Made by a program: the position numbers and the translations under genes
Shown here: positions 1 through 64,000 of the stretch, piece after piece
Layout of the letters: each line of letters begins with the position of its first letter
Position numbering within the stretch: position 1 is the stretch's first letter
NCBI RefSeq assembly: GCF_008691045.1
Contig: NZ_VMSO01000015.1
Coordinates: forward strand, 1 to 64,000
Source: Mediterraneibacter catenae
GTDB taxonomy: Bacteria; Bacillota; Clostridia; Lachnospirales; Lachnospiraceae
DNA: 64,000 nt
Direction of reading: 5' to 3'
The notes under the pieces: model-generated
The model's database searches: none
The model's input: only the letters and a program-made list of their open reading frames with translations
What the model was told of the DNA's origin: nothing

Positions 1-747
1 GCCATTGCCGAGTATGCGAAGCATGACCGAGCCGAGTTTGTCCGTGTGGTGCAGGAAGCGCAGTCCAGCCAGCAGACAGCAGAGGTTAAGAAACAGCGGA
101 TACGCCTTGCCACCGCAAAGCAGAGAGTGTCCGAGCTGGAAGTCCTGCTCTGTAAAATCTATGAGGACAACATTTTAGGAAAGCTGTCCGACAGCAGATA
201 CGCCACTCTGGACGCTCAATACGAAAAGGAACAGTCCGAGCTTACCGCCGAAATCTCTGCTCTGGAAAAGGCTGTCAAGAGCTATGAGAAGCACGAAAAG
301 GACGCTGATCGTTTTATCGCTCTGATTGACAAGTACGAGAACTTCGACAAGCTGACCATTGCCATGCTCAACGAGTTTATCGAGAAAATCCTTGTGCATG
401 AGCGTGACCGCAAAGGCAGTATACAGACCACACAGGAGGTCGAGATTTACTTCAATTTTGTTGGGCGATTCGTTCCCCCGGCGTTTGGAGAAGTGGAGCT
501 GACCCCGGAAGAATTAGAGGAAATCCGCAAGCGTGAGGAACGCAAGGACAGGCTTCATCAGAACTACTTGAAGCGGAAAGCCAGCGGAGCGCAGAAGCGA
601 TACGAGGACAAAATCAAGGGGAGAAAAAAAGCAGAAATCGAAGCCAAGAAAGCCGCCATTCGTGCAGAGGACATTGCAAAGGGCGTGTTCGTCCCTGTCA
701 GCAGTTTACCGCAGAGAGAGCCGCAGAAAGGAGCGCAGATAGCATGA
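1..747 (+). CDS. Large serine recombinase, C-terminal part (TnpX-like), cut by window start
   Basis: The reading frame is open from base 1, so the N-terminal resolvase and zinc-ribbon domains lie outside the window. What remains is about 248 residues: a long charged coiled coil (roughly residues 16-110) followed by a region like the DUF4368 tail found at the end of Tn4451/TnpX-type large serine recombinases, ending in a basic Lys/Arg-rich stretch. Such enzymes excise and insert a circular element at short GA-cored sites. The stop overlaps the start of tnpV (ATGA), and the following gene order matches the Tn4451 family. The family call is fairly firm; catalytic competence cannot be judged. Confidence 0.85.
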   Translation, partial: AIAEYAKHDRAEFVRVVQEAQSSQQTAEVKKQRIRLATAKQRVSELEVLLCKIYEDNILGKLSDSRYATLDAQYEKEQSELTAEISALEKAVKSYEKHEKDADRFIALIDKYENFDKLTIAMLNEFIEKILVHERDRKGSIQTTQEVEIYFNFVGRFVPPAFGEVELTPEELEEIRKREERKDRLHQNYLKRKASGAQKRYEDKIKGRKKAEIEAKKAAIRAEDIAKGVFVPVSSLPQREPQKGAQIA

Positions 748-1088
748 ATATCACTTACAGGCAGAACGGCGATTATCTTATCCCGAACATCATTATCCGC
801 AAGACCAAGCCCATCGGACACTACGGCAGACTTCGCAAGGCGTATTTAGAAATGCACCGCCCGATACTGTTCAATGAACTGGTGCTATCCGACAAGCTCT
901 TTGAACATTGCGCCGAGATTGAAGAAGCGGCACGAAACCGCATGGAGCTGATCGTGCGGTCACTGGCAGAGCAAAACGGCGTGACCGAGCAACTGAAAGC
1001 TGAAAACCAAATGGAATGGGTGCGGCAGATGAACGCTTGCAAGGCGCAGGCAGAGGAAGTTGTGAAAGCAGAGTTGATTTATAATTGA
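744..1088 (+). CDS. tnpV: Transposon-encoded protein TnpV
   Basis: A 114-residue acidic/charged protein recognised as TnpV, a small protein carried next to tnpX in Tn4451-like mobilizable transposons. Its start overlaps the recombinase stop by 4 bases, implying translational coupling. The role is not settled; an excisionase-like accessory function has been suggested for such small proteins. No transmembrane segment or signal peptide is visible. It is followed within 10 bases by an intrinsic terminator, so the recombinase-tnpV pair forms one transcript that does not run into the resistance gene. Confidence 0.8.
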   Translation: MNITYRQNGDYLIPNIIIRKTKPIGHYGRLRKAYLEMHRPILFNELVLSDKLFEHCAEIEEAARNRMELIVRSLAEQNGVTEQLKAENQMEWVRQMNACKAQAEEVVKAELIYN

Positions 1089-1094
1089 GCGAGG

Positions 1095-1127
1095 AAGTCC
1101 GGGCAGAAAACTGTTCGGACTTTTCTC
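1095..1127 (+). terminator. Intrinsic terminator after tnpV
   Basis: A 7-bp stem AAGTCCG / CGGACTT (1095-1101 and 1116-1122) is followed by TTCTC. Confidence 0.6.
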
Positions 1128-1224
1128 ATATAGTCCAAAGTTGCGGTAGAATTGTTCACAAGTTTTATGGTATAATTTGAATACGAAATTGAGCAACAAA
1201 TCGGAATTTGAAAGGAGAAAACTC

Positions 1225-1416
1225 ATGTATCCGTTAATATCTGTTTTTATTATAGTAGTTGGTGCGCTACTATTGGTTTTTGCAAATAAAATTATAAAAA
1301 ATAACAAGGTTAATCGAATTGGCATTAAAGTGGTTGGCGGTATTCTAATTATAGTTGGTTTACTTCTGCTGTATTTTTTATTATCAGGAAAATTGACATT
1401 GCCATTATCTAAGTAA
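1225..1416 (+). CDS. Small two-helix membrane protein, unknown
   Basis: A 63-residue protein with two hydrophobic segments (about residues 3-21 and 33-52) separated by a Lys/Asn-rich turn, so it is probably a membrane hairpin. The start at 1225 is chosen because AAAGGAG lies 9 bases upstream; a TTG at 1177 would give 79 residues but has no ribosome site. A TATAAT with an upstream TG (1168-1176) is a plausible extended -10 promoter. Base composition is AT-rich, as in the next gene and unlike the flanking mobilization genes, which suggests both came together as cargo. Function unknown. Confidence 0.5.
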   Translation: MYPLISVFIIVVGALLLVFANKIIKNNKVNRIGIKVVGGILIIVGLLLLYFLLSGKLTLPLSK

Positions 1417-1481
1417 GTGAAATTCAAGTTTATTGGGAAGTCGCAGAGAACGAAAAATCGGAATTTTGCGGAGATGATAAG

Positions 1482-1976
1482 ATGGTCAATATAACAGATG
1501 TAAAACAGATTCTTCAATTTGCAATAGATGCGGAGATTAAAGTCTTTCTTGATGGCGGCTGGGGTGTAGATGCTCTTCTTGGATATCAGTCAAGAGCCCA
1601 TAACGATATTGATATTTTTGTAGAAAAGAAAGATTATCAGAACTTTATAGAGATGATGAAAGCTAATGACTTTTATGAGATTAAGATGGAATATACAACA
1701 TTGAACCATACTGTATGGGAAGATGCGAAAAACAGAATTGTTGATTTGCATTGTTTTGAATATACGGGCGAAGGTGAAATTCTTTATGAGGGGGATTGTT
1801 TTCCGATAGAAACTTTTTCGGGCAAAGGAAAAATTGAGGAGATAGAGGTTTCCTGTATTGAACCATATAGTCAAGTAATGTTCCATCTGGGATACGAATT
1901 TGATGAGAATGATGTGCATGATGTGAAGTTATTGTGTGAGACATTTCATATCGAAATTCCAAATGAGTATAGATAA
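1482..1976 (+). CDS. lnu(C): Lincosamide nucleotidyltransferase, Lnu(C)-like
   Basis: A 164-residue nucleotidyltransferase-fold protein that I recognise as very similar to Lnu(C), which adenylates lincosamides such as lincomycin and clindamycin. The nucleotidyltransferase core is visible: GGWGVDAL at residues 25-32 and the metal-binding DID at 42-44, followed by VDLHCF near residue 86. Length equals that of Lnu(C). The start has GGAG 8 bases upstream. It sits where catP sits in Tn4451, between tnpV and the mobilization genes, so it is the cargo of this element. The subtype (C versus the related A or P) is from memory and would need alignment. Confidence 0.82.
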   Translation: MVNITDVKQILQFAIDAEIKVFLDGGWGVDALLGYQSRAHNDIDIFVEKKDYQNFIEMMKANDFYEIKMEYTTLNHTVWEDAKNRIVDLHCFEYTGEGEILYEGDCFPIETFSGKGKIEEIEVSCIEPYSQVMFHLGYEFDENDVHDVKLLCETFHIEIPNEYR

Positions 1977-2008
1977 CTACAAATTTCAGTTTGTCGCACT
2001 GATAAAAT

Positions 2009-2075
2009 CCCTTTAGGAACTAAAGGGCGCACTTCTATACTCTCCTATCGGGAGTATCGTGCGTCCTGCGGAGCT
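2009..2075. other. Candidate oriT with MobQ-type nic core
   Basis: A perfect 8-bp hairpin CCCTTTAG-GAA-CTAAAGGG (2009-2027) abuts a sequence whose minus strand reads AAGTGCGCCCTTTAG (2034-2020), matching the AAGTGCGCCCT core of RSF1010/pSK41-like MobQ nick sites. A second imperfect palindrome (2028-2072) follows. The MobA/MobL relaxase starts about 600 bases downstream. The rest of 1977-2333 shows no convincing gene; an open frame at 2059-2289 lacks a ribosome site. Confidence 0.65.
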
Positions 2076-2255
2076 TCATTCTCCGTCAGCAGAAGAAAAC
2101 TGCTTGACCGAGAATGTTGCGTCACTTCGTTCCGTCAAGGTGGCTACACCCCCTTGCGCCGCTAAAGCGGCTATCCCTTGTGGACTTGCCGTCCGCAAAC
2201 AGCATAAAATGCTGTTCGTCGCCAGCAAGTTTGAAAAACTGAATACCGAAAAACT

Positions 2256-2301
2256 GACCGTTGACTGGTCGCACTATGCGAAAAGTTGACGGTCTTTTTT
2301 T
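2256..2301 (+). terminator. Possible intrinsic terminator before the DUF3847 gene
   Basis: GACCGT (2256-2261) pairs with ACGGTC (2289-2294), followed by seven T residues. The loop is long (27 nt), so confidence is modest; it may insulate the mobilization genes. Confidence 0.4.
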
Positions 2302-2333
2302 ATCCCCAAAATCAAAAAAGGAGGTCAAGCACA

Positions 2334-2693
2334 ATGACAAAACCGAAAACCCTTGAACAGCTCCGAGCCGAAAAGGAACGAGCTGAGACGCAGCTTGCAC
2401 AGGAGAAGCACAAGCTCAACCGTCTTGAGAACAGAAAGAAATATCTGGAGAAAGGCGAAAGGCAGAAACGCACCCATCGTCTTTGCAATCTGGGCGGCAC
2501 GATTGAGAGCCTTGCCCCGGAGGTCAAAGATCTCACACGCACCGAAATGACAGAGCTGATGGAGTACATCTTTTCTCTGTCCGAAGTCCAGCGAGCCGTC
2601 CGTCACATGGCGATTACCCACATCAAGCAAGCAAACAGAGAAAAGGAGTTGAAAGCCAATGGCGCTATTTCATCTGAGTGTCACACAGACTAA
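2334..2693 (+). CDS. DUF3847 domain protein, mobilization accessory
   Basis: A 119-residue, highly charged protein that is helical by inspection (Gln/Lys/Glu-rich coiled coil in residues 1-45), recognised as the DUF3847 family that precedes MobA/MobL relaxases in clostridial mobilizable elements. The position corresponds to the small gene before the Tn4451 Mob gene. The start at 2334 is chosen for AAAAAGGAGG 7-8 bases upstream. The 3' end overlaps the relaxase start by 35 bases in another frame, which implies coupled translation and a joint role, perhaps as a relaxosome DNA-binding partner. Biochemical function is unknown. Confidence 0.75.
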   Translation: MTKPKTLEQLRAEKERAETQLAQEKHKLNRLENRKKYLEKGERQKRTHRLCNLGGTIESLAPEVKDLTRTEMTELMEYIFSLSEVQRAVRHMAITHIKQANREKELKANGAISSECHTD

Positions 2694-3660
2694 GCGAAGC
2701 GCAGGACAGTCCGCTATTGCTTCTGCCGCCTACCGTGCCGGGGAGCGATTGTATAGCGAGTATTACGGAGAGTACAGCGACTACACCCGAAAGGGCGGCG
2801 TGATCTGCTCTGACATTCTCCTGCCGTCCCATGCACCGCCCGAATACGCAGACCGCCAGACGCTATGGAACGCCGTGGAAAAAGCCGAGCGTGGAAAGAA
2901 CGCCCAGCTTGCATACAGCTTTGACATTGCCTTGCAGAATGAATTTTCCCTTGAGGAAAACATCGCTCTTGCAAGGCAATTTTTGTTGGAGAACTTTGTG
3001 AGCCGTGGCATGGTGGTTGACTTCGCCGTACACCAGCCAGACCGTGAGGACGGCGGCATACCAAACCCGCATTTTCATGTGCTTTGCCCTATCCGCCCCA
3101 TCGAGCAGGACGGCAAATGGGGGCTAAAGCAACGCCGGGTGTATGAGCTGGACGAGGACGGCAACCGTATCCGAGACCAGAACGGCGAGTTTGTTTTCAA
3201 CGCCGTTCCCACTACCGACTGGGGCAGTCCCGAAACGCTGGAATACTGGCGGCAGACATGGGCGGAGCTATGCAATGCCAAGTTTGCGGAAAAGGAGCTT
3301 GACGTTCGTATCGACCACCGAAGCTATGAGCGTCAGGGCGTGGAGCTTCTTCCCACCGTTCATGAGGGCGCAACCGTCCGGGCAAAGCACGTCGAGGACA
3401 CCATAGAGCAGAACGACAACAATTTTGACGGGATTATCAATAACACGCCGCAAACGCCCACCGTCGCAGATTTGGAGCAGCGGGCAAAGGCGGGCGAAGC
3501 AATTTCCGTTACCGACCTTGCGAAAGCGGTAAAAGCCGAGAAACGGGAGCAGCCGCAGAAAAAGCCCTCTATTCTGAAAAAGCTGGACGAGTATAAGAAA
3601 CAGGCGGCGCAGCAGCCGAAAGATAAACAGAAAGAGCATAAAAAGGATTTGGAGGTTTGA
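2659..3660 (+). CDS. MobA/MobL family relaxase (MobQ)
   Basis: A 333-residue protein with the MobA/MobL relaxase domain in about residues 1-230. Such enzymes nick one strand at oriT through a tyrosine and pilot the strand into a host-supplied type IV secretion channel. Visible motifs are the N-terminal QTKRSAGQSAIASAAYRAG segment with its tyrosine, and the metal-binding histidine motif NPHFHVL near residue 136. The C-terminal third is Lys/Gln-rich and low complexity. The start is supported by AAAAGGAG upstream. The protein is shorter than MobA/MobL proteins with helicase or primase extensions, so mobilization probably relies on a helper element. It matches TnpZ of Tn4451 in position. Confidence 0.87.
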   Translation: MALFHLSVTQTKRSAGQSAIASAAYRAGERLYSEYYGEYSDYTRKGGVICSDILLPSHAPPEYADRQTLWNAVEKAERGKNAQLAYSFDIALQNEFSLEENIALARQFLLENFVSRGMVVDFAVHQPDREDGGIPNPHFHVLCPIRPIEQDGKWGLKQRRVYELDEDGNRIRDQNGEFVFNAVPTTDWGSPETLEYWRQTWAELCNAKFAEKELDVRIDHRSYERQGVELLPTVHEGATVRAKHVEDTIEQNDNNFDGIINNTPQTPTVADLEQRAKAGEAISVTDLAKAVKAEKREQPQKKPSILKKLDEYKKQAAQQPKDKQKEHKKDLEV

Positions 3661-3664
3661 TAGC

Positions 3665-3874
3665 ATGAATATCTGCTTTACCATAGAGGAAGAAAACATT
3701 GTTGCGATCTACGCCGAGGACAGCCGAGAAACAACGCTTGAAAATATCCTTGCCGCCATGCCCTACATGGACGAGGATATGCGTCAGCTTGCCGCCGCAA
3801 CGGTAAACAAGCTGCAAGCCATGACGGACAGCGAGTTTTCTGAACGGGAGTTTATCTTGACCGACGAGGAATAG
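3665..3874 (+). CDS. tnpW: Transposon-encoded TnpW family protein
   Basis: A 69-residue acidic protein recognised as TnpW, the small protein that closes the gene row in Tn4451-like elements. It starts 5 bases after the relaxase stop, with GGAGG inside the end of the relaxase gene. No catalytic motif is visible and no function has been established. It is followed by a strong terminator, so it is the last gene of the mobilization transcript (DUF3847, relaxase, tnpW). Confidence 0.75.
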   Translation: MNICFTIEEENIVAIYAEDSRETTLENILAAMPYMDEDMRQLAAATVNKLQAMTDSEFSEREFILTDEE

Positions 3875-3883
3875 TCCATAGAA

Positions 3884-3932
3884 AACAGGGGCGCGGTTGC
3901 CGATTTCCGGCGCCGCGCCCCTGTTCTTTTTT
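3884..3932 (+). terminator. Strong intrinsic terminator after tnpW
   Basis: A perfect 13-bp GC-rich stem (3884-3896 with 3913-3925) is followed by CTTTTTT. Confidence 0.88.
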
Positions 3933-4240
3933 GTCCTTGCGTGGACAATTAGAAAGCCGTTTTTGCGGGTTTGAATATAAAGTATCGTCTACGCCGTTTC
4001 CCCGCGCTGGAAGCCGCAGAAATACAGGCGTTTTCAGCCCTTAACATTCCACTTGTTACCCTTGCTTTTCTAAATTAACCGAGCAACAATTTTGAATTTG
4101 CATGGGTGATAGTAAAACCCATTTTCTTTAATCCATGTCTTTTCATATTTCTTGGTAGAATGAAACAGTTGGATATGGTATAATAAAAAAGCACATTGTG
4201 CTTTTTAGAACTCTAAATTCAATAAATGAGGTGCAAAGGA
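3933..4240. other. Intergenic stretch between the two mobile units
   Basis: No coding region is supported. An imperfect inverted pair (AATTAGAAAGC near 3948 and GCTTTTCTAAATT near 4066) might mark the end of the Tn4451-like unit. A TATAAT with upstream TG (4179-4184) is a weak promoter for the lipoprotein gene, and AAAAAGCAC-ATT-GTGCTTTTT (about 4186-4206) forms a terminator-like hairpin at its presumed transcript start. Confidence 0.4.
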
Positions 4241-5002
4241 ATGAGGAAACTTCTATGTGCCATTTCGATGGCAGCTTTATTGGTAAGTATGACGGCCTGC
4301 AATTCATCGCAGGATAATTTTACGCCTGATTATGAATCGGCGATAGGGGCAATTTTTATAAACAATGAGCAAGAGTTGCCGGAAAATACAAAGGTCTATG
4401 CGGATTTTGCAGATAATAGCTACTCATTTGATTTGGACGCTGCTTGCGTATATTATTTCTCTGCCAGTGCAGATGTTGCTTATGCTGGAGATCAGAACTT
4501 TACCAGTATGACGTTTGGGGCAAACTTGGACAATGATTCCGTGGGTGCTGAAGGCGCGATAGCATATCTTCCGCAAGAGGAATCCGAAAACTCTGTTACA
4601 GCTTACTATCTGTATCATGATGAAGAAGGGGTATATTTTGATACAGAAACTTATTTTGACCGCATGGAAATCACTGATCAATGTGCCATGACAGGAATTG
4701 ATTATTCCTGCCAAGTTACATTTGAAATTCAACAACCGACAACATCTTTTTCCATGATATATTATGATGAAAACCATTCGGAAATCTCCAAAACAGATTA
4801 CACCCCAGAGGAAGTTACTGACTATCAAACCTTTGAATTAGGGAGTGAAGTTGGTTCGGTGGAAATCATTTGTTATGACGCTAATGGTTCAGAATTAGAA
4901 ACAATGACAATTACTCCGGATAATCCCAGTACGGTGATTTGTTTTGATGATGGAGGGCAGATTCTTGCCAGCCGGTATCTCCGCTTTACTTGGGAAAAGT
5001 AA
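4241..5002 (+). CDS. Putative lipoprotein, unknown function
   Basis: A 253-residue secreted protein with a type II signal peptide: MRKLL, a hydrophobic core, and the lipobox VSMTAC with the lipidated cysteine near residue 20. The mature part is acidic, rich in Ser/Thr/Tyr and beta-strand-like, with no recognised domain. The start at 4241 is preferred over the in-frame ATG at 4226 because GAGGTG lies 6 bases upstream. Base composition is more AT-rich than the mobilization genes around it. It stands alone between terminators, so it is probably cargo. Function unknown. Confidence 0.7.
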   Translation: MRKLLCAISMAALLVSMTACNSSQDNFTPDYESAIGAIFINNEQELPENTKVYADFADNSYSFDLDAACVYYFSASADVAYAGDQNFTSMTFGANLDNDSVGAEGAIAYLPQEESENSVTAYYLYHDEEGVYFDTETYFDRMEITDQCAMTGIDYSCQVTFEIQQPTTSFSMIYYDENHSEISKTDYTPEEVTDYQTFELGSEVGSVEIICYDANGSELETMTITPDNPSTVICFDDGGQILASRYLRFTWEK

Positions 5003-5026
5003 TCTTGAGTTATCAAGCAGTACCAG

Positions 5027-5059
5027 TAAGGACAGCCGAGTAAATCGACTGTCCTTTTT
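5027..5059 (+). terminator. Intrinsic terminator after the lipoprotein gene
   Basis: The stem AAGGACAG (5027-5034) / CTGTCCTT (5048-5055) is followed by TTTAT. Confidence 0.8.
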
Positions 5060-5072
5060 ATTTATGTTTGGT

Positions 5073-6407
5073 TTATCGCTCCTGCTCCCGCGCCTTGCTT
5101 TGGGACGGGTAAAGAATACTATCGACGTTCTTTTTGACAATGCCGTACTCCTGCATTTGCTTTTTCGCTTGGCGGTAATCCTCATACAATTTGCTTTTCC
5201 TGTCGTTTAAGCTGCTATACTCCTTGCGCAGCGCGGCGAGATCGGGCAGCTTCTTTATCTGCATTTCCCGGAGTGCCTTTGCCGCAGCTTCAAACAGGAT
5301 AATTTCGCTTTCATGCCCCCGCAGATACTTTTCCTTGTCCCGCGACTTCTTGTATTCCTCGTAAATCGGTTTTAACTGTCGGTATGTGGTGGTGTGCTTG
5401 ATAAGCAGCGACAAATCAGACATACGCTGTTCTACCTCTTTAACCGCCCTTGCCGCCGCGTCATGGGCGGTCATAATATCCGCAATTTTGCTTTCAAGGT
5501 CGCTGTAATACTCAATCTTGTTTTCGGTTAGGAAGTTCATGCTTTTAGCAGCCTGTTTCAGATTATGGATTTTCGCCCACCGTTCATAGCCCGCCGACTG
5601 TTGGGCTTTGATACTGTTTTCAAGATCGACGACAAGCCGGATTTTCTTATCTTCCCGCAGCGTTTTTGTTTTGGCAACATACACGCCCTTGATACGCTCC
5701 TTTATCGCTTCTTCCGTATAGGCCGCGCCGAGCGTCTTTGTGCGGGTAAACCGTTCCTGTCCGGCAGCGCGAAAGGAAATGTATTTGCCCTGTTTGATTT
5801 CATACCCCATTTCCTGCAAGCGGCGCAGCAGTTCGTCAAAATCTTTCACTTGGGGAATGAGAGTATCTATCGCCGTTTTCAGCTTTGCTTTGTAGCTTGT
5901 CCCTTGCTTTTCGGCGGTGTATTCTGCATAGCTTTTTCCCTTGTCCTGTCCCGGTACGACGACGGATAGCCCATGCTCTTTACATATCCTGTCGCTGGTG
6001 CGCCGGATAAAGTGATAGCTTTGCTTGTTGGAATGGTACTTTTTGTAGTCAACGAAGCTAACCGCGTTGAAAATCAAGTGATTATGCAGATGGTCTTTAT
6101 CGACGTGAGTTGTCAAAACAAACTCATACTTGCCGCCTAATACCGCCCCGGCAAGTTCCATGCCGATTTTGTGCGCTTCTTCCGGTGTGGTTTCTCCCAC
6201 CGCAAAGGATTGTATCAAGTGCCGCCCTAAATGTGTGCCGCGATCTCCGGCAGCTTCCCGCGTCCATGCAAACTCAATATCGGCGGTTTCCAGCCCGCAG
6301 CCGAAAGAGGACGCAAGCAGCTTCCCGTCTGTCTTTTCGGGATTTAAGATATAGTCTATCGCAGCCTTTAAGGTTGATTTAATAGGGTGCGTCTTTGTAA
6401 CCGCCAT
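5073..6407 (-). CDS. Relaxase/mobilization nuclease (VirD2-like, Tn1549 type)
   Basis: A 444-residue relaxase of the VirD2/MobP type common in Tn916/Tn1549-like elements. The nuclease domain covers about residues 1-240, with the metal-binding motif THVDKDHLHNHLIFNAV near residue 100; the N-terminal MAVTKTHPIKS with the following tyrosine (AAIDYIL) fits a nicking strand. The remainder is a long charged coiled coil. The start overlaps the mobC stop by 40 bases. It is a different relaxase class from the MobA/MobL protein at 2659, so two mobilization systems lie side by side. No transfer-channel genes are present, so a helper is needed. Confidence 0.87.
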   Translation of the reverse strand: MAVTKTHPIKSTLKAAIDYILNPEKTDGKLLASSFGCGLETADIEFAWTREAAGDRGTHLGRHLIQSFAVGETTPEEAHKIGMELAGAVLGGKYEFVLTTHVDKDHLHNHLIFNAVSFVDYKKYHSNKQSYHFIRRTSDRICKEHGLSVVVPGQDKGKSYAEYTAEKQGTSYKAKLKTAIDTLIPQVKDFDELLRRLQEMGYEIKQGKYISFRAAGQERFTRTKTLGAAYTEEAIKERIKGVYVAKTKTLREDKKIRLVVDLENSIKAQQSAGYERWAKIHNLKQAAKSMNFLTENKIEYYSDLESKIADIMTAHDAAARAVKEVEQRMSDLSLLIKHTTTYRQLKPIYEEYKKSRDKEKYLRGHESEIILFEAAAKALREMQIKKLPDLAALRKEYSSLNDRKSKLYEDYRQAKKQMQEYGIVKKNVDSILYPSQSKAREQER

Positions 6408-6697
6408 ATCTCGTCCACCGCCTTTTTAATGTCCTCTATATCCTGCCTGTAAACCGTCCCCGTCGCATTGGCGCGTTTTGCAATTTGGTTGATGTTCCGG
6501 CTCACCGCTTGCAGTTCCCGGATATATGCTTTTGTGTCGCTTCGGTCAACGACAAGAATATACCCGTCTATCGCCATTTTACGGAAGTATGCCCCATACT
6601 GCTTTATGGGAAGCTGCTTCATCTTCTCGTCGATCAGCCGCTTTTCTTCTTCCGTAACGTAAAACTTCATCTGTATATTTCTCTTTCGGTTTTCCAT
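6368..6697 (-). CDS. mobC: MobC-like relaxosome protein
   Basis: A 109-residue protein with the bacterial mobilization protein (MobC/DUF1778-like ribbon-helix-helix) pattern: MKFYVTEEEKRLIDEKM near the start and LQAVSRNINQIAKRAN in the C-terminal half, the latter being the typical MobC helix. It probably binds oriT and helps the adjacent relaxase nick. It sits immediately upstream of and overlaps the relaxase gene. The inverted-repeat region just upstream (6704-6811) is the likely binding site. Confidence 0.85.
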   Translation of the reverse strand: MENRKRNIQMKFYVTEEEKRLIDEKMKQLPIKQYGAYFRKMAIDGYILVVDRSDTKAYIRELQAVSRNINQIAKRANATGTVYRQDIEDIKKAVDEIWRLQRRTLLNQP

Positions 6698-6703
6698 TTC
6701 CGC

Positions 6704-6811
6704 ACCGCCTTTCGGTATAAGGGTTTGGGATTATCCCAACAAGCATTTTCCGCAAACGGGTACTCGTTTGCTGTGCTTGCTATCTACTCCATACCCCCAC
6801 CGAAAGGCGGT
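6704..6811. other. Candidate oriT with nested inverted repeats
   Basis: A perfect 13-bp inverted repeat ACCGCCTTTCGGT / ACCGAAAGGCGGT (6704-6716, 6799-6811) encloses two smaller hairpins: TTGGGA/TCCCAA (6725-6739) and GCAAACG/CGTTTGC (6752-6758, 6765-6771). The position directly upstream of mobC and the relaxase is where oriT lies in related elements. The nick position is not assigned. Confidence 0.55.
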
Positions 6812-6841
6812 ATTTGTTGCGCGTTCCTTTGATTTTGGACG

Positions 6842-6876
6842 CAAAAAAAGATTGCAGCCGCCATGCGCTGCAATCT
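6842..6876 (-). terminator. Intrinsic terminator after the XRE regulator
   Basis: On the minus strand GATTGCAGC pairs with GCTGCAATC across an 8-nt loop, followed by seven T residues. Confidence 0.85.
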
Positions 6877-6898
6877 CCCGATTTCTCATATTGTGAGG

Positions 6899-7261
6899 TT
6901 AATCCTCTGCTTTTTCGACTTCCGTTATCTCCCTTGCTGTTGCGGTTACAATCCGTATGCCTTTATCGCTCATACCGTCCAGCAGCGCGTCAAGCTGCCG
7001 CCGCCCGGTGGATTTCTCCGCATTGCTGTTCGGGAAGAAAAATTGATCTACCGAAATATGATACCGGGTTACAAGGTCATAGAATACCTGTAAACTCGGC
7101 TGTTGTCCCTTGTTCTCGATATTCGCAAGGTAGCGCGGGGAAATATATAACTCGTCGCTTACCTTTTTGCGGCTCTCGCCGTATTCATTTCTCGCGGCTT
7201 TTATAGCTGCCCCGAAAGCCTTAAAGTCGTACAATGGTACGGGTCTTTTTGCCATTTTCAT
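6899..7261 (-). CDS. XRE-family HTH regulator
   Basis: A 120-residue protein with an N-terminal XRE/Cro-type helix-turn-helix (about residues 12-68; KKVSDELYISPRYLANIENK is the recognition region) and a C-terminal helical tail. Such regulators in Tn916/Tn1549-like elements control transfer or accessory genes. It is transcribed away from the attenuator unit at 7349, so the 90-base divergent gap may hold its operator. The ATG at 7255 (MAKRPV) is an alternative start with better spacing from AGGGTGA. The target is inferred only from position. Confidence 0.8.
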   Translation of the reverse strand: MKMAKRPVPLYDFKAFGAAIKAARNEYGESRKKVSDELYISPRYLANIENKGQQPSLQVFYDLVTRYHISVDQFFFPNSNAEKSTGRRQLDALLDGMSDKGIRIVTATAREITEVEKAED

Positions 7262-7348
7262 TCACCCTGTTACATTTTACAGTTCACCTTTCTTTTTGGA
7301 TATGTCCACACAATTCATATCATTAGGTTAAATACTTCCTGTTGTGTA

Positions 7349-7377
7349 TTGACAGTAGACTGATTTTCTGATAAAAT
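7349..7377 (+). promoter_or_regulatory. Promoter of the attenuator-controlled unit
   Basis: Consensus TTGACA (7349-7354), a 17-base spacer and TAAAAT (7372-7377). The transcript would begin near 7384 and run into the leader peptide. Confidence 0.85.
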
Positions 7378-7405
7378 AAAATTTATGTAAAAGGAGGCGG
7401 CGTTT

Positions 7406-7432
7406 ATGTTGCATAGCATGCGTATTAGATAA
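7406..7432 (+). CDS. 8-residue leader peptide of an attenuator
   Basis: AAAGGAGGCGG is followed at good spacing by ATG and eight codons reading MLHSMRIR, then TAA. Such a tiny gene with an excellent ribosome site, placed between a strong promoter and a terminator, is characteristic of ribosome-sensing leaders ahead of ribosome-protection or rRNA-methylase genes such as tet(M) and erm. The downstream AAGCATTGAAAA can pair with TTTTCAACATG inside the terminator region, giving a possible anti-terminator. A stalled or slowed ribosome on the leader would then let transcription continue. This is inference from layout; the inducer is unknown. Confidence 0.65.
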   Translation: MLHSMRIR

Positions 7433-7452
7433 GCATTGAAAAAAAGGATTTT

Positions 7453-7477
7453 CCCATTTTCAACATGGGCTTTTTTG
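7453..7477 (+). terminator. Attenuator terminator 1
   Basis: CCCAT (7453-7457) pairs with ATGGG (7465-7469), followed by CTTTTTTG. It lies 20 bases after the leader peptide stop. Confidence 0.65.
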
Positions 7478-7583
7478 TCATGCTTATTTTGCGGATGCTA
7501 TACAAAAAACTAACGACGTATAGATATAGTATAGACATAGTGCAAGCTATGCCTTAGTTTTGTTGTACTGCTCTGTGCATTAT

Positions 7584-7628
7584 AAATGCAGGTCAATGCT
7601 CATGTTGAGGATTGACCTGCATTTTTTT
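7584..7628 (+). terminator. Attenuator terminator 2
   Basis: A perfect 14-bp stem AAATGCAGGTCAAT / ATTGACCTGCATTT (7584-7597, 7611-7624) is followed by a T tract, 26 bases before the KTR gene. With no promoter seen between it and the first terminator, downstream genes must be reached by read-through. Confidence 0.8.
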
Positions 7629-7653
7629 GTGTAAAAAGGACGAGTGAAATATA

Positions 7654-7839
7654 ATGCTTAAAAAATATTGGATAAAATGTCCGATTTGTAACGGAAAGAC
7701 GAGAGTTCAAGTATTTCATAATACTGTATTAAAAGATTTTCCTCTTTTCTGCCCTAAATGCAAATTGACGCATATCATTGATGTAGAAAAATTAGAGATT
7801 GTAATCAAAAATACAGAAAAACAAACTTTTATTATTTAG
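7654..7839 (+). CDS. Cysteine-rich KTR domain protein
   Basis: A 61-residue protein with a zinc-ribbon pattern CPIC...CPKC (residues 10-13 and 33-36) and the KTR signature right after the first pair, recognised as the cysteine-rich KTR family found next to tet(M)-type genes in Tn916-like elements. Function is unknown; a nucleic-acid or ribosome role is possible. It lies 16 bases before the methyltransferase gene and shares its transcript downstream of the attenuator. The start lacks a strong ribosome site (AAAAAGGACGAG, 8-14 bases upstream). Confidence 0.75.
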   Translation: MLKKYWIKCPICNGKTRVQVFHNTVLKDFPLFCPKCKLTHIIDVEKLEIVIKNTEKQTFII

Positions 7840-7855
7840 AAGAAAGGATATAAAA

Positions 7856-8839
7856 ATGAAACGTTTACCTAAATATACGCCTGCGGAAGTACGGAATGAT
7901 CCATACGGATTTACTTACAAAGAAATGTCGGAAGTTATTGGCGAGAATGAAGCAAAAGCCTTATATGAAGAATTATATAAGCAATTACCACGCAAAAAAA
8001 ATCTATCAATGTTGGTAAAAAATATTTGCAAAAGCAGTGATACTGAAAAGTATGTTTACGAACTGAAAGACAACAAATACATTGAAACGGTTTTTATCAA
8101 GCGGCGAGATGGTGGAACTGTTTGCGTGAGCACACAAGTCGGTTGTCCTGTTGGTTGTATTTTTTGTGAGTCCGGGCGAAATGGCTTTGTTCGTAATCTA
8201 ACATCGTCAGAAATCGTACAACAGATTATATTGTTGCGTCGAAAAGTAAACCGTATCGTTTTTATGGGTATGGGAGAGCCTTTATTCAATTATGACAACT
8301 TGATAAAAGCAATCCATATTCTCCGAGATAGATATGGGCTCAACTTTCCAACCGACGGCATTACCATATCAACAGTTGGTCCGGTCGATCAATTAAAAAA
8401 ATTGCGCGAGGAACATCTTAAAATTCAGTTGACAATATCTTTACACGCAGCAACACAATCTGCAAGAAATCGTATTATTCCTCACATGCGCATATATGCT
8501 ATTGAAGATGTTGTTAAGCAAGCCTTATCCTATTCTGAAAGGCATAATCGCAAAATTGTCTTTGCGTATTTGCTTTTACCGGGTATAAATGACCGGCCCT
8601 CAGATGTAAGACAACTTGCAAAATGGTTTCGGGGCAAAAAAGTTATGATTAACGTGTTACAATACAACCCAACAAGCAATTCAAGAATTAAAGCACCACA
8701 GAAACGGGAAATAGTTGCATTCAAACATCAATTAGAGCAAGCAGGACTTGAAGTTACTATGAGAGTTTCTCATGGCAGAGAGATTAACGCGGCTTGTGGA
8801 CAGTTAGCTAACACATATAATAAATTCAAAAAAAAATGA
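7856..8839 (+). CDS. Radical SAM 23S rRNA methyltransferase, RlmN/Cfr-like
   Basis: A 327-residue radical SAM enzyme of the RlmN/Cfr family, which methylates adenine 2503 in 23S rRNA. The residues needed are visible: the cluster motif CPVGCIFC (C97, C101, C104), the upstream catalytic cysteine C90 in TVCVSTQVGC, the SAM-binding GMGEPL, and the methyl-carrying cysteine C314 in AACGQL. It is AT-rich, sits in a mobile element, and lies behind a ribosome-sensing style leader, so it is probably not the housekeeping RlmN. Whether it makes C2-methyl (RlmN) or C8-methyl (Cfr, multi-drug resistance) A2503 cannot be read here; GMGEP and the overall look are closer to RlmN. Confidence 0.85.
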   Translation: MKRLPKYTPAEVRNDPYGFTYKEMSEVIGENEAKALYEELYKQLPRKKNLSMLVKNICKSSDTEKYVYELKDNKYIETVFIKRRDGGTVCVSTQVGCPVGCIFCESGRNGFVRNLTSSEIVQQIILLRRKVNRIVFMGMGEPLFNYDNLIKAIHILRDRYGLNFPTDGITISTVGPVDQLKKLREEHLKIQLTISLHAATQSARNRIIPHMRIYAIEDVVKQALSYSERHNRKIVFAYLLLPGINDRPSDVRQLAKWFRGKKVMINVLQYNPTSNSRIKAPQKREIVAFKHQLEQAGLEVTMRVSHGREINAACGQLANTYNKFKKK

Positions 8840-8866
8840 TTAAAAGTGCCAGACGCATAGACGCAG

Positions 8867-8916
8867 AGCCGATAACGCATTAGGTCAAAAAACCTATGTG
8901 TTATCGGCTTTTTTAT
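8867..8916 (+). terminator. Intrinsic terminator after the methyltransferase
   Basis: A 14-base arm AGCCGATAACGCAT (8867-8880) pairs with ATGTGTTATCGGCT (8896-8909), followed by TTTTTTAT. Confidence 0.88.
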
Positions 8917-8992
8917 TTAATATTGCGCAAAAGCCGCTGTTCCCTATTATAGAATGGATTGCGGGTAGTGTATTAAAGTCGCCCTTTTTTAA

Positions 8993-9035
8993 GGATACGG
9001 CGGTATCGGGGAGGTATCGCCGTGTCCATTTTTAT
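8993..9035 (+). terminator. Terminator-like hairpin in the 8,917-9,312 gap
   Basis: GGATACGGCGGTA (8993-9005) pairs with TATCGCCGTGTCC (9015-9027) with two G-U pairs, followed by ATTTTTATTTA. No gene is seen between it and the sigma factor gene. Confidence 0.55.
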
Positions 9036-9149
9036 TTACTGTAACCCGCCTAATGCTTTGCGGTCAAAAAAAGCTATGCTCCGCAAGCGGGATATTCCGG
9101 CTATGAATGTGAACTGTCAATACATTTAGCTACTGCTTACATTTCCTTT

Positions 9150-9190
9150 GCGCCCGTCCGCGTCTTGCGGACGGGCGCATTTTGCTTTTT
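9150..9190 (+). terminator. GC-rich hairpin upstream of the sigma factor gene
   Basis: A perfect 12-bp stem GCGCCCGTCCGC / GCGGACGGGCGC (9150-9161, 9167-9178) is followed by ATTTTGCTTTTTT. It may act as an attenuator for the sigma factor transcript. Confidence 0.7.
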
Positions 9191-9312
9191 TCAACTTTTT
9201 TCTGAAAAGCGCACTCAAGAGCCATCTCCCGAACGGGTACGGAGCGAAAGGGGCAGAGAGGACAAGCCCTTAACTCCCGTCCTCTACTCCACGCGGGAAG
9301 GAGGTGAACTCT

Positions 9313-9750
9313 ATGGAGCTATCTTCTTCCGACAAGGAAAGAATACAACATCAGTACGACGCATTAGCAAAGAAAACTTTGGTCGGCGAAGCGAAAAGCC
9401 ACCGCCGCACTCTTGCGAAACGCGCAGCACGCGAAGTTACTTTTTCGGATTTGAGCGAAAGCGAACTCGCGCAGCTTTTCACAACGGACGAATACGAAAG
9501 CGATTATTTCCGTTTTCAAGTGTCCGGCTTTGATGTACTCGTCAAAAATGAACTGCTTGCCGAAGCCCTTAACGCTTTGCCCGAAAGGAAACGCGACATT
9601 ATCCTTTTGTCCTACTTCTTGGATATGAGCGACGCGGAAATTGGCGAACTGCTGAATGTTGTACGCACGACGGTTTTCCGGCACAGGAAATCCGCGCTTG
9701 CGAAAATCAAACAGTATTTGGAGGGAAAAGCAGATGATGAATACCGTTAG
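9313..9750 (+). CDS. Sigma-70 family sigma factor (Tn916 ORF7-like)
   Basis: A 145-residue protein with a sigma region 4 helix-turn-helix at about residues 85-130 (ALPERKRDIILLSYFLDMSD, then a helix-turn-helix with RTTVFRHR). The N-terminal half is charged and lacks a clear region 2. It matches the small sigma-like protein conserved in Tn916-family elements, which promotes expression of the element's mobility genes. The start at 9313 is chosen over a GTG at 9304 because AAGGAGG lies 8 bases upstream. It overlaps the next gene by 17 bases. Confidence 0.82.
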   Translation: MELSSSDKERIQHQYDALAKKTLVGEAKSHRRTLAKRAAREVTFSDLSESELAQLFTTDEYESDYFRFQVSGFDVLVKNELLAEALNALPERKRDIILLSYFLDMSDAEIGELLNVVRTTVFRHRKSALAKIKQYLEGKADDEYR

Positions 9751-9976
9751 GAAATCTGAAAATCTGTTGCCGTTCCCTGTCATTTCCGCAGCGGCAAACG
9801 GCGACACAACCGCCATGTGCGCGATCTTGAAGCATTACGAGGGTTACATAGCGAAACTTTGTACCCGCACGCTGAAAGACGACGCGGGCAATACCTATTC
9901 CTATGTGGACGAGGAAATGCGTAACAGGCTGCAAGTGCGCCTTATTACCCGCACCCTTGCTTTTCATGTAGGATAA
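9734..9976 (+). CDS. Conjugative-transposon helix-turn-helix protein (Tn916 ORF8-like)
   Basis: An 80-residue protein of the HTH_16 type seen after the sigma-like gene in Tn916/Tn1549 elements: LPFPVISAAANGDTTAMCAI followed by helix and YVDEEMRNRLQVRLI. It overlaps the sigma gene and is probably its regulatory partner. The ATG at 9734 is in the sigma gene's last codons, with GAGGGAAAAG upstream as ribosome site. Homology is by recognition only. Confidence 0.78.
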   Translation: MMNTVRKSENLLPFPVISAAANGDTTAMCAILKHYEGYIAKLCTRTLKDDAGNTYSYVDEEMRNRLQVRLITRTLAFHVG

Positions 9977-9982
9977 TCTTTT

Positions 9983-10210
9983 AGCCCATGCGGGGAGCGT
10001 GTCCCCTTTCCACGATTCCCGTTATGGGCTATTTGTCGTTCCGCAAAAGCATATCCGCTGTTGATGTGCTTTTGCAGGCCGACAAAGCCTATTGTAACTT
10101 GACAAAGAAAGCGACCTTTGGTGCGCAGCATAACAGGCAACGGGTACATTCCGTCTGTATCGAGCCAGTCGGCGGGTACGCCATGACAGCTTTTCCCCTA
10201 CGGGGAAAAG
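9983..10210 (+). ncRNA. Structured non-coding stretch, possible RNA
   Basis: Between the HTH gene and the DUF6870 gene (9977-10455) no coding region is convincing, but several strong stems are present. AGCCCAT/ATGGGCT (9983-9989, 10024-10030) encloses a GGGGA/TCCCC stem. TTTGTCG/CGACAAA (10032-10038, 10080-10086) encloses GCAAAAGCA/TGCTTTTGC (10043-10051, 10067-10075). CTTTTCCCC/GGGGAAAAG lies at 10190-10210. Nested perfect stems of this kind are not expected in a decayed gene. A regulatory or antisense RNA of the element is possible; no known family is recognised. Confidence 0.4.
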
Positions 10211-10455
10211 TCGAGCGACAACTACCGCGCCGTAAAACAGGTTTAGCAGCTTGTGGGCGACGACATACAAGGCGGCACAATGATACTCCCGCGTTGAACA
10301 CCCTCAAAGTATTGCGCGGCGCACCCATAAGCATGGGCCGGGGTGAAACTCCCGTGAGGTTGCAGCTAACAACCGCCCGTTTCAGCCTTATTTCTCATAT
10401 CGTACAAGCCGGAGCGCATATTCTGTACTATGCCGCTAACCGGGAGGGAAAGAAG

Positions 10456-10710
10456 ATGATTACCAAGTTACAACTTCAACAAATGAGAAATGTTGATATT
10501 ACACAGGTTGACCGCAGCACTTTGGTTGATATTCGTAATATCCATATTGACAGTTCTTTGCCAGCAGCAAAGAAAATGCAAAGCTACTTTGAGCAGATTG
10601 TAAATCCATACTGTTTTCTTTGTGGTGATACACCCGTAAGAATACGGTTTGTCGCAGAGGATAGAACGCTAAAGCAATCATTGTGTGATTACTTTTTAAG
10701 TCTGAAATAA
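10456..10710 (+). CDS. DUF6870 family protein
   Basis: An 84-residue protein recognised as the DUF6870 family, which recurs just before recombinase genes in clostridial mobile elements. DITQVDRSTLVDIRNIHID is the conserved N-terminal part and CFLCGDTPVRIRF a central strand with a cysteine pair. Length fits the family. GGGAGGGAAAG precedes the ATG at 10456. An open frame extends upstream to 9988 but has no ribosome site and unlikely composition. Function is unknown. Confidence 0.7.
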   Translation: MITKLQLQQMRNVDITQVDRSTLVDIRNIHIDSSLPAAKKMQSYFEQIVNPYCFLCGDTPVRIRFVAEDRTLKQSLCDYFLSLK

Positions 10711-10744
10711 CCGCCGACTTTCCCTAACTCTACGGGTAAAGACC

Positions 10745-10787
10745 TTGTGATTACGGGGCGAAAATGGTATAATTAACTCGTAATTAT
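10745..10787 (+). promoter_or_regulatory. Promoter and palindromic operator of the recombinase gene
   Basis: TTGTGA (10745-10750), 17 bases, TATAAT (10768-10773) with upstream TG. A palindrome ATAATTA-ACTCG-TAATTAT (10769-10787) overlaps the -10 and would let a dimeric protein repress it. Confidence 0.65.
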
Positions 10788-10805
10788 AGGGGGAAAGGAG
10801 GTATA

Positions 10806-12488
10806 ATGCCCCGCATACGCAAAGACAAAATGGCACGCAGTTATGCAGAGCCGTTTTGGAAAATTGGGCTATACATTCGACTATCCAGAGAGGACGACAA
10901 CGAGGACGAAAGCGAGAGTGTTATCAACCAAGAAAAGATACTCCGCGACTTTGTAGACAGCTATTTTGAGCCGGGAACCTATGTGATTGTAGACGTGTTT
11001 GCCGACGACGGATTGACAGGCACCGACACAGCGCGACCAAACTTCAAACGGCTTGAGGGCTGCATTGTCCGCAAAGAAGTAAACTGCATGATTATCAAAT
11101 CCCTTGCACGCGGTTTCCGCAACCTTGCCGATCAACAAAAGTTTTTGGAGGAGTTCATACCCATTCACGGCGCAAGGTTTATTTGCACAGGCACGCCATT
11201 TATTGACACTTACGCTAACCCCCATTCTGCAAGCGGTCTTGAAGTACCTATTAGGGGAATGTTCAATGAGCAGTTTGCCGCGACCACTTCCGAAGAAATC
11301 CGCAAAACATTCAAGATGAAACGGGAGCGCGGCGAGTTCATAGGCGCGTTTGCCCCTTATGGCTACAAGAAAGACCCAAACGACAAAAACAGCTTGATTG
11401 TAGATGAAGAAGCAGCGGAAGTTGTCAAAAGCATTTACCATTGGTTTGTCAATGAGGGGTACAGTAAAATGGGGATTGCAAAGCGGCTTAACCAAATGGG
11501 AGAGCCGAACCCCGAAGCCTATAAGAAGAAAAAAGGCTTTAAGTATAACAACCCTAATTCCGACAAAAACGATGGTTTGTGGTCTGCCAGCACGATTGCA
11601 AGGATATTGCAAAATGAAGTTTATACGGGCGTAATGGTGCAAGGCCGTAACCGCGTAATAAGCTACAAAGTACACAAGCAGATCAACGTCCCCGAAGAAG
11701 AATGGTTTGTCGTCCCCAACACACACGAAGCGATTATTGACAGGGAAACATTCGAGAAAGCGCAAGCCCTACATAAGCGCGACACAAGGACAGCCCCCGG
11801 CAAACAGGAAGTCTATCTCATGTCCGGCTTTGTCCGTTGCGCGGATTGCAAAAAGGCCATGCGGCGCAAAACCGCCCGTGATATTGCCTACTACTCTTGC
11901 CGTAGCTACACCGATAAGAAGATTTGCAGCAAACATTCTATCCGGCAAGACAAGTTGGAAAACGCGGTATTGGCAGCGTTGCAAATGCAAATTGCCCTTG
12001 TAGATCGGCTTGCAGAAGAAATTGAACGGATTAACAACGCGCCTGTTATCAACCGGGAAAGCAAGAGATTATCCCATTCCTTGAAACAGGCAGAAAAGCA
12101 GCTAAAACAGTACAATGACGCTTCCGACAGCTTGTACCTTGATTGGAAAAGCGGTGAGATTACCAAAGAGGAATATCGCCGCTTGAAAGGCAAGATTGCA
12201 GAACAGATACAACAGCTTGAAGCGAACATCTCCTATCTGAAAGAGGAAATGCAGGTAATGGCTGATGGTATCGGAACCGACGACCCGTATCTAACCGCCT
12301 TTCTGAAATACAAAAACATTCAGAGCCTTAACCGCGGGATTATGGTTGAACTCGTAAAAGCGGTTTGGGTGCATGAGAACGGGGAAATAACGGTTGACTT
12401 CAATTTTGCCGACGAGTACCAGCGAATTATTGATTACATTGAGAATAACCACAACGTTATCCGAGTGATTGAGAACAAGGCAATCTAA
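10806..12488 (+). CDS. Large serine recombinase/integrase
   Basis: A 560-residue large serine recombinase. The resolvase domain covers about residues 15-170 (IGLYIRLSRED, with the nucleophilic serine near residue 26). A recombinase domain follows (about 190-310), then a zinc ribbon (CADCKK ... CRSYTDKKIC, about 340-380), a coiled coil (about 385-480) and a C-terminal tail. These enzymes catalyse integration and excision of a circular element at short sites. It is complete and lies 50 bases from the element's right end, as expected for an integrase acting on a neighbouring attachment site. GGAGG lies 5 bases before the ATG. Confidence 0.93.
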   Translation: MPRIRKDKMARSYAEPFWKIGLYIRLSREDDNEDESESVINQEKILRDFVDSYFEPGTYVIVDVFADDGLTGTDTARPNFKRLEGCIVRKEVNCMIIKSLARGFRNLADQQKFLEEFIPIHGARFICTGTPFIDTYANPHSASGLEVPIRGMFNEQFAATTSEEIRKTFKMKRERGEFIGAFAPYGYKKDPNDKNSLIVDEEAAEVVKSIYHWFVNEGYSKMGIAKRLNQMGEPNPEAYKKKKGFKYNNPNSDKNDGLWSASTIARILQNEVYTGVMVQGRNRVISYKVHKQINVPEEEWFVVPNTHEAIIDRETFEKAQALHKRDTRTAPGKQEVYLMSGFVRCADCKKAMRRKTARDIAYYSCRSYTDKKICSKHSIRQDKLENAVLAALQMQIALVDRLAEEIERINNAPVINRESKRLSHSLKQAEKQLKQYNDASDSLYLDWKSGEITKEEYRRLKGKIAEQIQQLEANISYLKEEMQVMADGIGTDDPYLTAFLKYKNIQSLNRGIMVELVKAVWVHENGEITVDFNFADEYQRIIDYIENNHNVIRVIENKAI

Positions 12489-12546
12489 CGGCTTGCCTAC
12501 TCAACACAAAGGAAAATCTAATGTTGTGCATAAATACACGGCTCTA
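12489..12546. other. Right end of the mobile element, insertion in a MATE gene
   Basis: The MATE reading frame (minus strand) is recognisable to ALAAV and is lost at the next codon, where foreign sequence follows. A GA dinucleotide on the minus strand (12544-12543) lies exactly at this break, and large serine recombinases of the TnpX type join at GA cores. The exact base is not provable without the empty site. Confidence 0.6.
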
Positions 12547-12706
12547 CTGCTGCCAATGCGCCTGTACCGACAAACTTACCGACAATCACAGCATCCGCCA
12601 TATTATAAAACTGCTGAAAGACATTGCCGATAAAAATCGGCAGAGTAAAATTAATGATGATCTTCATCGGCTTTCCTGATGTCATATCCTGCTGTACTGT
12701 CTTCAT
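12543..12706 (-). pseudogene. MATE efflux transporter, N-terminal fragment cut by the element
   Basis: The first 54 or so residues of a MATE-family multidrug/cation antiporter (normally about 450 residues): MKTVQQDMTSGKPMKIIINF, then IGNVFQQFYNMADAVIVGK, a family-typical first helix, and GTGALAAV. The frame then runs into element DNA and stops after ten unrelated codons. The start at 12706 has GAAAGGG upstream and a perfect promoter behind it. The rest of the gene should lie beyond the element's other end, outside this window. Confidence 0.85.
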
Positions 12707-12775
12707 GATAAATACCCTTTCTGTTATAAAATCATAGTGGCCCAACAGATAGCTGAACTGTTACGCCAAAGGCAG

Positions 12776-12804
12776 ATTATATAGCAGAAAGGGTATCTTG
12801 TAAA
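12776..12804 (-). promoter_or_regulatory. Promoter of the disrupted MATE gene
   Basis: On the minus strand TTTACA (12804-12799), 17 bases, TATAAT (12781-12776). A 12-bp inverted repeat ATACCCTTTCTG / CAGAAAGGGTAT (12712-12723, 12785-12796) spans the promoter spacer and the ribosome site. Confidence 0.75.
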
Positions 12805-12869
12805 TACTGTTTTATAAAATTTAACTCGTCTTTTTCACATGTTTTATTTAGGTCTGGAAATCAGCTGCT

Positions 12870-13937
12870 TTATTTCAAAAATAGAAGTTTCTCCTCATCA
12901 AAGGCGAGATAATCCGGCATTCCTCTCTCCTCCAGTTCCCTCACCTTTTCTCTCTGTACAAACCAGCAGACCGTCTTTCCGGCATTTATGTAATAATTCT
13001 TCTCAAACGGGAGTTCTGCGCTGCTCTCCAGCTCAAACCGCAGCATACCATTTCGGTCGCTGCCTGCTCCGTCCGCCCCGCCCTGTTCTGCATTCCAGAC
13101 CGGTATGAAATCGTGCGCACGGTAACCGATGTACTCTGTATAATCCGGTATTCCCCGCTCCGTCGTGAACGTGATGCCCCAGTCTTCTGCTTCGATCGTA
13201 TGCGAGTCGATCCTGCGGGCTTTCGAGAAGTTTTTACACCCGGTCAGGTGGGCTGCCTCTTTACTTACAGGATTCTGGAAGATCTCTTTCGTTTTTCCCG
13301 ATACCGCAATCTTCCCCTGATCGATGACAAGCAGCTCTTCACTGAAACGGTAAACCTCATCTCTGTTATGGGACACCATAATAACAGTGCCCTCATAGTC
13401 TGAAAGCATCTCTGCAAGTTCCCGCTGAAGCTGGTCTTTCAGATACATATCGAGCGCGGAAAACGGCTCGTCCAGCAGTATCATATCCGGCTCATACGCC
13501 ATAATACGGGCAAGCGCAACTCTCTGCTGTTGTCCGCCTGAAAGCTGTCCCGGCAGCCTTTTCTCCAGTCCCTGCAGACGGAACTTGTCTGACATCTCAC
13601 GGACACGTGCCTCTTTCTCCTGTTTGGTACCCTTCAGCCCTGCGGCAATATTTTTTTCCACCGTCATAGTCGGGAACAGGGCATAATTCTGAAAAAGATA
13701 TCCCACATTTCTCATCTGCGGCTTCAGGTTTATCTTTTCGGTCTTGTCAAACAGAGTCCTGCCTTCAACTTCGATATGCCCCTCATCCGGCAGTTCAATA
13801 CCCGCTATACTCTTGAGTGTCATACTCTTCCCGCATCCCGAAGCACCGAGGATGCCGATTCTTCGTGAATCACTGTGGAAATTGATATCCAAAAGGAAAT
13901 TATCAAGTTTCCTTTGAATCTTTACCGTGACTGCCAT
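12870..13937 (-). CDS. modC: Molybdate ABC transporter ATPase
   Basis: A 355-residue ABC ATPase that drives molybdate (or tungstate) import. Visible are Walker A GASGCGKS (31-38), the signature LSGGQQQR (about 131-138), Walker B MILLDEPFSALD and the H-loop VSHNRDE. The C-terminal third is longer than a bare ATPase, as in ModC proteins with a regulatory extension. It is 3 bases from modB, so it is the last gene of a modABC operon. This supplies the metal for the molybdenum hydroxylases encoded at 20-43 kb. Confidence 0.92.
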   Translation of the reverse strand: MAVTVKIQRKLDNFLLDINFHSDSRRIGILGASGCGKSMTLKSIAGIELPDEGHIEVEGRTLFDKTEKINLKPQMRNVGYLFQNYALFPTMTVEKNIAAGLKGTKQEKEARVREMSDKFRLQGLEKRLPGQLSGGQQQRVALARIMAYEPDMILLDEPFSALDMYLKDQLQRELAEMLSDYEGTVIMVSHNRDEVYRFSEELLVIDQGKIAVSGKTKEIFQNPVSKEAAHLTGCKNFSKARRIDSHTIEAEDWGITFTTERGIPDYTEYIGYRAHDFIPVWNAEQGGADGAGSDRNGMLRFELESSAELPFEKNYYINAGKTVCWFVQREKVRELEERGMPDYLAFDEEKLLFLK

Positions 13938-13940
13938 AGT

Positions 13941-14645
13941 CTACCACCTCCCGATATGCTTCATCTTACTGCCTGATATGAGATTCATAAGAAAGATGAC
14001 AAGAAAGGCGATGATCATGACAATTACGACCCATATGCCGGCTGTAAGGTAATCGCCATCCTGAATGACCATAGCGATCTTCTGGGAAATCGTCCCTGTC
14101 TTGCCGGGTATATTTCCGGCGAGCATGGAGGTAGCCCCATACTCTCCAAGAGCCCTTGCAAATGTAAGGATCGTTCCTGAAGCGATTCCCGGTCCTGCCG
14201 TGGGTACTATAACCGTCCAGAATATTTTCGTATCTGACATTCCAAGCGTTCTGCCCGCATAGACCAGATTCATATCAATCTGCTCCATAGCCGCACGGGC
14301 ATTTCTGTACATAAGAGGGAAAGCAATAACTGTTGCCGCGATCACGCAGCCAAGCCACGTCTGTACAACTTTAAAATCAAACTGTTCAAACAGGAACTCC
14401 CCCAGAGGTCTTCTCCGGCTGAACAGAAGGAGAAGGAAGAAACCCGCAACCGTAGGCGGCAGCACCATCGGCAGTGTAAGAATACCGTCGATGACCGCCT
14501 TCTTTCCCGGCGTTGCCTTTACCACTTTTCTTGCTGCAAATATCCCGAGAAAAAACGAGATAAACGTCGCTACCACTCCGGTCTTCAGGGATATAAAAAG
14601 CGGACTCCAGTCCAGGTCTTTTAATATCTGCATGATTTCTTCCAT
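13941..14645 (-). CDS. modB: Molybdate ABC transporter permease
   Basis: A 234-residue membrane protein with five to six transmembrane helices and the ABC coupling motif (RTLGMSDTKIFWTVIVPTAG, then PGIASG). Length and the LPPTVAGFFLLLLF helix are typical of ModB. It forms the inner-membrane channel between ModA and ModC. The gene starts 11 bases after modA stops. Confidence 0.93.
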   Translation of the reverse strand: MEEIMQILKDLDWSPLFISLKTGVVATFISFFLGIFAARKVVKATPGKKAVIDGILTLPMVLPPTVAGFFLLLLFSRRRPLGEFLFEQFDFKVVQTWLGCVIAATVIAFPLMYRNARAAMEQIDMNLVYAGRTLGMSDTKIFWTVIVPTAGPGIASGTILTFARALGEYGATSMLAGNIPGKTGTISQKIAMVIQDGDYLTAGIWVVIVMIIAFLVIFLMNLISGSKMKHIGRW

Positions 14646-14656
14646 AACTTCTCCCT

Positions 14657-15553
14657 TTATACGTTCGTATCAAAATAGTATGAATCAAAAACAGCTTTCG
14701 CCTCATCCGAAAGGATAAACTGAAGGAAATCTTCTGCCGCTACTGTCTGTGCATCGTCTGCTTCCTCATTTACCACGCGTGCAATCGGATAAATAACATC
14801 GCCTGTCAGATCATAGCTTACAGTCTGCAGGATATCAAGGTCATCCTCGTATCCGTATGTATCAGAATAATAAGTCGTTCCTACTTCACAGGAACCTTCC
14901 ACGACTGCAGTCAGCACCTTGCTCACATTGTCCTGCTCGCTGATCTCAACGCCGCCAAGAGCCTCGGATACTTCTTCTGTGGTGATAGAAGCCGGGTCAT
15001 CTGTCTCTGGCAATGTGCCGAGATTGACGAGCGCCTGTCTCGTGTACCGTCCTACCGGAACGCTTCCGCCTGCCAGAGCGATACTCTCCGCTTCGTTCAG
15101 GTTCTCCAGTCCCGTCACCTTTGTTCCGCTGTCTTTTAATGATACCACTACAACCTGGTTGTTGACAACGTCCGTCCTTGTTCCTTCTACCATAAGCCCG
15201 TCCGCCTCGAGATCGTCCATCTGCTTCTGTGCCGCAGAAAAGAAGATATCACACTCGTATCCTTCCTGGATCTGTGTCAGGAGTGTACCTGAGCTGTCCG
15301 GATTGTATGTGATCTTAACCTCCGGATGTTCCTCATTGTACATATCGGCAAGTTCAGTCATTACTGTATTAAGGCTTGCCGCTATAAATACCTGAATCTC
15401 CGTCTCTTCTGCCGTTTCACCAGAACCGCTGTCTTCAGAAGATGCGCTGTCAGACGCCGTATCATCACTGCTGTTGTCCGCGCCGCCGGAGCATCCTGCC
15501 ATTGATAATACCATTGCCCCTGCAAGCATTGCTGCCAAAATCTTTTTCTTCAT
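14657..15553 (-). CDS. modA: Molybdate-binding lipoprotein
   Basis: A 298-residue extracellular solute-binding lipoprotein. The signal peptide ends in the lipobox LSMAGC, then comes an Asp/Ser-rich linker and a ModA domain with VFIAASLNTVMTEL, NPDSSGTLLTQI and CDIFFSAAQKQMD, which line the oxyanion site. It captures molybdate for ModBC. The start at 15553 is chosen because AGGAGG lies 8 bases upstream; an upstream in-frame extension has none. Expression is probably controlled at the palindrome over its promoter. Confidence 0.93.
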   Translation of the reverse strand: MKKKILAAMLAGAMVLSMAGCSGGADNSSDDTASDSASSEDSGSGETAEETEIQVFIAASLNTVMTELADMYNEEHPEVKITYNPDSSGTLLTQIQEGYECDIFFSAAQKQMDDLEADGLMVEGTRTDVVNNQVVVVSLKDSGTKVTGLENLNEAESIALAGGSVPVGRYTRQALVNLGTLPETDDPASITTEEVSEALGGVEISEQDNVSKVLTAVVEGSCEVGTTYYSDTYGYEDDLDILQTVSYDLTGDVIYPIARVVNEEADDAQTVAAEDFLQFILSDEAKAVFDSYYFDTNV

Positions 15554-15606
15554 ACTTTTTATCCTCCTGTTTTCTTCTAAGTCATATGCGCACATTTCTA
15601 CTCATA

Positions 15607-15640
15607 AGTATAACCGATTATTTTTTAAAAAACAATCGGT
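15607..15640 (-). promoter_or_regulatory. modA promoter with palindromic operator
   Basis: A 28-bp near-perfect palindrome (about 15613-15640; outer arms ACCGATT / AATCGGT around T6A6) has one mismatch between halves. On the minus strand TTGTTT (15635-15630), 17 bases, TATACT (15612-15607) places the promoter across it. A repressor bound here would block modABC. The adjacent ModE-domain protein is the natural candidate. Confidence 0.6.
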
Positions 15641-15642
15641 GT

Positions 15643-15698
15643 TTAATAAAAATCTGCTCCTGTGATAATCCGGCTCTGTGCTGTCAGGAGGCAGATTT
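15643..15698 (-). terminator. Terminator between the MobA-ModE gene and modA
   Basis: On the minus strand AAATCTGCCTCCTG pairs with CAGGAGCAGATTT (one bulge), followed by TTTATT. It separates the regulator transcript from modABC. Confidence 0.7.
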
Positions 15699-15761
15699 AT
15701 ACATATATTAGAGGTCCGCCAGCTGGGAGGCACAAATATTTGGCTGCTATACCTTATCCTC

Positions 15762-16670
15762 CTAAAAGATTTCCCTGAATTTCTTCTCGGTAAACTCCGC
15801 GACTTCCCTCTCCAGACGCTCATACTTCTCCATAAGGATGTGTCCTGTGTCGCTCACCTGTGCAATCCCGCCAGATTTCCCGCCGGGGCTTCGCTCCACA
15901 ACGGGACAGCCAAGCTCCTGTTCAGCAGTCCGGATCAAAGACCAGCCCTTGCTGTACGACATCCCCGCCTTCTCACATGCCTCACGCACATTACCGAGCA
16001 TATCAATCTGCTTTAGCAGCACCATCATCCCAGGCCCGAAGAATGCTTCATTTCTCATGATCTGAAGTTTCACTTTCGGGTGGATAGCAGTCTTCTTCTC
16101 CGTCGCCGCCAGTTTCTCAAAATTATCCTCGCTGCGCGCGCGCACGAGCACCCCTTCATCATCCACTGACAGAAAACATATCTCCGCTCCCGATGCATCG
16201 ATGGCTCCCTTTAAGCCCCGATTGCCCTGATATCCTGCGATACCATCCGTCAGACCCGCATTGATCAGAACAGGATGTCCTTTCCTGCCGTCACATACCG
16301 GAATTACCACCTGAGTATCCTGCAAAAGCATCAATTTCAGTGTATTCTCTGTAAAAAGCGGGACATCAGCCGGACAAAAAAAGAACTTCCCACAGTTTTT
16401 CAAATACTGAAATCCTTTAACTGCAAGATCGAGCATCTGCACATTCTCATAATCGGCGCACCTTAAGAATACCGCTCCAAGCTTAGCAAGACTCTTCTCC
16501 GTCTCTTTCGCCCTGTATCCGGTCACTACTGCCACATCCTCCACTCCCGCATGGCGGAATGTGTAGATCATCCTTCTCAACATGACATTTCTGTCTGTAT
16601 TTTTCAGTTTGTCATATGCCCGGAAACCGCCCGGCCTACCCGCGGCGGCGATCACTGCTCCGACTCTCAT
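15762..16670 (-). CDS. MobA-like nucleotidyltransferase fused to a ModE DNA-binding domain
   Basis: A 302-residue two-domain protein. Residues 1 to about 200 form a nucleotidyltransferase of the MobA/MocA kind (IAAAGRPGGFRAYDKLK loop, FCPADVPLF metal site), which attaches a nucleotide to molybdopterin. Residues about 210-302 are a ModE/LysR-type winged helix (LKQIDMLGNVREACEKAGMS, then GWSLIRTAEQELGCPVVERS). ModE represses molybdate uptake genes when molybdate is sufficient. The neighbourhood (modABC downstream with a promoter palindrome) fits a regulator that also touches cofactor synthesis. The nucleotidyltransferase loop departs from the usual LAGGxSxRMG form, so the enzyme part may be sensory rather than catalytic; that is speculative. 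Confidence 0.82.
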   Translation of the reverse strand: MRVGAVIAAAGRPGGFRAYDKLKNTDRNVMLRRMIYTFRHAGVEDVAVVTGYRAKETEKSLAKLGAVFLRCADYENVQMLDLAVKGFQYLKNCGKFFFCPADVPLFTENTLKLMLLQDTQVVIPVCDGRKGHPVLINAGLTDGIAGYQGNRGLKGAIDASGAEICFLSVDDEGVLVRARSEDNFEKLAATEKKTAIHPKVKLQIMRNEAFFGPGMMVLLKQIDMLGNVREACEKAGMSYSKGWSLIRTAEQELGCPVVERSPGGKSGGIAQVSDTGHILMEKYERLEREVAEFTEKKFREIF

Positions 16671-16708
16671 GTGGTGGTCTCCTTTCTCCCATCATCACTG
16701 ACATTATC

Positions 16709-16737
16709 ACTATATCATCTGTAGGTCTGTCTGTTAA
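16709..16737 (-). promoter_or_regulatory. Promoter of the MobA-ModE gene
   Basis: On the minus strand TTAACA (16737-16732), 17 bases, TATAGT (16714-16709). Confidence 0.65.
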
Positions 16738-16805
16738 TCGAAACATCACTCTTCACCATTTCTTTATACTAGCATTTCCTTTCTGTACCAGATAGTCCTA
16801 ATCTA

Positions 16806-17201
16806 TTATTCTAATGCCTTCTTCAGATCCATGATGAACTGTGCCTGCTGTTTTTTCAGGTAGGTTTTTAGAAATGGCTTCATAAAGATTTTTTTAGCTA
16901 ATACATACTCTGTAAAATCTATTTCTGTTTCTTCCCCTTGGGATGTAAAAACACCTGTCCAATGTCCTGTCATATTAGTATTATCCATATCAAACTCCCA
17001 TCGTTTATATAGTTTCATAACAGTAACAGTAAATTTAGTAGGATAGCCTGTCCGGGAATATTCAATGAACTGCTTTTCATTTACAACTTCTGTTTTGCTC
17101 AGATCACTTCGCCACATACTATACTTCTCAACTGCTAAAACAGTTTCCCATACTTTATGAATATCACTCTTGATAACTGCTTTGACGTTCGAAGTTGTCA
17201 T
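16806..17201 (-). CDS. SRPBCC-family (START-like) protein
   Basis: A 131-residue protein of the SRPBCC/polyketide-cyclase-like fold: an N-terminal strand and helix ending in VWETVLAVEKYSMWRSDLSK, then strands with VTVMKLYKRWEFDMDN and GHWTGVF, and a long C-terminal helix. Such proteins bind small hydrophobic ligands. The start at 17201 is chosen for AAAGGAC upstream; an in-frame extension to 17243 has no ribosome site. Substrate and role are unknown. It is followed upstream by a VOC-family gene in the same direction, perhaps co-transcribed. Confidence 0.7.
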   Translation of the reverse strand: MTTSNVKAVIKSDIHKVWETVLAVEKYSMWRSDLSKTEVVNEKQFIEYSRTGYPTKFTVTVMKLYKRWEFDMDNTNMTGHWTGVFTSQGEETEIDFTEYVLAKKIFMKPFLKTYLKKQQAQFIMDLKKALE

Positions 17202-17249
17202 TTTGCTCTGTCCTTTCTTGCCTTTGCATGTATATATACGCATACCAAT

Positions 17250-17714
17250 TTATCTCATGCAGGCTTTTACAAATTTAAGTGGCACGTTCATGCGCTCTGC
17301 CATCTGTTCCGGCGTCATCCCGCTATTCAAGAAACGCTTACAGACAACTTTCATATTTTCACCAACCTCAATAATATGCATGTCCGGATCATAAAAGCGT
17401 ACTACCCGCTGTCCCCATGAATGCTCTTTGATTGGATGCACATATTCAACATTACATTCTTTCAGTTTCTCTGCAAATCTGTCAAAATCATCCTCTTCAA
17501 AATAAAGTTCAAAATTGTTTCCACCAAAAAATATATGATCCGTACTGATAAATTCTTTGTATGTTTCTGCCGTCTGTAATGACAAACCGCCGGTTAATGT
17601 TTTGTTTGCCCCAAAATCCATAATAACGTGAAGCCCAAACACTTTTTTGTAAAATTCTACTGATTTATCTATATCAGTTACCACTATCATAGGATTTTTA
17701 AATTTCATTCTCAT
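17250..17714 (-). CDS. VOC-family (glyoxalase/bleomycin-resistance fold) protein
   Basis: A 154-residue protein with paired beta-alpha-beta-beta-beta units of the VOC superfamily: PMIVVTDIDKSVEFYKKVFG near the start, FELYFEEDDFDRFAEKL in the middle, and VVRFYDPDMHIIEVGE near residue 120, where the metal-binding Glu lies. An extra C-terminal helix (MTPEQMAERMNVPLKFVKAC) is common in clostridial members. The start at 17714 has AAGGAAAG 8-9 bases upstream; the ATG at 17708 is possible. The substrate is unknown. Confidence 0.8.
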   Translation of the reverse strand: MRMKFKNPMIVVTDIDKSVEFYKKVFGLHVIMDFGANKTLTGGLSLQTAETYKEFISTDHIFFGGNNFELYFEEDDFDRFAEKLKECNVEYVHPIKEHSWGQRVVRFYDPDMHIIEVGENMKVVCKRFLNSGMTPEQMAERMNVPLKFVKACMR

Positions 17715-17791
17715 TCCACCCGCTTTCCTTATTACCAGTAATTCTTCTATAGCGCCATAATATATCCTCAAGAACAATTCATTAATGAATC

Positions 17792-18121
17792 TCAGACTCT
17801 GATTTCATAATTAAAATACTGTTCCTGAAAATCAACCTGCGCCTTTATTTCTTCTACTGAATACGTTTTCTCCACAGGTGCCACCACCCATTTTTCTTCT
17901 ATATCATCATAGCGGTGGATAACAGCAATTACCCTGCCTGTAAATTCATCTACCGGATGATCTACTCCTAATATATATGCATCCTGTTCCTCCCCGTCCG
18001 GCGACATTATACCTTTTATGTATCCATAATTAACCGGATAGCATATATCTCTGTGGTTTGGGTGATAACTTCCCAGAGGTCTGTCGACTGTTACTTTTAC
18101 GATTTTTCCCATCATATCCAA
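17792..18121 (-). CDS. Inorganic pyrophosphatase-like protein
   Basis: A 109-residue protein like the short, divergent soluble pyrophosphatases of Clostridia. DICYPVNYGYIKGI and DGEEQDAYILGVD match the family's substrate-binding and metal-binding segments, and VIAVIHRYDDIEEKWVV the next strand. Canonical family I pyrophosphatases are about 175 residues, so this is a short form whose activity is unproven. It is a single gene with its start just inside an AT-rich spacer. Confidence 0.75.
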   Translation of the reverse strand: MDMMGKIVKVTVDRPLGSYHPNHRDICYPVNYGYIKGIMSPDGEEQDAYILGVDHPVDEFTGRVIAVIHRYDDIEEKWVVAPVEKTYSVEEIKAQVDFQEQYFNYEIRV

Positions 18122-18196
18122 ATAACACTCTCTTTTACTTTCTGTTTCACATCGTTTTCATCTGCAGCAACATCTTTCAATTCCATATCTCAGGAT

Positions 18197-18571
18197 TCAT
18201 CTGCAACCAGTTCTAATATATTCTATTAAAGTTTCCACGTCATCAAAATCATCATAGTCGCCATTTATGCCTTCACGATGATAAACTATTCCTCTATTTT
18301 CATTTCTTTCAAGGCAGTCTAAGAGGCAATCTTCACCATATCTTCTGACAAACTCAGTGAACGCATACGGTTTGATTTTACTTAATAACCCTTTTCTACA
18401 CTTTTCATTGCACTCATAACAATGTTCAATCTTTTTAGAAATTGAACATTTTCTGTTTTCACACCATTCTTTATCAGGACACTCTCCTGAATCGCAGCCT
18501 TTACAGCTTATATTTTCAGAACATAAACAGCAGGCAAGTCCGCATCTGGCGATTCCTAATTCTCGTTTCAT
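18197..18571 (-). CDS. DUF3795 cysteine-rich protein
   Basis: A 124-residue protein with a dense cysteine pattern in its N-terminal half (RCGLACCLCSENISCKGC, then CPDKEWCENRKC and CYECNEKC), characteristic of DUF3795, thought to bind metal. Function is unknown. The start at 18571 is chosen because GGGAG lies 8 bases upstream; the in-frame ATG at 18595 lacks one. Confidence 0.75.
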   Translation of the reverse strand: MKRELGIARCGLACCLCSENISCKGCDSGECPDKEWCENRKCSISKKIEHCYECNEKCRKGLLSKIKPYAFTEFVRRYGEDCLLDCLERNENRGIVYHREGINGDYDDFDDVETLIEYIRTGCR

Positions 18572-18892
18572 GACAACGTCTCCCAATACGTACATCTTAT
18601 CAATTTATCCATTTAAGACAGCATTATAAATCTATCTGACAATTTCTCACCGTCTTTAACATTGAGCACATTTCTTCTTATTTCTTCCTAAGAAATGTCC
18701 ATCGTGTTCTGACCATATCTGTTTAAAAAGAGTTTTTTCTCCCTAAATTATATAGGCAGATACTAACGCATAAATTACAGTACAAATCTTAATCTCTAAT
18801 CCAGTGTTTAAACATTTTCCAGAAGTTCCAGTGCTCTTTTATACAGTGGGTCCAATTCGCATCCGCACCATCCTTCCACACAAACAAATTGA
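18572..18892. other. Gap with no supported feature
   Basis: AT-rich sequence with scattered stops in all frames. A short minus-strand reading frame (about 18800-18900, ending ELDPLYKRALELLENV) looks protein-like but has no start codon and may be debris of a gene adjacent to the DUF6440 remnant. Confidence 0.3.
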
Positions 18893-19060
18893 TCACTGTT
18901 GCGGCGTCACTACCGGTTTTCCCTCTTTATCCAGCAATGGCGTAAATCCCGCCGCATTCCCGTTTCTATGAAATACATAATTTACACCTGTTTCTGTGTC
19001 GATTCAGATTTCAACCACATCAATAGCTCCCTGCTGATAAACTTTTTTAAATCGTTCCAT
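18893..19060 (-). pseudogene. DUF6440-like small protein with an in-frame TGA
   Basis: A well-placed ATG at 19060 behind AGGAGGGTG begins MERFKKVYQQGAIDVVEI, is interrupted by TGA at codon 19, and continues IDTETGVNYVFHRNGNAAGF and TPLLDKEGKPVVTPQQ to a normal stop. The second part is the recognisable DUF6440 core. A tryptophan-type codon is plausible at this place, so a single TGG-to-TGA change would explain it. Natural read-through is unlikely but not excluded. Confidence 0.65.
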
Positions 19061-19099
19061 AAATTTCACCCTCCTGTATAATTTCTTTCAAAATAAAAA

Positions 19100-19372
19100 T
19101 TACTGTTTTCGATTCGGTTTTCTCTTAACAGCCAGTAATTTCATATAATCATCAAATTCAGAAGTATCTGTCGGTTCAAACATTACCCATTTTCCATCAC
19201 GATAGGTCTTTGCTTCATCATACCGCCTGCAGACAGCATCAGAAAGAGTATCCCTTATATCCTCAAATTTTTCTCTTTCATTTTTTCCAAAAATAATCAT
19301 GAAACCAAGACAATTATTTTTTGCATACAGACTGCAAAGTGTTTTACCGCCCAGGTCATTGTCGAAGAGCCG
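19100..19372 (-). pseudogene. DUF3788 protein, C-terminal fragment
   Basis: The minus-strand frame from about 19372 reads RLFDNDLGGKTLCSLYAKN, then FMIIFGKNEREKFEDIRDTL and YRDGKWVMFEPT, ending in KRKPNRKQ, which is the C-terminal two-thirds of a DUF3788 protein. The N-terminal part is missing because the upstream DNA belongs to a CPBP protease gene read in another frame. An ATG at 19300 could start a 66-residue remnant. The two genes appear to have been fused by deletion. Confidence 0.55.
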
Positions 19373-19974
19373 ACAAGAGAGGATGCCGAGTTGAACATCC
19401 AGAAATTAATCACCCCGTCACAATGATTCGTTCCGGGAATGAAAAAGAGAGGAATGTGCCAGAAAATCCAAATAACTCCGACTAAAACAGATGCTGAAAA
19501 AAAAACATATTTTTTGTCCAACCGGGGCTGCAACACATACATCCATCCTGCTTCCTCCAGTCCGCCAATGATAAGATTACCCGGTAATGAAAGGAAAAAC
19601 ATATACATGGGAAGTATCATTTCCACACGCCCTGCCGCTATCATATGACACCCGAAAAACAGCACGATTCCTGCAGCAATAACCAAATATACAGAAATCT
19701 TATTTTTTACAAAAAATACAGTTTTGACCCACTCTTGCACATTTACTGTTCCGCTGCCCTTCAAAACAATATAGGAGGCAATCGCAGGAGATAAAATATA
19801 AACAGCAAACGGGATGTTCATCGCAAATTGCTGTATGGAATCAACCAGACCATAAACTCTATACCCAAATTGTCCGAGAGCAATCAACACGCCAGATACG
19901 CCATAAGCAATGCAAAAAGTCAACGCTACAAACCGCAATGCAACTTTCTCATCTGTTTTTAATCTCGAATACAT
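19297..19974 (-). CDS. CPBP-family intramembrane protease, altered C-terminus
   Basis: A 225-residue membrane protein with about six hydrophobic helices and the CPBP (Abi) motifs EEAGWMYVLQPRL and FWHIPLFFIPG, which carry the catalytic Glu and His. Family members act as prenyl-protein peptidases or in bacteriocin self-immunity. The expected last helices after NFWMFN are absent: from about 19385 the frame enters DNA that encodes a DUF3788 protein in another frame. The third conserved (asparagine/His) motif may therefore be lost, and the gene may be non-functional. Confidence 0.65.
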   Translation of the reverse strand: MYSRLKTDEKVALRFVALTFCIAYGVSGVLIALGQFGYRVYGLVDSIQQFAMNIPFAVYILSPAIASYIVLKGSGTVNVQEWVKTVFFVKNKISVYLVIAAGIVLFFGCHMIAAGRVEMILPMYMFFLSLPGNLIIGGLEEAGWMYVLQPRLDKKYVFFSASVLVGVIWIFWHIPLFFIPGTNHCDGVINFWMFNSASSLVGSSTMTWAVKHFAVCMQKIIVLVS

Positions 19975-20093
19975 TTTTTAATCAATCACTCTTCCATTTT
20001 TCATATAATCCGTCTTTCGTCCATTATACCTTTGCCGATTCTTATTGAAAAGCTATTTCACTTACGATATATTTAAAAATCCACAATCGCAGA

Positions 20094-20129
20094 AAGGGGA
20101 TCATGACCTCCACAGATCATAATCCCCTT
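20094..20129 (-). terminator. Hairpin after the xanthine dehydrogenase gene
   Basis: AAGGGGATCATGA and TCATAATCCCCTT form a stem (20094-20129) 9 bases beyond the stop. The following minus-strand T tract is short (TTTCTG), so termination efficiency is uncertain. Confidence 0.5.
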
Positions 20130-20137
20130 GGTTTTCT

Positions 20138-22732
20138 CTATTTGACAGCTTTCTGTTTCTTTGAGTAATATGTATCTTCCATCGGCAGTTTCGTCCTGAG
20201 CACATGATCCATCGCGTAGTACGCGCCCTGCGCCGCCGGAGCTGTCGGGATGGTCGCGATCTCTCCGATTCCCTTTGCGCCGTATGCGAACGGAAGGAGT
20301 TCTTCTTTCTCCACGTAGATTGCATGGATATCCGGGATCTGGGTAGATCGCATCAGTCCCAGTGTACCGTATTTCGCCTGAGGCACGCCGTCTTTAAGCG
20401 GAAAATCCTCAGTTAACGCATAACCAAGTCCCATAAGCACACCACCCTCGATCTGCCCCTGTATGGAAATCGGATTTACGACTTTTCCGGAATCATGAGC
20501 TGCATACACTTCCTTCACCCGTCCGTCATCGTCGAGGATAACTACATGAGTGGCGAATCCGTATGCCACATGGCTCTTCGGATAAGGCACGTCAGCTCCT
20601 AACTTGTCTGTCGGATCGAAGAATTCTGCAAAGTATTCTTTTCCTTCCAGTTTCGACAGGTCGCCGCCCGCCTCCTTCAAATCTTCGTTCAGGTCAGCGG
20701 AAGCCATACGAACCGCCTCGCCGGTGATAAGCGTCTGTCTGGAACCGGACGTTGTACCGGAGTCCGGCGCCACCTCGGAGTTAGCGCCCTTGTTAACGAT
20801 CATCTCTTTTCCCAGGCCGGTCGTCTCGGCTACCATCTGGACGAATACCGTGGCGCATCCCTGTCCGATATCGGATGCCGCACTGTACAGCTCGACTTTC
20901 CCGTCATGTACGATCAGTTTTGCACGGCCTTTATCCGGCAGGCCGACGCCGACGCCTGCGTTCTTCATGGCACAGGCGATGCCCGCCCTGCCCGGGTTGC
21001 TCTCATAGGCATCCTTTACTGCAAGGAGTGTCTCTTTCAGTGCCGTGGAGCAGTCTGCGATCTGTCCGTTTGGCAGTACCTTACCCGGCTCGATGGCGTT
21101 GCGGTAGCGGATCTCCCACGGGGAAATTCCGACTTTCTCTGCAAGCAGATTGATATTGGACTCCAGAGCGAACTCACTCTGGCACACACCAAAACCACGG
21201 AATGCTCCTGCCGGCGGATTATTTGTATAGTATCCGTATCCCCGAATATCTGTGTTCTGGTAACAGTACGGTCCTACGGAGTGAGTACACGCCCGCTCAA
21301 GGACAGGTCCGCACAGGGATGCATATGCACCTGTGTCAAAATAAATCTCGCAGTCCAGTCCGGTAAAGATACCGTTCTCGTCGCATCCAAGGGTGAATGT
21401 CCCCTCCATGGCATGACGCTTCGGATGGAAGTTGATCGATTCCTGTCTGGAAAATGTCACTTTCACCGGCCGGTTCACCTTTAACGCCGCAAGCGCCGCG
21501 ATATGCTGTGTGGACACATCCTCTTTTCCTCCGAAACCGCCGCCGACCAATTTGTTTTCCACGACGACACGCTCCGGATCCCATCCGAGCATGATGGAGA
21601 TTTCCTTTCTTGTATCGTAAACCCCCTGATCAGATGAAAGGACTTTAACGCCGTCTTTATATGGAAATGCGACTGCTGACTCCGGCTCCAGAAAAGCATG
21701 CTCTGTAAACGGAGTCCTGTATGTCTGCGTGACAACATATTTAGATTCTGCCAACGCCTTTTTTGCATCTCCCCTCGTCACGTGACGGCTCTGGCAGAGA
21801 TTTCCTTTTGAATGTACTTTCGGTGCATCTTCCGCCATGGCTTCTGAAATCGAAGTGACAGGTTGCAGCTCCTCATAATCTATCTTCACGAGCTTCTTCG
21901 CCTTCTCCAGTATCTCCCTTGTCTCGGCAACCACCAGGCAGATAGCGTCACCCACGCACCTTGTGATGCTTCCCTTTGCGATCATCACATCCCAGTCCTG
22001 CTGCAGATGTCCCACCTTATTATTCGGGACGTCATCCGCTGTCAGGACGGCGAGCACGCCGGGCAGGGCTTCTGCCTTCTCCGTGTGGATATCAAGGATA
22101 CGTGCCCGCGGATATTTGGAGCGGACTGCCGATGCATAGACCATGCCGTCCATCTCCACGTCATCCGGATACTCTCCATATCCAAGCACTTTTTCACGCA
22201 CGTCGAGACGGAACGCATGCTGCCCTACGCCGTAGACATCTCCTTTTTCCAGATCTGTCTCGATCTTCGCGTCTCCCCGCAGGATTGCAGCGGTAAGCTG
22301 AATGCCTTCAATGATCTTCTTGTATCCGGTGCAGCGGCATATATTTCCCTTTAACGCAACTTTGATCTCTTCCTCTGTCGGGTCGGGGACTCTGTCGATG
22401 AGTGCTTTCCCTGCCATGACCATGCCCGGGATGCAGAATCCGCACTGGACTGAGCCTTTCGATCCGAATGCATAGACAAATGCTTCTTTCTCCTCATCGC
22501 TGAGTCCTTCTGTGGTTATAATGTTCTTTCCCACGGCGCGCTTCGTCGTCAGAACGCAGGATTTCACCGCCCTGCCGTCCACAATGATAGTACACGTCCC
22601 GCAGGCGCCCTCGCTGCATCCGTCTTTCACCGAATGGAGATGCAGATCATCCCTCAGATATCTCAGGAGAGGTTTATCCTGATCCGTACTTCTTTCAATA
22701 CCGTTTACTGTAAAAGTGTAAGTCTCTTTCAT
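20138..22732 (-). CDS. xdh: Selenium-dependent xanthine dehydrogenase, 2Fe-2S/Mo single chain
   Basis: An 864-residue molybdenum hydroxylase. Two 2Fe-2S domains come first (CSEGACGTC near 39-47, CGFC near 100, CRCTGY near 135), then the a/b hammerhead (about 185-290) and the Mo-cofactor domains to the end, with GGGFGGKED, the substrate-pocket AFRGFG and the catalytic glutamate in GAKGIGEIATIP. No FAD domain is present, unlike classical xanthine dehydrogenase. The length and neighbours (yqeB, yqeC, ygfK, ssnA) match the selenium-dependent type that oxidises hypoxanthine or xanthine, or acts on urate. Electrons probably pass to the ferredoxin gene next upstream. The ATG at 22732 has AAGGTG upstream. 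Confidence 0.9.
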   Translation of the reverse strand: MKETYTFTVNGIERSTDQDKPLLRYLRDDLHLHSVKDGCSEGACGTCTIIVDGRAVKSCVLTTKRAVGKNIITTEGLSDEEKEAFVYAFGSKGSVQCGFCIPGMVMAGKALIDRVPDPTEEEIKVALKGNICRCTGYKKIIEGIQLTAAILRGDAKIETDLEKGDVYGVGQHAFRLDVREKVLGYGEYPDDVEMDGMVYASAVRSKYPRARILDIHTEKAEALPGVLAVLTADDVPNNKVGHLQQDWDVMIAKGSITRCVGDAICLVVAETREILEKAKKLVKIDYEELQPVTSISEAMAEDAPKVHSKGNLCQSRHVTRGDAKKALAESKYVVTQTYRTPFTEHAFLEPESAVAFPYKDGVKVLSSDQGVYDTRKEISIMLGWDPERVVVENKLVGGGFGGKEDVSTQHIAALAALKVNRPVKVTFSRQESINFHPKRHAMEGTFTLGCDENGIFTGLDCEIYFDTGAYASLCGPVLERACTHSVGPYCYQNTDIRGYGYYTNNPPAGAFRGFGVCQSEFALESNINLLAEKVGISPWEIRYRNAIEPGKVLPNGQIADCSTALKETLLAVKDAYESNPGRAGIACAMKNAGVGVGLPDKGRAKLIVHDGKVELYSAASDIGQGCATVFVQMVAETTGLGKEMIVNKGANSEVAPDSGTTSGSRQTLITGEAVRMASADLNEDLKEAGGDLSKLEGKEYFAEFFDPTDKLGADVPYPKSHVAYGFATHVVILDDDGRVKEVYAAHDSGKVVNPISIQGQIEGGVLMGLGYALTEDFPLKDGVPQAKYGTLGLMRSTQIPDIHAIYVEKEELLPFAYGAKGIGEIATIPTAPAAQGAYYAMDHVLRTKLPMEDTYYSKKQKAVK

Positions 22733-22734
22733 GA

Positions 22735-23340
22735 TCACACCTTCGCTTCCCGGACCGTAAAGATCCCGTTATAGTCTCTGATCACCCCGCGCGGACATTT
22801 CACAGCGCACATGCCGCAGGTGATACATTTTTCCTCATCGATCACAGCATGATTATTCTCAATGCTGATCGCGCCCATCGGGCAGTTCCTGACACAGATC
22901 CCGCAGGCGATACACCCGGTATCGCAATTCTTTCTCGTCTGCGCCCCTGCGTCCTCACTGACACATGCCGGATAAATATTATATTCTTCTGTGGTGATCC
23001 GGATCAGACCGCGGGGACAGGCTTTCGCACATAATCCGCACCCCACGCATTTCTCCGGATCCACTTCGGCAGCGCCTCTGTCATTGATGTGGATTGCCTC
23101 AAGCCGGCAGGCTTCCACACAGCTGCCGCCGCCCAGGCATCCACACTCGCACGATATCACAACAGACTCTGTCTCGATCATCTGCTGACAGTTCACACCG
23201 TTCTTACTTCCGCCCTTCTCCTTTTCCTGCTTTCCATCTGCCAAAGCGCCCGCTGTATCTGCGGACTGCACCGCCATCTGTCTGACGCAGCCGCCCAGAC
23301 ACTGTACGACCGCCACTTTCTTTTTCCGTACCCGCGCCAT
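22735..23340 (-). CDS. Multi-cluster 4Fe-4S ferredoxin
   Basis: A 201-residue iron-sulfur protein. After a short N-terminal segment (VAVVQCLGGC) it has CVGCGLCAKACPRG, CIACGICVRNCPMG and CITCGMCAVKCPRG plus a cysteine-rich stretch CECGCLGGGSCVEACRLEA, giving three or four clusters, similar to the RnfB ferredoxin part. It is encoded directly before xdh, whose start overlaps the end of this gene region, so it is the likely electron partner of the FAD-less dehydrogenase. The start at 23340 is preferred because GGAG lies 9 bases upstream; the ATG at 23349 sits on the ribosome site itself. Confidence 0.85.
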   Translation of the reverse strand: MARVRKKKVAVVQCLGGCVRQMAVQSADTAGALADGKQEKEKGGSKNGVNCQQMIETESVVISCECGCLGGGSCVEACRLEAIHINDRGAAEVDPEKCVGCGLCAKACPRGLIRITTEEYNIYPACVSEDAGAQTRKNCDTGCIACGICVRNCPMGAISIENNHAVIDEEKCITCGMCAVKCPRGVIRDYNGIFTVREAKV

Positions 23341-23359
23341 ACGACTCATCTCCTCTCTT

Positions 23360-24715
23360 TTATATCAAATCTTCCCGCCTGTCGATATCCTTTAATTCTT
23401 CGGGATCTGCCTGTACGATTTTCACTTTTTCTCTGTACTTTCTCATGATCTGTCTTCCCCCCTCATCTCCTTCAAGAGTGAGGAGTTTCGGGAAAAACGT
23501 CCGGTCCCAGCACACAGGATTGCCGGTCCGTTCTCCGCTCCCCGCACATACGATACTTCCCGGATGACGGGATGCCGTGCGGAAGATCTGCTGCATAGTC
23601 GACGTATCAAGTCCCGGCTGATCGCAGACAGTAAAGAGAATGCCTTTTAATCCAGGTCTGTCCTCTAACGCCTTCTTAAGGCCGAGCGTAAGGGAAAGCG
23701 CTATGCCTCGTTCCGGCTCTTTGTTCCACACCGTCGCGATGTCTTTCTGTTCTGCTTCCCGGGCGATTTCCTCTGATCCGGTGACAATATATGCCGGAAA
23801 TGCACTGAATGCCTCTACTCTCTCTAGTGTATGCTCGTAAAGAGGCTTATTCCTTACAAGTGCGTTCAGCTTGTTTCCGCCGAACCTTGTTCCCGCTCCC
23901 GCGGCAAGGACGACAATGGCAAACTCATCTTTCATCCGCTCAAATCCCGTGACTGCTTCGAGCACGCCACCCCCGATGGCTCTCGCCTTGTCGGAAATCG
24001 TATAGCAGTGAGAGATTTCCGCCCTTGCATCGATATCCCCGATCTTAAGATTCTTACTCACCTGTACACCGGGTTGGAGCATCCCGCGCACAATCCCTGT
24101 CATCTGTGCATATACCGGTACTCCCCCTGTCACTGCAACAACTGAGCTTTTCTCAACATAATCACCAATCTTTGCTTTCGGCTCCAATATACCGGCAGCT
24201 TCTGCACGGATCAGACGCTCAATTGTATATCCTGCCACATTTCCCGGAACTCCGGTATTTGGAATAGCCGCTCCTCTCCAGATAATATTTCCCAGAGTGT
24301 GACCTCGTTTTGTCTCCACCACACAGTTACAGTCAACTCCGGCTGTAAATCCCGGGCCCACGCCAATGACAAACGGAGCGTCCGTGATCTTCGTCCCGAG
24401 ATTTTTCTTTGCAAGGATCGCGTCCACGATCACATCCGGTCGGAACCATTCACAGCAGACGGCTTTTTCGTCCACCACGACCGCAATATCACCGTTCTCC
24501 ATGACTTGCTCTGCCCCCGCCTGGTCTTTCACAAGGACGCCCTTCATCTCCTCTACCTGCGCGCTCCCCTCATAAACTGCTCTCGAGAGCGCTACCGTAC
24601 GCCGTACAGTGAGCGGAACAGCTATCTCGGTCATAAGGATCTGATGCCCTGCCCCGTAGAGTCTGGAGGCGATCCCTGTCGCCAGGTCCCCGGCTCCTCT
24701 GATCAATATTTTCAT
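23360..24715 (-). CDS. YqeB-MocA fusion: Se-dependent molybdenum hydroxylase maturation
   Basis: A 451-residue fusion. Residues 1 to about 262 match YqeB/EF2563 (GAGDLATGIASRLYGAGH, then DAILAKKN and GPGFTAGVDCN), required for selenium-dependent molybdenum hydroxylases. Residues about 265-451 match MocA, the CTP:molybdopterin cytidylyltransferase (VVLAAGAGTRFGGNKLNAL, then FTVCDQPGLD). In E. coli these are separate genes (yqeB and ygfJ/mocA). Joining them ties the cytosine-dinucleotide cofactor step to the selenium-specific maturation step. It lies between the ferredoxin and yqeC genes in the same operon. Confidence 0.9.
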   Translation of the reverse strand: MKILIRGAGDLATGIASRLYGAGHQILMTEIAVPLTVRRTVALSRAVYEGSAQVEEMKGVLVKDQAGAEQVMENGDIAVVVDEKAVCCEWFRPDVIVDAILAKKNLGTKITDAPFVIGVGPGFTAGVDCNCVVETKRGHTLGNIIWRGAAIPNTGVPGNVAGYTIERLIRAEAAGILEPKAKIGDYVEKSSVVAVTGGVPVYAQMTGIVRGMLQPGVQVSKNLKIGDIDARAEISHCYTISDKARAIGGGVLEAVTGFERMKDEFAIVVLAAGAGTRFGGNKLNALVRNKPLYEHTLERVEAFSAFPAYIVTGSEEIAREAEQKDIATVWNKEPERGIALSLTLGLKKALEDRPGLKGILFTVCDQPGLDTSTMQQIFRTASRHPGSIVCAGSGERTGNPVCWDRTFFPKLLTLEGDEGGRQIMRKYREKVKIVQADPEELKDIDRREDLI

Positions 24716-24777
24716 TCGTCTGTATCTGCCTTTCTGCTGTACCGTTCCAGTCCCGCATGACCGGACCAGTGTTACTG

Positions 24778-25557
24778 TTATATAGTCCCCGCCCTCTGTG
24801 CTCCGGACTCCTGTCCGGTCACGATCACCTGCCGGATTCCTCTTTTCCTAAGCTCCCGGCATATCTCAAGGGCGGTATCTATTCGTCTTTTATCGTCTGC
24901 TTTATTCAAAACGACTGTATATACGGCTGAACCAGGACATCCTTTTCTCCCCGCAGATCTCGCTGCGGCGAGCACTGCAATATCCTCAGCCGTAACACAT
25001 TCGGTTCTTTTCTTATTCAGTAGTTTCTCCGCCAATTCCGAGCGGAATACGGTTTCCTCTATCCTTTTCCCGACACTGTCCAGACCATACACGGACAGGA
25101 CATGCGTCGTCTCCGGCAGGATGACCGGTTCATGGTCTGCAGGCACTTTAAGCGGAAGCCTTTTCGCCCCATCCGCCTCTATGAGCAGGGGAACTTCCCA
25201 CCGCAGGAGTTTCTCAATCTCATGATCGGAAAGCCTCGCAAGCTTCCCGCCGGGCGCAGGCGCTCCAATCCACACCTGACCTGCCTTCTGTAATTGTTCT
25301 CTTATCTTCTCTTCCAACAATCCGGACAGGAACCACTCTCTGTCCTCTTTCATGATATGTGTCGTGGTCGTCACGATCACAGGAATACCCGCGCGGACAT
25401 ACTCATCAGCTAACCGGTGCAGGGTTGTTGTCTTTCCCCCTGCTCCGACCGCCGATACGACCGGGCGCTGTCCCCGGATCCCTTCGGTCTCCAGTTTCAG
25501 CGCCTGTCTTAAGGAGTCTGTCTCACACAGCCTGTCCTCATTGTAAATATAAATCAT
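24778..25557 (-). CDS. yqeC: YqeC, selenium-dependent hydroxylase maturation protein
   Basis: A 259-residue P-loop protein (GAGGKTTTLHRLADEY, about residues 38-53) of the YqeC family, a marker of selenium-dependent molybdenum hydroxylase systems. LIEADGAKRLPLKVP is the family's second conserved segment. It probably helps insert the selenium-containing ligand or cofactor. The start at 25557 (MIYIYNE) is chosen because it lies after the upstream stop at 25586; an upstream in-frame ATG would overlap the hydantoinase gene. The ribosome site (AGGAT) is weak. Confidence 0.85.
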   Translation of the reverse strand: MIYIYNEDRLCETDSLRQALKLETEGIRGQRPVVSAVGAGGKTTTLHRLADEYVRAGIPVIVTTTTHIMKEDREWFLSGLLEEKIREQLQKAGQVWIGAPAPGGKLARLSDHEIEKLLRWEVPLLIEADGAKRLPLKVPADHEPVILPETTHVLSVYGLDSVGKRIEETVFRSELAEKLLNKKRTECVTAEDIAVLAAARSAGRKGCPGSAVYTVVLNKADDKRRIDTALEICRELRKRGIRQVIVTGQESGAQRAGTI

Positions 25558-25585
25558 CTCAGTTGATCCTGAACTGTTATTTCTC

Positions 25586-26953
25586 TCACTCTGCTCCGTG
25601 GCGGACATACACACCGCTTTTTTCCTCAAGCACTCTGCCGTTCTCCGCAGCCAGCCTGCCTCTTAAATAAACCTGTTCCGCTCTTCCGTGGATCTCTGTT
25701 CCTTCCATAGGGCAGTAATCACATGCAGACTGCTGCTCCTCTGCCGTCATCGTCCACTCGGTATCCGGATTCCAGACAACGATGTCCGCATCACTTCCGG
25801 GGATGAGGGCTCCTTTCCACGGATAGAGTTTATAAAGCTTCGCAGGATTCTCCGACAGATAGATACACATCTGCTCTGCCGTGATCTTATTCTCCTTTAC
25901 ACCGAACTGCCAGATGAGCGCCGGACGTTCCTCTGCCCCCGGCATACCACAGGGCGTCTTTGAAAAGTCTTCGGCTCCCGCCATTTTCTGCTCCTTCGTA
26001 AAGCTGCAGTGGTCAGTCGCAATTGTCTGGATACGTCCTTCTTTCAACGCCTGCCAGAGCACTTCCTGATTTTTCTTCTTGCGAAGCGGCGGCGCGATCA
26101 TGTAATGTCTCGCTTCCTCTGCGGGAAGGGAATATTTGCTCTCGTCCATCACAAGGTACTGCGGACACGTCTCGATATAGACAGTCTGCCCCGCCTCTCT
26201 GGCGCGCAGGATCTCGCGGTATCCCGCCGCAGTGCTCAGATGTACGACGATGACCGGTGTATCTACGCATTTCGCGATCTTGAGAAGCCTTGATACAGCT
26301 TCAGCCTCGGCTTCTTTCGGGCGTGTCCACGGATAATCCGATACATCCTTTCTGCCGCCTTTTGTCTTCTGGACTTCTTTCAGCCTTGCCTGGATGATGC
26401 CGTTATTCTCACAGTGCACTCCGGCGATCCCGCCCAGTTCTTTCAAACGGGAGAGGATCTCGTACATTGTCTCATCGTCCACCATCGTATCATAGGTCAT
26501 ATACAGTTTGAAAGAGCATGTTTCCTTCTGCACGATTTCTTCCAATTCGCGGCTGATGTCTTCATTCCAGTCTGTAAGCGCCAGGTGAAATGCATAATCG
26601 CAGGAAGACTGTCCGTCCGCCTTCTTATGCCAGTTATTGAGCGCTTCTCTCAGGCTCTCACCCGGATACTGGGTGGCGTAATCCACGATACAGGTCGTTC
26701 CTCCTGCAAGTTCCGCCTTTGTTCCGGTTTCAAACTTATCCGCCGTGATCGTATTGCTCACTTCAAGCGCCATGTGGGTGTGTGCATCAATAAATCCGGG
26801 GAAGAGAAGCTTCCCGCGAACATCAACGATCTGAGCGTCTCTGAACTCCAGATCTTCACCAACCGCAAGGATCTTTTCTCCTTTTACCAGTATGTCCAGT
26901 TTCTTCATGCCGTCGCCGCTGACGATCGTACCGCCTTTAAATAAAAGTTTCAT
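25586..26953 (-). CDS. Hydantoinase/dihydropyrimidinase-family amidohydrolase
   Basis: A 455-residue cyclic amidohydrolase. The metal-binding DAHTHM is near residues 57-62, the carbamylated lysine lies in SFKLYMTY near residue 152, and further histidines are in GVHCENN, VIVVHLST and TDHCSF. It belongs to the D-hydantoinase/dihydropyrimidinase group (YgeZ/HyuA of purine clusters). It hydrolyses a cyclic ureide produced from the purine ring; the exact substrate in this pathway is not shown by sequence. It lies in the leftward operon, 19 bases after ygfK. Confidence 0.88.
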   Translation of the reverse strand: MKLLFKGGTIVSGDGMKKLDILVKGEKILAVGEDLEFRDAQIVDVRGKLLFPGFIDAHTHMALEVSNTITADKFETGTKAELAGGTTCIVDYATQYPGESLREALNNWHKKADGQSSCDYAFHLALTDWNEDISRELEEIVQKETCSFKLYMTYDTMVDDETMYEILSRLKELGGIAGVHCENNGIIQARLKEVQKTKGGRKDVSDYPWTRPKEAEAEAVSRLLKIAKCVDTPVIVVHLSTAAGYREILRAREAGQTVYIETCPQYLVMDESKYSLPAEEARHYMIAPPLRKKKNQEVLWQALKEGRIQTIATDHCSFTKEQKMAGAEDFSKTPCGMPGAEERPALIWQFGVKENKITAEQMCIYLSENPAKLYKLYPWKGALIPGSDADIVVWNPDTEWTMTAEEQQSACDYCPMEGTEIHGRAEQVYLRGRLAAENGRVLEEKSGVYVRHGAE

Positions 26954-26971
26954 GCCAACTCCCTCTTTCTG

Positions 26972-29965
26972 TTATCTCAAAAGATATGCATACTCCTTGC
27001 AGACCGTCTCCATCAGTTTCTGAAGTCCGTCCGGTATCCTTGTCTCCTCGCCTTTTGTCCAGATATATGTCTCGCCGAAGAAGCGTACCTTACATTTCAC
27101 CTGATCTTTGTCGAGCACCGTGAATCCCTGGTTCCTGCTGTCTTCCATATCTTTCTCATCTGCGAACAGTGTGAATTTATCAAGATACGGAGCGCTGTCA
27201 TACGGACAGAAGCTCTTACAGTTGCCGCACTCGTTGCACATGTAGTCCACATGGATGATCTGATGTTTCTCCATGCCCGGCACACGGATGGAGATATTTG
27301 CCCGGTTTGGACATACCTCGACGCAGTTCTCGCAGATACCGGAGCATCCGAGACATCTTCCGCTCTCCTCTCCGCCGTCTTTCTTGTCGGAGATATTGCC
27401 TTTTCTTCCGTAGATCGTATCTTCGTCTGTCTCCGGCTCAAAGTCTCTGACCAGAGTCTCACCGAGGATTGCCTGTGCAGCTCTCAATGCATCACTGATG
27501 CCCTCTACTACAGTGGCCGGTCCGCCCAGTCCGTCTCCTGCAAGATAGACGCCTGCACGGCTCGTCTCACATGTCTCCTCGTTGACAATGGCACGTCCTC
27601 TCTCATTTACATTGATACCGCAGGACTCATAGAATGCTGTCGGCACTCTCTCGCCTACCGCTGCGATAACTGTATCTGCCGGGATCTCTTTCTCTTCGCC
27701 GGTCTCCACCACGCCCCTTCTTCCGGAAGCGTCGTAGTCGCCCAGTTTCATCACTTTACAGAGGAGTTTGCCGTCTTCCAGTTTCACCGGGGAAAGCAGT
27801 TCCATGAACTCTACGCCGTCGTCCACTGCCATGACAAGTTCTTCCTCATCGGCAGGCATATAGCGCTTTGTCCTTCTATATACAAGGTACGCGTGCTCCA
27901 CGCCTTTCGTGCGCTTCGCAGCTCTCGCCGTATCCATCGCCGTATTTCCGCCGCCGATGATGACAACATTCTTACCGATATCAAGATTTCCGTCCTTCGC
28001 CTTGAAGTCTGAAAGGAACTCAAGCGCATTGATCGGCTCACCTTTTTCCAGTTTCAGAACACCCGGCTCGGAAGCACCGACTGCCAGGACGACTGCTGTG
28101 TATCCTGCATTTTTCAGCATGTCCAGATCTGTGATTTCTGTGTTGAAGCAGATATTCACGCCCATTTTCTCAAGAAGTGCCGCATCTTTGTCGATAGCGC
28201 TGTCGGAGATACGGAATCCGGGGATCACGTGGCGCACTACGCCTCCGAGAGCATCTGTCTTCTCGAACAGCGTCGTCTCCATGCCTGCACGGCGGAGGAA
28301 ATATGCCGCAGCCATTCCAGCCGGTCCGCCTCCGATCACAGCCGCCTTGCCGCTCTTTGTCACAGCCGGAGCTGTGAGACTGTCTGTCAGGGCATCATAT
28401 CCGTTCTCTGCCGCGATCAGTTTCATGCCGCGGATATAGACGGACTCTTCGTAGAAGTTACGGGTACATTTGCTCATACACGGATGCGCACAGATCGTTC
28501 CTGTAATGAACGGAAGCGGGTTCTTCTCCGTGATGACTTTCATCGCTTCTTCATATCTGCCTGCTTTTACAAGCTGTAAGTATGCCGGAATATCCTGATG
28601 GATCGGACATCCTTCTTTACATGGTGCCACGAAGCAGTCAAGGAGCGGCACCTGTTTCTTCATCTTTCTGGACGGAAGCGGTTTTACTGCCTTCACATGA
28701 TGAGGGTTTGTTCTTGCATCATCTGCAAGCTTACGCACCGCTTTCGGATCTACGCCTGTGAATACGACATTTTCCTTTTCCAGAAGTGATACCATCTGGG
28801 ACATTCTGTCATATCCGCCCGGCTTTAACAGCGTTGTAGCCACAGTTACCGGCCAGATACCTGCATCAACGATCTCTTTTATATTATGATAATCTGCGCC
28901 GCCGGAGTAGGATATGCGGAGTTTCCCGTCAAACTCTTCCGTGAGCTTCGCTGCCAGTGAAATTGACAGAGGATACAGGGATTTTCCCGACATATACATC
29001 TCTTCACTCGGAAGTTCGTTCTGCTTTACATCCACCGGGAATGTATTAGTAATTTTTACACCAAACTCGAGATTTCTCTCCTCACAGACTTTCATCAGTC
29101 TTGTCAGCATGGGCACTGCATCCTCATACTGCAGGTCGTCCTTAAAGTGGAAATCTCCGAATGCCACATAATCATAGCCCATTTCGTCCATGATTTTTCT
29201 GGCAAATTCGTATCCGAGCAAGGTCGGGTTGCATTTAATAAATGTGTGGAACCCTTTCTCCGTGATCAGATACATAGCGATACGCTCGATCTCCTGCGGA
29301 GGACATCCGTGCAGTGTTGAGATCGTGACGGAGTTACAGATATCGCCTGAAATACTCTCAATATCTTCTTTTGTCACTTTTTCGAACAGATCTGCATGAC
29401 CCATAAGATATTCCTTGCAGGAATTAAAAATATCCGAGTCCTGTGCATGCTGCATCGTATTTAAAAAATTGTCGATCTTCTCGGATTTGATACCGGCAAG
29501 GTCGTATCCCACACTGATATTGAACTGAAATCCGTCCATGCTGCCCAGCTCAAACTCCTTTGCGATCACTTTGCACAGGAACCACGCCTTGATATACTCT
29601 TCCATTGCCTGGGGAACATAAAGTTCTGTTGACCACTCGCAGTTATAACACTCGTCATCCGCTTTGATACACGGTTTATTCACACATGCAGAAAGCTCCT
29701 CTCCGTCCATGATCTGCACCGTCTTTAATTCGAAGAAACGGCTGCCAGTGTAATATGCTGCCACAATATTCTGTGCAAGCTGCGTATGCGGTCCTGCCGC
29801 CGGTCCGGCAGGCGTCTCAAGCGGTCTCTCAAAAATCGTCCGGTTATACTTTGAATCCGCATGATAGGGATGATGTTCCCCGAATACAGTTCCGTTCTTC
29901 TTATATTCTGTCAAAGTCCAGTTTAAAAGCTGTTCAAAAGACATTGGTCTCATAATATCACTCAT
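26972..29965 (-). CDS. ygfK: YgfK, putative selenate-reductase-like Fe-S/flavin oxidoreductase
   Basis: A 997-residue protein. Residues 1 to about 420 resemble the dihydroorotate/dihydropyrimidine dehydrogenase barrel. About 430-500 holds an Fe-S linker (CVAPCKEGCPIHQDIPAYL), about 520-870 the glutamate-synthase-type flavin/NAD(P) domains (AVIGGGPAGMAAAYFLRRAG and VVIIGGGNTAMDTA), and the C-terminus two 4Fe-4S motifs (CLGCSGICENCVEVCP, CNECGNCKSFCPYD). The E. coli name reflects an old selenate-reductase proposal; in anaerobic purine clusters it is a reductase acting on a ring or ureide intermediate. The start at 29965 has AGGAGG 8 bases upstream; the ATG at 29971 is too close. Confidence 0.9.
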   Translation of the reverse strand: MSDIMRPMSFEQLLNWTLTEYKKNGTVFGEHHPYHADSKYNRTIFERPLETPAGPAAGPHTQLAQNIVAAYYTGSRFFELKTVQIMDGEELSACVNKPCIKADDECYNCEWSTELYVPQAMEEYIKAWFLCKVIAKEFELGSMDGFQFNISVGYDLAGIKSEKIDNFLNTMQHAQDSDIFNSCKEYLMGHADLFEKVTKEDIESISGDICNSVTISTLHGCPPQEIERIAMYLITEKGFHTFIKCNPTLLGYEFARKIMDEMGYDYVAFGDFHFKDDLQYEDAVPMLTRLMKVCEERNLEFGVKITNTFPVDVKQNELPSEEMYMSGKSLYPLSISLAAKLTEEFDGKLRISYSGGADYHNIKEIVDAGIWPVTVATTLLKPGGYDRMSQMVSLLEKENVVFTGVDPKAVRKLADDARTNPHHVKAVKPLPSRKMKKQVPLLDCFVAPCKEGCPIHQDIPAYLQLVKAGRYEEAMKVITEKNPLPFITGTICAHPCMSKCTRNFYEESVYIRGMKLIAAENGYDALTDSLTAPAVTKSGKAAVIGGGPAGMAAAYFLRRAGMETTLFEKTDALGGVVRHVIPGFRISDSAIDKDAALLEKMGVNICFNTEITDLDMLKNAGYTAVVLAVGASEPGVLKLEKGEPINALEFLSDFKAKDGNLDIGKNVVIIGGGNTAMDTARAAKRTKGVEHAYLVYRRTKRYMPADEEELVMAVDDGVEFMELLSPVKLEDGKLLCKVMKLGDYDASGRRGVVETGEEKEIPADTVIAAVGERVPTAFYESCGINVNERGRAIVNEETCETSRAGVYLAGDGLGGPATVVEGISDALRAAQAILGETLVRDFEPETDEDTIYGRKGNISDKKDGGEESGRCLGCSGICENCVEVCPNRANISIRVPGMEKHQIIHVDYMCNECGNCKSFCPYDSAPYLDKFTLFADEKDMEDSRNQGFTVLDKDQVKCKVRFFGETYIWTKGEETRIPDGLQKLMETVCKEYAYLLR

Positions 29966-30062
29966 TATCATTTCCTCCTGTTATTATGGCCGGATTTCCT
30001 GTCCGGCAGCCGCTGCGTCGGCACCGTCCGGTATCCGGCCTTATTTCCGATATGCATTTTGT

Positions 30063-31493
30063 CTACTGTGCGTCCGGTTTGTCTTTTGGCAGAATCAGGT
30101 TCAGAATTACTGCAAATATCGTCGCCAGTACGACCGGCGATGATGCAAATGTATTGTTGATAATGGACTGGAAGCTCTCAAGGCTCATGCTCATGTTGAG
30201 TGCGTCATGGATGCTTGCCGTCATCTGGTTTAAGCAGCCGTCGCTTAAGGATACGCCCATTCCGATGGCGATGGACAGTCCGGCAACTGTTGTATTTCTG
30301 TAAGTCAGTTTCTCAGTCACGAGTAGTTTGATACCTGTCATAGCAATGGATGCAAATACCGATGCAACTGCGCCGCCGAGTACACACTGCGGGATCGTAC
30401 GGAGAAGTGCTGAGAACTTCGGGATCAGTCCGGCGATAAGCAGGATGACTGCTGATGCCGTGAACACTTTTCTCGCAACAACCCGCGTGGAACCTACGAT
30501 ACCTACATTCTGGCTGTATGTAGCCGTCGGCGGGCATCCGAACAGAGCGCCCACGATGTTGCTGACACCGTATCCGATGATACCGCCGTTCAACTCATCA
30601 TCTGTCGGCAGCCTGTCCATACCGCCTGTCGTCGTCGCGGAGAAGTCTCCCATTGCCTGGATCGAGTTCACGAGGAACAGGATCGCCAGCGGCAGGATCG
30701 CCGATATATCAAACCTGATGCCAAATGCAAGCGGCATCGGAACCTGGAACCATCCTGCGGAAGAAAGCGCGGAGAAATCTACCATCCCGAAACAAAGAGC
30801 CACTATGTACCCGCAGACAAGTCCGATCAGGATAGAAGCCAGTTTGAACAGGCCTTTTCCATAATGATTCAAAAGAACTACGATCGCCAGTGTGATAAAT
30901 GCCACCAGCCAGTTCTGCCATGAGCCGAATACAAGCGCCTCAGTCTTTCCCTGCTGCTCCACAATCACCTCATATGTATTAGAAGAATTTCCTGCCATAT
31001 AATTGACTGCCGTACTGTAGAGCGACAGACCGATCGCAAGGATAACCGTACCGATGACAAGCGGCGGGAACACCTTTCTGATCTGCCTGATAAAGAGTCC
31101 TACGAGAATCGCTACCACACCGCCTATGATCATGGCGCCGAAGATCGTATTAACGTCTTTTGCCTGTGCGGCAATGGCTGTCATTGTAGGAACATATGCG
31201 AAGCTGACACCAATGATGACCGGAAGCCCGCTTCCTAATTTAATCTTCTGTGCATATAACTGTAATAGTGTAGACAGTGCAGCGAACACAAGAGATACCT
31301 GAATCAGAAGTCCCATATCTACATTTCCGCCCGCATTATTTGCAGCATTTGCCACAAGGATAGCCGGCGTCACGCAGCCAACTACCGCTGCGAGCACATG
31401 CTGTGCCGCCAGGGGAAGCACCTGTCCGAACGACGGATTGCCGTCCCATTTAAATAACTCTGCATTGTCCTTTTTCTGCTTTGTATCATTCAT
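30063..31493 (-). CDS. NCS2-family purine (urate/xanthine) permease
   Basis: A 476-residue membrane protein with about 12-14 helices of the nucleobase:cation symporter-2 family. VLPLAAQHVLAAVVGCVTPA near the start carries the conserved glutamine-histidine region, IQAMGDFSATT is the helix-8 signature, and SNIVGALFGCPPTATYSQN the helix-10 signature. It imports xanthine, urate or related purines with protons. The position between ssnA and ygfK makes it the uptake system of the pathway. Which purine is preferred cannot be decided from these motifs alone. Confidence 0.92.
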   Translation of the reverse strand: MNDTKQKKDNAELFKWDGNPSFGQVLPLAAQHVLAAVVGCVTPAILVANAANNAGGNVDMGLLIQVSLVFAALSTLLQLYAQKIKLGSGLPVIIGVSFAYVPTMTAIAAQAKDVNTIFGAMIIGGVVAILVGLFIRQIRKVFPPLVIGTVILAIGLSLYSTAVNYMAGNSSNTYEVIVEQQGKTEALVFGSWQNWLVAFITLAIVVLLNHYGKGLFKLASILIGLVCGYIVALCFGMVDFSALSSAGWFQVPMPLAFGIRFDISAILPLAILFLVNSIQAMGDFSATTTGGMDRLPTDDELNGGIIGYGVSNIVGALFGCPPTATYSQNVGIVGSTRVVARKVFTASAVILLIAGLIPKFSALLRTIPQCVLGGAVASVFASIAMTGIKLLVTEKLTYRNTTVAGLSIAIGMGVSLSDGCLNQMTASIHDALNMSMSLESFQSIINNTFASSPVVLATIFAVILNLILPKDKPDAQ

Positions 31494-31581
31494 TTTTATT
31501 CACCCTATATTGCCCCCGGCAGATACATTGCCGGGCCCTTCCTTACTCAAATTATGTCAGCCCTTATGCTGCTTTTGTCTG

Positions 31582-32913
31582 TTAACCGTTGATACGGCCG
31601 GCAAGTTCTTTGGCCGCCTGTCTGCAGTCTGCCATCACTTTAGCCACATCGATCTTCGTCAGTCTCCGGTCTTTCATCAGGATTTCACCGTTTGCCACTG
31701 TAGTTACAACATCATGTCCGGTCACGCCAAACAGAAGATGGCTGTTGATATTGTCCGCAGTAAGCGGTGTGAGCGGATCATATGCGACAATGATTACATC
31801 GCCCGCAGCGCCTTCTTTGAGGACACCAAGTTCCGGGGCAAAGTACCTGCCCGCAATCTTCGCATTGTTCTCAAAAAGCATCTGCGGCACCTCTCCCCAG
31901 GCTGCATTCGGATCACAGAGATGATGCTTGTGGAGAATGTTCGCAACTTTCCATGATTCCATCATGTCATGGGTATACCCGTCTGTTCCAAGGCCGGTGA
32001 GGATTCCTCTGTGCACCAGCTCCATTGTCGGAGGGCATCCGCATGCATTTCCCATATTAGACTCCGGATTGTGAACGACCATCGTGTCTGTTTCCTTAAT
32101 GAGATCCATCTCATGGGAGTTAATATAGATGCAGTGTCCGAGGAGTGTCTTCTCGCCCAGAATACCGTGATCCATCAGACGGTCCACGATCCTTTTCCCG
32201 TAATGCTTCAGGCAGTGGTGCAGATCTTCGATCCCCTCTGCCACATGGATGTGATATCCGACTTCATCCGGCTTGTTTGCAGCGGCAAGTTCCATTGTCT
32301 CATCCGAGATAGTGAACTGTGCGTGCATACCCATCATTCCGGCGATCATTCCGGTATCGTCCTGAAGCGCATGGCGGATGAACTCGGCATTTTCCATAAC
32401 AGACTCTCTTGCCTTGTCCATACCATCCCTGTCAGAAATCTCATAGCAGAGGCAGGAACGGACTCCTGTCTCTTTTGCCGCTTTCTCAATTTCAAAGAGT
32501 GAGCCTCTGATCGAGCCGAAGCTTGCATGATGGTCAAAAATTGTCGTTACACCGTTTCTGATACAGTCGATATAAGTAGCCATAGCGCTTAAATATGTAT
32601 CGTTCAGTGTAAGATTACGGTCAATCGTCCACCACTGTCCGTCCAGGATATCGAGAAATCCCTTCGGGTCATAACCTTTTATGGAAAGGCCTCTTGCAAA
32701 CGAACTGTAAATATGCTCATGTACATTAATAAAGCCGGGCATGATCAGGCCGCCTTTGGCGTCGATGTACTCTGCTTCAGGATATGCATTTTTGATATCC
32801 TCAGTACTGCCCACCTTGCAGATCTTGGTTCCGTCGATAGCAACCGCACCGCCTTCGATCAGCGGACATGCAGCATCTCTTGTGATAACTTTTCCATTAC
32901 CTAAAACCAGCAT
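31582..32913 (-). CDS. ssnA: SsnA-type amidohydrolase
   Basis: A 443-residue metal-dependent aminohydrolase with the amidohydrolase histidines in FINVHEHIYSSFARG, GYHIHVAEG, LLGHCIYINS and the aspartate in GLGTDGYTHD. It is the SsnA family, a constant member of selenium-linked purine clusters, near the guanine/chlorohydrolase deaminases. It is the first gene of the leftward operon, with a promoter at 33039-33011. It may deaminate or open a purine-derived ring; the substrate is not known from sequence. Confidence 0.9.
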   Translation of the reverse strand: MLVLGNGKVITRDAACPLIEGGAVAIDGTKICKVGSTEDIKNAYPEAEYIDAKGGLIMPGFINVHEHIYSSFARGLSIKGYDPKGFLDILDGQWWTIDRNLTLNDTYLSAMATYIDCIRNGVTTIFDHHASFGSIRGSLFEIEKAAKETGVRSCLCYEISDRDGMDKARESVMENAEFIRHALQDDTGMIAGMMGMHAQFTISDETMELAAANKPDEVGYHIHVAEGIEDLHHCLKHYGKRIVDRLMDHGILGEKTLLGHCIYINSHEMDLIKETDTMVVHNPESNMGNACGCPPTMELVHRGILTGLGTDGYTHDMMESWKVANILHKHHLCDPNAAWGEVPQMLFENNAKIAGRYFAPELGVLKEGAAGDVIIVAYDPLTPLTADNINSHLLFGVTGHDVVTTVANGEILMKDRRLTKIDVAKVMADCRQAAKELAGRING

Positions 32914-33010
32914 GTCATTTTCTCCTTTTTATTTATTTTCCACATACTGTCCTCAATGTGCTTTTACATTTATCTGTGCAATTCGCACATTAAGACCTGT
33001 CACTATCTAT

Positions 33011-33039
33011 AGAATACCATTAATATTGTATAAATGCAA
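33011..33039 (-). promoter_or_regulatory. Promoter of the leftward purine operon
   Basis: On the minus strand TTGCAT (33039-33034), 17 bases, TATTCT (33016-33011). The transcript would start near 33004 and read ssnA first. Confidence 0.65.
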
Positions 33040-33045
33040 CATGAA

Positions 33046-33084
33046 TTCTAAATAATTTTTAGAGTACCTAAAAAATTTTTAGAA
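33046..33084. promoter_or_regulatory. Tandem palindromic operators between the divergent purine operons
   Basis: Two AT-rich palindromes, TCTAAATAATTTTTAGA (centre 33055) and CTAAAAAATTTTTAG (centre 33075), lie 20 bases (two helical turns) apart, between the two divergent promoters. A shared regulator, most simply the PAS/HTH protein encoded at 33187, could bind both on one DNA face. Confidence 0.55.
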
Positions 33085-33090
33085 AAAGTA

Positions 33091-33118
33091 TTGACTCTGT
33101 ATTTTTTTATGCTATGAT
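33091..33118 (+). promoter_or_regulatory. Promoter of the rightward purine operon
   Basis: TTGACT (33091-33096), 16 bases, TATGAT (33113-33118), followed by the regulator gene 69 bases on. Confidence 0.65.
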
Positions 33119-33186
33119 GGGTTTAGAGACACACAGCAGACACACTTTTCCTCTCGAAAGAGAGTGAAGAAAAGGCAGGTGAAGTA

Positions 33187-33834
33187 ATGGATCGGAAACT
33201 CGACTTTCTCAAGCAGCTCGCACATGGACTGGCAGCTCAGTTCGGGAGCTCCTGCGAAGTCGTCATTCATGATCTGACAAAAAAAGATCTGGATAAGTCT
33301 ATCGTTTATATCGAAAACGGACACGTATCCAACCGGCATACCGGAGACGGGCCGTCAGGCATCGTCCTCGAGACGCTCAGATCTGATCCGGGAAAGATAA
33401 AAGACAAGCTCGCTTATCTCACAAGAACAGACGACGGCAGGATCTTAAAATCCAGTACACTCTATATTCGCGATGAAAAAGGGAAGATCATTTATATCTT
33501 TTCCATGAATTATGACATCACCTCCCTGCTCGCGGCAGAGAACTCCATACGCGGCCTGATCCAGACAGAACCGGAAAACGATACGGAAACAGACAGTTCT
33601 GCCACACCACAGCGGATCACCCACAATGTAACCGAGCTTCTCGACCTTCTGATCGAGCAGGCAATCGCCCGGGTGGGAAAACCTGTCGCAATGATGAACA
33701 AAGATGACAAAGTAGCTGTGGTACAATACTTAAACAACGCCGGTGCTTTCCTCATCACAAAATCCGGCGACAAGGTCTCTTCCCTCCTCGGGATATCAAA
33801 ATTTACTTTGTATAGTTACATGGACAAAGGGTAA
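33187..33834 (+). CDS. YheO-like PAS/HTH transcriptional regulator
   Basis: A 215-residue regulator. The N-terminal YheO-type PAS domain (about residues 5-118; FGSSCEVVIHDLTKKDLDKS, then IYIFSMNYDIT) probably senses a small molecule. The C-terminal helix-turn-helix (about 160-215) includes VVQYLNNAGAFLITKSGDKV and LGISKFTLYSYMDKG. It is the first gene of the rightward operon, 35 bases before the ammonia-lyase, and sits beside the divergent operators. A pathway-specific, ligand-controlled activator or repressor is likely; the ligand (urate, xanthine or an intermediate) is inference. Confidence 0.87.
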   Translation: MDRKLDFLKQLAHGLAAQFGSSCEVVIHDLTKKDLDKSIVYIENGHVSNRHTGDGPSGIVLETLRSDPGKIKDKLAYLTRTDDGRILKSSTLYIRDEKGKIIYIFSMNYDITSLLAAENSIRGLIQTEPENDTETDSSATPQRITHNVTELLDLLIEQAIARVGKPVAMMNKDDKVAVVQYLNNAGAFLITKSGDKVSSLLGISKFTLYSYMDKG

Positions 33835-33869
33835 GCAACAACATTTCACATATTTAAGGAGGTTCCACA

Positions 33870-35075
33870 ATGGACGCAATCAAATGGGCAGTGAACAAGA
33901 TGCCGAAAACGGAAGATTCCAACCTGAAAGTAATGGGGTTGGACGAAATCAAAAAGGCGCGCGCTTTCCATGAGAGTTTTCCCCAGTACAGTGTCACACC
34001 GCTGGCAAAACTGGATCACATGGCAAAACGCCTCGGACTCGGTGAAGTATATGTAAAAGATGAGTCCTACCGCTTCGGGCTCAACGCTTTTAAAGTGCTC
34101 GGCGGTTCATTCGCTATGGCGCGTTACATAGCAAAGCAGACCGGGAAAGATGTATCCGAGCTGCCATACAATGTCCTCACTTCCGAGAAACTTAAGGAAG
34201 AGTTCGGGCAGGCCACATTCTTCACCGCCACGGACGGTAATCACGGACGCGGTGTCGCATGGGCTGCAAACAAATTAGGACAGAAGTCAGTCGTCCTCAT
34301 GCCGAAAGGAAGCACACAGACGAGACTGAACAACATTCTCGCCGAAGGCGCTGAGGCGACGATCGAAGAATACAACTATGACGAATGTGTCCGCATGGCA
34401 AACGCTATGGCCGAGAAGACAGAAAACGGCGTCATGGTGCAGGATACTGCATGGGACGGATACGAGGAAATTCCGTCATGGATCATGCAGGGATACGGAA
34501 CAATGGCTATGGAAGCGGATGAGCAGCTCCACGACTATGACTGCGAGCGCCCGACACACGTCTTCATTCAGGCAGGCGTGGGATCTCTCGCCGGAGCAGT
34601 CCAGGGATACTTTGCAAACCGCTATCCTGAGAATCCGCCGAAAGTAGTCGTTGTGGAAGCCGAAGCCGCCGCATGTCTCTATAAAGGTGCATGTGCGGGA
34701 GACGGAGATATCCGCATCGTGGACGGTGACATGGTCACGATCATGGCGGGACTCGCCTGCGGAGAGCCGAATACGATTTCCTGGGATATCCTGAAAAATC
34801 ATGTTGATACATTTATCGCATCACCCGACTGGGTGGCTGCAAGGGGCATGCGTATGCTCGCTGCTCCCGTCAAGGGCGATCAGCCGGTAACATCCGGCGA
34901 ATCCGGTGCCGCACCGTTCGGAACACTTGCGTGTATCATGACAATGGATGAGTACAAGCCTCTCAGAGAGCATCTCGGACTGGATGAGAACTCCAAAGTC
35001 CTCCTCTTCTCCACCGAGGGAGACACTGATCCCGAGAGATACGAATCCATAGTCTGGGGCGGGAACGACAGATAA
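33870..35075 (+). CDS. ygeX: 2,3-diaminopropionate ammonia-lyase
   Basis: A 401-residue PLP enzyme (DpaL/YgeX) that converts 2,3-diaminopropionate to pyruvate and two ammonia. The PLP lysine is K75 in NAFKVLGG; FFTATDGNHGRGVAWAANKL is the phosphate-binding and asparagine region, and the glycine loop appears in FIQAGVGSLAGAVQGYF. Length matches the family. AAGGAGG precedes the start. In purine clusters it performs the last carbon-nitrogen cleavage that yields pyruvate. It releases 2-aminoacrylate as an intermediate, which fits the ridA gene further down the same operon. Confidence 0.95.
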   Translation: MDAIKWAVNKMPKTEDSNLKVMGLDEIKKARAFHESFPQYSVTPLAKLDHMAKRLGLGEVYVKDESYRFGLNAFKVLGGSFAMARYIAKQTGKDVSELPYNVLTSEKLKEEFGQATFFTATDGNHGRGVAWAANKLGQKSVVLMPKGSTQTRLNNILAEGAEATIEEYNYDECVRMANAMAEKTENGVMVQDTAWDGYEEIPSWIMQGYGTMAMEADEQLHDYDCERPTHVFIQAGVGSLAGAVQGYFANRYPENPPKVVVVEAEAAACLYKGACAGDGDIRIVDGDMVTIMAGLACGEPNTISWDILKNHVDTFIASPDWVAARGMRMLAAPVKGDQPVTSGESGAAPFGTLACIMTMDEYKPLREHLGLDENSKVLLFSTEGDTDPERYESIVWGGNDR

Positions 35076-35256
35076 ACCGTCTGTTCCATATAAATAAGGA
35101 AACTATTCAACTCTGTCTGTTCAGGCCGTCCGGATCTGCGCCCTCCGCAGTCCGGCGCCTGATGAAACACGTTTTATAATTCAGAGTCACACCGCAAAGG
35201 GTGTGCCACTATGCCGTATAAAGCACGGCAGCGACAAAGAAAGGAGAATGAAAGCT

Positions 35257-36567
35257 ATGGACTTCAACAAAATCAAGGAAGCTGCACAGGGTTATCAGAA
35301 AGACATGACCGCATTTCTTCGCGCTATCGTGAAGAATCCGGGAGAGAGCTGCGATGAGAAAGCTCACATCGACACTATCGCCGCTGAGATGAAGAAACTG
35401 GACTTCGACGAGGTCGTTATCGATCCTCAGGGAAATGTCATCGGTTACATGGGAACAGGCGATAAGATCATCGCTTACGATGCACATATCGACACAGTAG
35501 GTATCGGAAATATCGACAACTGGGACTTCGATCCGTACGAAGGATATGAGAATGACACGGAAATCGGCGGACGCGGCGTATCTGACCAGTGCGGCGGCCT
35601 TGTATCCGCAGTTTACGGCGCAAGGATCATGAAAGACATGGACCTGATCCCGGAAGGATGCAAGATCATGGTTGTCGGAACAGTTCAGGAAGAGGACTGC
35701 GACGGTCTGTGCTGGCAGTACATCATCAACGAGGACAAGATCCGTCCTGAGTTCGTTGTATCCACGGAGCCGACAGACGGCGGTATCTACCGCGGACAGC
35801 GCGGACGTATGGAGATCCGCATCGATGTCAAAGGTGTTTCCTGCCACGGTTCCGCTCCGGAGCGCGGTGACAACGCAATCTACAAGATGGCTGACATCCT
35901 CCAGGATGTACGTGCCCTCAACGAAAATGACGACGCAGACGAGACAGAGATCAAAGGTCTTGTAAAGATGCTGAATCCTAAATACAACCCGGACTGGGAA
36001 GAGGCGCGTTTCCTCGGACGCGGTACCGTAACTGTATCCCAGATCTTCTATACATCACCGAGCCGCTGTGCGGTAGCTGACTCCTGTGCGGTATCACTTG
36101 ACCGCCGCATGACATTCGGCGAGACATGGGAGAGCTGTCTGGACGAGATTCGTGCACTTCCGAGCGTACAGAAATACGGCGACGATGTAGTCGTATCTAT
36201 GTATAACTATGACCGTCCTTCCTACACAGGATGCGTATACGAGATCGAGTGCTACTTCCCGACATGGGCAATCCCGAAAGACCACAAAGTGACAAAAGCG
36301 CTCGAGAAAGCGTACACATCACTCTACGGCGACAAGAGGATCGGCGCGGAGGAAACTCTGGAAATGCGTCAGAGCCGTCCGCTCACAGACAAATGGACAT
36401 TCTCAACAAACGGCGTGTCCATCATGGGAAGAAACGGAATTCCGTGCATCGGATTCGGACCGGGTGCTGAAGCTCAGGCACACGCGCCGAATGAGAAGAC
36501 ATGGAAACAGGACCTTGTAACATGTGCCGCTGTATACGCTGCACTGCCGAACTGCTACTGCGAGTAA
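35257..36567 (+). CDS. ygeY: YgeY-family M20 hydrolase
   Basis: A 436-residue M20/ArgE-type metallohydrolase of the YgeY selenium-linked group. Metal ligands are visible in [12 protein letters not shown], the following ISDQ-like [10 protein letters not shown], and [10 protein letters not shown]; the dimerisation segment [15 protein letters not shown] is typical. It probably removes a carbamoyl, ureido or acyl group from a diaminopropionate derivative. The start at 35257 (MDFNKIKEA) is chosen from family starts, with AAGGAG 10-11 bases upstream; the ATG at 35248 is too near the ribosome site. The 181-base gap before it holds three small hairpins. Confidence 0.9.
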
Positions 36568-36636
36568 CACAAGCTGAACTGTTATAATTTTCAGGAAGTA
36601 TTTTAATTTTATTTATATCAAGGAGGATAAAGAACA

Positions 36637-37830
36637 ATGAAAACATTACAGGACTATATCGATAAGCTGAACGCCCTGAACTTTAAAGATATGTACAACG
36701 GAGACTTTTTCCTGACATGGGAGAAGACAGACGAAGAACTGGAAGCCGTATTCACCGTAGCTGACGCTCTCCGCTTTATGAGAGAGAACAACATTTCCAC
36801 AAAGGTATTCGAGAGCGGTCTCGGAATCTCCCTCTTCCGCGACAACTCCACACGTACCCGCTTCTCCTTTGCATCTGCATGTAACCTGTTAGGTCTTGAG
36901 GTTCAGGATCTGGACGAGGGCAAATCCCAGGTTGCACACGGCGAGACAGTTCGCGAGACAGCAAACATGATCTCCTTCATGGCAGACGTGATCGGTATCC
37001 GCGACGATATGTACATCGGCAAAGGAAATGCTTACATGCATGAAGTTGTTGACGCTGTAACACAGGGAAATAAAGACGGCATCCTCGAACAGAAACCAAC
37101 GCTCGTAAACCTTCAGTGTGACATCGACCACCCGACACAGGCTATGGCTGATATGCTCCACATCATCCACGAGTTCGGCGGTGTCGAAAACCTGAAAGGC
37201 AAAAAGATCGCTATGTCATGGGCTTACTCTCCGTCCTACGGCAAACCGCTCTCCGTTCCGCAGGGAATCATCGGTCTGATGACACGTTTCGGAATGGACG
37301 TTGTGCTTGCTCATCCGGAAGGATACGAGGTATTCCCGGAAGTTGAGGCTGTTGCTGCCGAGAACGCAAAGAAATCCGGCGGTACATTTACAAAGACAAA
37401 TAATATGGCTGAGGCATTCAAAGATGCCGATATCGTATATCCGAAGAGCTGGGCTCCGTTCGCTGCTATGGAGAAACGTACAGAGCTGTACGGAAACGGC
37501 GACTTCGAGGGAATCAAAGAACTGGAGAAAGAACTCCTCGCTCAGAACGCACAGCACAAAGACTGGGCTTGCACAGAGGAACTGATGAAGACGACAAAAG
37601 ACGGAAAAGCGCTCTATATGCACTGTCTGCCGGCCGACATCACAGGCGTAAGCTGTGAGGAAGGCGAGGTTGACGCAAGCGTATTCGACCGTTACAGAGA
37701 TCCGCTCTACAAAGAGGCAAGCTACAAACCGTACATCATCGCGGCTATGATCTTCCTCGCAAAATTCGCAGATCCGGCTGACATTCTCAAGAAACTTGAA
37801 GAAAAAGGCACACCGAGAGTGTTTAAATAA
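36637..37830 (+). CDS. ygeW: YgeW knotted carbamoyltransferase
   Basis: A 397-residue aspartate/ornithine carbamoyltransferase-like protein. The carbamoyl-phosphate site STRTRFSFA is in LFRDNSTRTRFSFA, the second in QCDIDHPTQAMAD-type sequence, and the amino-acid side in YMHCLPAD. It belongs to the YgeW family with unknown natural substrate. In the purine pathway it would run in the phosphorolytic direction, giving carbamoyl phosphate for carbamate kinase (arcC) and a diaminopropionate product. AAGGAGG precedes the start. A structured repeat follows its stop directly. Confidence 0.93.
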   Translation: MKTLQDYIDKLNALNFKDMYNGDFFLTWEKTDEELEAVFTVADALRFMRENNISTKVFESGLGISLFRDNSTRTRFSFASACNLLGLEVQDLDEGKSQVAHGETVRETANMISFMADVIGIRDDMYIGKGNAYMHEVVDAVTQGNKDGILEQKPTLVNLQCDIDHPTQAMADMLHIIHEFGGVENLKGKKIAMSWAYSPSYGKPLSVPQGIIGLMTRFGMDVVLAHPEGYEVFPEVEAVAAENAKKSGGTFTKTNNMAEAFKDADIVYPKSWAPFAAMEKRTELYGNGDFEGIKELEKELLAQNAQHKDWACTEELMKTTKDGKALYMHCLPADITGVSCEEGEVDASVFDRYRDPLYKEASYKPYIIAAMIFLAKFADPADILKKLEEKGTPRVFK

Positions 37831-37987
37831 TAGTTCAGCCATCTGGCGTCAGTCAACAGTTTTATGCTCGCATAAGGATCTGTTGACTGGCAGACAGATG
37901 TGTTGAGCGTCTGGATATGAGCAAAGCAGCGACAACGTCGCAGTAAGCACGTAAGTGCGGCTTTGCGAATGGCGCGGGCTGAACATA
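37829..37987 (+). repeat. MITE-like structured repeat, copy A
   Basis: About 157 bp bounded by ATAGTTCAGC and GGGCTGAAC. It contains a long hairpin (CATCTG...CAGTCAACAG / CTGTTGACTG...CAGATG, 37840-37900, loop with ATGCTCGCAT), then GCGAC-AAC-GTCGC and GCAC-GTAA-GTGC stems. Its last 82 bases (37903-37984) match, at roughly 80 percent by eye, the reverse complement of 53745-53826. It begins immediately after the ygeW stop. Confidence 0.7.
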
Positions 37988-38033
37988 CTGAACAGTTACT
38001 AATCTAAAAGAATCATTAGGAGGTATTTATATC

Positions 38034-38417
38034 ATGTTAAAATATGTAGACACAAAAAACGCACCTGCAGCTATCGGACCATATTCACAGGGAATCGTTC
38101 TGAACGGGATTGCATTCTTCTCAGGACAGATTCCGCTCTCACCGGAGACAGGCGAAGTCGTAGGTGCTGACATCACAGAGCAGGCTGAGCAGGTTATGAA
38201 AAATGTAGGTGCTCTTCTGGAGAGCCAGGGCGCATCTTTCACAGATGTAGTGAAAACAACCTGCTTCCTCGCAGATATGGCTGACTTCGCTGCATTCAAC
38301 GAAGTATACGCTAAATACTTCACAGGCAATCCGGCACGTTCCTGCGTTGCTGTAAAGGCTCTTCCGAAGGGAGTTCTCTGTGAAGTAGAGACAATCGCCG
38401 CTGTAAAAGAAGGCTGA
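38034..38417 (+). CDS. ridA: RidA-family reactive-imine deaminase
   Basis: A 127-residue RidA (YjgF/UK114) protein: [20 protein letters not shown] near the start, and the conserved arginine and glutamate in [21 protein letters not shown] that bind the substrate carboxylate and activate water. It hydrolyses 2-aminoacrylate and other enamines/imines to keto acids and ammonia. The upstream ygeX enzyme makes 2-aminoacrylate, so its job here is probably to speed pyruvate release and protect PLP enzymes. TAGGAGG precedes the start, and arcC follows after 16 bases. Confidence 0.95.
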
Positions 38418-38433
38418 TTCCGGGAGGCAGCTT

Positions 38434-39378
38434 ATGGAAAAGAAAAAACGTATCGTCATTGCCCTGGGCGGAAACGCCCTCGGCAATACTCTGCCGGAAC
38501 AGATGAAAGCCGTTAAGATCACGTCCCGCGCTATCGTGGATCTGATCCAGGAAGGCTGCGAGGTCGTCGTTGCACACGGCAACGGACCCCAGGTGGGCAT
38601 GGTAAATAACGCCATGATCGCACTTACCCACGAAGATCCGCAGCAGCCGAACACACCGCTTTCTGTCTGCGTTGCCATGAGTCAGGCATATATCGGGTAC
38701 GATCTTCAGAATGCACTCCGCGAAGAGCTCTTAAACAGAGGAATCACGGACATTCCGGTAGCGACTATGATCACGCAGGTGCGCGTTGATCCGGATGATC
38801 CGGCATTTGAGCATCCGTCCAAACCGATCGGCCGTTTCATGACAAAAGAACAGGCTGATGTAATGGCAGAGAAATATGATTACATCATGAAGGAAGATGC
38901 AGGCCGCGGTTACCGCCGAGTGGTAGCATCACCAAAGCCGCAAGAAATCATCGAGATCGGAACGATCCGCAATATGGTGGACTCCGGCGATGTTGTCATT
39001 GCCTGCGGAGGCGGCGGTATCCCTGTCACACGTCAGGGTAACCACTTAAAAGGCGCCAGTGCCGTCATCGATAAAGACTTTGCAAGCTGCCTGATGGCAA
39101 AAGAACTGGATGCCGATTTCCTCATCATCCTGACTGCTGTCGAGAAAGCAGCTATCAATTACGGGAAACCGAACGAGAAATGGCTCGGCGACATTACCGT
39201 GGCCGAGGCAAAACAGTACATAGATGAGGGACATTTTGCACCGGGTTCTATGCTCCCCAAAGTGCAGGCGGCTGTTGAATTCGCAGAATCAAAGCCGGGC
39301 AGACAGGCTCTCATCACACTGCTTGAAAAAGCAAAAGACGGAATCCTCGGCAAAACCGGTACAAGGATTCATCTGTAG
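38434..39378 (+). CDS. arcC: Carbamate kinase
   Basis: A 314-residue amino-acid kinase-fold protein: VIALGGNALGNTLPEQ near the start, VVVAHGNGPQVGMV, the long PUA-free inserted segment VDPDDPAFEHPSKPIGRFM typical of carbamate kinases, and CGGGGIPV with KGASAVIDKDFASC for ATP and carbamoyl phosphate. It converts carbamoyl phosphate and ADP to ATP, ammonia and carbon dioxide. As last gene of the rightward operon, it captures energy from the carbamoyl phosphate released by YgeW. Confidence 0.95.
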   Translation: MEKKKRIVIALGGNALGNTLPEQMKAVKITSRAIVDLIQEGCEVVVAHGNGPQVGMVNNAMIALTHEDPQQPNTPLSVCVAMSQAYIGYDLQNALREELLNRGITDIPVATMITQVRVDPDDPAFEHPSKPIGRFMTKEQADVMAEKYDYIMKEDAGRGYRRVVASPKPQEIIEIGTIRNMVDSGDVVIACGGGGIPVTRQGNHLKGASAVIDKDFASCLMAKELDADFLIILTAVEKAAINYGKPNEKWLGDITVAEAKQYIDEGHFAPGSMLPKVQAAVEFAESKPGRQALITLLEKAKDGILGKTGTRIHL

Positions 39379-39416
39379 AACAAATCATCAAACTCCTAAA
39401 ATATATAATACAAAAG

Positions 39417-39464
39417 GAGGACATCCGACAGTTATGCCATGTACTGATCGGATGTCCTCTTTTT
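39417..39464 (+). terminator. Terminator at the end of the rightward purine operon
   Basis: The perfect 12-bp stem GAGGACATCCGA / TCGGATGTCCTC (39417-39428, 39448-39459) is followed by TTTTTAT. It may also serve the convergent xdh block. Confidence 0.88.
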
Positions 39465-39553
39465 ATTTGATAGTTTCTTTTTCAGACTTCTTACCCCTCT
39501 ACAAGCCAGACACTCTCAGACTGAAGTTCTCTTTAACAGGGCACTTCAAAACT

Positions 39554-41047
39554 TCAATTTATTTTATCTGTACTTCCCAGTCTCTTCTTCATCGTCTTCT
39601 CCACAGCATTCAGGATATTCTCATACCCTGTACATCTGCACAGATGTCCGGAGAGCAGATTCCTGAGCTCGTCTCTTGTATACTCTTTTCCGCTCTCAAG
39701 GATTTCAACGGCGCTCATGATGACGCCCGGCGTACAGAATCCACACTGCACTGCCGCCTCATCGATAAATGCCTGCTGGATATCAGAGAGTTCGCCGTCC
39801 GGTCCCATCAGTCCTTCCAGAGTGCGGATCTCTTTTCCGTCCGCCCACACTGCAAGATAGATGCAGGAGTTAAAGCACTCACCGTCAATGATCACATTGC
39901 AGGCGCCGCACTCTCCCACCTCGCAGCCTTTCTTGACACTGGTCAGAGAATAATCATTGCGAAGCATATCGGTGAGTGAAGCTCTTACATCGACCATCGT
40001 CTCACGCTCCACACCGTTGATACGGCAGCGCACCAGTTTATACTGCTTTCCGCTCTCGGAATCGGTCATGATCGTATGGCGGGATGCTCCTGATGCCGCT
40101 CCCGGCTGTTCTTTCTTCTCCGCGGGCTCGACCGTCTCACTGTCCGAAGCCGCCGGATTTTGTTCCGCAGTCATGCCGCCGGCCCTTCTGACCGCCTCAC
40201 GCAAAGCTCTTTTACAAAGAACTTTTGAGATATGTTCCCTGAACGCCTTGCTGGCACGCCAGCTGTCGCGGGGCGTAACGTCCTCGAGCACAGTATCGCC
40301 GAGCTTCTCAATGCTCTCCTCCGTAACTTCAAGACCTCTCCCGGCCGCTTCTGCATGTGCTGCACGCATGGGAACCGGACCTGCAACTCCGTATGCGATA
40401 CGAATATCTGTAAATGTTTTCTTGTCATCTGAAAGTTTTACATTTACAGAGCATCCCAATGTAGCTATATCCATTGCATTTCTCATTGCATACTTAATGT
40501 AATGGCCGGCATAACCCTCATAGGATTCTCTCGGAATCAGGATCGCTGTCTGGATTTCGCCGGGTCTTATATCTACTTTACCTGCCTTTATGTAAAAATC
40601 CCTGATCGGAAGCACGCGCACGCCCTCCGGCCCTGTCAGCTCGATCCGTGCGTCCCACGCAAACAGAGTGGACGCCGAGTCTGCCGAAGTCACGCCATTA
40701 CATGTATTACCGCCGATCGTACCGATGTTTCGGATCTGGGGACCGCCTACCATGTCCACCGCTTCGCCGAGCACACCTATATGCTTCTGAATGAGCGGAT
40801 CTTTCGTGATATGGGAGAAGCTCGTCAACGAGCCGATCCGGATAGTTCCGTCCTCATCCATCGTCACGCCGCGCAATTCGTCTAATCCATATATGCTCAC
40901 AAGCTCAACGCCGGCACGCTTCCCCTCTCTCATCTGGACGAGAACGTCGCTGCCGCCGGCAATAACCTGCGCTTCCGGATGCTCCTGAAGCAGCCGGATC
41001 GCATCCTCCACACTTTTCGCCTCATACAGTGCCTTCATATCATACAT
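39554..41047 (-). CDS. Xanthine dehydrogenase FAD subunit fused to 2Fe-2S subunit
   Basis: A 497-residue fusion. Residues 1 to about 285 form a CoxM/XdhB-type FAD-binding domain (VIAGGSDVLVQM and RNIGTIGGNTCNG are the FAD motifs). A low-complexity linker (about 300-345) leads to an XdhC-type domain with two 2Fe-2S clusters (CEVGECGACNVI, CGFCTPGVIM, CRCTGYENIL). It completes an enzyme with xdhA next to it, whose stop it overlaps by 8 bases. In E. coli these parts are separate genes (xdhB, xdhC). Expression is under the guanine riboswitch three genes upstream. Confidence 0.9.
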   Translation of the reverse strand: MYDMKALYEAKSVEDAIRLLQEHPEAQVIAGGSDVLVQMREGKRAGVELVSIYGLDELRGVTMDEDGTIRIGSLTSFSHITKDPLIQKHIGVLGEAVDMVGGPQIRNIGTIGGNTCNGVTSADSASTLFAWDARIELTGPEGVRVLPIRDFYIKAGKVDIRPGEIQTAILIPRESYEGYAGHYIKYAMRNAMDIATLGCSVNVKLSDDKKTFTDIRIAYGVAGPVPMRAAHAEAAGRGLEVTEESIEKLGDTVLEDVTPRDSWRASKAFREHISKVLCKRALREAVRRAGGMTAEQNPAASDSETVEPAEKKEQPGAASGASRHTIMTDSESGKQYKLVRCRINGVERETMVDVRASLTDMLRNDYSLTSVKKGCEVGECGACNVIIDGECFNSCIYLAVWADGKEIRTLEGLMGPDGELSDIQQAFIDEAAVQCGFCTPGVIMSAVEILESGKEYTRDELRNLLSGHLCRCTGYENILNAVEKTMKKRLGSTDKIN

Positions 41048-43391
41048 AATCTTTCACCTCATTTCCGCCGTGATCAGATCGTAGCAGTCCTGCTTTTTGG
41101 AACTCGTCGAACAGCAGATGCGGTCTCATCGGTATCTCATTTAACGCAACGCCCGTCGCCTGCAGTATTGCATTGCGGATCGCCGGAGCAGGGGAACATG
41201 CCGGCGGCTCCCCAAGTGCTTTCGTTCCGTATGCACTGGTCGGCTCATAGTTCTCGACAAATGCCGCGTGAAGATCCGGATGGTCCATAAATGTCGAGAG
41301 TTTATAATCCAGAAGATTATTGTTCAGTGGTCTTCCGGTCTTCTCATCATAGAGCAGCTTCTCTGAGAGTGCATAACCGATCGCCATACTCATGCCGCCA
41401 TGCACCTGCGCCTCAGCAAGCGCCGGATTGATCAGGCGCCCACAGTCGTGGACGTTCAGGATATCCGTCACCTCTGCCCTGCATCCCGGAATATCTACCT
41501 CTACCTCCACAAAAGTGCACCCGAACGAATATGCATTATTCTTAATCTGATAGCTGCTCTCCGCCGTGAGATGTCCGTTATTTGTCAGGCTGTACAGTTT
41601 CTCTGTCGCCAGTTCGCCAAGAGACATAAGCACCTCTCCGTCCGTCGTTCTGACAATATATCCGTTTACAATGTCAAGATTTTCTTTCATCTGGCGTGTC
41701 AGCTCGTGTGCAGTCTCTATGATTTTCTCTTTCAAAAGCTCCCCGGTCTGACGGATAGAGAATCCCGCCATGTAAGTCTGTCTGGAGGCATACGCGCCGG
41801 TTCCGAACGGTGTCACATCCGTATCCTGAGTGGAAACGACATGCACCATCTCGAACGGAATCCCCACCGTCTCCGCAGCCATCTGCGCGAACGCCGTATC
41901 CGCGCCCTGTCCGATCTCAGTCTCTCCTACCTGCACCTGTATGCTTCCGTCCTGATTGAGCACCATACGGCACGCGGATGTCTCAAGGGAGATGGGCCAC
42001 ACACCAGTGTTATACCAGAAAACAGACATTCCGACGCCACGGCGGACATCTCCTGTCTGATGGGAATATTTTTCAAGTCGCCTGTCGTAGTCGAATTCCT
42101 TTCTTCCCTTCTCCATACATTCCCGGAATGTATCATAATAGTTTACATTTTTCGAGAAACCGTCTTTAAATCCCTTCGGCATGACATTTTTCATACGGAA
42201 CTCATACGGCGGTACTCCGATGGCACGCGCCACATCGTCCGTATGGCTCTCCATAGCAAACATGGCCTGCGGGATGCCATAGCCTCTCATGGCTCCGGAA
42301 GCAGCCTTGTTGGTAAATACTGTATATGTGTCTGCCTCAATATTCGGACACGGATAAAGCTGCGGAAAACATCCCATTCCTTTTGCTGCAATGCTGTGTC
42401 CGTGTGACGCATATCCGCCCTGATCCGAGAAACTCTCAAATTTCCGGGCCGCATATGTGCCATCTGGTCTTACATACGAGATAATATGGAAATGGATCGC
42501 ATGTCGTACTCTTGTAGATGCGAATGTCTCCTCCCTGGAAATATCCATTTTGACCGTTCTTCCGCCTACCACCGTAGTCAGATAAGCACAGAGCGGTTCG
42601 TAGAGGACGTCCTGCTTATTTCCGAATCCACCGCCAATGTACGGCTTGATGATACGGACTTTCCCCCACGGTACCCCCAGCGCCTGGCCGACAACACGCC
42701 TGCAGATATGAGGGATCTGCGTCGACGTAACAACCACGATCCGCCCCTGCTCCATATAGGCATAGCAGACGGGATTCTCTATGTGACAGTGCTGCACAGT
42801 CGGAGTCTGATACCATCCCTCTACCTTTGTAAGTCCGGGTTCCTTTATGGCGTTCTCATAATCGCCGTTCCGGATCGACGTGTGTTTCAGGACATTATTG
42901 GGATATTTCTCGTGTATCTGCGGGGCATCGTCCTCCATCGCCTTATGTACGTCAAGGACAAACGGCAGTTCCTCATACTCCACTTTCAGTGCCCGGAGCG
43001 CCTGAGAAGCCGCCACTTCATTTTCCGCTATCACGGCTGCCACATCGTCACCGTAATATCTGACATGCCGCTCTAAGAGCAGCCGGTCTGCCACATCCTG
43101 ATGTTCCTCTTCCGTTGACCACGGATGTCCGGCCGTCGGGAAATAATACTCCGGCACGTCAAAGCATGTGACAATTTTGACCACACCTGGAATCTTCTCT
43201 GCCCCGGACGTGTCGATAGACTTCACATACCCGTGAGCGATCGTGGAATGGAGCACCTTCGCCACATATGCATTTCTGTCACACAGATCTTCCGTATACT
43301 TAGCACGTCCGGTCACCTTTTCAAATGCATCCACACGTTTCACACTTTTACCGATTACATGTTCTTTCCTGACAGTATCTTTTTCTGCCAT
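41040..43391 (-). CDS. xdhA: Xanthine dehydrogenase molybdenum subunit
   Basis: A 783-residue molybdopterin-binding subunit: the a/b hammerhead domain (about residues 20-125) and Mo-cofactor domains with YIGGGFGNKQD, ASGAMRGYGIPQ (substrate-pocket arginine), GETEIGQGADTAFAQ and the catalytic glutamate in YGTKALGEPPACSP. It oxidises a purine carbon, using the FAD/2Fe-2S fusion encoded next as electron path. It lies between guaD and that fusion, so the operon reads guanine to xanthine to urate-level chemistry. This is the second Mo hydroxylase of the locus, distinct from the FAD-less enzyme at 20138. Confidence 0.93.
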   Translation of the reverse strand: MAEKDTVRKEHVIGKSVKRVDAFEKVTGRAKYTEDLCDRNAYVAKVLHSTIAHGYVKSIDTSGAEKIPGVVKIVTCFDVPEYYFPTAGHPWSTEEEHQDVADRLLLERHVRYYGDDVAAVIAENEVAASQALRALKVEYEELPFVLDVHKAMEDDAPQIHEKYPNNVLKHTSIRNGDYENAIKEPGLTKVEGWYQTPTVQHCHIENPVCYAYMEQGRIVVVTSTQIPHICRRVVGQALGVPWGKVRIIKPYIGGGFGNKQDVLYEPLCAYLTTVVGGRTVKMDISREETFASTRVRHAIHFHIISYVRPDGTYAARKFESFSDQGGYASHGHSIAAKGMGCFPQLYPCPNIEADTYTVFTNKAASGAMRGYGIPQAMFAMESHTDDVARAIGVPPYEFRMKNVMPKGFKDGFSKNVNYYDTFRECMEKGRKEFDYDRRLEKYSHQTGDVRRGVGMSVFWYNTGVWPISLETSACRMVLNQDGSIQVQVGETEIGQGADTAFAQMAAETVGIPFEMVHVVSTQDTDVTPFGTGAYASRQTYMAGFSIRQTGELLKEKIIETAHELTRQMKENLDIVNGYIVRTTDGEVLMSLGELATEKLYSLTNNGHLTAESSYQIKNNAYSFGCTFVEVEVDIPGCRAEVTDILNVHDCGRLINPALAEAQVHGGMSMAIGYALSEKLLYDEKTGRPLNNNLLDYKLSTFMDHPDLHAAFVENYEPTSAYGTKALGEPPACSPAPAIRNAILQATGVALNEIPMRPHLLFDEFQKAGLLRSDHGGNEVKDYV

Positions 43392-43466
43392 ATCATCACC
43401 TCCCGATCTCTGCTATCGGTCTGCATCACTGCTGACAGTAATTACTGGCCATTTCAGAGTTTACAC

Positions 43467-44750
43467 TCAGTTAAGATCAATCTCCTGCCCTTTGACATAT
43501 TTTGCACGTATCTCCCGGTCGTCTGCCAGATAGATCATACGCTCCAGCCTGCTCCGGATGTCCAGCGGCTGCGGATGCTTTAATCTGCTGTCATCCAGTA
43601 CGACCGCATCAAACTCGTATCCCGGTTCAAAACTTCCAACCTTACCGAAGAACTCCCCGCCTCCTTTCGTCGCCATATAGAAGACTTCCTCTGCCGTAAG
43701 CCCCTCCAGACTGTCATCCTGCAGTCTCCATCTCAGTTTTGACGACTGCACGGCATGCGCCATAGCCCGGAAGAGATTCTCTGTGGAGCCGCCCGCCACA
43801 TCACTGCCGATACCGACATGCAGCCCTTCTTCCAGGAACTTTCTCACCGGCGCGATTCCCGAGGATACATTCATATTTGACTCCGGACAGTGAGCGATGA
43901 ACACGCCGTTCTCTTTCATCCGGGCAATCTCGCTGTCATCACTGTATACACAGTGTGCCATAACAGTCCGGCAGTCTGCGCCAAATAATCCAAATCTGTC
44001 ATATACGTCCCCGTAGAATTCTGACCAGGGACAGAGTTCTTTCACCCACGCGATCTCTCCCGGATTTTCCGACAGATGAGACTGTACCGGAAGATCATAA
44101 CGCATCTGGAGTTTTTTCAGCTCTTCCATCAGTTCATCCGTACAGCTCGGCGTAAACCGCGGTGTCAGGATCGGATGTGTGTTCTGATATTTCCGATGGT
44201 TTACATCCTTGATCCACTCCAATGTCTCATCTGCCGACTCCTGTGTCTCTTCACAAATATATTCCGGACAGTTCCTGTCCATATTTACTTTGCCGACATA
44301 GGTATCCAGTCCGGTCTTTTCAAGCATATCCATAAGAAGCAGTGTAGCAGGGCGGTGGACCGTACCGAAAATACATGCTCGTGTCGTGGCGCTTCTTCTT
44401 AAGTTCTCCACAAAAATGCCGTATGCCTTTTTCGCGTAATCCACGGACTCGAACTTCGCCTCCTCCGGAAATGTATTCACCTCCAGCCACTCTAAAAGTT
44501 CCATATCCATCCCCAATCCCCTGTAGGAATACTGCGGTGCATGGATATGCAGATCCACAAGTCCCGGTATGATCAGACAGTCACCGTAATCCCGGATCGG
44601 ATTGCCTCCCAGCCTGAATGGAAGTGTCTGATATATTCCGTCAACTTTACCGTTTCTACAGACAAGATATCCATGTTCATATATAGCTAATTCTTTCTCA
44701 TTTCTGCTGTATACGATATTTCCTTTTAATATAAAAATAGGTTCACTCAT
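43467..44750 (-). CDS. guaD: Guanine deaminase
   Basis: A 427-residue amidohydrolase: DLHIHAPQYSYRGLGMD near residue 67 with metal histidines, LLEWLEVNTFPEEAKF (guanine-deaminase signature), VQSHLSENPGEI, MAHCVYS and the aspartate in GIGSDVAGG. It converts guanine to xanthine and ammonia. AGGAGAGGAG lies before the ATG at 44750. It is the first gene of the riboswitch-controlled operon and feeds xdhA downstream. Confidence 0.93.
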   Translation of the reverse strand: MSEPIFILKGNIVYSRNEKELAIYEHGYLVCRNGKVDGIYQTLPFRLGGNPIRDYGDCLIIPGLVDLHIHAPQYSYRGLGMDMELLEWLEVNTFPEEAKFESVDYAKKAYGIFVENLRRSATTRACIFGTVHRPATLLLMDMLEKTGLDTYVGKVNMDRNCPEYICEETQESADETLEWIKDVNHRKYQNTHPILTPRFTPSCTDELMEELKKLQMRYDLPVQSHLSENPGEIAWVKELCPWSEFYGDVYDRFGLFGADCRTVMAHCVYSDDSEIARMKENGVFIAHCPESNMNVSSGIAPVRKFLEEGLHVGIGSDVAGGSTENLFRAMAHAVQSSKLRWRLQDDSLEGLTAEEVFYMATKGGGEFFGKVGSFEPGYEFDAVVLDDSRLKHPQPLDIRSRLERMIYLADDREIRAKYVKGQEIDLN

Positions 44751-44777
44751 CAGTCTAATCTCCTCTCCTGTTCAAAT

Positions 44778-44880
44778 AAATATACCGGTTAACGCACTCT
44801 TACGCCCGGCATACTTATAGTCAGCCGTTTCCGGCGGCTGGTAGAGACGTTCAACCGATTATGAACCTATATAAGTATGC
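44778..44880 (-). promoter_or_regulatory. Guanine-class purine riboswitch ahead of guaD
   Basis: On the minus strand an 11-bp P1 (GCATACTTATA / TATAAGTATGC, 44880-44870 with 44819-44809) closes a three-way junction: P2 with loop TAATCGG, J2/3 GTCTCTACC, P3 AGCCG/CGGCT with loop CCGGAAA, and J3/1 GACTA. These match the purine riboswitch fold. The C in GACTA is the discriminator of guanine-type (versus adenine-type) aptamers. Departures: J2/3 has C where U is usual, and J1/2 is TAG-like. Downstream, AAGTATGCCGG (44816-44806) can pair with CCGGTATATTT (44788-44778); this stem shares P1's 3' strand and is followed by ATTTATTTG. Confidence 0.85.
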
Positions 44881-44900
44881 GATATTTTCTCTCTGTAAAT

Positions 44901-44929
44901 ATGGTAACACTGAAGAAAAAAAGTGTCAA
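44901..44929 (-). promoter_or_regulatory. Promoter of the guaD-xdhA-xdhBC operon
   Basis: On the minus strand TTGACA (44929-44924), 17 bases, TACCAT (44906-44901), about 20 bases before the riboswitch P1. Confidence 0.75.
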
Positions 44930-44969
44930 TCGCCTCTTTTCCCTCTATTTAAACTATCGTTCCACAGCC

Positions 44970-45968
44970 TTATACTTTCTCCAACATCACTTCCACAACT
45001 CCACCGCAGACCATTCCCTCATCTTCAGCCTCTCCGGCTGTCATGTCTACTCTGCAGATCTGGAAATCCGGCGCTTTCGTGCGCATCATGAGAAGTGCTT
45101 TCTGTATGATCTCACTCTCTATGCAGCCTCCGCCAATCGTATCGATCGTTCTGCCGTCCTCGATGATGAGCATTTTTGTCCCCACTCCCCGGGGTGCAGA
45201 TCCCTTACGGGAAATGATCGTCGCAAGCACTTTCTGCAGTTCCGCAGGATCTTCTCCACTGTTTCCTGCATTCAGGATACAGGAGATGATTTCCTCAGAA
45301 TAGCCGCCCGTCTTGCCTCCGTCGCTCTTGTTCTGTGTACTCTTCACCTGTATGATCTCAGCCATAACGGACACTGCGATCTCTTCGGGCGTCTCGGCGC
45401 CGATCTTAAGGCCGATCGGAGTGTGTACCGCATCCAGCAGATCCCGGCTGATACCTTTTTCTTCAAGCTGATCTTTCACTATGGCAACTCTGCGCCTGCT
45501 ACCCATCATCCCCACATAGGCAGAGCGCTTCTGCAGAATAGCTTCGAGACACTCCGAGTCATAGCGGTGCCCCCTCGTCACGATAATGAACCAGGAGTCC
45601 GAGTCACCTCTGATCTGAGCAAGGCCTGATGCAAATGGCTCACATATCACCCGGTCTGCCCCTGCTGCCCTTGCATTGTCCGCAAATTTCGGGCGGTCTT
45701 CTATGACCGTCACAACGAATCCAAGCATTTTCCCCATCCGGATGATCGGCATTGACACATGCCCGGCTCCGCATACGATCAGTTTCGGTGTACGGCCGAT
45801 ACGCTCACAAAATACATCTGGAAATCCGGCAGTTCTATCTGCTTCTGCCGGTCTGGCATGGAGTAAATATTTCTCTCCGGCATGTTCTCCCGACAGGACC
45901 GTCTCAGCCCATATATCGCCCTCTGACGTTTCCAAAGCTTCTTTTAGTTCTGTGTAAAATCTGTTCAT
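44970..45968 (-). CDS. XdhC/CoxI-family molybdenum hydroxylase maturation factor
   Basis: A 332-residue protein of the XdhC/CoxI family, which binds Mo cofactor and assists sulfuration and insertion into xanthine-dehydrogenase-like enzymes. Here the Rossmann part comes first (LIVCGAGHVSMPIIRMGKML, YVGMMGSRRRV, about residues 60-210) and the XdhC/CoxI part second (about 225-332; ATIISRKGSAPRGVGTKMLI, GGGCIESEI, MVCGGVVEVMLE), the reverse of the E. coli order. It precedes the riboswitch operon in the same direction, with a gap of 220 bases to guaD. Confidence 0.9.
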   Translation of the reverse strand: MNRFYTELKEALETSEGDIWAETVLSGEHAGEKYLLHARPAEADRTAGFPDVFCERIGRTPKLIVCGAGHVSMPIIRMGKMLGFVVTVIEDRPKFADNARAAGADRVICEPFASGLAQIRGDSDSWFIIVTRGHRYDSECLEAILQKRSAYVGMMGSRRRVAIVKDQLEEKGISRDLLDAVHTPIGLKIGAETPEEIAVSVMAEIIQVKSTQNKSDGGKTGGYSEEIISCILNAGNSGEDPAELQKVLATIISRKGSAPRGVGTKMLIIEDGRTIDTIGGGCIESEIIQKALLMMRTKAPDFQICRVDMTAGEAEDEGMVCGGVVEVMLEKV

Positions 45969-45988
45969 TTGATAATTATTCCTGGTGC

Positions 45989-47449
45989 TTACGCTGCCGC
46001 CAGTCTTGCCAGCACATCTTTGAGCAGTTCGTAGAACCGTTCAAATGAATCAAGCGGCACATTTTCATCCGGTGTATGAACGTTGTAGAGTGTCGGCCCT
46101 ACTGCGATGGCGTCCAGCCCCGGAAGCGCCTCAGAGAAGAGGCCGCACTCCAGACCTGCGTGGAGAGCTTCCAGTTTTAGTTCCTCTCCAAACAGCTCTC
46201 TGTAACTTTCCTTAAAGACTTCACGTATCTTAGAGTCTTCTTTGAAATCCCATCCCGGATATTCTCCGCTGTATTCAATATCAAATCCGAATGTCTCCGC
46301 AAGAAGAGCGAGTCTCTCTTTAGTGTCTTCCTGAAGCGATGCAACAGAAGAACGAGGTGATATAACGATCACAAGTTCGTTTTCATTTGCTCTTACCACG
46401 CCCATATTTGACGATACAACTACAAATCCGTCCATCTTGATATTGCGTCTGTATACTCCGTTCGGTACAAGGCGGATCGCGCTGATAAACGCTTTCGCGT
46501 CTTCGTCTTTCAGGACTGCCGCCGACTGTCCTTCCTCGATCGATACTTCGCATGCGAAATCCGGCTCAAAGGATGAAATTTCTTCTGAAAATGTTTCTGC
46601 CAGTGCACAGGCGAATTTTTCTGCCTTCTCTGCCTCTGCTTTATCTGCGTATAGCAGAGACGCCTCGCACTCTCTTGTGATTGCATTATCTTTTGTTCCG
46701 CCCGCAAATGCAACGAGTTTTCCGTCTGTATTTTTCATCAGATTTTCAATCATGCGTGCCATCAGGATGTTGGCGTTCTGACGCTCTTTGTCAATATCTG
46801 TTCCGGAGTGTCCGCCCAACAGACCTTCAATCTTGATCTGTACAAGAGTTCCCTCTGTGGTTGTCCTCTCTACCGGTCTTGTAAGCTGGACTCTTAAGCC
46901 CCCGGCGCAGCTTATTGTTGCAACGCCCTCTTCCTCTGAATCCATGTTGATCATCGTCCTTGCCGTGATCTGGGATTTATCCAGGGCCTGAGCTCCGTTT
47001 AATCCCACTTCTTCTTCTGTAGTAAACACACACTCTACCGGAGGATGCTTAATGTCCTCATCATCCAGCACCATCATCATAAGCGCAATTGCAACACCGT
47101 TATCTGCTCCGAGCGTTGTGCCGTTTGCAAAAAGCACGCCGTCTTTGAGCACAAGGTCAATCCCCTCTGTCCCAAAATCATGCTCTACCCCTGCGCGTTT
47201 ATCGCACACCATATCGATATGTCCCTGCAGCATGACAGGCTCTTTGTCCTCTGCGCCTTCGCTGCCGTTTTTCTTGATAATAACGTTATAACTGTCGTCC
47301 TGGTATACCCAGAGACCTCTGTCTTTTGCAAACTTTACAAGGAAGTCGCTGATTCCCTTCTCATTTCCTGATCCTCTCGGAACAGCACATACCTCTTCAA
47401 AAAAATGAAATAACTTTTCCGGTTTATATCCGGTAATCTTGTACTCCAT
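45989..47449 (-). CDS. pepD: Aminoacyl-histidine dipeptidase (beta-Ala-His dipeptidase type)
   Basis: A 486-residue M20 metallopeptidase like PepD: LQGHIDMVCDKRAG with the first metal ligands, TTLGADNGVAIALMMMVLDD, TTEEEVGLNGAQ with the catalytic glutamates, and HAGLECGLFSEALPGLDAIA near the C-terminus. It cleaves dipeptides such as Xaa-His in the cytoplasm. It starts about 20 bases upstream of the XdhC-like gene in the same direction, so it may be co-transcribed with it; a direct pathway link is not evident. Confidence 0.9.
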   Translation of the reverse strand: MEYKITGYKPEKLFHFFEEVCAVPRGSGNEKGISDFLVKFAKDRGLWVYQDDSYNVIIKKNGSEGAEDKEPVMLQGHIDMVCDKRAGVEHDFGTEGIDLVLKDGVLFANGTTLGADNGVAIALMMMVLDDEDIKHPPVECVFTTEEEVGLNGAQALDKSQITARTMINMDSEEEGVATISCAGGLRVQLTRPVERTTTEGTLVQIKIEGLLGGHSGTDIDKERQNANILMARMIENLMKNTDGKLVAFAGGTKDNAITRECEASLLYADKAEAEKAEKFACALAETFSEEISSFEPDFACEVSIEEGQSAAVLKDEDAKAFISAIRLVPNGVYRRNIKMDGFVVVSSNMGVVRANENELVIVISPRSSVASLQEDTKERLALLAETFGFDIEYSGEYPGWDFKEDSKIREVFKESYRELFGEELKLEALHAGLECGLFSEALPGLDAIAVGPTLYNVHTPDENVPLDSFERFYELLKDVLARLAAA

Positions 47450-47537
47450 GATAGAATCCTCTTTTCTTTGATCTTTTTTCAGCAGTATGAGACCTGCCTT
47501 TTTATTATACCAGATTCTGCTCTGTTTTTCACTCTTT

Positions 47538-48041
47538 TCAGAGACAATATCCGTCTTTTTTTAATTTCCGGCCAGTCTCCACATACGACCAGCTGCTGTC
47601 ATACAGTTTCCGGCGCTCTTCTTCAGTAAGACTCCTCTTTACTTTTGCCGGGCATCCCACCGCAAGACACCCGTCCGGTATCACGGTGCCCTCGAGCACA
47701 ACGCTTCCTGCCCCTATCAGGCATTCCTTCCCGATCTGTGCACCGTTAAGGACGATGGCGCCCATACCGATCAGACTTCCATCGCCGACAGTGCATCCAT
47801 GCACAACAGCATTGTGCCCCACAGTTACACAGTCTCCGATCACCGCAGGATATCCTCTGTCCGCATGTACGGTGCAGTTATCCTGAATATTGCTGCATTT
47901 TCCCACACTGATGCTGTCGTCATCTCCTCTTAATACCGCGTGGAAGAGCACTGTAGAATCCTCACCTATCGATACATCTCCGAGAATCACTGACTCTTTT
48001 ACAATGTTTGCCGAAGGGGCGATGTTATTAGTCTTTGTCAT
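47538..48041 (-). CDS. Gamma-class carbonic anhydrase family protein
   Basis: A 167-residue left-handed beta-helix (hexapeptide-repeat) protein of the gamma-CA/YrdA family: VILGDVSIGEDSTVLFHAVL, the metal-site region NIQDNCTVHADRGYPAVIGD and VTVGHNAVVHGCTVGDGSLIG with its histidines. Members may hydrate carbon dioxide or act on carnitine-type substrates; many are inactive as anhydrases. The start at 48041 is chosen over one at 48071 because the latter has no ribosome site; neither is strong. Confidence 0.85.
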   Translation of the reverse strand: MTKTNNIAPSANIVKESVILGDVSIGEDSTVLFHAVLRGDDDSISVGKCSNIQDNCTVHADRGYPAVIGDCVTVGHNAVVHGCTVGDGSLIGMGAIVLNGAQIGKECLIGAGSVVLEGTVIPDGCLAVGCPAKVKRSLTEEERRKLYDSSWSYVETGRKLKKDGYCL

Positions 48042-48124
48042 AATATCTGCCCTGCCGCCTTTCTTCACCATTTCTTATATCTGTTTCTTTTATATATTTA
48101 CCGTTTTCCCTATGCAGCACCGGA

Positions 48125-48274
48125 TCAGAGACCCAGAAATGCACAGATTAGCGCTATGACAATAGCCGGGAGCATATTCGCAACTTTCAATTTCTTTTCC
48201 CATAACAGATTGACACCCACACAGAAAATCAGCATGGAACCGGTCAGGGAAAGGTTGGAGAGTGCGCAGTCCTG
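48125..48274 (-). pseudogene. DUF554 membrane protein, C-terminal fragment
   Basis: One minus-strand frame reads ALSNLSLTGSMLIFCVGVN, then KKLKVANMLPAIVIAL to a stop at 48125, the last two helices of a DUF554 protein. It is preceded at once by a stop codon and has no start, so the rest (about 180 residues) has been deleted. The remaining 48275-48500 shows no gene. Confidence 0.55.
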
Positions 48275-48500
48275 TCATGATATATACCTCTTGCTGTAAT
48301 ATTTAATAAAGTATACTCTTTTCCAGCATAAATAACAAGAATAACAAGCGGCTGCGCAGATGTATCCCCCAGGGCTAAAGCATTTCCGTCCGCTTGACTT
48401 TAGGCTGTACCCTGACTATAATTCTGGATAATCACTGCTGTGATTTACTCAAAATACACTCTGGAAATAACATCTATAGCAAAAAGAAAAGAGGATGAAT

Positions 48501-49739
48501 ATGCAGTACGATTTTACCAGTATTCTGGACAGAAAAGGGAAAGATGCGATCGCCGTAGACGCCCCTGATATGAAGAGTGGTTTCGGTGCAGACTATTTTG
48601 CAAAAGCAAAGCTGAAGCCGGGATTTGACCGCATTCCCATGTGGGTGGCAGATATGAACTTTCCCACGGTCCCCACAATCCCGGAAGCGATCATTGAGAG
48701 GGTAAAACATCCTGCCTACGGCTATTTTGTACCTAGGGATGAGTATTATGAAGAAATTATGCAGTGGCATGAGAAACGAAATAGAGTCACCGGACTGAAG
48801 AAGGAGCACATCGGCTATGAAAACGGAGTGCTGGGCGGTGCAGTAAGCGCGCTCAACGTACTCTGCTCCAAAGGGGACTCCGTACTCCTCCACTCGCCCA
48901 CATATATCGGATTTACCGGAGCCCTTACTAACAATGGTTACAACATAGTTCTCAGCCCGCTTGTACAGGATGACAAAGGCATGTGGCGCATGGACCTCGA
49001 AGATATGGAAAGAAAGATCATCGAGAACAAGATCCATGCAGCTATCCTCTGTTCCCCTCATAATCCGACCGGAAGAGTATGGGAAAGGGAAGAACTTGAA
49101 AAGATGATGGAGCTCTATCGGAAGCACGATGTCTATGTCGTCTCCGATGAGATCTGGTCTGATCTGATCCTTACAGGTCATAAACATATACCGGCCCAGA
49201 GTGTTTCCGAAGATGCGAAACAGCGGACGATCGCGCTCTATGCGCCGTCCAAGACTTTCAATCTTGCCGGGCTGATCGGGAGCTATCATATCATATATAA
49301 TAAATGGCTCAGAGACCGAATGGACAAGGAAACTTCCCTGCCGCATTATAACGATATGAATGTATTGTCCATGTATGCCCTGATCGGCGCATATAAGCCG
49401 GAGGGATATGAATGGGTTGACCAGCTCTGCGAAGTACTCACAGGAAATATAGATTATGCCTACCAATTCATCCAGGATCATTTTGAAGGAGTGAAAGTCA
49501 TAAAGCCGCAGGGCACTTATATGCTCCTTCTGGACTGTGAAGAATGGTGCAGGGAACACGACCGGACAATCGACGAACTTCAGACTGCAGGGCTGGAAGT
49601 CGGCGTACTCTGGCAGGACGGCCGCCCGTTCCACTGCCCGTTCGGCATCCGCATGAATCTGGCACTTCCGCTCTCAAGGGTGAAGGAAGCGTTTGACCGG
49701 CTTGATAAATACGTATTTAATGCGAATGTCGTGAACTGA
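48501..49739 (+). CDS. MalY/PatB-family aminotransferase (cystathionine beta-lyase type)
   Basis: A 412-residue fold-type I PLP enzyme: PMWVADMNFPTVPTIPEAI is the PatB/MalY start, SPHNPTGRVWEREEL the aspartate/asparagine region, VVSDEIWSDL the PLP-ring aspartate and APSKTFNLAGL the PLP lysine. Such enzymes split cystathionine or other cysteine S-conjugates to pyruvate, ammonia and a thiol, or act as aminotransferases. The ATG at 48501 is preferred over 48495 because GAGG would abut the latter. Confidence 0.9.
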   Translation: MQYDFTSILDRKGKDAIAVDAPDMKSGFGADYFAKAKLKPGFDRIPMWVADMNFPTVPTIPEAIIERVKHPAYGYFVPRDEYYEEIMQWHEKRNRVTGLKKEHIGYENGVLGGAVSALNVLCSKGDSVLLHSPTYIGFTGALTNNGYNIVLSPLVQDDKGMWRMDLEDMERKIIENKIHAAILCSPHNPTGRVWEREELEKMMELYRKHDVYVVSDEIWSDLILTGHKHIPAQSVSEDAKQRTIALYAPSKTFNLAGLIGSYHIIYNKWLRDRMDKETSLPHYNDMNVLSMYALIGAYKPEGYEWVDQLCEVLTGNIDYAYQFIQDHFEGVKVIKPQGTYMLLLDCEEWCREHDRTIDELQTAGLEVGVLWQDGRPFHCPFGIRMNLALPLSRVKEAFDRLDKYVFNANVVN

Positions 49740-49781
49740 ACTGTTACATGTCCAAGCCACGGAATACTGCAGAATTTTTTC

Positions 49782-49810
49782 TTGACATCGGCATTTCATT
49801 GAACTACAAT
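49782..49810 (+). promoter_or_regulatory. mgtE promoter
   Basis: TTGACA (49782-49787), 17 bases, TACAAT (49805-49810), 23 bases before the M-box. Confidence 0.85.
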
Positions 49811-49832
49811 GTACACGTACAAAAACAGAATA

Positions 49833-49990
49833 CATCATTCGGTAGGTGAGGTTACCACAGGGATTGGGATATACCCGAAGATTGCTGCCGCGAGATCGTG
49901 GAGACACGATAAGATGGTCAGCAGGCTGTGTCGTGAAGGTGCAGCCTAATGCAATTGATATGCCCTGTGATACTAAAGCTTGAACGATGC
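49833..49990 (+). promoter_or_regulatory. M-box (ykoK) magnesium riboswitch
   Basis: The leader has the M-box hallmarks in order: GGTAGGTGAGG, GATATACCCGAAGATTGCTGCC, a variable hairpin, GGTCAGCAGGC, GGTGCAGCCTAATGCA, GATATGCCCTGTGATACTAAAGC, closed by CATCATTC / GAACGATG (49833-49840 with 49982-49989). It senses magnesium and lies ahead of mgtE. High magnesium should favour the terminator at 50026. Confidence 0.93.
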
Positions 49991-50025
49991 ATCCCGGTCA
50001 TGTTTATTTTCATGGGTTTATTATG

Positions 50026-50064
50026 ACTCCGTCATTGTTCAGGCAGTGACGGAGTTTTCTGTTT
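50026..50064 (+). terminator. Terminator of the M-box leader
   Basis: A 9-bp stem ACTCCGTCA / TGACGGAGT (50026-50034, 50047-50055) is followed by TTTCTGTTT. It serves as the expression platform of the riboswitch. Confidence 0.85.
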
Positions 50065-50076
50065 GTAATTTTGCTC

Positions 50077-50179
50077 GTTCACACTACCCACCACCCGCAT
50101 GCGCATTCGTCGCGCTGACGCGCTCCAGTCTCGCACTACGTGCTAAGATTGCTTATTGCGGATGGTTGGTAATGTGAAC
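50077..50179. repeat. Long imperfect inverted repeat between M-box terminator and mgtE
   Basis: Arms of about 24 bases (50077-50100 and 50156-50179; GTTCACACTACCCACC and GGTTGGTAATGTGAAC parts pair) enclose GC-rich hairpins including GCAC-TAC-GTGC. The 103-base unit resembles a small structured insertion in the 5' leader of mgtE. Confidence 0.5.
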
Positions 50180-50271
50180 TGCAGTCAAAGGAGGTGAGGT
50201 TATGGATTCTGGTGCCAGTTGCCATTTATGTAGCTTGATAACAAAAAATAACATAAAGAGAGGTATTTATC

Positions 50272-51603
50272 ATGAACAAAGATATTTTTGTAAAACTTCT
50301 CCAGCAGCGTCAGTACAAAGCTGTGAGGAGTATTCTGGATGTTATGAACGAAGTGGACATAGCCTCACTGCTCTCAGAGCTGGATGACAAGGAACTGGCT
50401 CTGGCTTTCCGCCTGATTCCGAAAGACAAAGCAGCCGAAGTATTCGCCAACATGGACAGCTCTATGCAGACATATCTGGTTGAAATATTTTCAGAAAAGG
50501 AATTGAAAGAACTGCTTGATGATCTGTACATGGACGATACCGTAGATCTTCTGGAAGAGCTTCCTGCGAACCTGGTCAACCGTATCCTTGATACTGTCAG
50601 CACATCAGACAGAGCTCTTATCAACCAGCTTCTGAACTATCCGGAAGACAGCGCCGGAAGTATTATGACTACAGAATATGTAGATATCAGAGAAAACATG
50701 ACTGTTGCCCAGTCCATGGCTCATATTAAAGAAACCGGAATACATAAAGAAACAATCTACACCTGCTATGTAACTGACAGGCGAAGGCTGATCGGTATCG
50801 TCAGCGCCAAAGACCTGATGACAACAGACGATGATGTACTCATAAAAGATCTGATGGAGACTGAGATAATCTCTGTAAAAACGCACACAGACAAAGAAGA
50901 AGTGGCAAAGCTTTTTACAAAATATGATTTTCTCGCCATCCCGGTCCTGGATACGGACGGACTGATGGTCGGCATTGTCACATTTGATGACGCCATGGAC
51001 GTTATGGTAGAGGAAGCGACCGAGGATATCACAAAGATGGCTGCCATCAATCCGAGTGAAAAGACGTACTTTGAGACGTCTGTATTTGCTCATGCAAAGA
51101 ACCGCATCCCATGGCTCCTCATCCTGATGTTTACATCAATCATTACGGGAACGATCATCACGAAATATGAAAATGCATTTGCTGCGATTCCACTTCTTGT
51201 ATCGTTTATACCAATGTTGATGGACACAGGCGGAAACTGTGGTTCCCAGAGCTCAACTCTGATCATTCGGGGACTTGCTCTGTCGCAGGTTCGTTTTAAG
51301 GATATCTTCCGGGTAATATTTAAGGAGTTCCGCATCTCCCTTATTGTTGGAGCGGTTCTCGCCCTGACAAACGGCATCCGGATCATGATCCAGTATGATA
51401 ACGCCGGGCTTGCGCTCGTCATCGCATTATCACTGATCGGAACTGTCATTGTCGCGAAAATGGTCGGATGTATACTGCCGCTGCTTGCAAGCAAAATTCA
51501 TCTTGATCCGGCGATCATGGCTTCTCCTCTTATCACGACACTGGTTGACATATTCTCGATACTGATCTACTTTAATATTGCAACTATGTTGTTTAATCTG
51601 TAA
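50272..51603 (+). CDS. mgtE: Magnesium transporter MgtE
   Basis: A 443-residue MgtE: an N-terminal superhelical domain (about 1-130), two CBS domains (about 135-255; ITGI- and DAMDV-type turns) that sense cytosolic magnesium, a plug helix, and five transmembrane helices (about 285-443) with MDTGGNCGSQSSTL forming the pore entry. It is a magnesium channel. Expression is controlled by the M-box leader. The start has AGAGAGG 8 bases upstream. Confidence 0.95.
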   Translation: MNKDIFVKLLQQRQYKAVRSILDVMNEVDIASLLSELDDKELALAFRLIPKDKAAEVFANMDSSMQTYLVEIFSEKELKELLDDLYMDDTVDLLEELPANLVNRILDTVSTSDRALINQLLNYPEDSAGSIMTTEYVDIRENMTVAQSMAHIKETGIHKETIYTCYVTDRRRLIGIVSAKDLMTTDDDVLIKDLMETEIISVKTHTDKEEVAKLFTKYDFLAIPVLDTDGLMVGIVTFDDAMDVMVEEATEDITKMAAINPSEKTYFETSVFAHAKNRIPWLLILMFTSIITGTIITKYENAFAAIPLLVSFIPMLMDTGGNCGSQSSTLIIRGLALSQVRFKDIFRVIFKEFRISLIVGAVLALTNGIRIMIQYDNAGLALVIALSLIGTVIVAKMVGCILPLLASKIHLDPAIMASPLITTLVDIFSILIYFNIATMLFNL

Positions 51604-51622
51604 TAAAATGAGGTAATGACAA

Positions 51623-52375
51623 ATGGGAAACTATATTCTTGAAGCCTGTGTAGACTGCGTAGAATCAGCACTGGCTGCTGAAAAGGGCGGTGCAAGCCGC
51701 ATCGAGCTCTGCAGCGATCTCGTAATAGGCGGTGTATCGCCTTCGCTTCCGCTGTTCCGTCAGATCCGGAAATATACCGGACTTAAAATCAGAACACTCC
51801 TGCGCCCCCGCTATGGCGATTATTGCTACGACAAATATGAGTGCGATGAAATAAATGAAGAGATCCGGATGTTCCGCGAGGAAGGCGCCGACGGCGTCGT
51901 TGTCGGTATCCTTAATCCGGACGGCACTCTCAACACAGAACAGCTTGAGCGTTTCAAAGAGACAGCGGGTAAAATGGAAATCACGCTCCACCGCGCATTT
52001 GATGTATGTCTTGACCCCATGCAGGCAATGGAGCAAGTCATTGAACTGGGATATGATACAATCCTTACAAGCGGACAGAAACCTACCGCATGGGAAGGTC
52101 GCGATCTACTGAAAAAACTACAGGAGGAGAGCCGGGGACGGATTGAGATTCTCGCTGCCAGCGGAATCAGCTGTGAAATAATCGAAAAACTTGTCCCCTA
52201 TACAGGGATTTCCTCATATCATATGTCAGGGAAAATCGAAGCAGACAGCGCAATGACTTTTCGCAAACCCGGAATCGGACTCGGACTCTCCGAGCAGGAT
52301 GACTATAAACTATTCCGCACCGACAGCTCTGCCGTTAAAGCATCCGTCGATTATTTGCATAAGACATTTGTCTGA
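51623..52375 (+). CDS. cutC: CutC-family protein
   Basis: A 250-residue TIM-barrel protein of the CutC family (copper homeostasis by name, actual role uncertain). EACVDCVESALAAEKGGASR, IELCSDL, TLLRPRYGDYCY, DGVVVGILNPDG and LHRAFDVC are family motifs. It starts 20 bases after mgtE and ends in a strong terminator, so it is probably in the mgtE transcript. This protein is not the glycyl-radical choline lyase that shares the name. Confidence 0.92.
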   Translation: MGNYILEACVDCVESALAAEKGGASRIELCSDLVIGGVSPSLPLFRQIRKYTGLKIRTLLRPRYGDYCYDKYECDEINEEIRMFREEGADGVVVGILNPDGTLNTEQLERFKETAGKMEITLHRAFDVCLDPMQAMEQVIELGYDTILTSGQKPTAWEGRDLLKKLQEESRGRIEILAASGISCEIIEKLVPYTGISSYHMSGKIEADSAMTFRKPGIGLGLSEQDDYKLFRTDSSAVKASVDYLHKTFV

Positions 52376-52407
52376 CTATCACAGTATTCTTTCAGACCAC
52401 ATCCTGT

Positions 52408-52460
52408 AAAAGAGCGGGAACGCCCGGACCGCTATCCGTCCGAATGTTCCCGCTCTTTTA
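52408..52460 (+). terminator. Terminator after cutC
   Basis: A 13-14 bp stem AAAGAGCGGGAAC / GTTCCCGCTCTTT is followed by TTA; it is symmetric enough to work in both directions. Confidence 0.85.
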
Positions 52461-52461
52461 T

Positions 52462-52575
52462 GTTGGGGGGCCAAAACCCCCAACTATGATGCCTACGGAT
52501 TGTTCCGTGCTGCGCAGTCTTCGCTGCCGCTTCGGTCGGCGCTAAGCGAACGTCCACCGGACGTTCAGCGCCCCT
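52462..52575. repeat. Palindrome-rich intergenic element between cutC and ilvE
   Basis: GTTGGGGG / CCCCCAAC (52462-52469, 52477-52484) is followed by GC-rich sequence and a long palindrome GGCGCT...GAACGTCC-ACC-GGACGTTC...AGCGCC (about 52541-52575). No coding content is seen. It could serve as the ilvE terminator region or be a repeat element. Confidence 0.45.
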
Positions 52576-52603
52576 CAATCCTACCCAATATCATATAGAA
52601 TAA

Positions 52604-53629
52604 TTACTCGATTACTTTGATCCATCCTTCCGGAGCCTCAATGTGTCCCATCTGGATACCTGTCAGCGTATCGTACAGTTTCTGAGTAACCGGTCCCATC
52701 TTCTCCATACCGCTCGGCAGGCAGATTTCCTCGCCGTGGTTTACAATCTTTCCTACCGGTGAGATTACGGCTGCCGTTCCGCAAAGTCCGCATTCTGCGA
52801 AATCTTTCACCTCATCAAAGTATACGTCTCTTTCTTCCACTTCCAGTCCAAGATAATGCTCAGCCACATACATGATAGATCTTCTCGTGATAGACGGAAG
52901 GATCGTATCAGAATGAGGTGTTACGACTTTATTGTCTTTTGTGACGAAAATAAAGTTCGCACCGCCCGTCTCTTCTACCTTCGTCCTTGTAGCAGAATCA
53001 AGATACATGTTCTCATCAAATCCATTTGCGTGGGCTGTGACAATCGCATGCAGACTCATTGCATAGTTCAGTCCTGCTTTAATGTGACCTGTTCCGTGCG
53101 GTGCTGCTCTGTCGAAATCTGAAACGCAGATCGTGATCGGCTTTGCACCGCCCTTGAAGTACGGTCCTACCGGAGTTGTAAAAATTCTGAACTGGTACTC
53201 ATCCGCCGGCTTTACACCGATAACCGGATTGATTCCGAACATATATGGTCTGATATACAATGTAGCGCCTGACCCGTACGGCGGAACATACGCTGCATTT
53301 GCTTTAACAACCTGCTCTACAGCATCTACGAAACGCTCCTCCGGGAACGGCGGCATTTCGAGACGTTTTGCAGAATCTACCATACGAGAGGCATTCAGAT
53401 CCGGACGGAATGTCACGATATGTCCGTCTTCCGTTGTATATGCTTTAAGTCCCTCAAAAACAGACTGTGAATACTGAAGCACTCCGGCACATTCATTCAT
53501 CACGATATTCGGATCGTCGATCAGAGCGCCGTCATCCCATTTGCCGTCTTTATAGTTTGCCACATACCGCTTATCAGTCTGCATGTAGCTGAATCCCATA
53601 TTTTCCCAGTCAAGATTTTTCTTCTCCAT
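52604..53629 (-). CDS. ilvE: Branched-chain amino acid aminotransferase
   Basis: A 341-residue fold-type IV PLP aminotransferase: LQYSQSVFEGLKAY, FRPDLNASRMVDSAKRLEMP, IKAGLNYAMSL with the PLP lysine region, EETGGANFIFV and ECGLCGTAAVISPVG. It interconverts branched-chain amino acids and their keto acids. AGGAGG lies 7-8 bases before the ATG. It has its own promoter and is separated from ilvBN by the copy B repeat. Confidence 0.94.
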   Translation of the reverse strand: MEKKNLDWENMGFSYMQTDKRYVANYKDGKWDDGALIDDPNIVMNECAGVLQYSQSVFEGLKAYTTEDGHIVTFRPDLNASRMVDSAKRLEMPPFPEERFVDAVEQVVKANAAYVPPYGSGATLYIRPYMFGINPVIGVKPADEYQFRIFTTPVGPYFKGGAKPITICVSDFDRAAPHGTGHIKAGLNYAMSLHAIVTAHANGFDENMYLDSATRTKVEETGGANFIFVTKDNKVVTPHSDTILPSITRRSIMYVAEHYLGLEVEERDVYFDEVKDFAECGLCGTAAVISPVGKIVNHGEEICLPSGMEKMGPVTQKLYDTLTGIQMGHIEAPEGWIKVIE

Positions 53630-53679
53630 TGTGTTTTCCTCCTCTGCTTGGAAAAGTCCGTCATTACTCTACGGTGACC

Positions 53680-53708
53680 ATTATAATACTGTGATTAATA
53701 AAAATCAA
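53680..53708 (-). promoter_or_regulatory. ilvE promoter
   Basis: On the minus strand TTGATT (53708-53703), 17 bases, TATAAT (53685-53680). Confidence 0.75.
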
Positions 53709-53741
53709 GAGTGCGCTCGGTTTTTTGAATATCTTTGAACA

Positions 53742-53898
53742 ATAGTTCAGCCCGCACCATTCGCAAAGCCGCACTCCGTGCTTACTGCGGCTTGTGCCGC
53801 TTCTTTACTCATGTACAGGCGCTCCCCTAATACATATGTCCGTTCGCGGAAATATGCAAGCATCTTTCCTTCTCACGTCCAATGTATTGCTGAACTAT
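53742..53898 (-). repeat. MITE-like structured repeat, copy B
   Basis: About 157 bp, read on the minus strand from ATAGTTCAGC to GGGCTGAACTAT. It has the same termini and length as copy A at 37829. Stems GCGGC-ACAA-GCCGC and GCAC-GGA-GTGC replace GCGAC-AAC-GTCGC and GCAC-GTAA-GTGC of copy A. The ilvN stop codon TAG lies inside its first terminal repeat. Confidence 0.7.
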
Positions 53899-54404
53899 CG
53901 TTCCATCATGCTGATAGACTCGATTCCGACGCTCCCGCCTCTTACGACTTCGATGCTCTTGAATTCCTCTTTCATAAGCTTCACCACAGCATCATTCTTA
54001 GTCGCAGTCTGCACGAACTCTACAAGCACGCTGTCCCTGCCGTAGTCGATTACTTTTGCCTTAAATGTCTCCGCGATCTGGAACACTTCTACTTTGTCCG
54101 CAACAGAGCATTTGAGTACTTTCACATAAAGAATCTCTTTCATTCGCACAAAGATATCTGTAAAGTCAATTACCTTTATCACCTCTATCATACGGTTAAG
54201 CTGCTTTTTAATCTGCTCAAACGTCTCATCGTCGCTTACCGTGGCGATCGTCATCCTTGATACGGTAGGATCTTCGGTCGTTCCCACGGTCAGACTGTCC
54301 AGATTGTATGATTTTCCGGAAAAAAGCCCGGAAATCTTAGAGAGCACGCCCACCTGATTTTCTACATAAAGTGAAATCCATCTTTTTTTCATAGTATTAT
54401 CCAT
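53895..54404 (-). CDS. ilvN: Acetolactate synthase regulatory subunit
   Basis: A 169-residue ACT-domain protein: KRWISLYVENQVGVLSKISG begins the ACT domain, followed by FSGKSYNLDSLTVG and VSRMTIATV; the C-terminal half (about 80-169) is the second ACT-like domain of longer IlvN/IlvH proteins. It gives valine feedback control to IlvB. The ATG at 54404 has AAAGGAG 9 bases upstream. It follows ilvB by 16 bases. Confidence 0.93.
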   Translation of the reverse strand: MDNTMKKRWISLYVENQVGVLSKISGLFSGKSYNLDSLTVGTTEDPTVSRMTIATVSDDETFEQIKKQLNRMIEVIKVIDFTDIFVRMKEILYVKVLKCSVADKVEVFQIAETFKAKVIDYGRDSVLVEFVQTATKNDAVVKLMKEEFKSIEVVRGGSVGIESISMMER

Positions 54405-54420
54405 TCTCACGCACTCCTTT

Positions 54421-56139
54421 CTAACAATCCATGATCATCTCTTCGAGCGTTCCGCCCGGCTGAATCATCGGGTAGACCATTTCTTCCGGATCTATGATAA
54501 ATTCGATCAATGTAGGTGTCTTTGTATTTTTCTTCGCTTCTTCGAAAGCGGCTGCAATATCTTCTTTTTTCATTACGCGGATTCCCTTTGCGCCGTAGCT
54601 TTCTGCCAGTTTCACAAAATCCGGAGTGTATTCCGGCATCTCTTCTCCGTTTGTCCTGCGGAACAGAGCACCCGAACGCAGATTTGTCATTCCATAGCGC
54701 TTCCCATAGAAAAGCTTCTGCCACTGACGCACCATGCCGAGATATTCATTGTTGAATACGCACAGGATGAGCGGAAGTTCCTCAAGTACTGCTGTGGCGA
54801 ACTCCTGAATATTCATCTGCATGCCGCCGTCCCCGGAAATTGCGATTACCGTCTTATCCGGATTTCCCAGTTTTGCACCGATTGCCGCCGGAAAGCCGTA
54901 TCCCATCGTTCCGAGTCCGCCGGATGTAACGAGCTGCTTCTTCTCTGTTATCTCCGCATACTGTGTAACAAACATCTGATGCTGTCCGACATCCGTCGCA
55001 ATGATCGCATCATCAAACTGCCGGTTCATCTCCTGAATGATATCCATCGGGCTCATCTGGCCGCGGTCTTTCATTGTCAATGGATGCTCTTCTTTCCATT
55101 CTTTAATCTGTTCCAGCCACTTCTTTGTCTCACACGGTTCCACATATTCGTTCATCTTTGTCACGGCCTCCAGGGCATCAGCCACGATCGGTACATGAAC
55201 ATGGATATTTCTGGAAATAGACGCCGTATCGATATCAATATGGACGATCTGCGCCTTTGGAGCAAAAGCATGAAGTTTCCCTGTGATACGGTCATTGAAC
55301 CTTGTTCCGATAGAGAACAGCAGATCACACTCACTCACAGCCATGTTTGCCGCATACTGACCGTGCATCCCGAGATTTCCGATGAAAAGCGGATGGTTCG
55401 TGGGCACTGCCCCCCTTCCCATGATCGTCGTCACGACCGGTACATTCGTCTTATTGACTACTTCTGTAAACGTCTGATTCGCACGGGCAATATTCACTCC
55501 GCCTCCCGCGAGGAAGAGCGGTCTCTTCGCTTTCTTGAGCATCTTGAGTGCTCGTTTGAGCTGTCCCATATGAACACTCGTATTCGGTTTATATCCGCGG
55601 ATATTGACTGTTTTAGGATACTCTGCGCTGCCAAGTTCACACATCACATCTTTCGGCAGATCGATAAGCACCGGTCCCGGGCGTCCCGTTCTCGCAATAT
55701 AGAATGCTTCTTTTATAATACGACCAAGATCTTCGCGGTTTCTCACCGTCACGCCATACTTTGTGATACTGCGTGTAATGCCCACGATATCTACTTCCTG
55801 GAACGCATCGTTCCCGATCAGATGCTTTGCCACCTGTCCCGTAAAACATACAAGCGGTACACTGTCGTAATTTGCCGTTGCCAGCCCTGTGACAAGGTTC
55901 GTAGCGCCCGGTCCGCTCGTGACCAGACATACACCGACTTTCCCCGTTGTCCTGGCATATGCATCCGCTTCATGCACGAGTGCCTGCTCGTGTCTGGGCA
56001 GGATAACTCTGATATCGTCCTGCTTATACAGCTCATCGCTGATATCTATCGTACACGCTCCCGGATACCCGAAGATCGTGTCCACTCCCTCTTCCTTTAA
56101 TGCTCTTACCAGCAATTTGTTACCTGTAATCTGTCTCAC
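54421..56139 (-). CDS. ilvB: Acetolactate synthase catalytic subunit
   Basis: A 572-residue thiamine-diphosphate enzyme that joins two pyruvate, or pyruvate and 2-oxobutyrate. N-terminal [10 protein letters not shown] and [15 protein letters not shown] carry the catalytic glutamate, the central domain is FAD-binding-like, and the TPP motif is [10 protein letters not shown] ... FNNEYLGM near residues 430-460. The start is a GTG at 56139 with AGAGGAGG 6-7 bases upstream. A longer open frame reaches 56232 but would run through the T-box terminator. The operon is controlled by the T-box. Confidence 0.94.
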
Positions 56140-56174
56140 ACTTCTACCTCCTCTTTCTATAATTACGATATCCG

Positions 56175-56502
56175 GAAAAAGAAAACCCTGAGCATCATAT
56201 GCCCAGGGCGAATCTTTCATCCGTGTTACCACCTGAATTCAGAGACAAATCTCTGCTCTTAGCCGGTACGGGAATTCCTCTTTCTCACCGCTTTCGCTGC
56301 GCTGTGTCTGTCTTCCGATACCGTTTCCCTATAACGTGGGAATACGTTGGAGCCTACTGGTACTCGTCCGGTACGTTCAGTCCACTGCTCGAAGGCTACT
56401 TCCATAATCCCGTCACGAAGATTTACACCTGCCATCTTCTCTCTGTGCATCTGAAGATTATGTACTCCTCCTTGTCACTGCATTTCTGATAGTTAAAAAT
56501 TT
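56175..56502 (-). promoter_or_regulatory. T-box leader of ilvBN
   Basis: The minus-strand leader has stem I sequence with AGAGAGAAG and a GGTG motif, the T-box AGGTGGTAACACGG (56234-56221), and a terminator CCCTG...CAGGG (56208-56186) followed by TTTTCTTTTT. Uncharged tRNA would base-pair with the T-box and prevent termination. For ilvBN a branched-chain tRNA (Ile, Val or Leu) is expected; I could not assign the specifier codon safely. Confidence 0.88.
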
Positions 56503-56508
56503 AAATAC

Positions 56509-56537
56509 ATTATAGTGTGTATTTTTATCCTTGTCAA
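56509..56537 (-). promoter_or_regulatory. ilvBN promoter
   Basis: On the minus strand a full consensus TTGACA (56537-56532), 17 bases, TATAAT (56514-56509). Confidence 0.88.
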
Positions 56538-56561
56538 TCACGTTTTCTTGATCTTTTTTAA

Positions 56562-57971
56562 TCAGTGAGATTTCTTTTTCGTCATTACATTCTTCTCATA
56601 ATCCTTAAGAGACGTCAGAGCCTTCGGAGCAAGAGGGATGAGAGCGATCATATTGAACACGGTCATAAGCCCTACTCCAAGATCCCCCAGATCCCACACA
56701 AACTGGTACGCTGCCAGACCTCCGATAAAGAGCATGACGAGCGCCAGCACTTTATACAGTGTCTGGGAAATCCAGTTGTCGCCGAAGAGATACGCCACAT
56801 TCGATCTGGCATAGAACAGGATGCCGAGAAATGTGGAGAAACTGAACAGCCACAGAATTACCGCGATAAATACAACTCCGAACTCCCCAAGATGATACTG
56901 CATTGCTGTCTGGAGCAGGTCCATCCCCTCAAGACCTTTTGTCATGGCCTCCGGTGTCAGCAGCATGATCATAGCAGAGCAGGTACAGATTACAAGAGTA
57001 TCAATAAAGACACCAAGAGCCTGTAAGAGTCCCTCTTTTGCCGGGTGGCTGATGTCAGCCGCCGCAGCCGCACATGGTGCAGAACCCGATCCGGCTTCAT
57101 TGGAGAAGAGACCTCTCTTTGCCCCATTCATGATCACTGCCCCAATTCCACCGCCTGCTACCTGGCGGATACCGAATGCCTCTGAAAAAATTCTTCCAAA
57201 CACTGCCGGAAGCTGACCCGCATTTGTCACAATAATGAAAATCGTAATAAAGAAATAGCACGCCGCCATAATAGGAACGATGATGTCAAGCACTTTAACC
57301 GTCGCATTCTTTCTCAAAACGATAATTGCAGCTATTACCACAAGAACAACGGTGGAGTAAATCGGCGGAACGTGGAATGCATTCTCAAAAGAAGATGAGA
57401 TAGAGTTACTGATCACCTGGCTGATCCCGCACCAGCAGATCAGACCGGATACAGCAAAAAGCACTGCCAGTATGGATTTCTTCTTTTTGCTTCCTTTTTT
57501 GATAAACAGTGCATGGATGTAATACGCCGGGCCACCCCGGTATCCGCCGTAGAGCGGATCTTTCTCTTTATAGAGCTGTGCCAGCGTAGCCTCGATAAAG
57601 GCAGTCGAAGAACCTACAAGAGCAATTACCCACATCCAGAATACAGCTCCCGCACCGCCGGCGGAGATTGCAGCTACCACACCGACCAGATTGCCCATGC
57701 CCACACGGCAGGCTGTTGAGACGATCAGCGCCTGTACACCGGAGATTCCCTCCCGCTCTTCCTCTTCAATCTTCCTGTTATTCTCCAAAGTTACTTTCAG
57801 CATCTCGGGGAAGAGACGAAACGGAAGAAATTTTGTGCGTATTGTAAAATAAATACCCGCCGGGACAAGAATCAGTACAAGAAGCGAAAGTCCCAGCGTA
57901 CTGCCGCCCGGCAGAGGAATTGTAATCAGATCTCCCCAGAGTATATTATAAATTGCATGAAATAATGCCAT
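56562..57971 (-). CDS. Sodium:alanine symporter family transporter (AGCS)
   Basis: A 469-residue membrane protein with about 11 helices of the AGCS family. LPGGSTLGLSLLVLILVPAG near the start, SGVQALIVSTACRVGMGNLV (the substrate/sodium site region), YGGYRGGPAYYI and FSNEAGSGSAPCAAAA are hallmarks. It imports alanine or glycine with sodium. A stand-alone gene downstream of the ilvBN promoter in the opposite genomic direction of reading from its neighbour yhhN gap; no leader structure is seen. Confidence 0.92.
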   Translation of the reverse strand: MALFHAIYNILWGDLITIPLPGGSTLGLSLLVLILVPAGIYFTIRTKFLPFRLFPEMLKVTLENNRKIEEEEREGISGVQALIVSTACRVGMGNLVGVVAAISAGGAGAVFWMWVIALVGSSTAFIEATLAQLYKEKDPLYGGYRGGPAYYIHALFIKKGSKKKKSILAVLFAVSGLICWCGISQVISNSISSSFENAFHVPPIYSTVVLVVIAAIIVLRKNATVKVLDIIVPIMAACYFFITIFIIVTNAGQLPAVFGRIFSEAFGIRQVAGGGIGAVIMNGAKRGLFSNEAGSGSAPCAAAAADISHPAKEGLLQALGVFIDTLVICTCSAMIMLLTPEAMTKGLEGMDLLQTAMQYHLGEFGVVFIAVILWLFSFSTFLGILFYARSNVAYLFGDNWISQTLYKVLALVMLFIGGLAAYQFVWDLGDLGVGLMTVFNMIALIPLAPKALTSLKDYEKNVMTKKKSH

Positions 57972-58048
57972 ATCTTTTTATCCTCTCAATTCTATCATTC
58001 AGCAGCAGTCCGGTCATCAGGAACGTTTCGACCGAACCGTTACAACAT

Positions 58049-58804
58049 CTATATCCACAGCCGCATTGCGAAAAGATACACAGCCGCATAATACAGAAGC
58101 AGTACAAGGGCACCGCACACCACGCTCCTGTGCTTTCCCAGTCTGTTTCTGCCAAGAAGCACATCAGAGACCGCAAAACAAAGTCCGCCCGCCGCCGGAA
58201 TCATTCCTTTAGCTGCACTGATGCCCCCAGAACCTCCGAAGCCCGCGCGGACGCCTGCCGTCACGGCAAGAGCCGCCATCATGCTTAGAATCAGGAGATA
58301 CGCCAGCATGGGATAAAACAGTTTCTTTTTCTGCAGCGAATAAAAATAACAGTGGAGAGCAGAGCAGGCTGCTGCCGCAAAGACTGCGCAGAAAGCCAGC
58401 GTCAGACCAAGTAATCCGGTATCAACAGCAAAGGGGCCGTTTTCTCCCAAATGGAGCACAGACTCTCCGCTTAACAGAAAACCAGATGCCATACATATAT
58501 GGCCGATACTGAAACATACCGCCCCCCATATGAATCTGCACTCCAGCAGTACATCCGCAGCCAAATAAAACAGGATTGCCAGGAGAGTAAACGCATATGC
58601 CGGTTGCAGGCAGACGTCTATTCTGTCCGCCAGTTGCAAATACCTTTCTCCGCACAGGCTTCCTGCCAGCAGAAAGCCCGGAACAGACGTGGCGAGCGCT
58701 TTACATAGAAGTGCGTTCTTTCTTTTTCTTTTCTTATTCTGAAAATAGTAAGTTCCGAAAGCCGTCATAAGGACAGCCCCGAAAATTCCTGCAATAATCA
58801 TCAT
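58049..58804 (-). CDS. YhhN-family (lysoplasmalogenase-like) membrane protein
   Basis: A 251-residue protein with about eight hydrophobic helices. FYLAADVLLECRFIWGAVCF and PAAGGLCFAVSDVLLGRNRL carry the two aspartate motifs (AD, SD) of the YhhN/TMEM86 family, which hydrolyses the vinyl-ether bond of lysoplasmalogens. Clostridia make plasmalogens, so the role is plausible but unproven. It overlaps the metal permease gene end by 4 bases, so it is translated as part of that operon. Confidence 0.8.
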   Translation of the reverse strand: MMIIAGIFGAVLMTAFGTYYFQNKKRKRKNALLCKALATSVPGFLLAGSLCGERYLQLADRIDVCLQPAYAFTLLAILFYLAADVLLECRFIWGAVCFSIGHICMASGFLLSGESVLHLGENGPFAVDTGLLGLTLAFCAVFAAAACSALHCYFYSLQKKKLFYPMLAYLLILSMMAALAVTAGVRAGFGGSGGISAAKGMIPAAGGLCFAVSDVLLGRNRLGKHRSVVCGALVLLLYYAAVYLFAMRLWI

Positions 58805-59625
58805 TTTCCTTTATTCCTGATCAGTCCGATCAGAGAGTAGACCAGAAGCGCCGCTATATTTGCCATAACTACGCTCGCCCCTGCCGGAGTCGCCCATACA
58901 TATGAGACCGTAATGCCGGTCACCAGACATACGACAGAGATTACCGCCGAGTTGATCATCACACTCTTAAATGTCTTGCACACGCGCATAGAAGTAAGTG
59001 CCGGAAAGATAATCAGGCTCGAGATAAGGAGAGCTCCCATCATACGCATTCCCAGCACGATCGTCACTGCCGTCAGCACCGCGATCAGCGTATTGTAAAG
59101 ATCCGCTTTCACCCCGGTCGCCTGTGCGAATGTTTCATCAAACGTAATGGCAAATATCTTATGATAGAAAAACACAAACAGTACCAGCACGATAACCGCC
59201 ATGGCAACGCTTAAGACTACATCTCCTTCACTCATGGCAAGTATACTGCCGAACATATAATTATATACATCTGTATTCATTCCTGTAGTCATAGATATCA
59301 CCATAACTCCCACCGCCAGGGAACTGGTAGAGATAAGCGCGATCGCCGCATCTCCCTTGATCCTGCTGTTTCCCCTGATGCGGAGAAGCAGTACGGCAGC
59401 CAGGATTACGACCGGGATAGCTACGGCAAGCGGAGCCATATTGAGGGAAGCCGCGATCGCCAGAGCACCGAACCCCACATGTGAGAGGCCGTCCCCGATC
59501 ATAGAATATCTTTTCAGGACAAGGCTCACTCCCAGCAGGGCAGAACACAGCGCAACGAGCGCGCCCACGGCAAATGCGCGCACCATGAAAGGATATGAGA
59601 ACATCTCAAAAATCGTTTCCATCAT
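58801..59625 (-). CDS. Zinc/manganese ABC transporter permease
   Basis: A 274-residue membrane protein of the ZnuB/MntB type with eight or so helices. YSMIGDGLSHVGFGALAIAA near residue 40 is the family signature and RMMGALLISSLIIFPALTS a late helix motif. The start at 59625 (or 59622) has GGGAGG 5-8 bases upstream; an in-frame extension to 59745 runs through the ATPase gene and is rejected. It overlaps the ATPase gene by 20 bases. Confidence 0.9.
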   Translation of the reverse strand: MMETIFEMFSYPFMVRAFAVGALVALCSALLGVSLVLKRYSMIGDGLSHVGFGALAIAASLNMAPLAVAIPVVILAAVLLLRIRGNSRIKGDAAIALISTSSLAVGVMVISMTTGMNTDVYNYMFGSILAMSEGDVVLSVAMAVIVLVLFVFFYHKIFAITFDETFAQATGVKADLYNTLIAVLTAVTIVLGMRMMGALLISSLIIFPALTSMRVCKTFKSVMINSAVISVVCLVTGITVSYVWATPAGASVVMANIAALLVYSLIGLIRNKGK

Positions 59626-60325
59626 GCACACCTCCCAGAAATTTTCTGCCGATCCGGCTCCTGCGGTAATCTTCTGTCGTCCCAAAGAACAGCGCTGTCT
59701 CCTGCAGGTGCAGGATATGAGTCGCATCTTCCACCGCACTCTCAATATCGTGGGATACCATCACCACCGCAATACCGGAATCCCGGTTGATTCTCCGGAT
59801 GAGCTGGTAGAACTCGCCCGTCACGATCGGATCCAGACCTGTCACCGGCTCGTCGAGCAGGAGCAGGCTTTTTGTGGCGCACAGCGCGCGCGCCAGGAGC
59901 ACCCTCTGTTTCTGGCCTCCCGAGAGATCCCGGAAGCACTGCCGCTCCAGATCCCGTATTCCGAGAAGTTCCATTTTCTCCACTGCTTCCCGCTTATCGC
60001 CGGATGTATAGAAGGGGTGGAATCCCCTGCTGTTAAGCCTGCCGGAGAGAACCACTTCATAGACACTCGCAGGAAAGTCTTTCTGCGTATCATTCTGCTG
60101 CGGAAGATATCCGATCTCATTCTGTCTCAGTCCGTCTCCGAATGTAATGCGCCCTTTTTCCACGCTCTTTAGTCCGAGCAGACTCTTGACAAGAGTACTC
60201 TTTCCCGAACCATTCTCGCCGACGATACACAGGTAATCGCCTTTTTCTATCGCAAAATTCAGATCTTTCACCACCGTCTGCCCTTCGTAGCCGATGGAGA
60301 CATTTTCGCATTTTATCAGGGGCAT
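59606..60325 (-). CDS. Zinc/manganese ABC transporter ATPase
   Basis: A 239-residue ABC ATPase: Walker A VGENGSGKSTLVKS (about 35-48), Q-loop YLPQQND, signature LSGGQKQRVLLARAL, Walker B LLLLDEPVTGLDP and H-loop VMVSHDIE. It energises the metal permease. The start overlaps the stop of the binding-protein gene by one base (TGATG), showing tight coupling. Confidence 0.92.
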   Translation of the reverse strand: MPLIKCENVSIGYEGQTVVKDLNFAIEKGDYLCIVGENGSGKSTLVKSLLGLKSVEKGRITFGDGLRQNEIGYLPQQNDTQKDFPASVYEVVLSGRLNSRGFHPFYTSGDKREAVEKMELLGIRDLERQCFRDLSGGQKQRVLLARALCATKSLLLLDEPVTGLDPIVTGEFYQLIRRINRDSGIAVVMVSHDIESAVEDATHILHLQETALFFGTTEDYRRSRIGRKFLGGVHDGNDF

Positions 60326-61401
60326 CAGTTCAGGACCTCCTTCAATGTCTCAACGTTTTTCTGCATCATAGAAAGATATGTCTCGCCGCTCTCAAAGTCA
60401 TCTGCCGACAGATTATGACAACTGTAAAATACTTTTACCTCTGTTCCGGTTGCCTCTGCGACCGCATTTGCTATGTCATCATTGCTCAGCTCCATCTTGA
60501 GCACTGCAGGGACATTTTCTTCCCTCACTTTTTCTATCAAAAACACCATAGTTGCCGCGCTCGGCTCCGTGTCACCGGCGCATCCCGGAAATGCCGCATA
60601 ATACTCAAGACCATACTCGTCTGCAAAATACCGGAACGGGAAACGGTCCCCAAAGATCATTACGTCCCTTTTTGCATTGTCCGCTATATTCCGGAACTGA
60701 CGATCCAGATCCACAAGCTTTTCCTGGTAAGCAAGAGCATTCTCCGCATACAGCTCACTTCCGGACGGATCTGCCTGGGAAAGCACGTCTTTAATATGCT
60801 CCACGATCAGTGAAGCATTGACCGGAGAAGTCCATACATGTTCGTCAATCTCATGGACCGACTCTTCTTCCTCTTGCGGATCTTCTGTCTCATGGGCATG
60901 ACTGTGTCCCCCGCTTCCCTTCATGCCCTCGACTTCTTCCTCCTCAACCGTATCCACACAGTCTGTCAGACGCAGAGTCAGCATATCCGACTCCGGCATG
61001 GAACTGAGAATGTCTTCCACCCAGACATCATTTTCCCCGCCTGTGTAGATAAACACATCGCTGTTCTGTATATCGATAATATCCTGAGGCGTTGGTTCAT
61101 AAGAATGTGTCTCTTCACCCGGCTTAAGAAGCATCGTAAGATTTACTTCGTCTCCCGCAATCTCCCGCACAAAATCATAGGGCGGAAAGATCGTCGTCAC
61201 AACACTGATCCTGCCGTCCTTTGACATACTCCCGGACGATTCGGTACTGACTGAAGGATCCTCTCCTGCGCCTGTTCTGCCTGTCCCCGTACAGCCTGCC
61301 GTCAGGACCGCTGCACTTATAGTCAGCAGCAATGCATCGAATATCCTTCGCCGTGCTCCCCGCCTTCTTCTATGGTTTATACACCTGTTACCTGCGCTCA
61401 T
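60325..61401 (-). CDS. Zinc-binding lipoprotein of a metal ABC transporter
   Basis: A 358-residue ZnuA/AdcA-type solute-binding lipoprotein. A basic N-terminus leads to a hydrophobic core and the lipobox LTAGC. The metal site is drawn from HSYEPTPQD, the histidine-rich loop GGHSHAHETEDPQEEEE (about residue 165) and DEHVWTSPVNA. The histidine-rich loop is typical for zinc. The start at 61401 overlaps the folA stop by 14 bases and has no clear ribosome site, so it may depend on coupling to folA translation. Confidence 0.88.
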   Translation of the reverse strand: MSAGNRCINHRRRRGARRRIFDALLLTISAAVLTAGCTGTGRTGAGEDPSVSTESSGSMSKDGRISVVTTIFPPYDFVREIAGDEVNLTMLLKPGEETHSYEPTPQDIIDIQNSDVFIYTGGENDVWVEDILSSMPESDMLTLRLTDCVDTVEEEEVEGMKGSGGHSHAHETEDPQEEEESVHEIDEHVWTSPVNASLIVEHIKDVLSQADPSGSELYAENALAYQEKLVDLDRQFRNIADNAKRDVMIFGDRFPFRYFADEYGLEYYAAFPGCAGDTEPSAATMVFLIEKVREENVPAVLKMELSNDDIANAVAEATGTEVKVFYSCHNLSADDFESGETYLSMMQKNVETLKEVLN

Positions 61402-61876
61402 ATTTCGTAAAACAAAATTCCAGATCAAAACAGGTCTGCTCCTCGCTTTCTTCTGTCATCACCCATTCGTCCATCTCGTCCAGATTCGGGAAAAAAGTAT
61501 CCGCCTGGAATGCCCTGTCGATCTTGGTGACATAAACAGTATCACAGTATGGCAGCATCATGCGGTAAACGCTTTCCCCGCCGATCACATAGATATCATC
61601 TGCATCATACTTTTTCAGTTCCTCCATCAGCTCGTCCTCTGAATGGACAATGACGGCATCCTTCACCTGGTAGTCCTGATTTGCTGTCAGAACAATATTT
61701 GTCCTGTTCTTCAGAGGCATGCCGTTCGGGAAACTCTCCAAAGTCTTTCTCCCCATGACAACCACCTTTCCGGTTGTCGTCTGACGGAAAAATTTCATAT
61801 CAGAAGGGATGCTCACAAGCAGATGGTTATTGTAACCGATCCCCCAGTTCTTATCTGCAGCTAATATTGCCTTCAT
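61388..61876 (-). CDS. folA: Dihydrofolate reductase
   Basis: A 162-residue enzyme reducing dihydrofolate to tetrahydrofolate with NADPH. Visible are AADKNWGIGYNNHLLVSIPSD with the catalytic acid region, VVVMGRKTLESFPNGMPLKN for NADPH, and IYVIGGESVYRMMLPYCD. It follows thyA by 24 bases, the usual pairing, because thymidylate synthase generates dihydrofolate. Confidence 0.95.
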   Translation of the reverse strand: MKAILAADKNWGIGYNNHLLVSIPSDMKFFRQTTTGKVVVMGRKTLESFPNGMPLKNRTNIVLTANQDYQVKDAVIVHSEDELMEELKKYDADDIYVIGGESVYRMMLPYCDTVYVTKIDRAFQADTFFPNLDEMDEWVMTEESEEQTCFDLEFCFTKYERR

Positions 61877-61900
61877 ATATACTTCACCTTTCTATGCATG

Positions 61901-62749
61901 TTATACAGCGACCGGAATGTTTTTCATCTGCGGATGTGTCTGATAGTCATCCAGCGCAACATCGTCCGGCGTAAAATCATAAAAGTCCGTGATTTCCGGA
62001 TTCAGCCGGAATTTCGGCGCCGGATAAGGTTCTCTTGCGATCAGCTCTTCCACCATCGGAATATGTCTGTCATAAATATGTGCATCCGCGATCACATGGA
62101 CCAGCTCGCCCGCCTTCATGCCGCACACCTGCGCAAGCATATGGAGGAGCACTGCATACTGACATACATTCCAGTTGTTCGCCGTCAGCACGTCCTGGGA
62201 GCGCTGGTTGAGAATGCCGTTCAGAGTAAGGATATCACTGTCAGCCTCTTTTGTCACATTAAACGTCATACTGTATGCACACGGATACAGATTCATCTCA
62301 TGCAGATCCTGATGTACATAAATGTTCGTCATAATACGGCGGCTGTACGGATTGTTCTTAAGGTCATAGATCACACGGTCCGTCTGATCCATCATCCCTT
62401 CCTTGTACTGGTGTTTCACACCCATCTGATATCCATAAGCCTTGCCGATAGATCCTGTCTCATCTGCCCAGCTGTCCCAGATATGACTTTTTAATTCATG
62501 CACATTGTTAGACTTCTTCTGCCAGATCCACAGCATCTCATCCACACAGCTCTTGATAGCAGTGCGTCGCAGTGTCAGCGCCGGGAACTCTTTCGAGAGG
62601 TCATAGCGGTTCACAACACCGAACTTCTTGATCGTATAGGCAGAAGTTCCGTCCTCCCACACGGGGCGCACTTTTTCTCCCTCTGTGCTTGTACCGTTCT
62701 CTATGATATCCCGGCACATATCGATAAAAACTTTATCTGCGTAACTCAT
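61901..62749 (-). CDS. thyA: Thymidylate synthase
   Basis: A 282-residue ThyA. The catalytic cysteine region reads LTANNWNVCQYAVLLHMLAQ, an unusual form of the active-site loop compared with the common PCH motif of E. coli: the segment holds the cysteine followed by Q rather than H. RRIMTNIYVHQDLHEMNLYP supplies the arginines for phosphate, and VHVIADAHIYDRHI the dUMP-binding residues. It makes dTMP from dUMP. It follows the marR gene by 13 bases. Confidence 0.93.
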   Translation of the reverse strand: MSYADKVFIDMCRDIIENGTSTEGEKVRPVWEDGTSAYTIKKFGVVNRYDLSKEFPALTLRRTAIKSCVDEMLWIWQKKSNNVHELKSHIWDSWADETGSIGKAYGYQMGVKHQYKEGMMDQTDRVIYDLKNNPYSRRIMTNIYVHQDLHEMNLYPCAYSMTFNVTKEADSDILTLNGILNQRSQDVLTANNWNVCQYAVLLHMLAQVCGMKAGELVHVIADAHIYDRHIPMVEELIAREPYPAPKFRLNPEITDFYDFTPDDVALDDYQTHPQMKNIPVAV

Positions 62750-62762
62750 GTTCTCCTCCTTA

Positions 62763-63197
62763 TCACGGATCTGCTATATTGTACAGCAGTTTTTCCAGAT
62801 TTCTCCTCAGCGCATCAGTCTCCCGCTTCGTCATTCCGCGCGTAAGCTCTCTGTCAAGTTTCCGACGGTCAATATCCATCCTTCGCTGGATATCATATGC
62901 TTTCTCGGTGAGATAAATATTCTTCTTCCTTTTGTCATGCGCGTTGGGCACGCAGAGGATATAACCTTTTTCATCCAGACGCTGCAGTATCCCCGTAACC
63001 GTCGGATTCTTCAGATTCAGATTTTTTTCTACATCTCTCTGGCTTACTTCCTCTTTGCTCGTGCGGAAAAGGTAATCCAGCACAGCGCACTGGGACGATG
63101 TAATACCGATCTTTTTCAAACGCTCGTTCAGATCCTTCTCATATACATTATTGATCTGTTTTATCAGAAACCCGATGGGCTGACTTCTCTTCTCCAT
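62763..63197 (-). CDS. MarR-family transcriptional regulator
   Basis: A 144-residue winged-helix regulator: the N-terminal dimer helix with NVYEKDLNERLKKIGITSSQ, the recognition segment VSQRDVEKNLNLKNPTVTGI, the wing LDEKGYILCVPNAHDKRKKN, and C-terminal dimer helices. It is the first gene of the thyA-folA-metal transporter run, so it may regulate this operon or itself. The ligand is unknown. Confidence 0.88.
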   Translation of the reverse strand: MEKRSQPIGFLIKQINNVYEKDLNERLKKIGITSSQCAVLDYLFRTSKEEVSQRDVEKNLNLKNPTVTGILQRLDEKGYILCVPNAHDKRKKNIYLTEKAYDIQRRMDIDRRKLDRELTRGMTKRETDALRRNLEKLLYNIADP

Positions 63198-63247
63198 CTG
63201 CGCTCCTCACTTTTCCGTACTCTATTCCGGTCATCACGGTCAACATC

Positions 63248-64000
63248 TTAATATTCGCGTATCACACTGCTAATCTCGTAGATGCTGTCCATATTTTTCA
63301 GTTCCTCTGTAGCGTCTTTCATGTGCCGCTCTTTTACTCTCTCTGTCACAATGACAAGTTCAGCCTTCTCTAAATGTACATTCTTTTGGACAACCCTGGC
63401 AATACTCACTTTATGGCCGCCGAACACCTGGGCAATCTGCGCCAGCACGCCCGGCCTGTTCTTCACCTGCATACGCAGGAAAAATTTATTTTCTATTTCC
63501 CCGAAATCTTTCACCGGGATCTGCCGGTAGCAGGTACAGCTTATCCTGCCCGTGCAATCGTATGCCAGATCTCTGGCCACATCGATCACATCTCCTACAA
63601 CCGCACTTGCTGTAGGCATCTCCCCGGCCCCTCTTCCGTAGAACATGGCGTCGTCCACAGCGTCGCCATGAATGAATACTGCGTTAAAAGACTCCCGTAC
63701 AGATGCCAGCGGATGGTCCTTTGGCAGCATGACCGGATATACACCGACCTCGATCCCGCTCTCTGTATTGCGCGCTACGCCGAGCAGCTTTATCACACTG
63801 TCAAATTCTTTTGCATAGGCAATGTCCGCTGCCGTGATCTTTGTGATTCCTTCCGTATATACATCGGAAAATACAACTCTCGAATGGAAAGCGATGGATG
63901 CCATGATCGCCACCTTGCGCCCCGCATCCAGCCCTTCTACGTCCGCTGTCGGGTCAGCCTCTGCATAACCGAGCTTCTGTGCCTGTCTCAGGGCATCTTC
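63248..64000 (-). CDS. hom: Homoserine dehydrogenase, C-terminal part, cut by window end
   Basis: The frame is open to base 64,000, so the NAD(P)-binding N-terminus is missing. The 250 visible residues hold DPTADVEGLDAGRKVAIMAS, the catalytic-domain segment, GAGEMPTASAVVGDVIDVAR, and a C-terminal ACT domain (about the last 80 residues; RMQVKNRPGVLAQIAQVFGG) for threonine feedback. It reduces aspartate semialdehyde to homoserine. Confidence 0.93.
   Translation of the reverse strand, partial: EDALRQAQKLGYAEADPTADVEGLDAGRKVAIMASIAFHSRVVFSDVYTEGITKITAADIAYAKEFDSVIKLLGVARNTESGIEVGVYPVMLPKDHPLASVRESFNAVFIHGDAVDDAMFYGRGAGEMPTASAVVGDVIDVARDLAYDCTGRISCTCYRQIPVKDFGEIENKFFLRMQVKNRPGVLAQIAQVFGGHKVSIARVVQKNVHLEKAELVIVTERVKERHMKDATEELKNMDSIYEISSVIREY

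Follow-up and report, generated by a model that had tools for sequence, protein, structure and literature searches.

The window analysed here is a stretch of 64,000 nucleotides from Mediterraneibacter catenae (contig NZ_VMSO01000015.1, positions 1 to 64,000). A genome-wide covariance-model search showed that positions 44894-44798 on the minus strand match the Purine family of Rfam (RF00167) over the full model (1-102) with 55.8 bits against a gathering cut-off of 37, and that this is the sole match of the family in the 3.18 Mb genome. The guanine-class aptamer claimed by the initial annotation, which had suggested such a scan, was thereby recovered. It is followed on the minus strand by guaD, xdhA and a fused xdhB-xdhC gene, which are closely spaced and lie inside a purine and urate breakdown cluster.

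44901-44929, minus strand: promoter-like TTGACA-17-TACCAT with TG ahead of the second hexamer (identified by consensus alone, 10 of 12 positions matching)
44809-44880, minus strand: guanine-type aptamer (RF00167, 55.8 bits)
43467-44750, minus strand: guaD, guanine deaminase of 427 amino acids, starting at 44750 (TIGR02967, the top-scoring family, 367.3 bits, slightly below its cut-off of 375.4)
41040-43391, minus strand: xdhA, molybdenum subunit of xanthine dehydrogenase (NF043082, 1259.4 bits, cut-off 780)
39554-41047, minus strand: xdhB-xdhC fusion, FAD and iron-sulfur subunits in a single protein (NF043083, 445.9 bits; NF043084, 253 bits; both above cut-off)

Around guaD-xdh, one strand carries ygeW, ygeX, ygeY, arcC and a Rid-family gene, and the other carries a dihydropyrimidinase/hyuA-like gene, ygfK, a relative of NCS2 xanthine permeases, ssnA and yqeB; many of these genes belong to the pathway of reductive urate degradation set out in the available excerpt of PMC12507026. 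The reductive urate degradation genes adjoining guaD-xdh (ygfK, ssnA, hyuA-like, ygeW, ygeX, ygeY, arcC and yqeB) occupy positions 23360-39378. The Purine family was found in 32 of the 58 genomes of the genus, with guaD immediately 3' of the aptamer in 27 of the 30 loci fetched from it, and the relatives that carry the leader, among the best 80 of 341, were mostly Mediterraneibacter and other Lachnospiraceae. At the promoter, a TTGACA...GTGTTACCATA...TTACATAGA-like block (window 44929-44895) is conserved across many species, including many of the leaders L064-L081, and might contain an operator. The window also contains a T-box leader (56201-56487, minus strand, 117.2 bits) and an M-box magnesium riboswitch (49831-49998, plus strand, 88.6 bits), both well above cut-off, together with matches to the RF02862 sRNA_1300 (7408-7629, plus strand, 49.5 bits, cut-off 48.8) and the RF02913 pemK RNA (10277-10357, plus strand, 49 bits, cut-off 34.8).

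The aptamer was read as three helices enclosing the binding pocket.

44880-44870 paired with 44819-44809, minus strand: aptamer P1
44866-44862 paired with 44853-44849, minus strand: aptamer P2
44840-44835 paired with 44827-44822, minus strand: aptamer P3
44869 and 44820, minus strand: pocket bases U22 and C74

All four ligand-contact bases of RF00167 guanine aptamers, U22, U47, U51 and C74, are present in the pocket, as in guanine-I; J2/3 reads GUCUCUAC and J3/1 reads AC. The C in J2/3 and the change in J1/2 noticed earlier are indeed there, as C48 and G24, but the altered ligand choice suggested from them was not supported. In a set of 119 aptamers, 86 linked to guaD and 33 not, some of which share a genome, U47 and C74 were kept in every case, U22 and U51 being uninformative since the aptamer-reading pattern demanded them. 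Nucleotide 24 was G, U or A and nucleotide 48 was U or C with three exceptions, both varying in guaD-linked and other groups alike; G24 and C48 are therefore variable positions, and the reading of an altered ligand from them was rejected on these position-wise counts. According to the available excerpt of PMC9295807, xanthine-II is marked by U51G with insertions in J2-3 and J3-1 and guanine-II by a one-nucleotide insertion in J2-3, and none of these marks occurs in the window aptamer. We infer from the sequence that the ligand is guanine or a close purine, with xanthine or hypoxanthine also compatible.

Downstream of the aptamer, the 3' strand of P1 is claimed by a second helix.

44776-44818, minus strand: anti-P1 hairpin (44818-44806 paired with 44788-44776, inner 44805-44801 paired with 44796-44792), which takes the P1 3' strand

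A competing stem overlapping the P1 3' strand had been proposed with 11 bp; it is real and extends to 13 bp (44818-44806 with 44788-44776). The T-rich run thought to follow it and the ligand-controlled terminator built on that run fared differently. TATATTTAT is the 3' arm of the competing stem, paired to the P1 3' strand; this arm is similar to the 5' strand of P1, which places the T-rich run within the stem; the segment that comes after the stem is TTGAACAGGAGAGG. A terminator scan of 44600-45100 returned no site, and the pbuE-type order of a hairpin and then a U tract was not found in the window. An intrinsic terminator was therefore rejected as the platform of the window. Among the 37 short guaD leaders, defined by a start at most 76 nt from C74 and including the window, the downstream arm captured 3 to 12 nucleotides of the P1 3' strand in the minimum-energy fold of every leader, and in 26 of them the downstream segment folded with a z no higher than -2. 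One of the 37 has a U5+ tract 3' of the aptamer, and there it lies inside the stem, versus 17 of the 18 longer-spaced leaders. Among 32 distinct leaders, the two arms of the anti-P1 hairpin matched better within a leader than when exchanged between leaders, with none of 20000 permutations as good.

Folded freely, the window leader reached -54.9 kcal/mol against -33.7 +/- 3.7 kcal/mol for 200 dinucleotide shuffles (z -5.8). The unconstrained fold kept P3, formed the anti-P1 hairpin and paired the aptamer strand to the gene start through three helices, T1 to T3.

44861-44870, minus strand: T1 5' strand, A21-U30 (end of P1, U22 and P2 5' strand), pairing with 44746-44737 over 10 bp
44737-44746, minus strand: T1 3' strand, guaD codons 2-5 (+5 to +14), from fold and alignment; synonymous sites of codons 2-6 frozen
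44853-44859, minus strand: T2 5' strand, L2 and the first P2 3' bases (AUCGGUU), pairing with 44755-44749 over 7 bp; compensatory changes at nt 34 / -1
44749-44755, minus strand: T2 3' strand, spacer with A and U of the start codon, from fold and alignment
44843-44848, minus strand: T3 5' strand, GUCUCU of J2/3 (U47, C48, U51), pairing with 44763-44758 over 6 bp, from the fold
44758-44768, minus strand: Shine-Dalgarno sequence GGAGAGGAG (44768-44760) with the T3 3' strand (44763-44758), from sequence and fold

The aptamer and the alternative fold share only P3, so that the use of P1, P2, the loop-loop contact and J2/3 is mutually exclusive. As in the add type of riboswitch, the Shine-Dalgarno sequence and start codon are predicted to be buried in a ligand-free fold that excludes the aptamer, a prediction with comparative support. 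The burying strand of the window runs from A21 to U51, and a burying domain made from the P1 3' strand, the other add-type feature looked for, was not found there.

Duplex energies were then computed for the aptamer strand U22-C53 against the start region of its own gene (-22 to +12) and against 426 other gene starts, taken from other genes in the window and from related loci. The window duplex reached -25.2 kcal/mol against -11.4 +/- 3.0 kcal/mol, no other start being as good, and 8 of 5000 shuffles of the window start region matched it. Opening the region from -18 to +12 cost 17.9 kcal/mol in the free window leader versus 5.1 kcal/mol with the aptamer constrained. The means were 15.8 versus 4.3 kcal/mol for the 37 short leaders, the free state being higher in all of them, and 6.1 versus 5.1 kcal/mol for 18 longer leaders, where it was higher in 14. 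The unpaired probability of the Shine-Dalgarno sequence rose from 0.26 to 0.89 in the constrained window leader, a measure given no weight because its mean increases in either type of leader (from 0.29 to 0.66 over 41 leaders and from 0.37 to 0.62 over 14 long ones); it was dropped as proof, and the cost of opening the whole start region was used in its stead. The start codon of the window went from 0.34 unpaired to 0.11, being held in a local hairpin when the aptamer is constrained, which speaks against an ON reading; its mean over 41 leaders went from 0.36 to 0.46. The predicted OFF fold, reached without constraint, is more stable than the aptamer-constrained one by about 15 kcal/mol; at equilibrium, the ligand might lose to it, and the model therefore has to assume a kinetic choice made while the RNA is transcribed.

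The pairing between aptamer and gene start recurs in the nearest guaD loci. All 37 short leaders gave duplex z values from -2.53 to -6.07. Outside this group, L090 reached -2.49 and L120 -3.29, and the other 16 long guaD leaders ranged from -1.21 to +2.43. Against the window aptamer strand, 17 distinct guaD starts from aptamer-less loci had a mean z of +0.15, several of these starts being those of tblastn matches and possibly a few codons off. The leaders came from an 81-leader set in which 26 loci gave none (21 without a visible aptamer, L071 cut by the contig end, L111 damaged, and L116-L118 missed by the reading pattern). In the genome with the damaged leader, a second guaD copy (L111:4876-4947) kept the start complement beside an aptamer with UAUC for UAUA ahead of P2 and an altered J2/3.

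Family-wide, 93 purine-riboswitch loci were compared, drawn from 140 fetched loci after 46 without an aptamer by pattern and 1 without a reading frame had been left out; the same 47 were left out of the matching part of the 119-aptamer count. The guaD leaders of the window's clade stood out in start pairing, with non-guaD genes near zero or above save L211, L053 and L188, and long guaD leaders likewise save two (L051, z -3.31; L187, z -2.07). L002 had been given a wrong downstream start in this set and is the same leader as L128 (z -5.49), and the added leader L222 fits the pairing. Five more distant short guaD leaders lacked it (L048, z -1.01; L152, -0.69; L157, +1.02; L164, +1.66; L192, +1.54), L152 and L164 having U-tract hairpins instead, and it was also missing from L213, whose start was mis-called. 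The clamp on the start therefore belongs to the relatives of the window and not to every short guaD leader.

Over the 14 pairs of T1 and T2 in 34 distinct aligned leaders, 95.4% of 476 cells were standard pairs, compared with 21-45% when the alignment was slid by 1-3 columns; T3 was left out of this count as its position differs between leaders. Eight cells had changed on both sides, a number reached in none of 500 shuffles, and they fall in two pairs, a number reached in 88 of 500. T1 showed no two-sided change among the 34 leaders. Nucleotide 34 of L2 and position -1 were paired in all 34 (CG 30, AU 2, UA 1, UG 1), and broken T2 pairs occurred at 35/-2 in 6 leaders, 36/-3 in 4 and 37/-4 in 12. 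On the guaD tree, the leaders with AU (L095 and L097) are separate from the one with UA (L128), which points to two or more independent double changes at nt 34 / -1. Own pairs of aptamer and start were better than swapped pairs by 1.34 kcal/mol over 40 distinct leaders, L222 included (0 of 20000 permutations as good), and by 0.78 kcal/mol without the seven L2-variant leaders (3 of 20000), the relatedness of the leaders making these permutation counts overstate independence.

The imprint extends into the coding sequence. Synonymous codon identity was 1.00 at guaD codons 2-6 in 37 sequences, although the residues themselves vary there (codon 2, N/Y/S; codon 3, E/G; codon 4, S/P; codon 5, I/V), and the first base of codon 5 was A or G, either of which pairs with U22. 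None of the 51 codons from 10 to 60 reached 1.00, the means being 0.58 for codons 10-20 and 0.49 for 21-60, and codons 2-6 of other genes at the same loci gave 0.66 (xdhA, 17 sequences), 0.77 (xdhBC, 32) and 0.73 (XdhC accessory gene, 21). A steric effect of the anti-P1 hairpin alone beside the Shine-Dalgarno sequence was rejected, as it leaves the frozen codons unexplained. What the computation establishes is the presence of the aptamer, two folds that exclude each other, and an alternative pairing that is conserved and covaries among leaders.

Other leaders point to a different platform. In several of 25 leaders chosen for folding, a U-tract hairpin takes its 5' arm from the 3' half of the aptamer, namely P3 with the P1 3' strand; such hairpins stand before amidohydrolase, guaD or FAD-dependent oxidoreductase genes in L008, L014, L054, L152, L160, L164, L166 and L176, which by their sequence would be ON by design. 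L221 and L240 are U-tract leaders too. The Faecalicatena faecalis guaD leader (L090 / L182) combines a U7 tract behind its anti-P1 hairpin with a weaker pairing to the gene start, AUUUUUUU following the hairpin directly in L090 (z -2.49), and may be an intermediate between two ON platforms. A terminator ON design looks to be present in guaD leaders such as L090 and in longer ones. Platform labels cluster on the guaD tree, with 10 label changes against a shuffled mean of 36.9, and the ON design seems common for purine-breakdown genes in the family, the platform being swapped between terminator and start clamp. Among leaders of FAD-dependent oxidoreductases with an MNQTNFDV start, L211 (z -3.57) and L188 (z -2.44) have a P2 5' strand and L2 complementary across the start codon, an L2 insertion of L188 being matched in the gene start. 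This gene as a second user of the clamp is only suggestive, because L188 carries a U-tract hairpin too and L243 gives a z of about -0.5. In L053, an NCS2 permease leader, the aptamer strand is complementary to a start 296 nt downstream (z -3.47).

Taken as a model, a guanine-class riboswitch that turns the translation of guaD, and probably of the operon, ON upon purine binding is the reading in which we have good confidence. Without ligand, the leader would adopt the alternative fold and retain P3 alone of the aptamer helices; the P1 3' strand would enter the anti-P1 hairpin, and the freed strand of A21, U22, P2, L2 and J2/3 would clamp the gene start from the Shine-Dalgarno sequence through the spacer and start codon to codons 2-5. 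Ligand binding would lock P1, P2, the L2-L3 contact and J2/3 in the aptamer, barring the full anti-P1 hairpin and T1-T3 so that the ribosome can start. The choice between the folds is assumed to be made as the aptamer is transcribed. We infer this choice, together with the direction in cells and the effect on xdhA and xdhBC. It is also likely, if a little less firmly held, that the ligand-binding strand acts as the antisense of its own ribosome-binding site, start codon and codons 2-5, that L2 and guaD codon choice co-evolved, that the start clamp of this clade replaces the terminator platform of other Lachnospiraceae guaD leaders, and that guanine activates its own breakdown. The ON switch on a breakdown operon put forward by the initial annotation was supported in its logic, the aptamer being exclusive with a fold that buries the start, but the terminator as its means was not; the comparison of orthologous guaD leaders, also proposed there, likewise supports the ON direction through the start clamp rather than a terminator.

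Several other explanations bear on the same observations. In a transcriptional ON switch, the anti-P1 hairpin would be an intrinsic terminator prevented by ligand-stabilised P1, as in the pbuE adenine riboswitch; the capture of the P1 3' strand, the U tract after the same hairpin in F. faecalis and the U5+ tracts of nearly all longer guaD leaders agree with this. The window hairpin has neither a U tract nor a terminator-like site around it, the one tract among the short leaders lies within a stem, and the gene-start pairing and frozen codons would be left unexplained, which makes this mechanism unlikely for the window. An OFF switch, with expression reduced by the bound ligand as in most guanine riboswitches, has precedent in the available excerpts of PMC9295807 and PMC11477304 and draws on the start codon being less unpaired in the constrained window leader. 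It is contradicted by the far lower opening cost and the more exposed Shine-Dalgarno sequence of that same state, an antiterminator/terminator pair was not seen in the window leader, and the logic would be wrong for guanine breakdown, so that we consider it very improbable.

The complementarity to the start could also be a functionless accident of a conserved aptamer meeting a conserved protein start. The UGAACCU part of the complement occurs in the riboswitch-less guaD L086, T1 is without two-sided changes and the five distant short leaders lack the pairing; nevertheless, residues 2-5 vary where the pairing bases are constant, L2 and the spacer show compensatory changes, and the pairing is absent from aptamer-less loci and almost all long leaders, which leaves an accident hardly credible. 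If G24 and C48 were taken to signal a changed ligand, either xanthine or urate, this would suit gene products that oxidise xanthine, and the related variant class xanthine-II is found on such genes in the available excerpt of PMC9295807; the U51G and junction insertions given there for xanthine-II are missing here and nucleotides 24 and 48 vary in both aptamer groups, making such a change highly doubtful. Control at both levels, by contrast, is compatible with the translational ON switch favoured here: untranslated RNA could be ended by Rho or another factor, or decay, so that the mRNA of xdhA and xdhBC follows. The close spacing of the operon genes on one strand fits this possibility, yet the locus offers no sequence feature specific for such coupling, and it is entertained only tentatively.

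Guanine riboswitches are the textbook OFF switch for purine uptake and synthesis. The earlier remark that an ON switch would be the opposite of most known guanine riboswitches is right, yet an ON guanine-type riboswitch, guanine-II in Paenibacillus, has been predicted before (available excerpt of PMC9295807). The four guanine riboswitches of C. difficile are OFF switches in the excerpt of PMC11477304. Titles and abstract beginnings in the open-access literature searched yielded no guaD-linked or start-clamping guanine riboswitch, nor any guanine aptamer that holds the start and first codons with its P2/L2/J2-3 strand. In the window, guanine breakdown appears to be activated at the level of translation by a canonical guanine aptamer, whose sensing core would double as an anti-RBS strand. 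If this is true, riboswitch selection extends into the coding sequence, as the frozen synonymous sites of codons 2-6 would reflect, and guanine sensing is tied to the first steps feeding urate metabolism in gut bacteria. Related leaders with two ON platforms, terminator and start-site clamp, and one with both offer material on platform exchange.

Terminator ON platforms of the pbuE type have a downstream hairpin that also uses the P1 3' strand. The window leader has one too, but its hairpin has no U tract, unlike that of F. faecalis L090. Compared with guanine-I riboswitches of RF00167 such as B. subtilis xpt, the aptamer fold and the contact bases U22, U47, U51 and C74 are alike; xpt is a transcriptional OFF switch (available excerpt of PMC10907184), whereas the window leader is a predicted translational ON switch on guanine breakdown. 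The adenine riboswitch add of Vibrio vulnificus, as described in the excerpt of PMC5847336, is a translational ON switch in which the Shine-Dalgarno sequence and start codon are buried without ligand by a P4 domain that includes P1 3' nucleotides. Both are of the translational ON purine type, the window leader by prediction, with the P1 3' strand engaged in switching and the start buried in the ligand-free state, but add uses that strand in its P4 helix, whereas the burying strand of the window comes from P2, L2 and J2-3, pairs with codons 2-5 and belongs to an aptamer whose ligand base is C74 instead of U74. With guanine-II and xanthine-II, the latter predicted ON on purine-breakdown genes and in some cases with terminator stems overlapping the aptamer, the window element has the three-way junction and the predicted ON direction in common and differs in lacking their junction insertions and, for xanthine-II, U51G (all per the available excerpt of PMC9295807). 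Guanidine-II, proposed as an 'unblocking' direct-occlusion riboswitch whose RBS is freed by ligand (excerpt of PMC10907184), resembles the window leader as predicted in that the RBS would be held by aptamer strands without ligand and freed with it; its aptamer is different, and the window pairing reaches codons 2-5 and replaces P1 and P2. Judged by its sequence, the window element would combine a guanine-I aptamer with a new form of translational ON platform.
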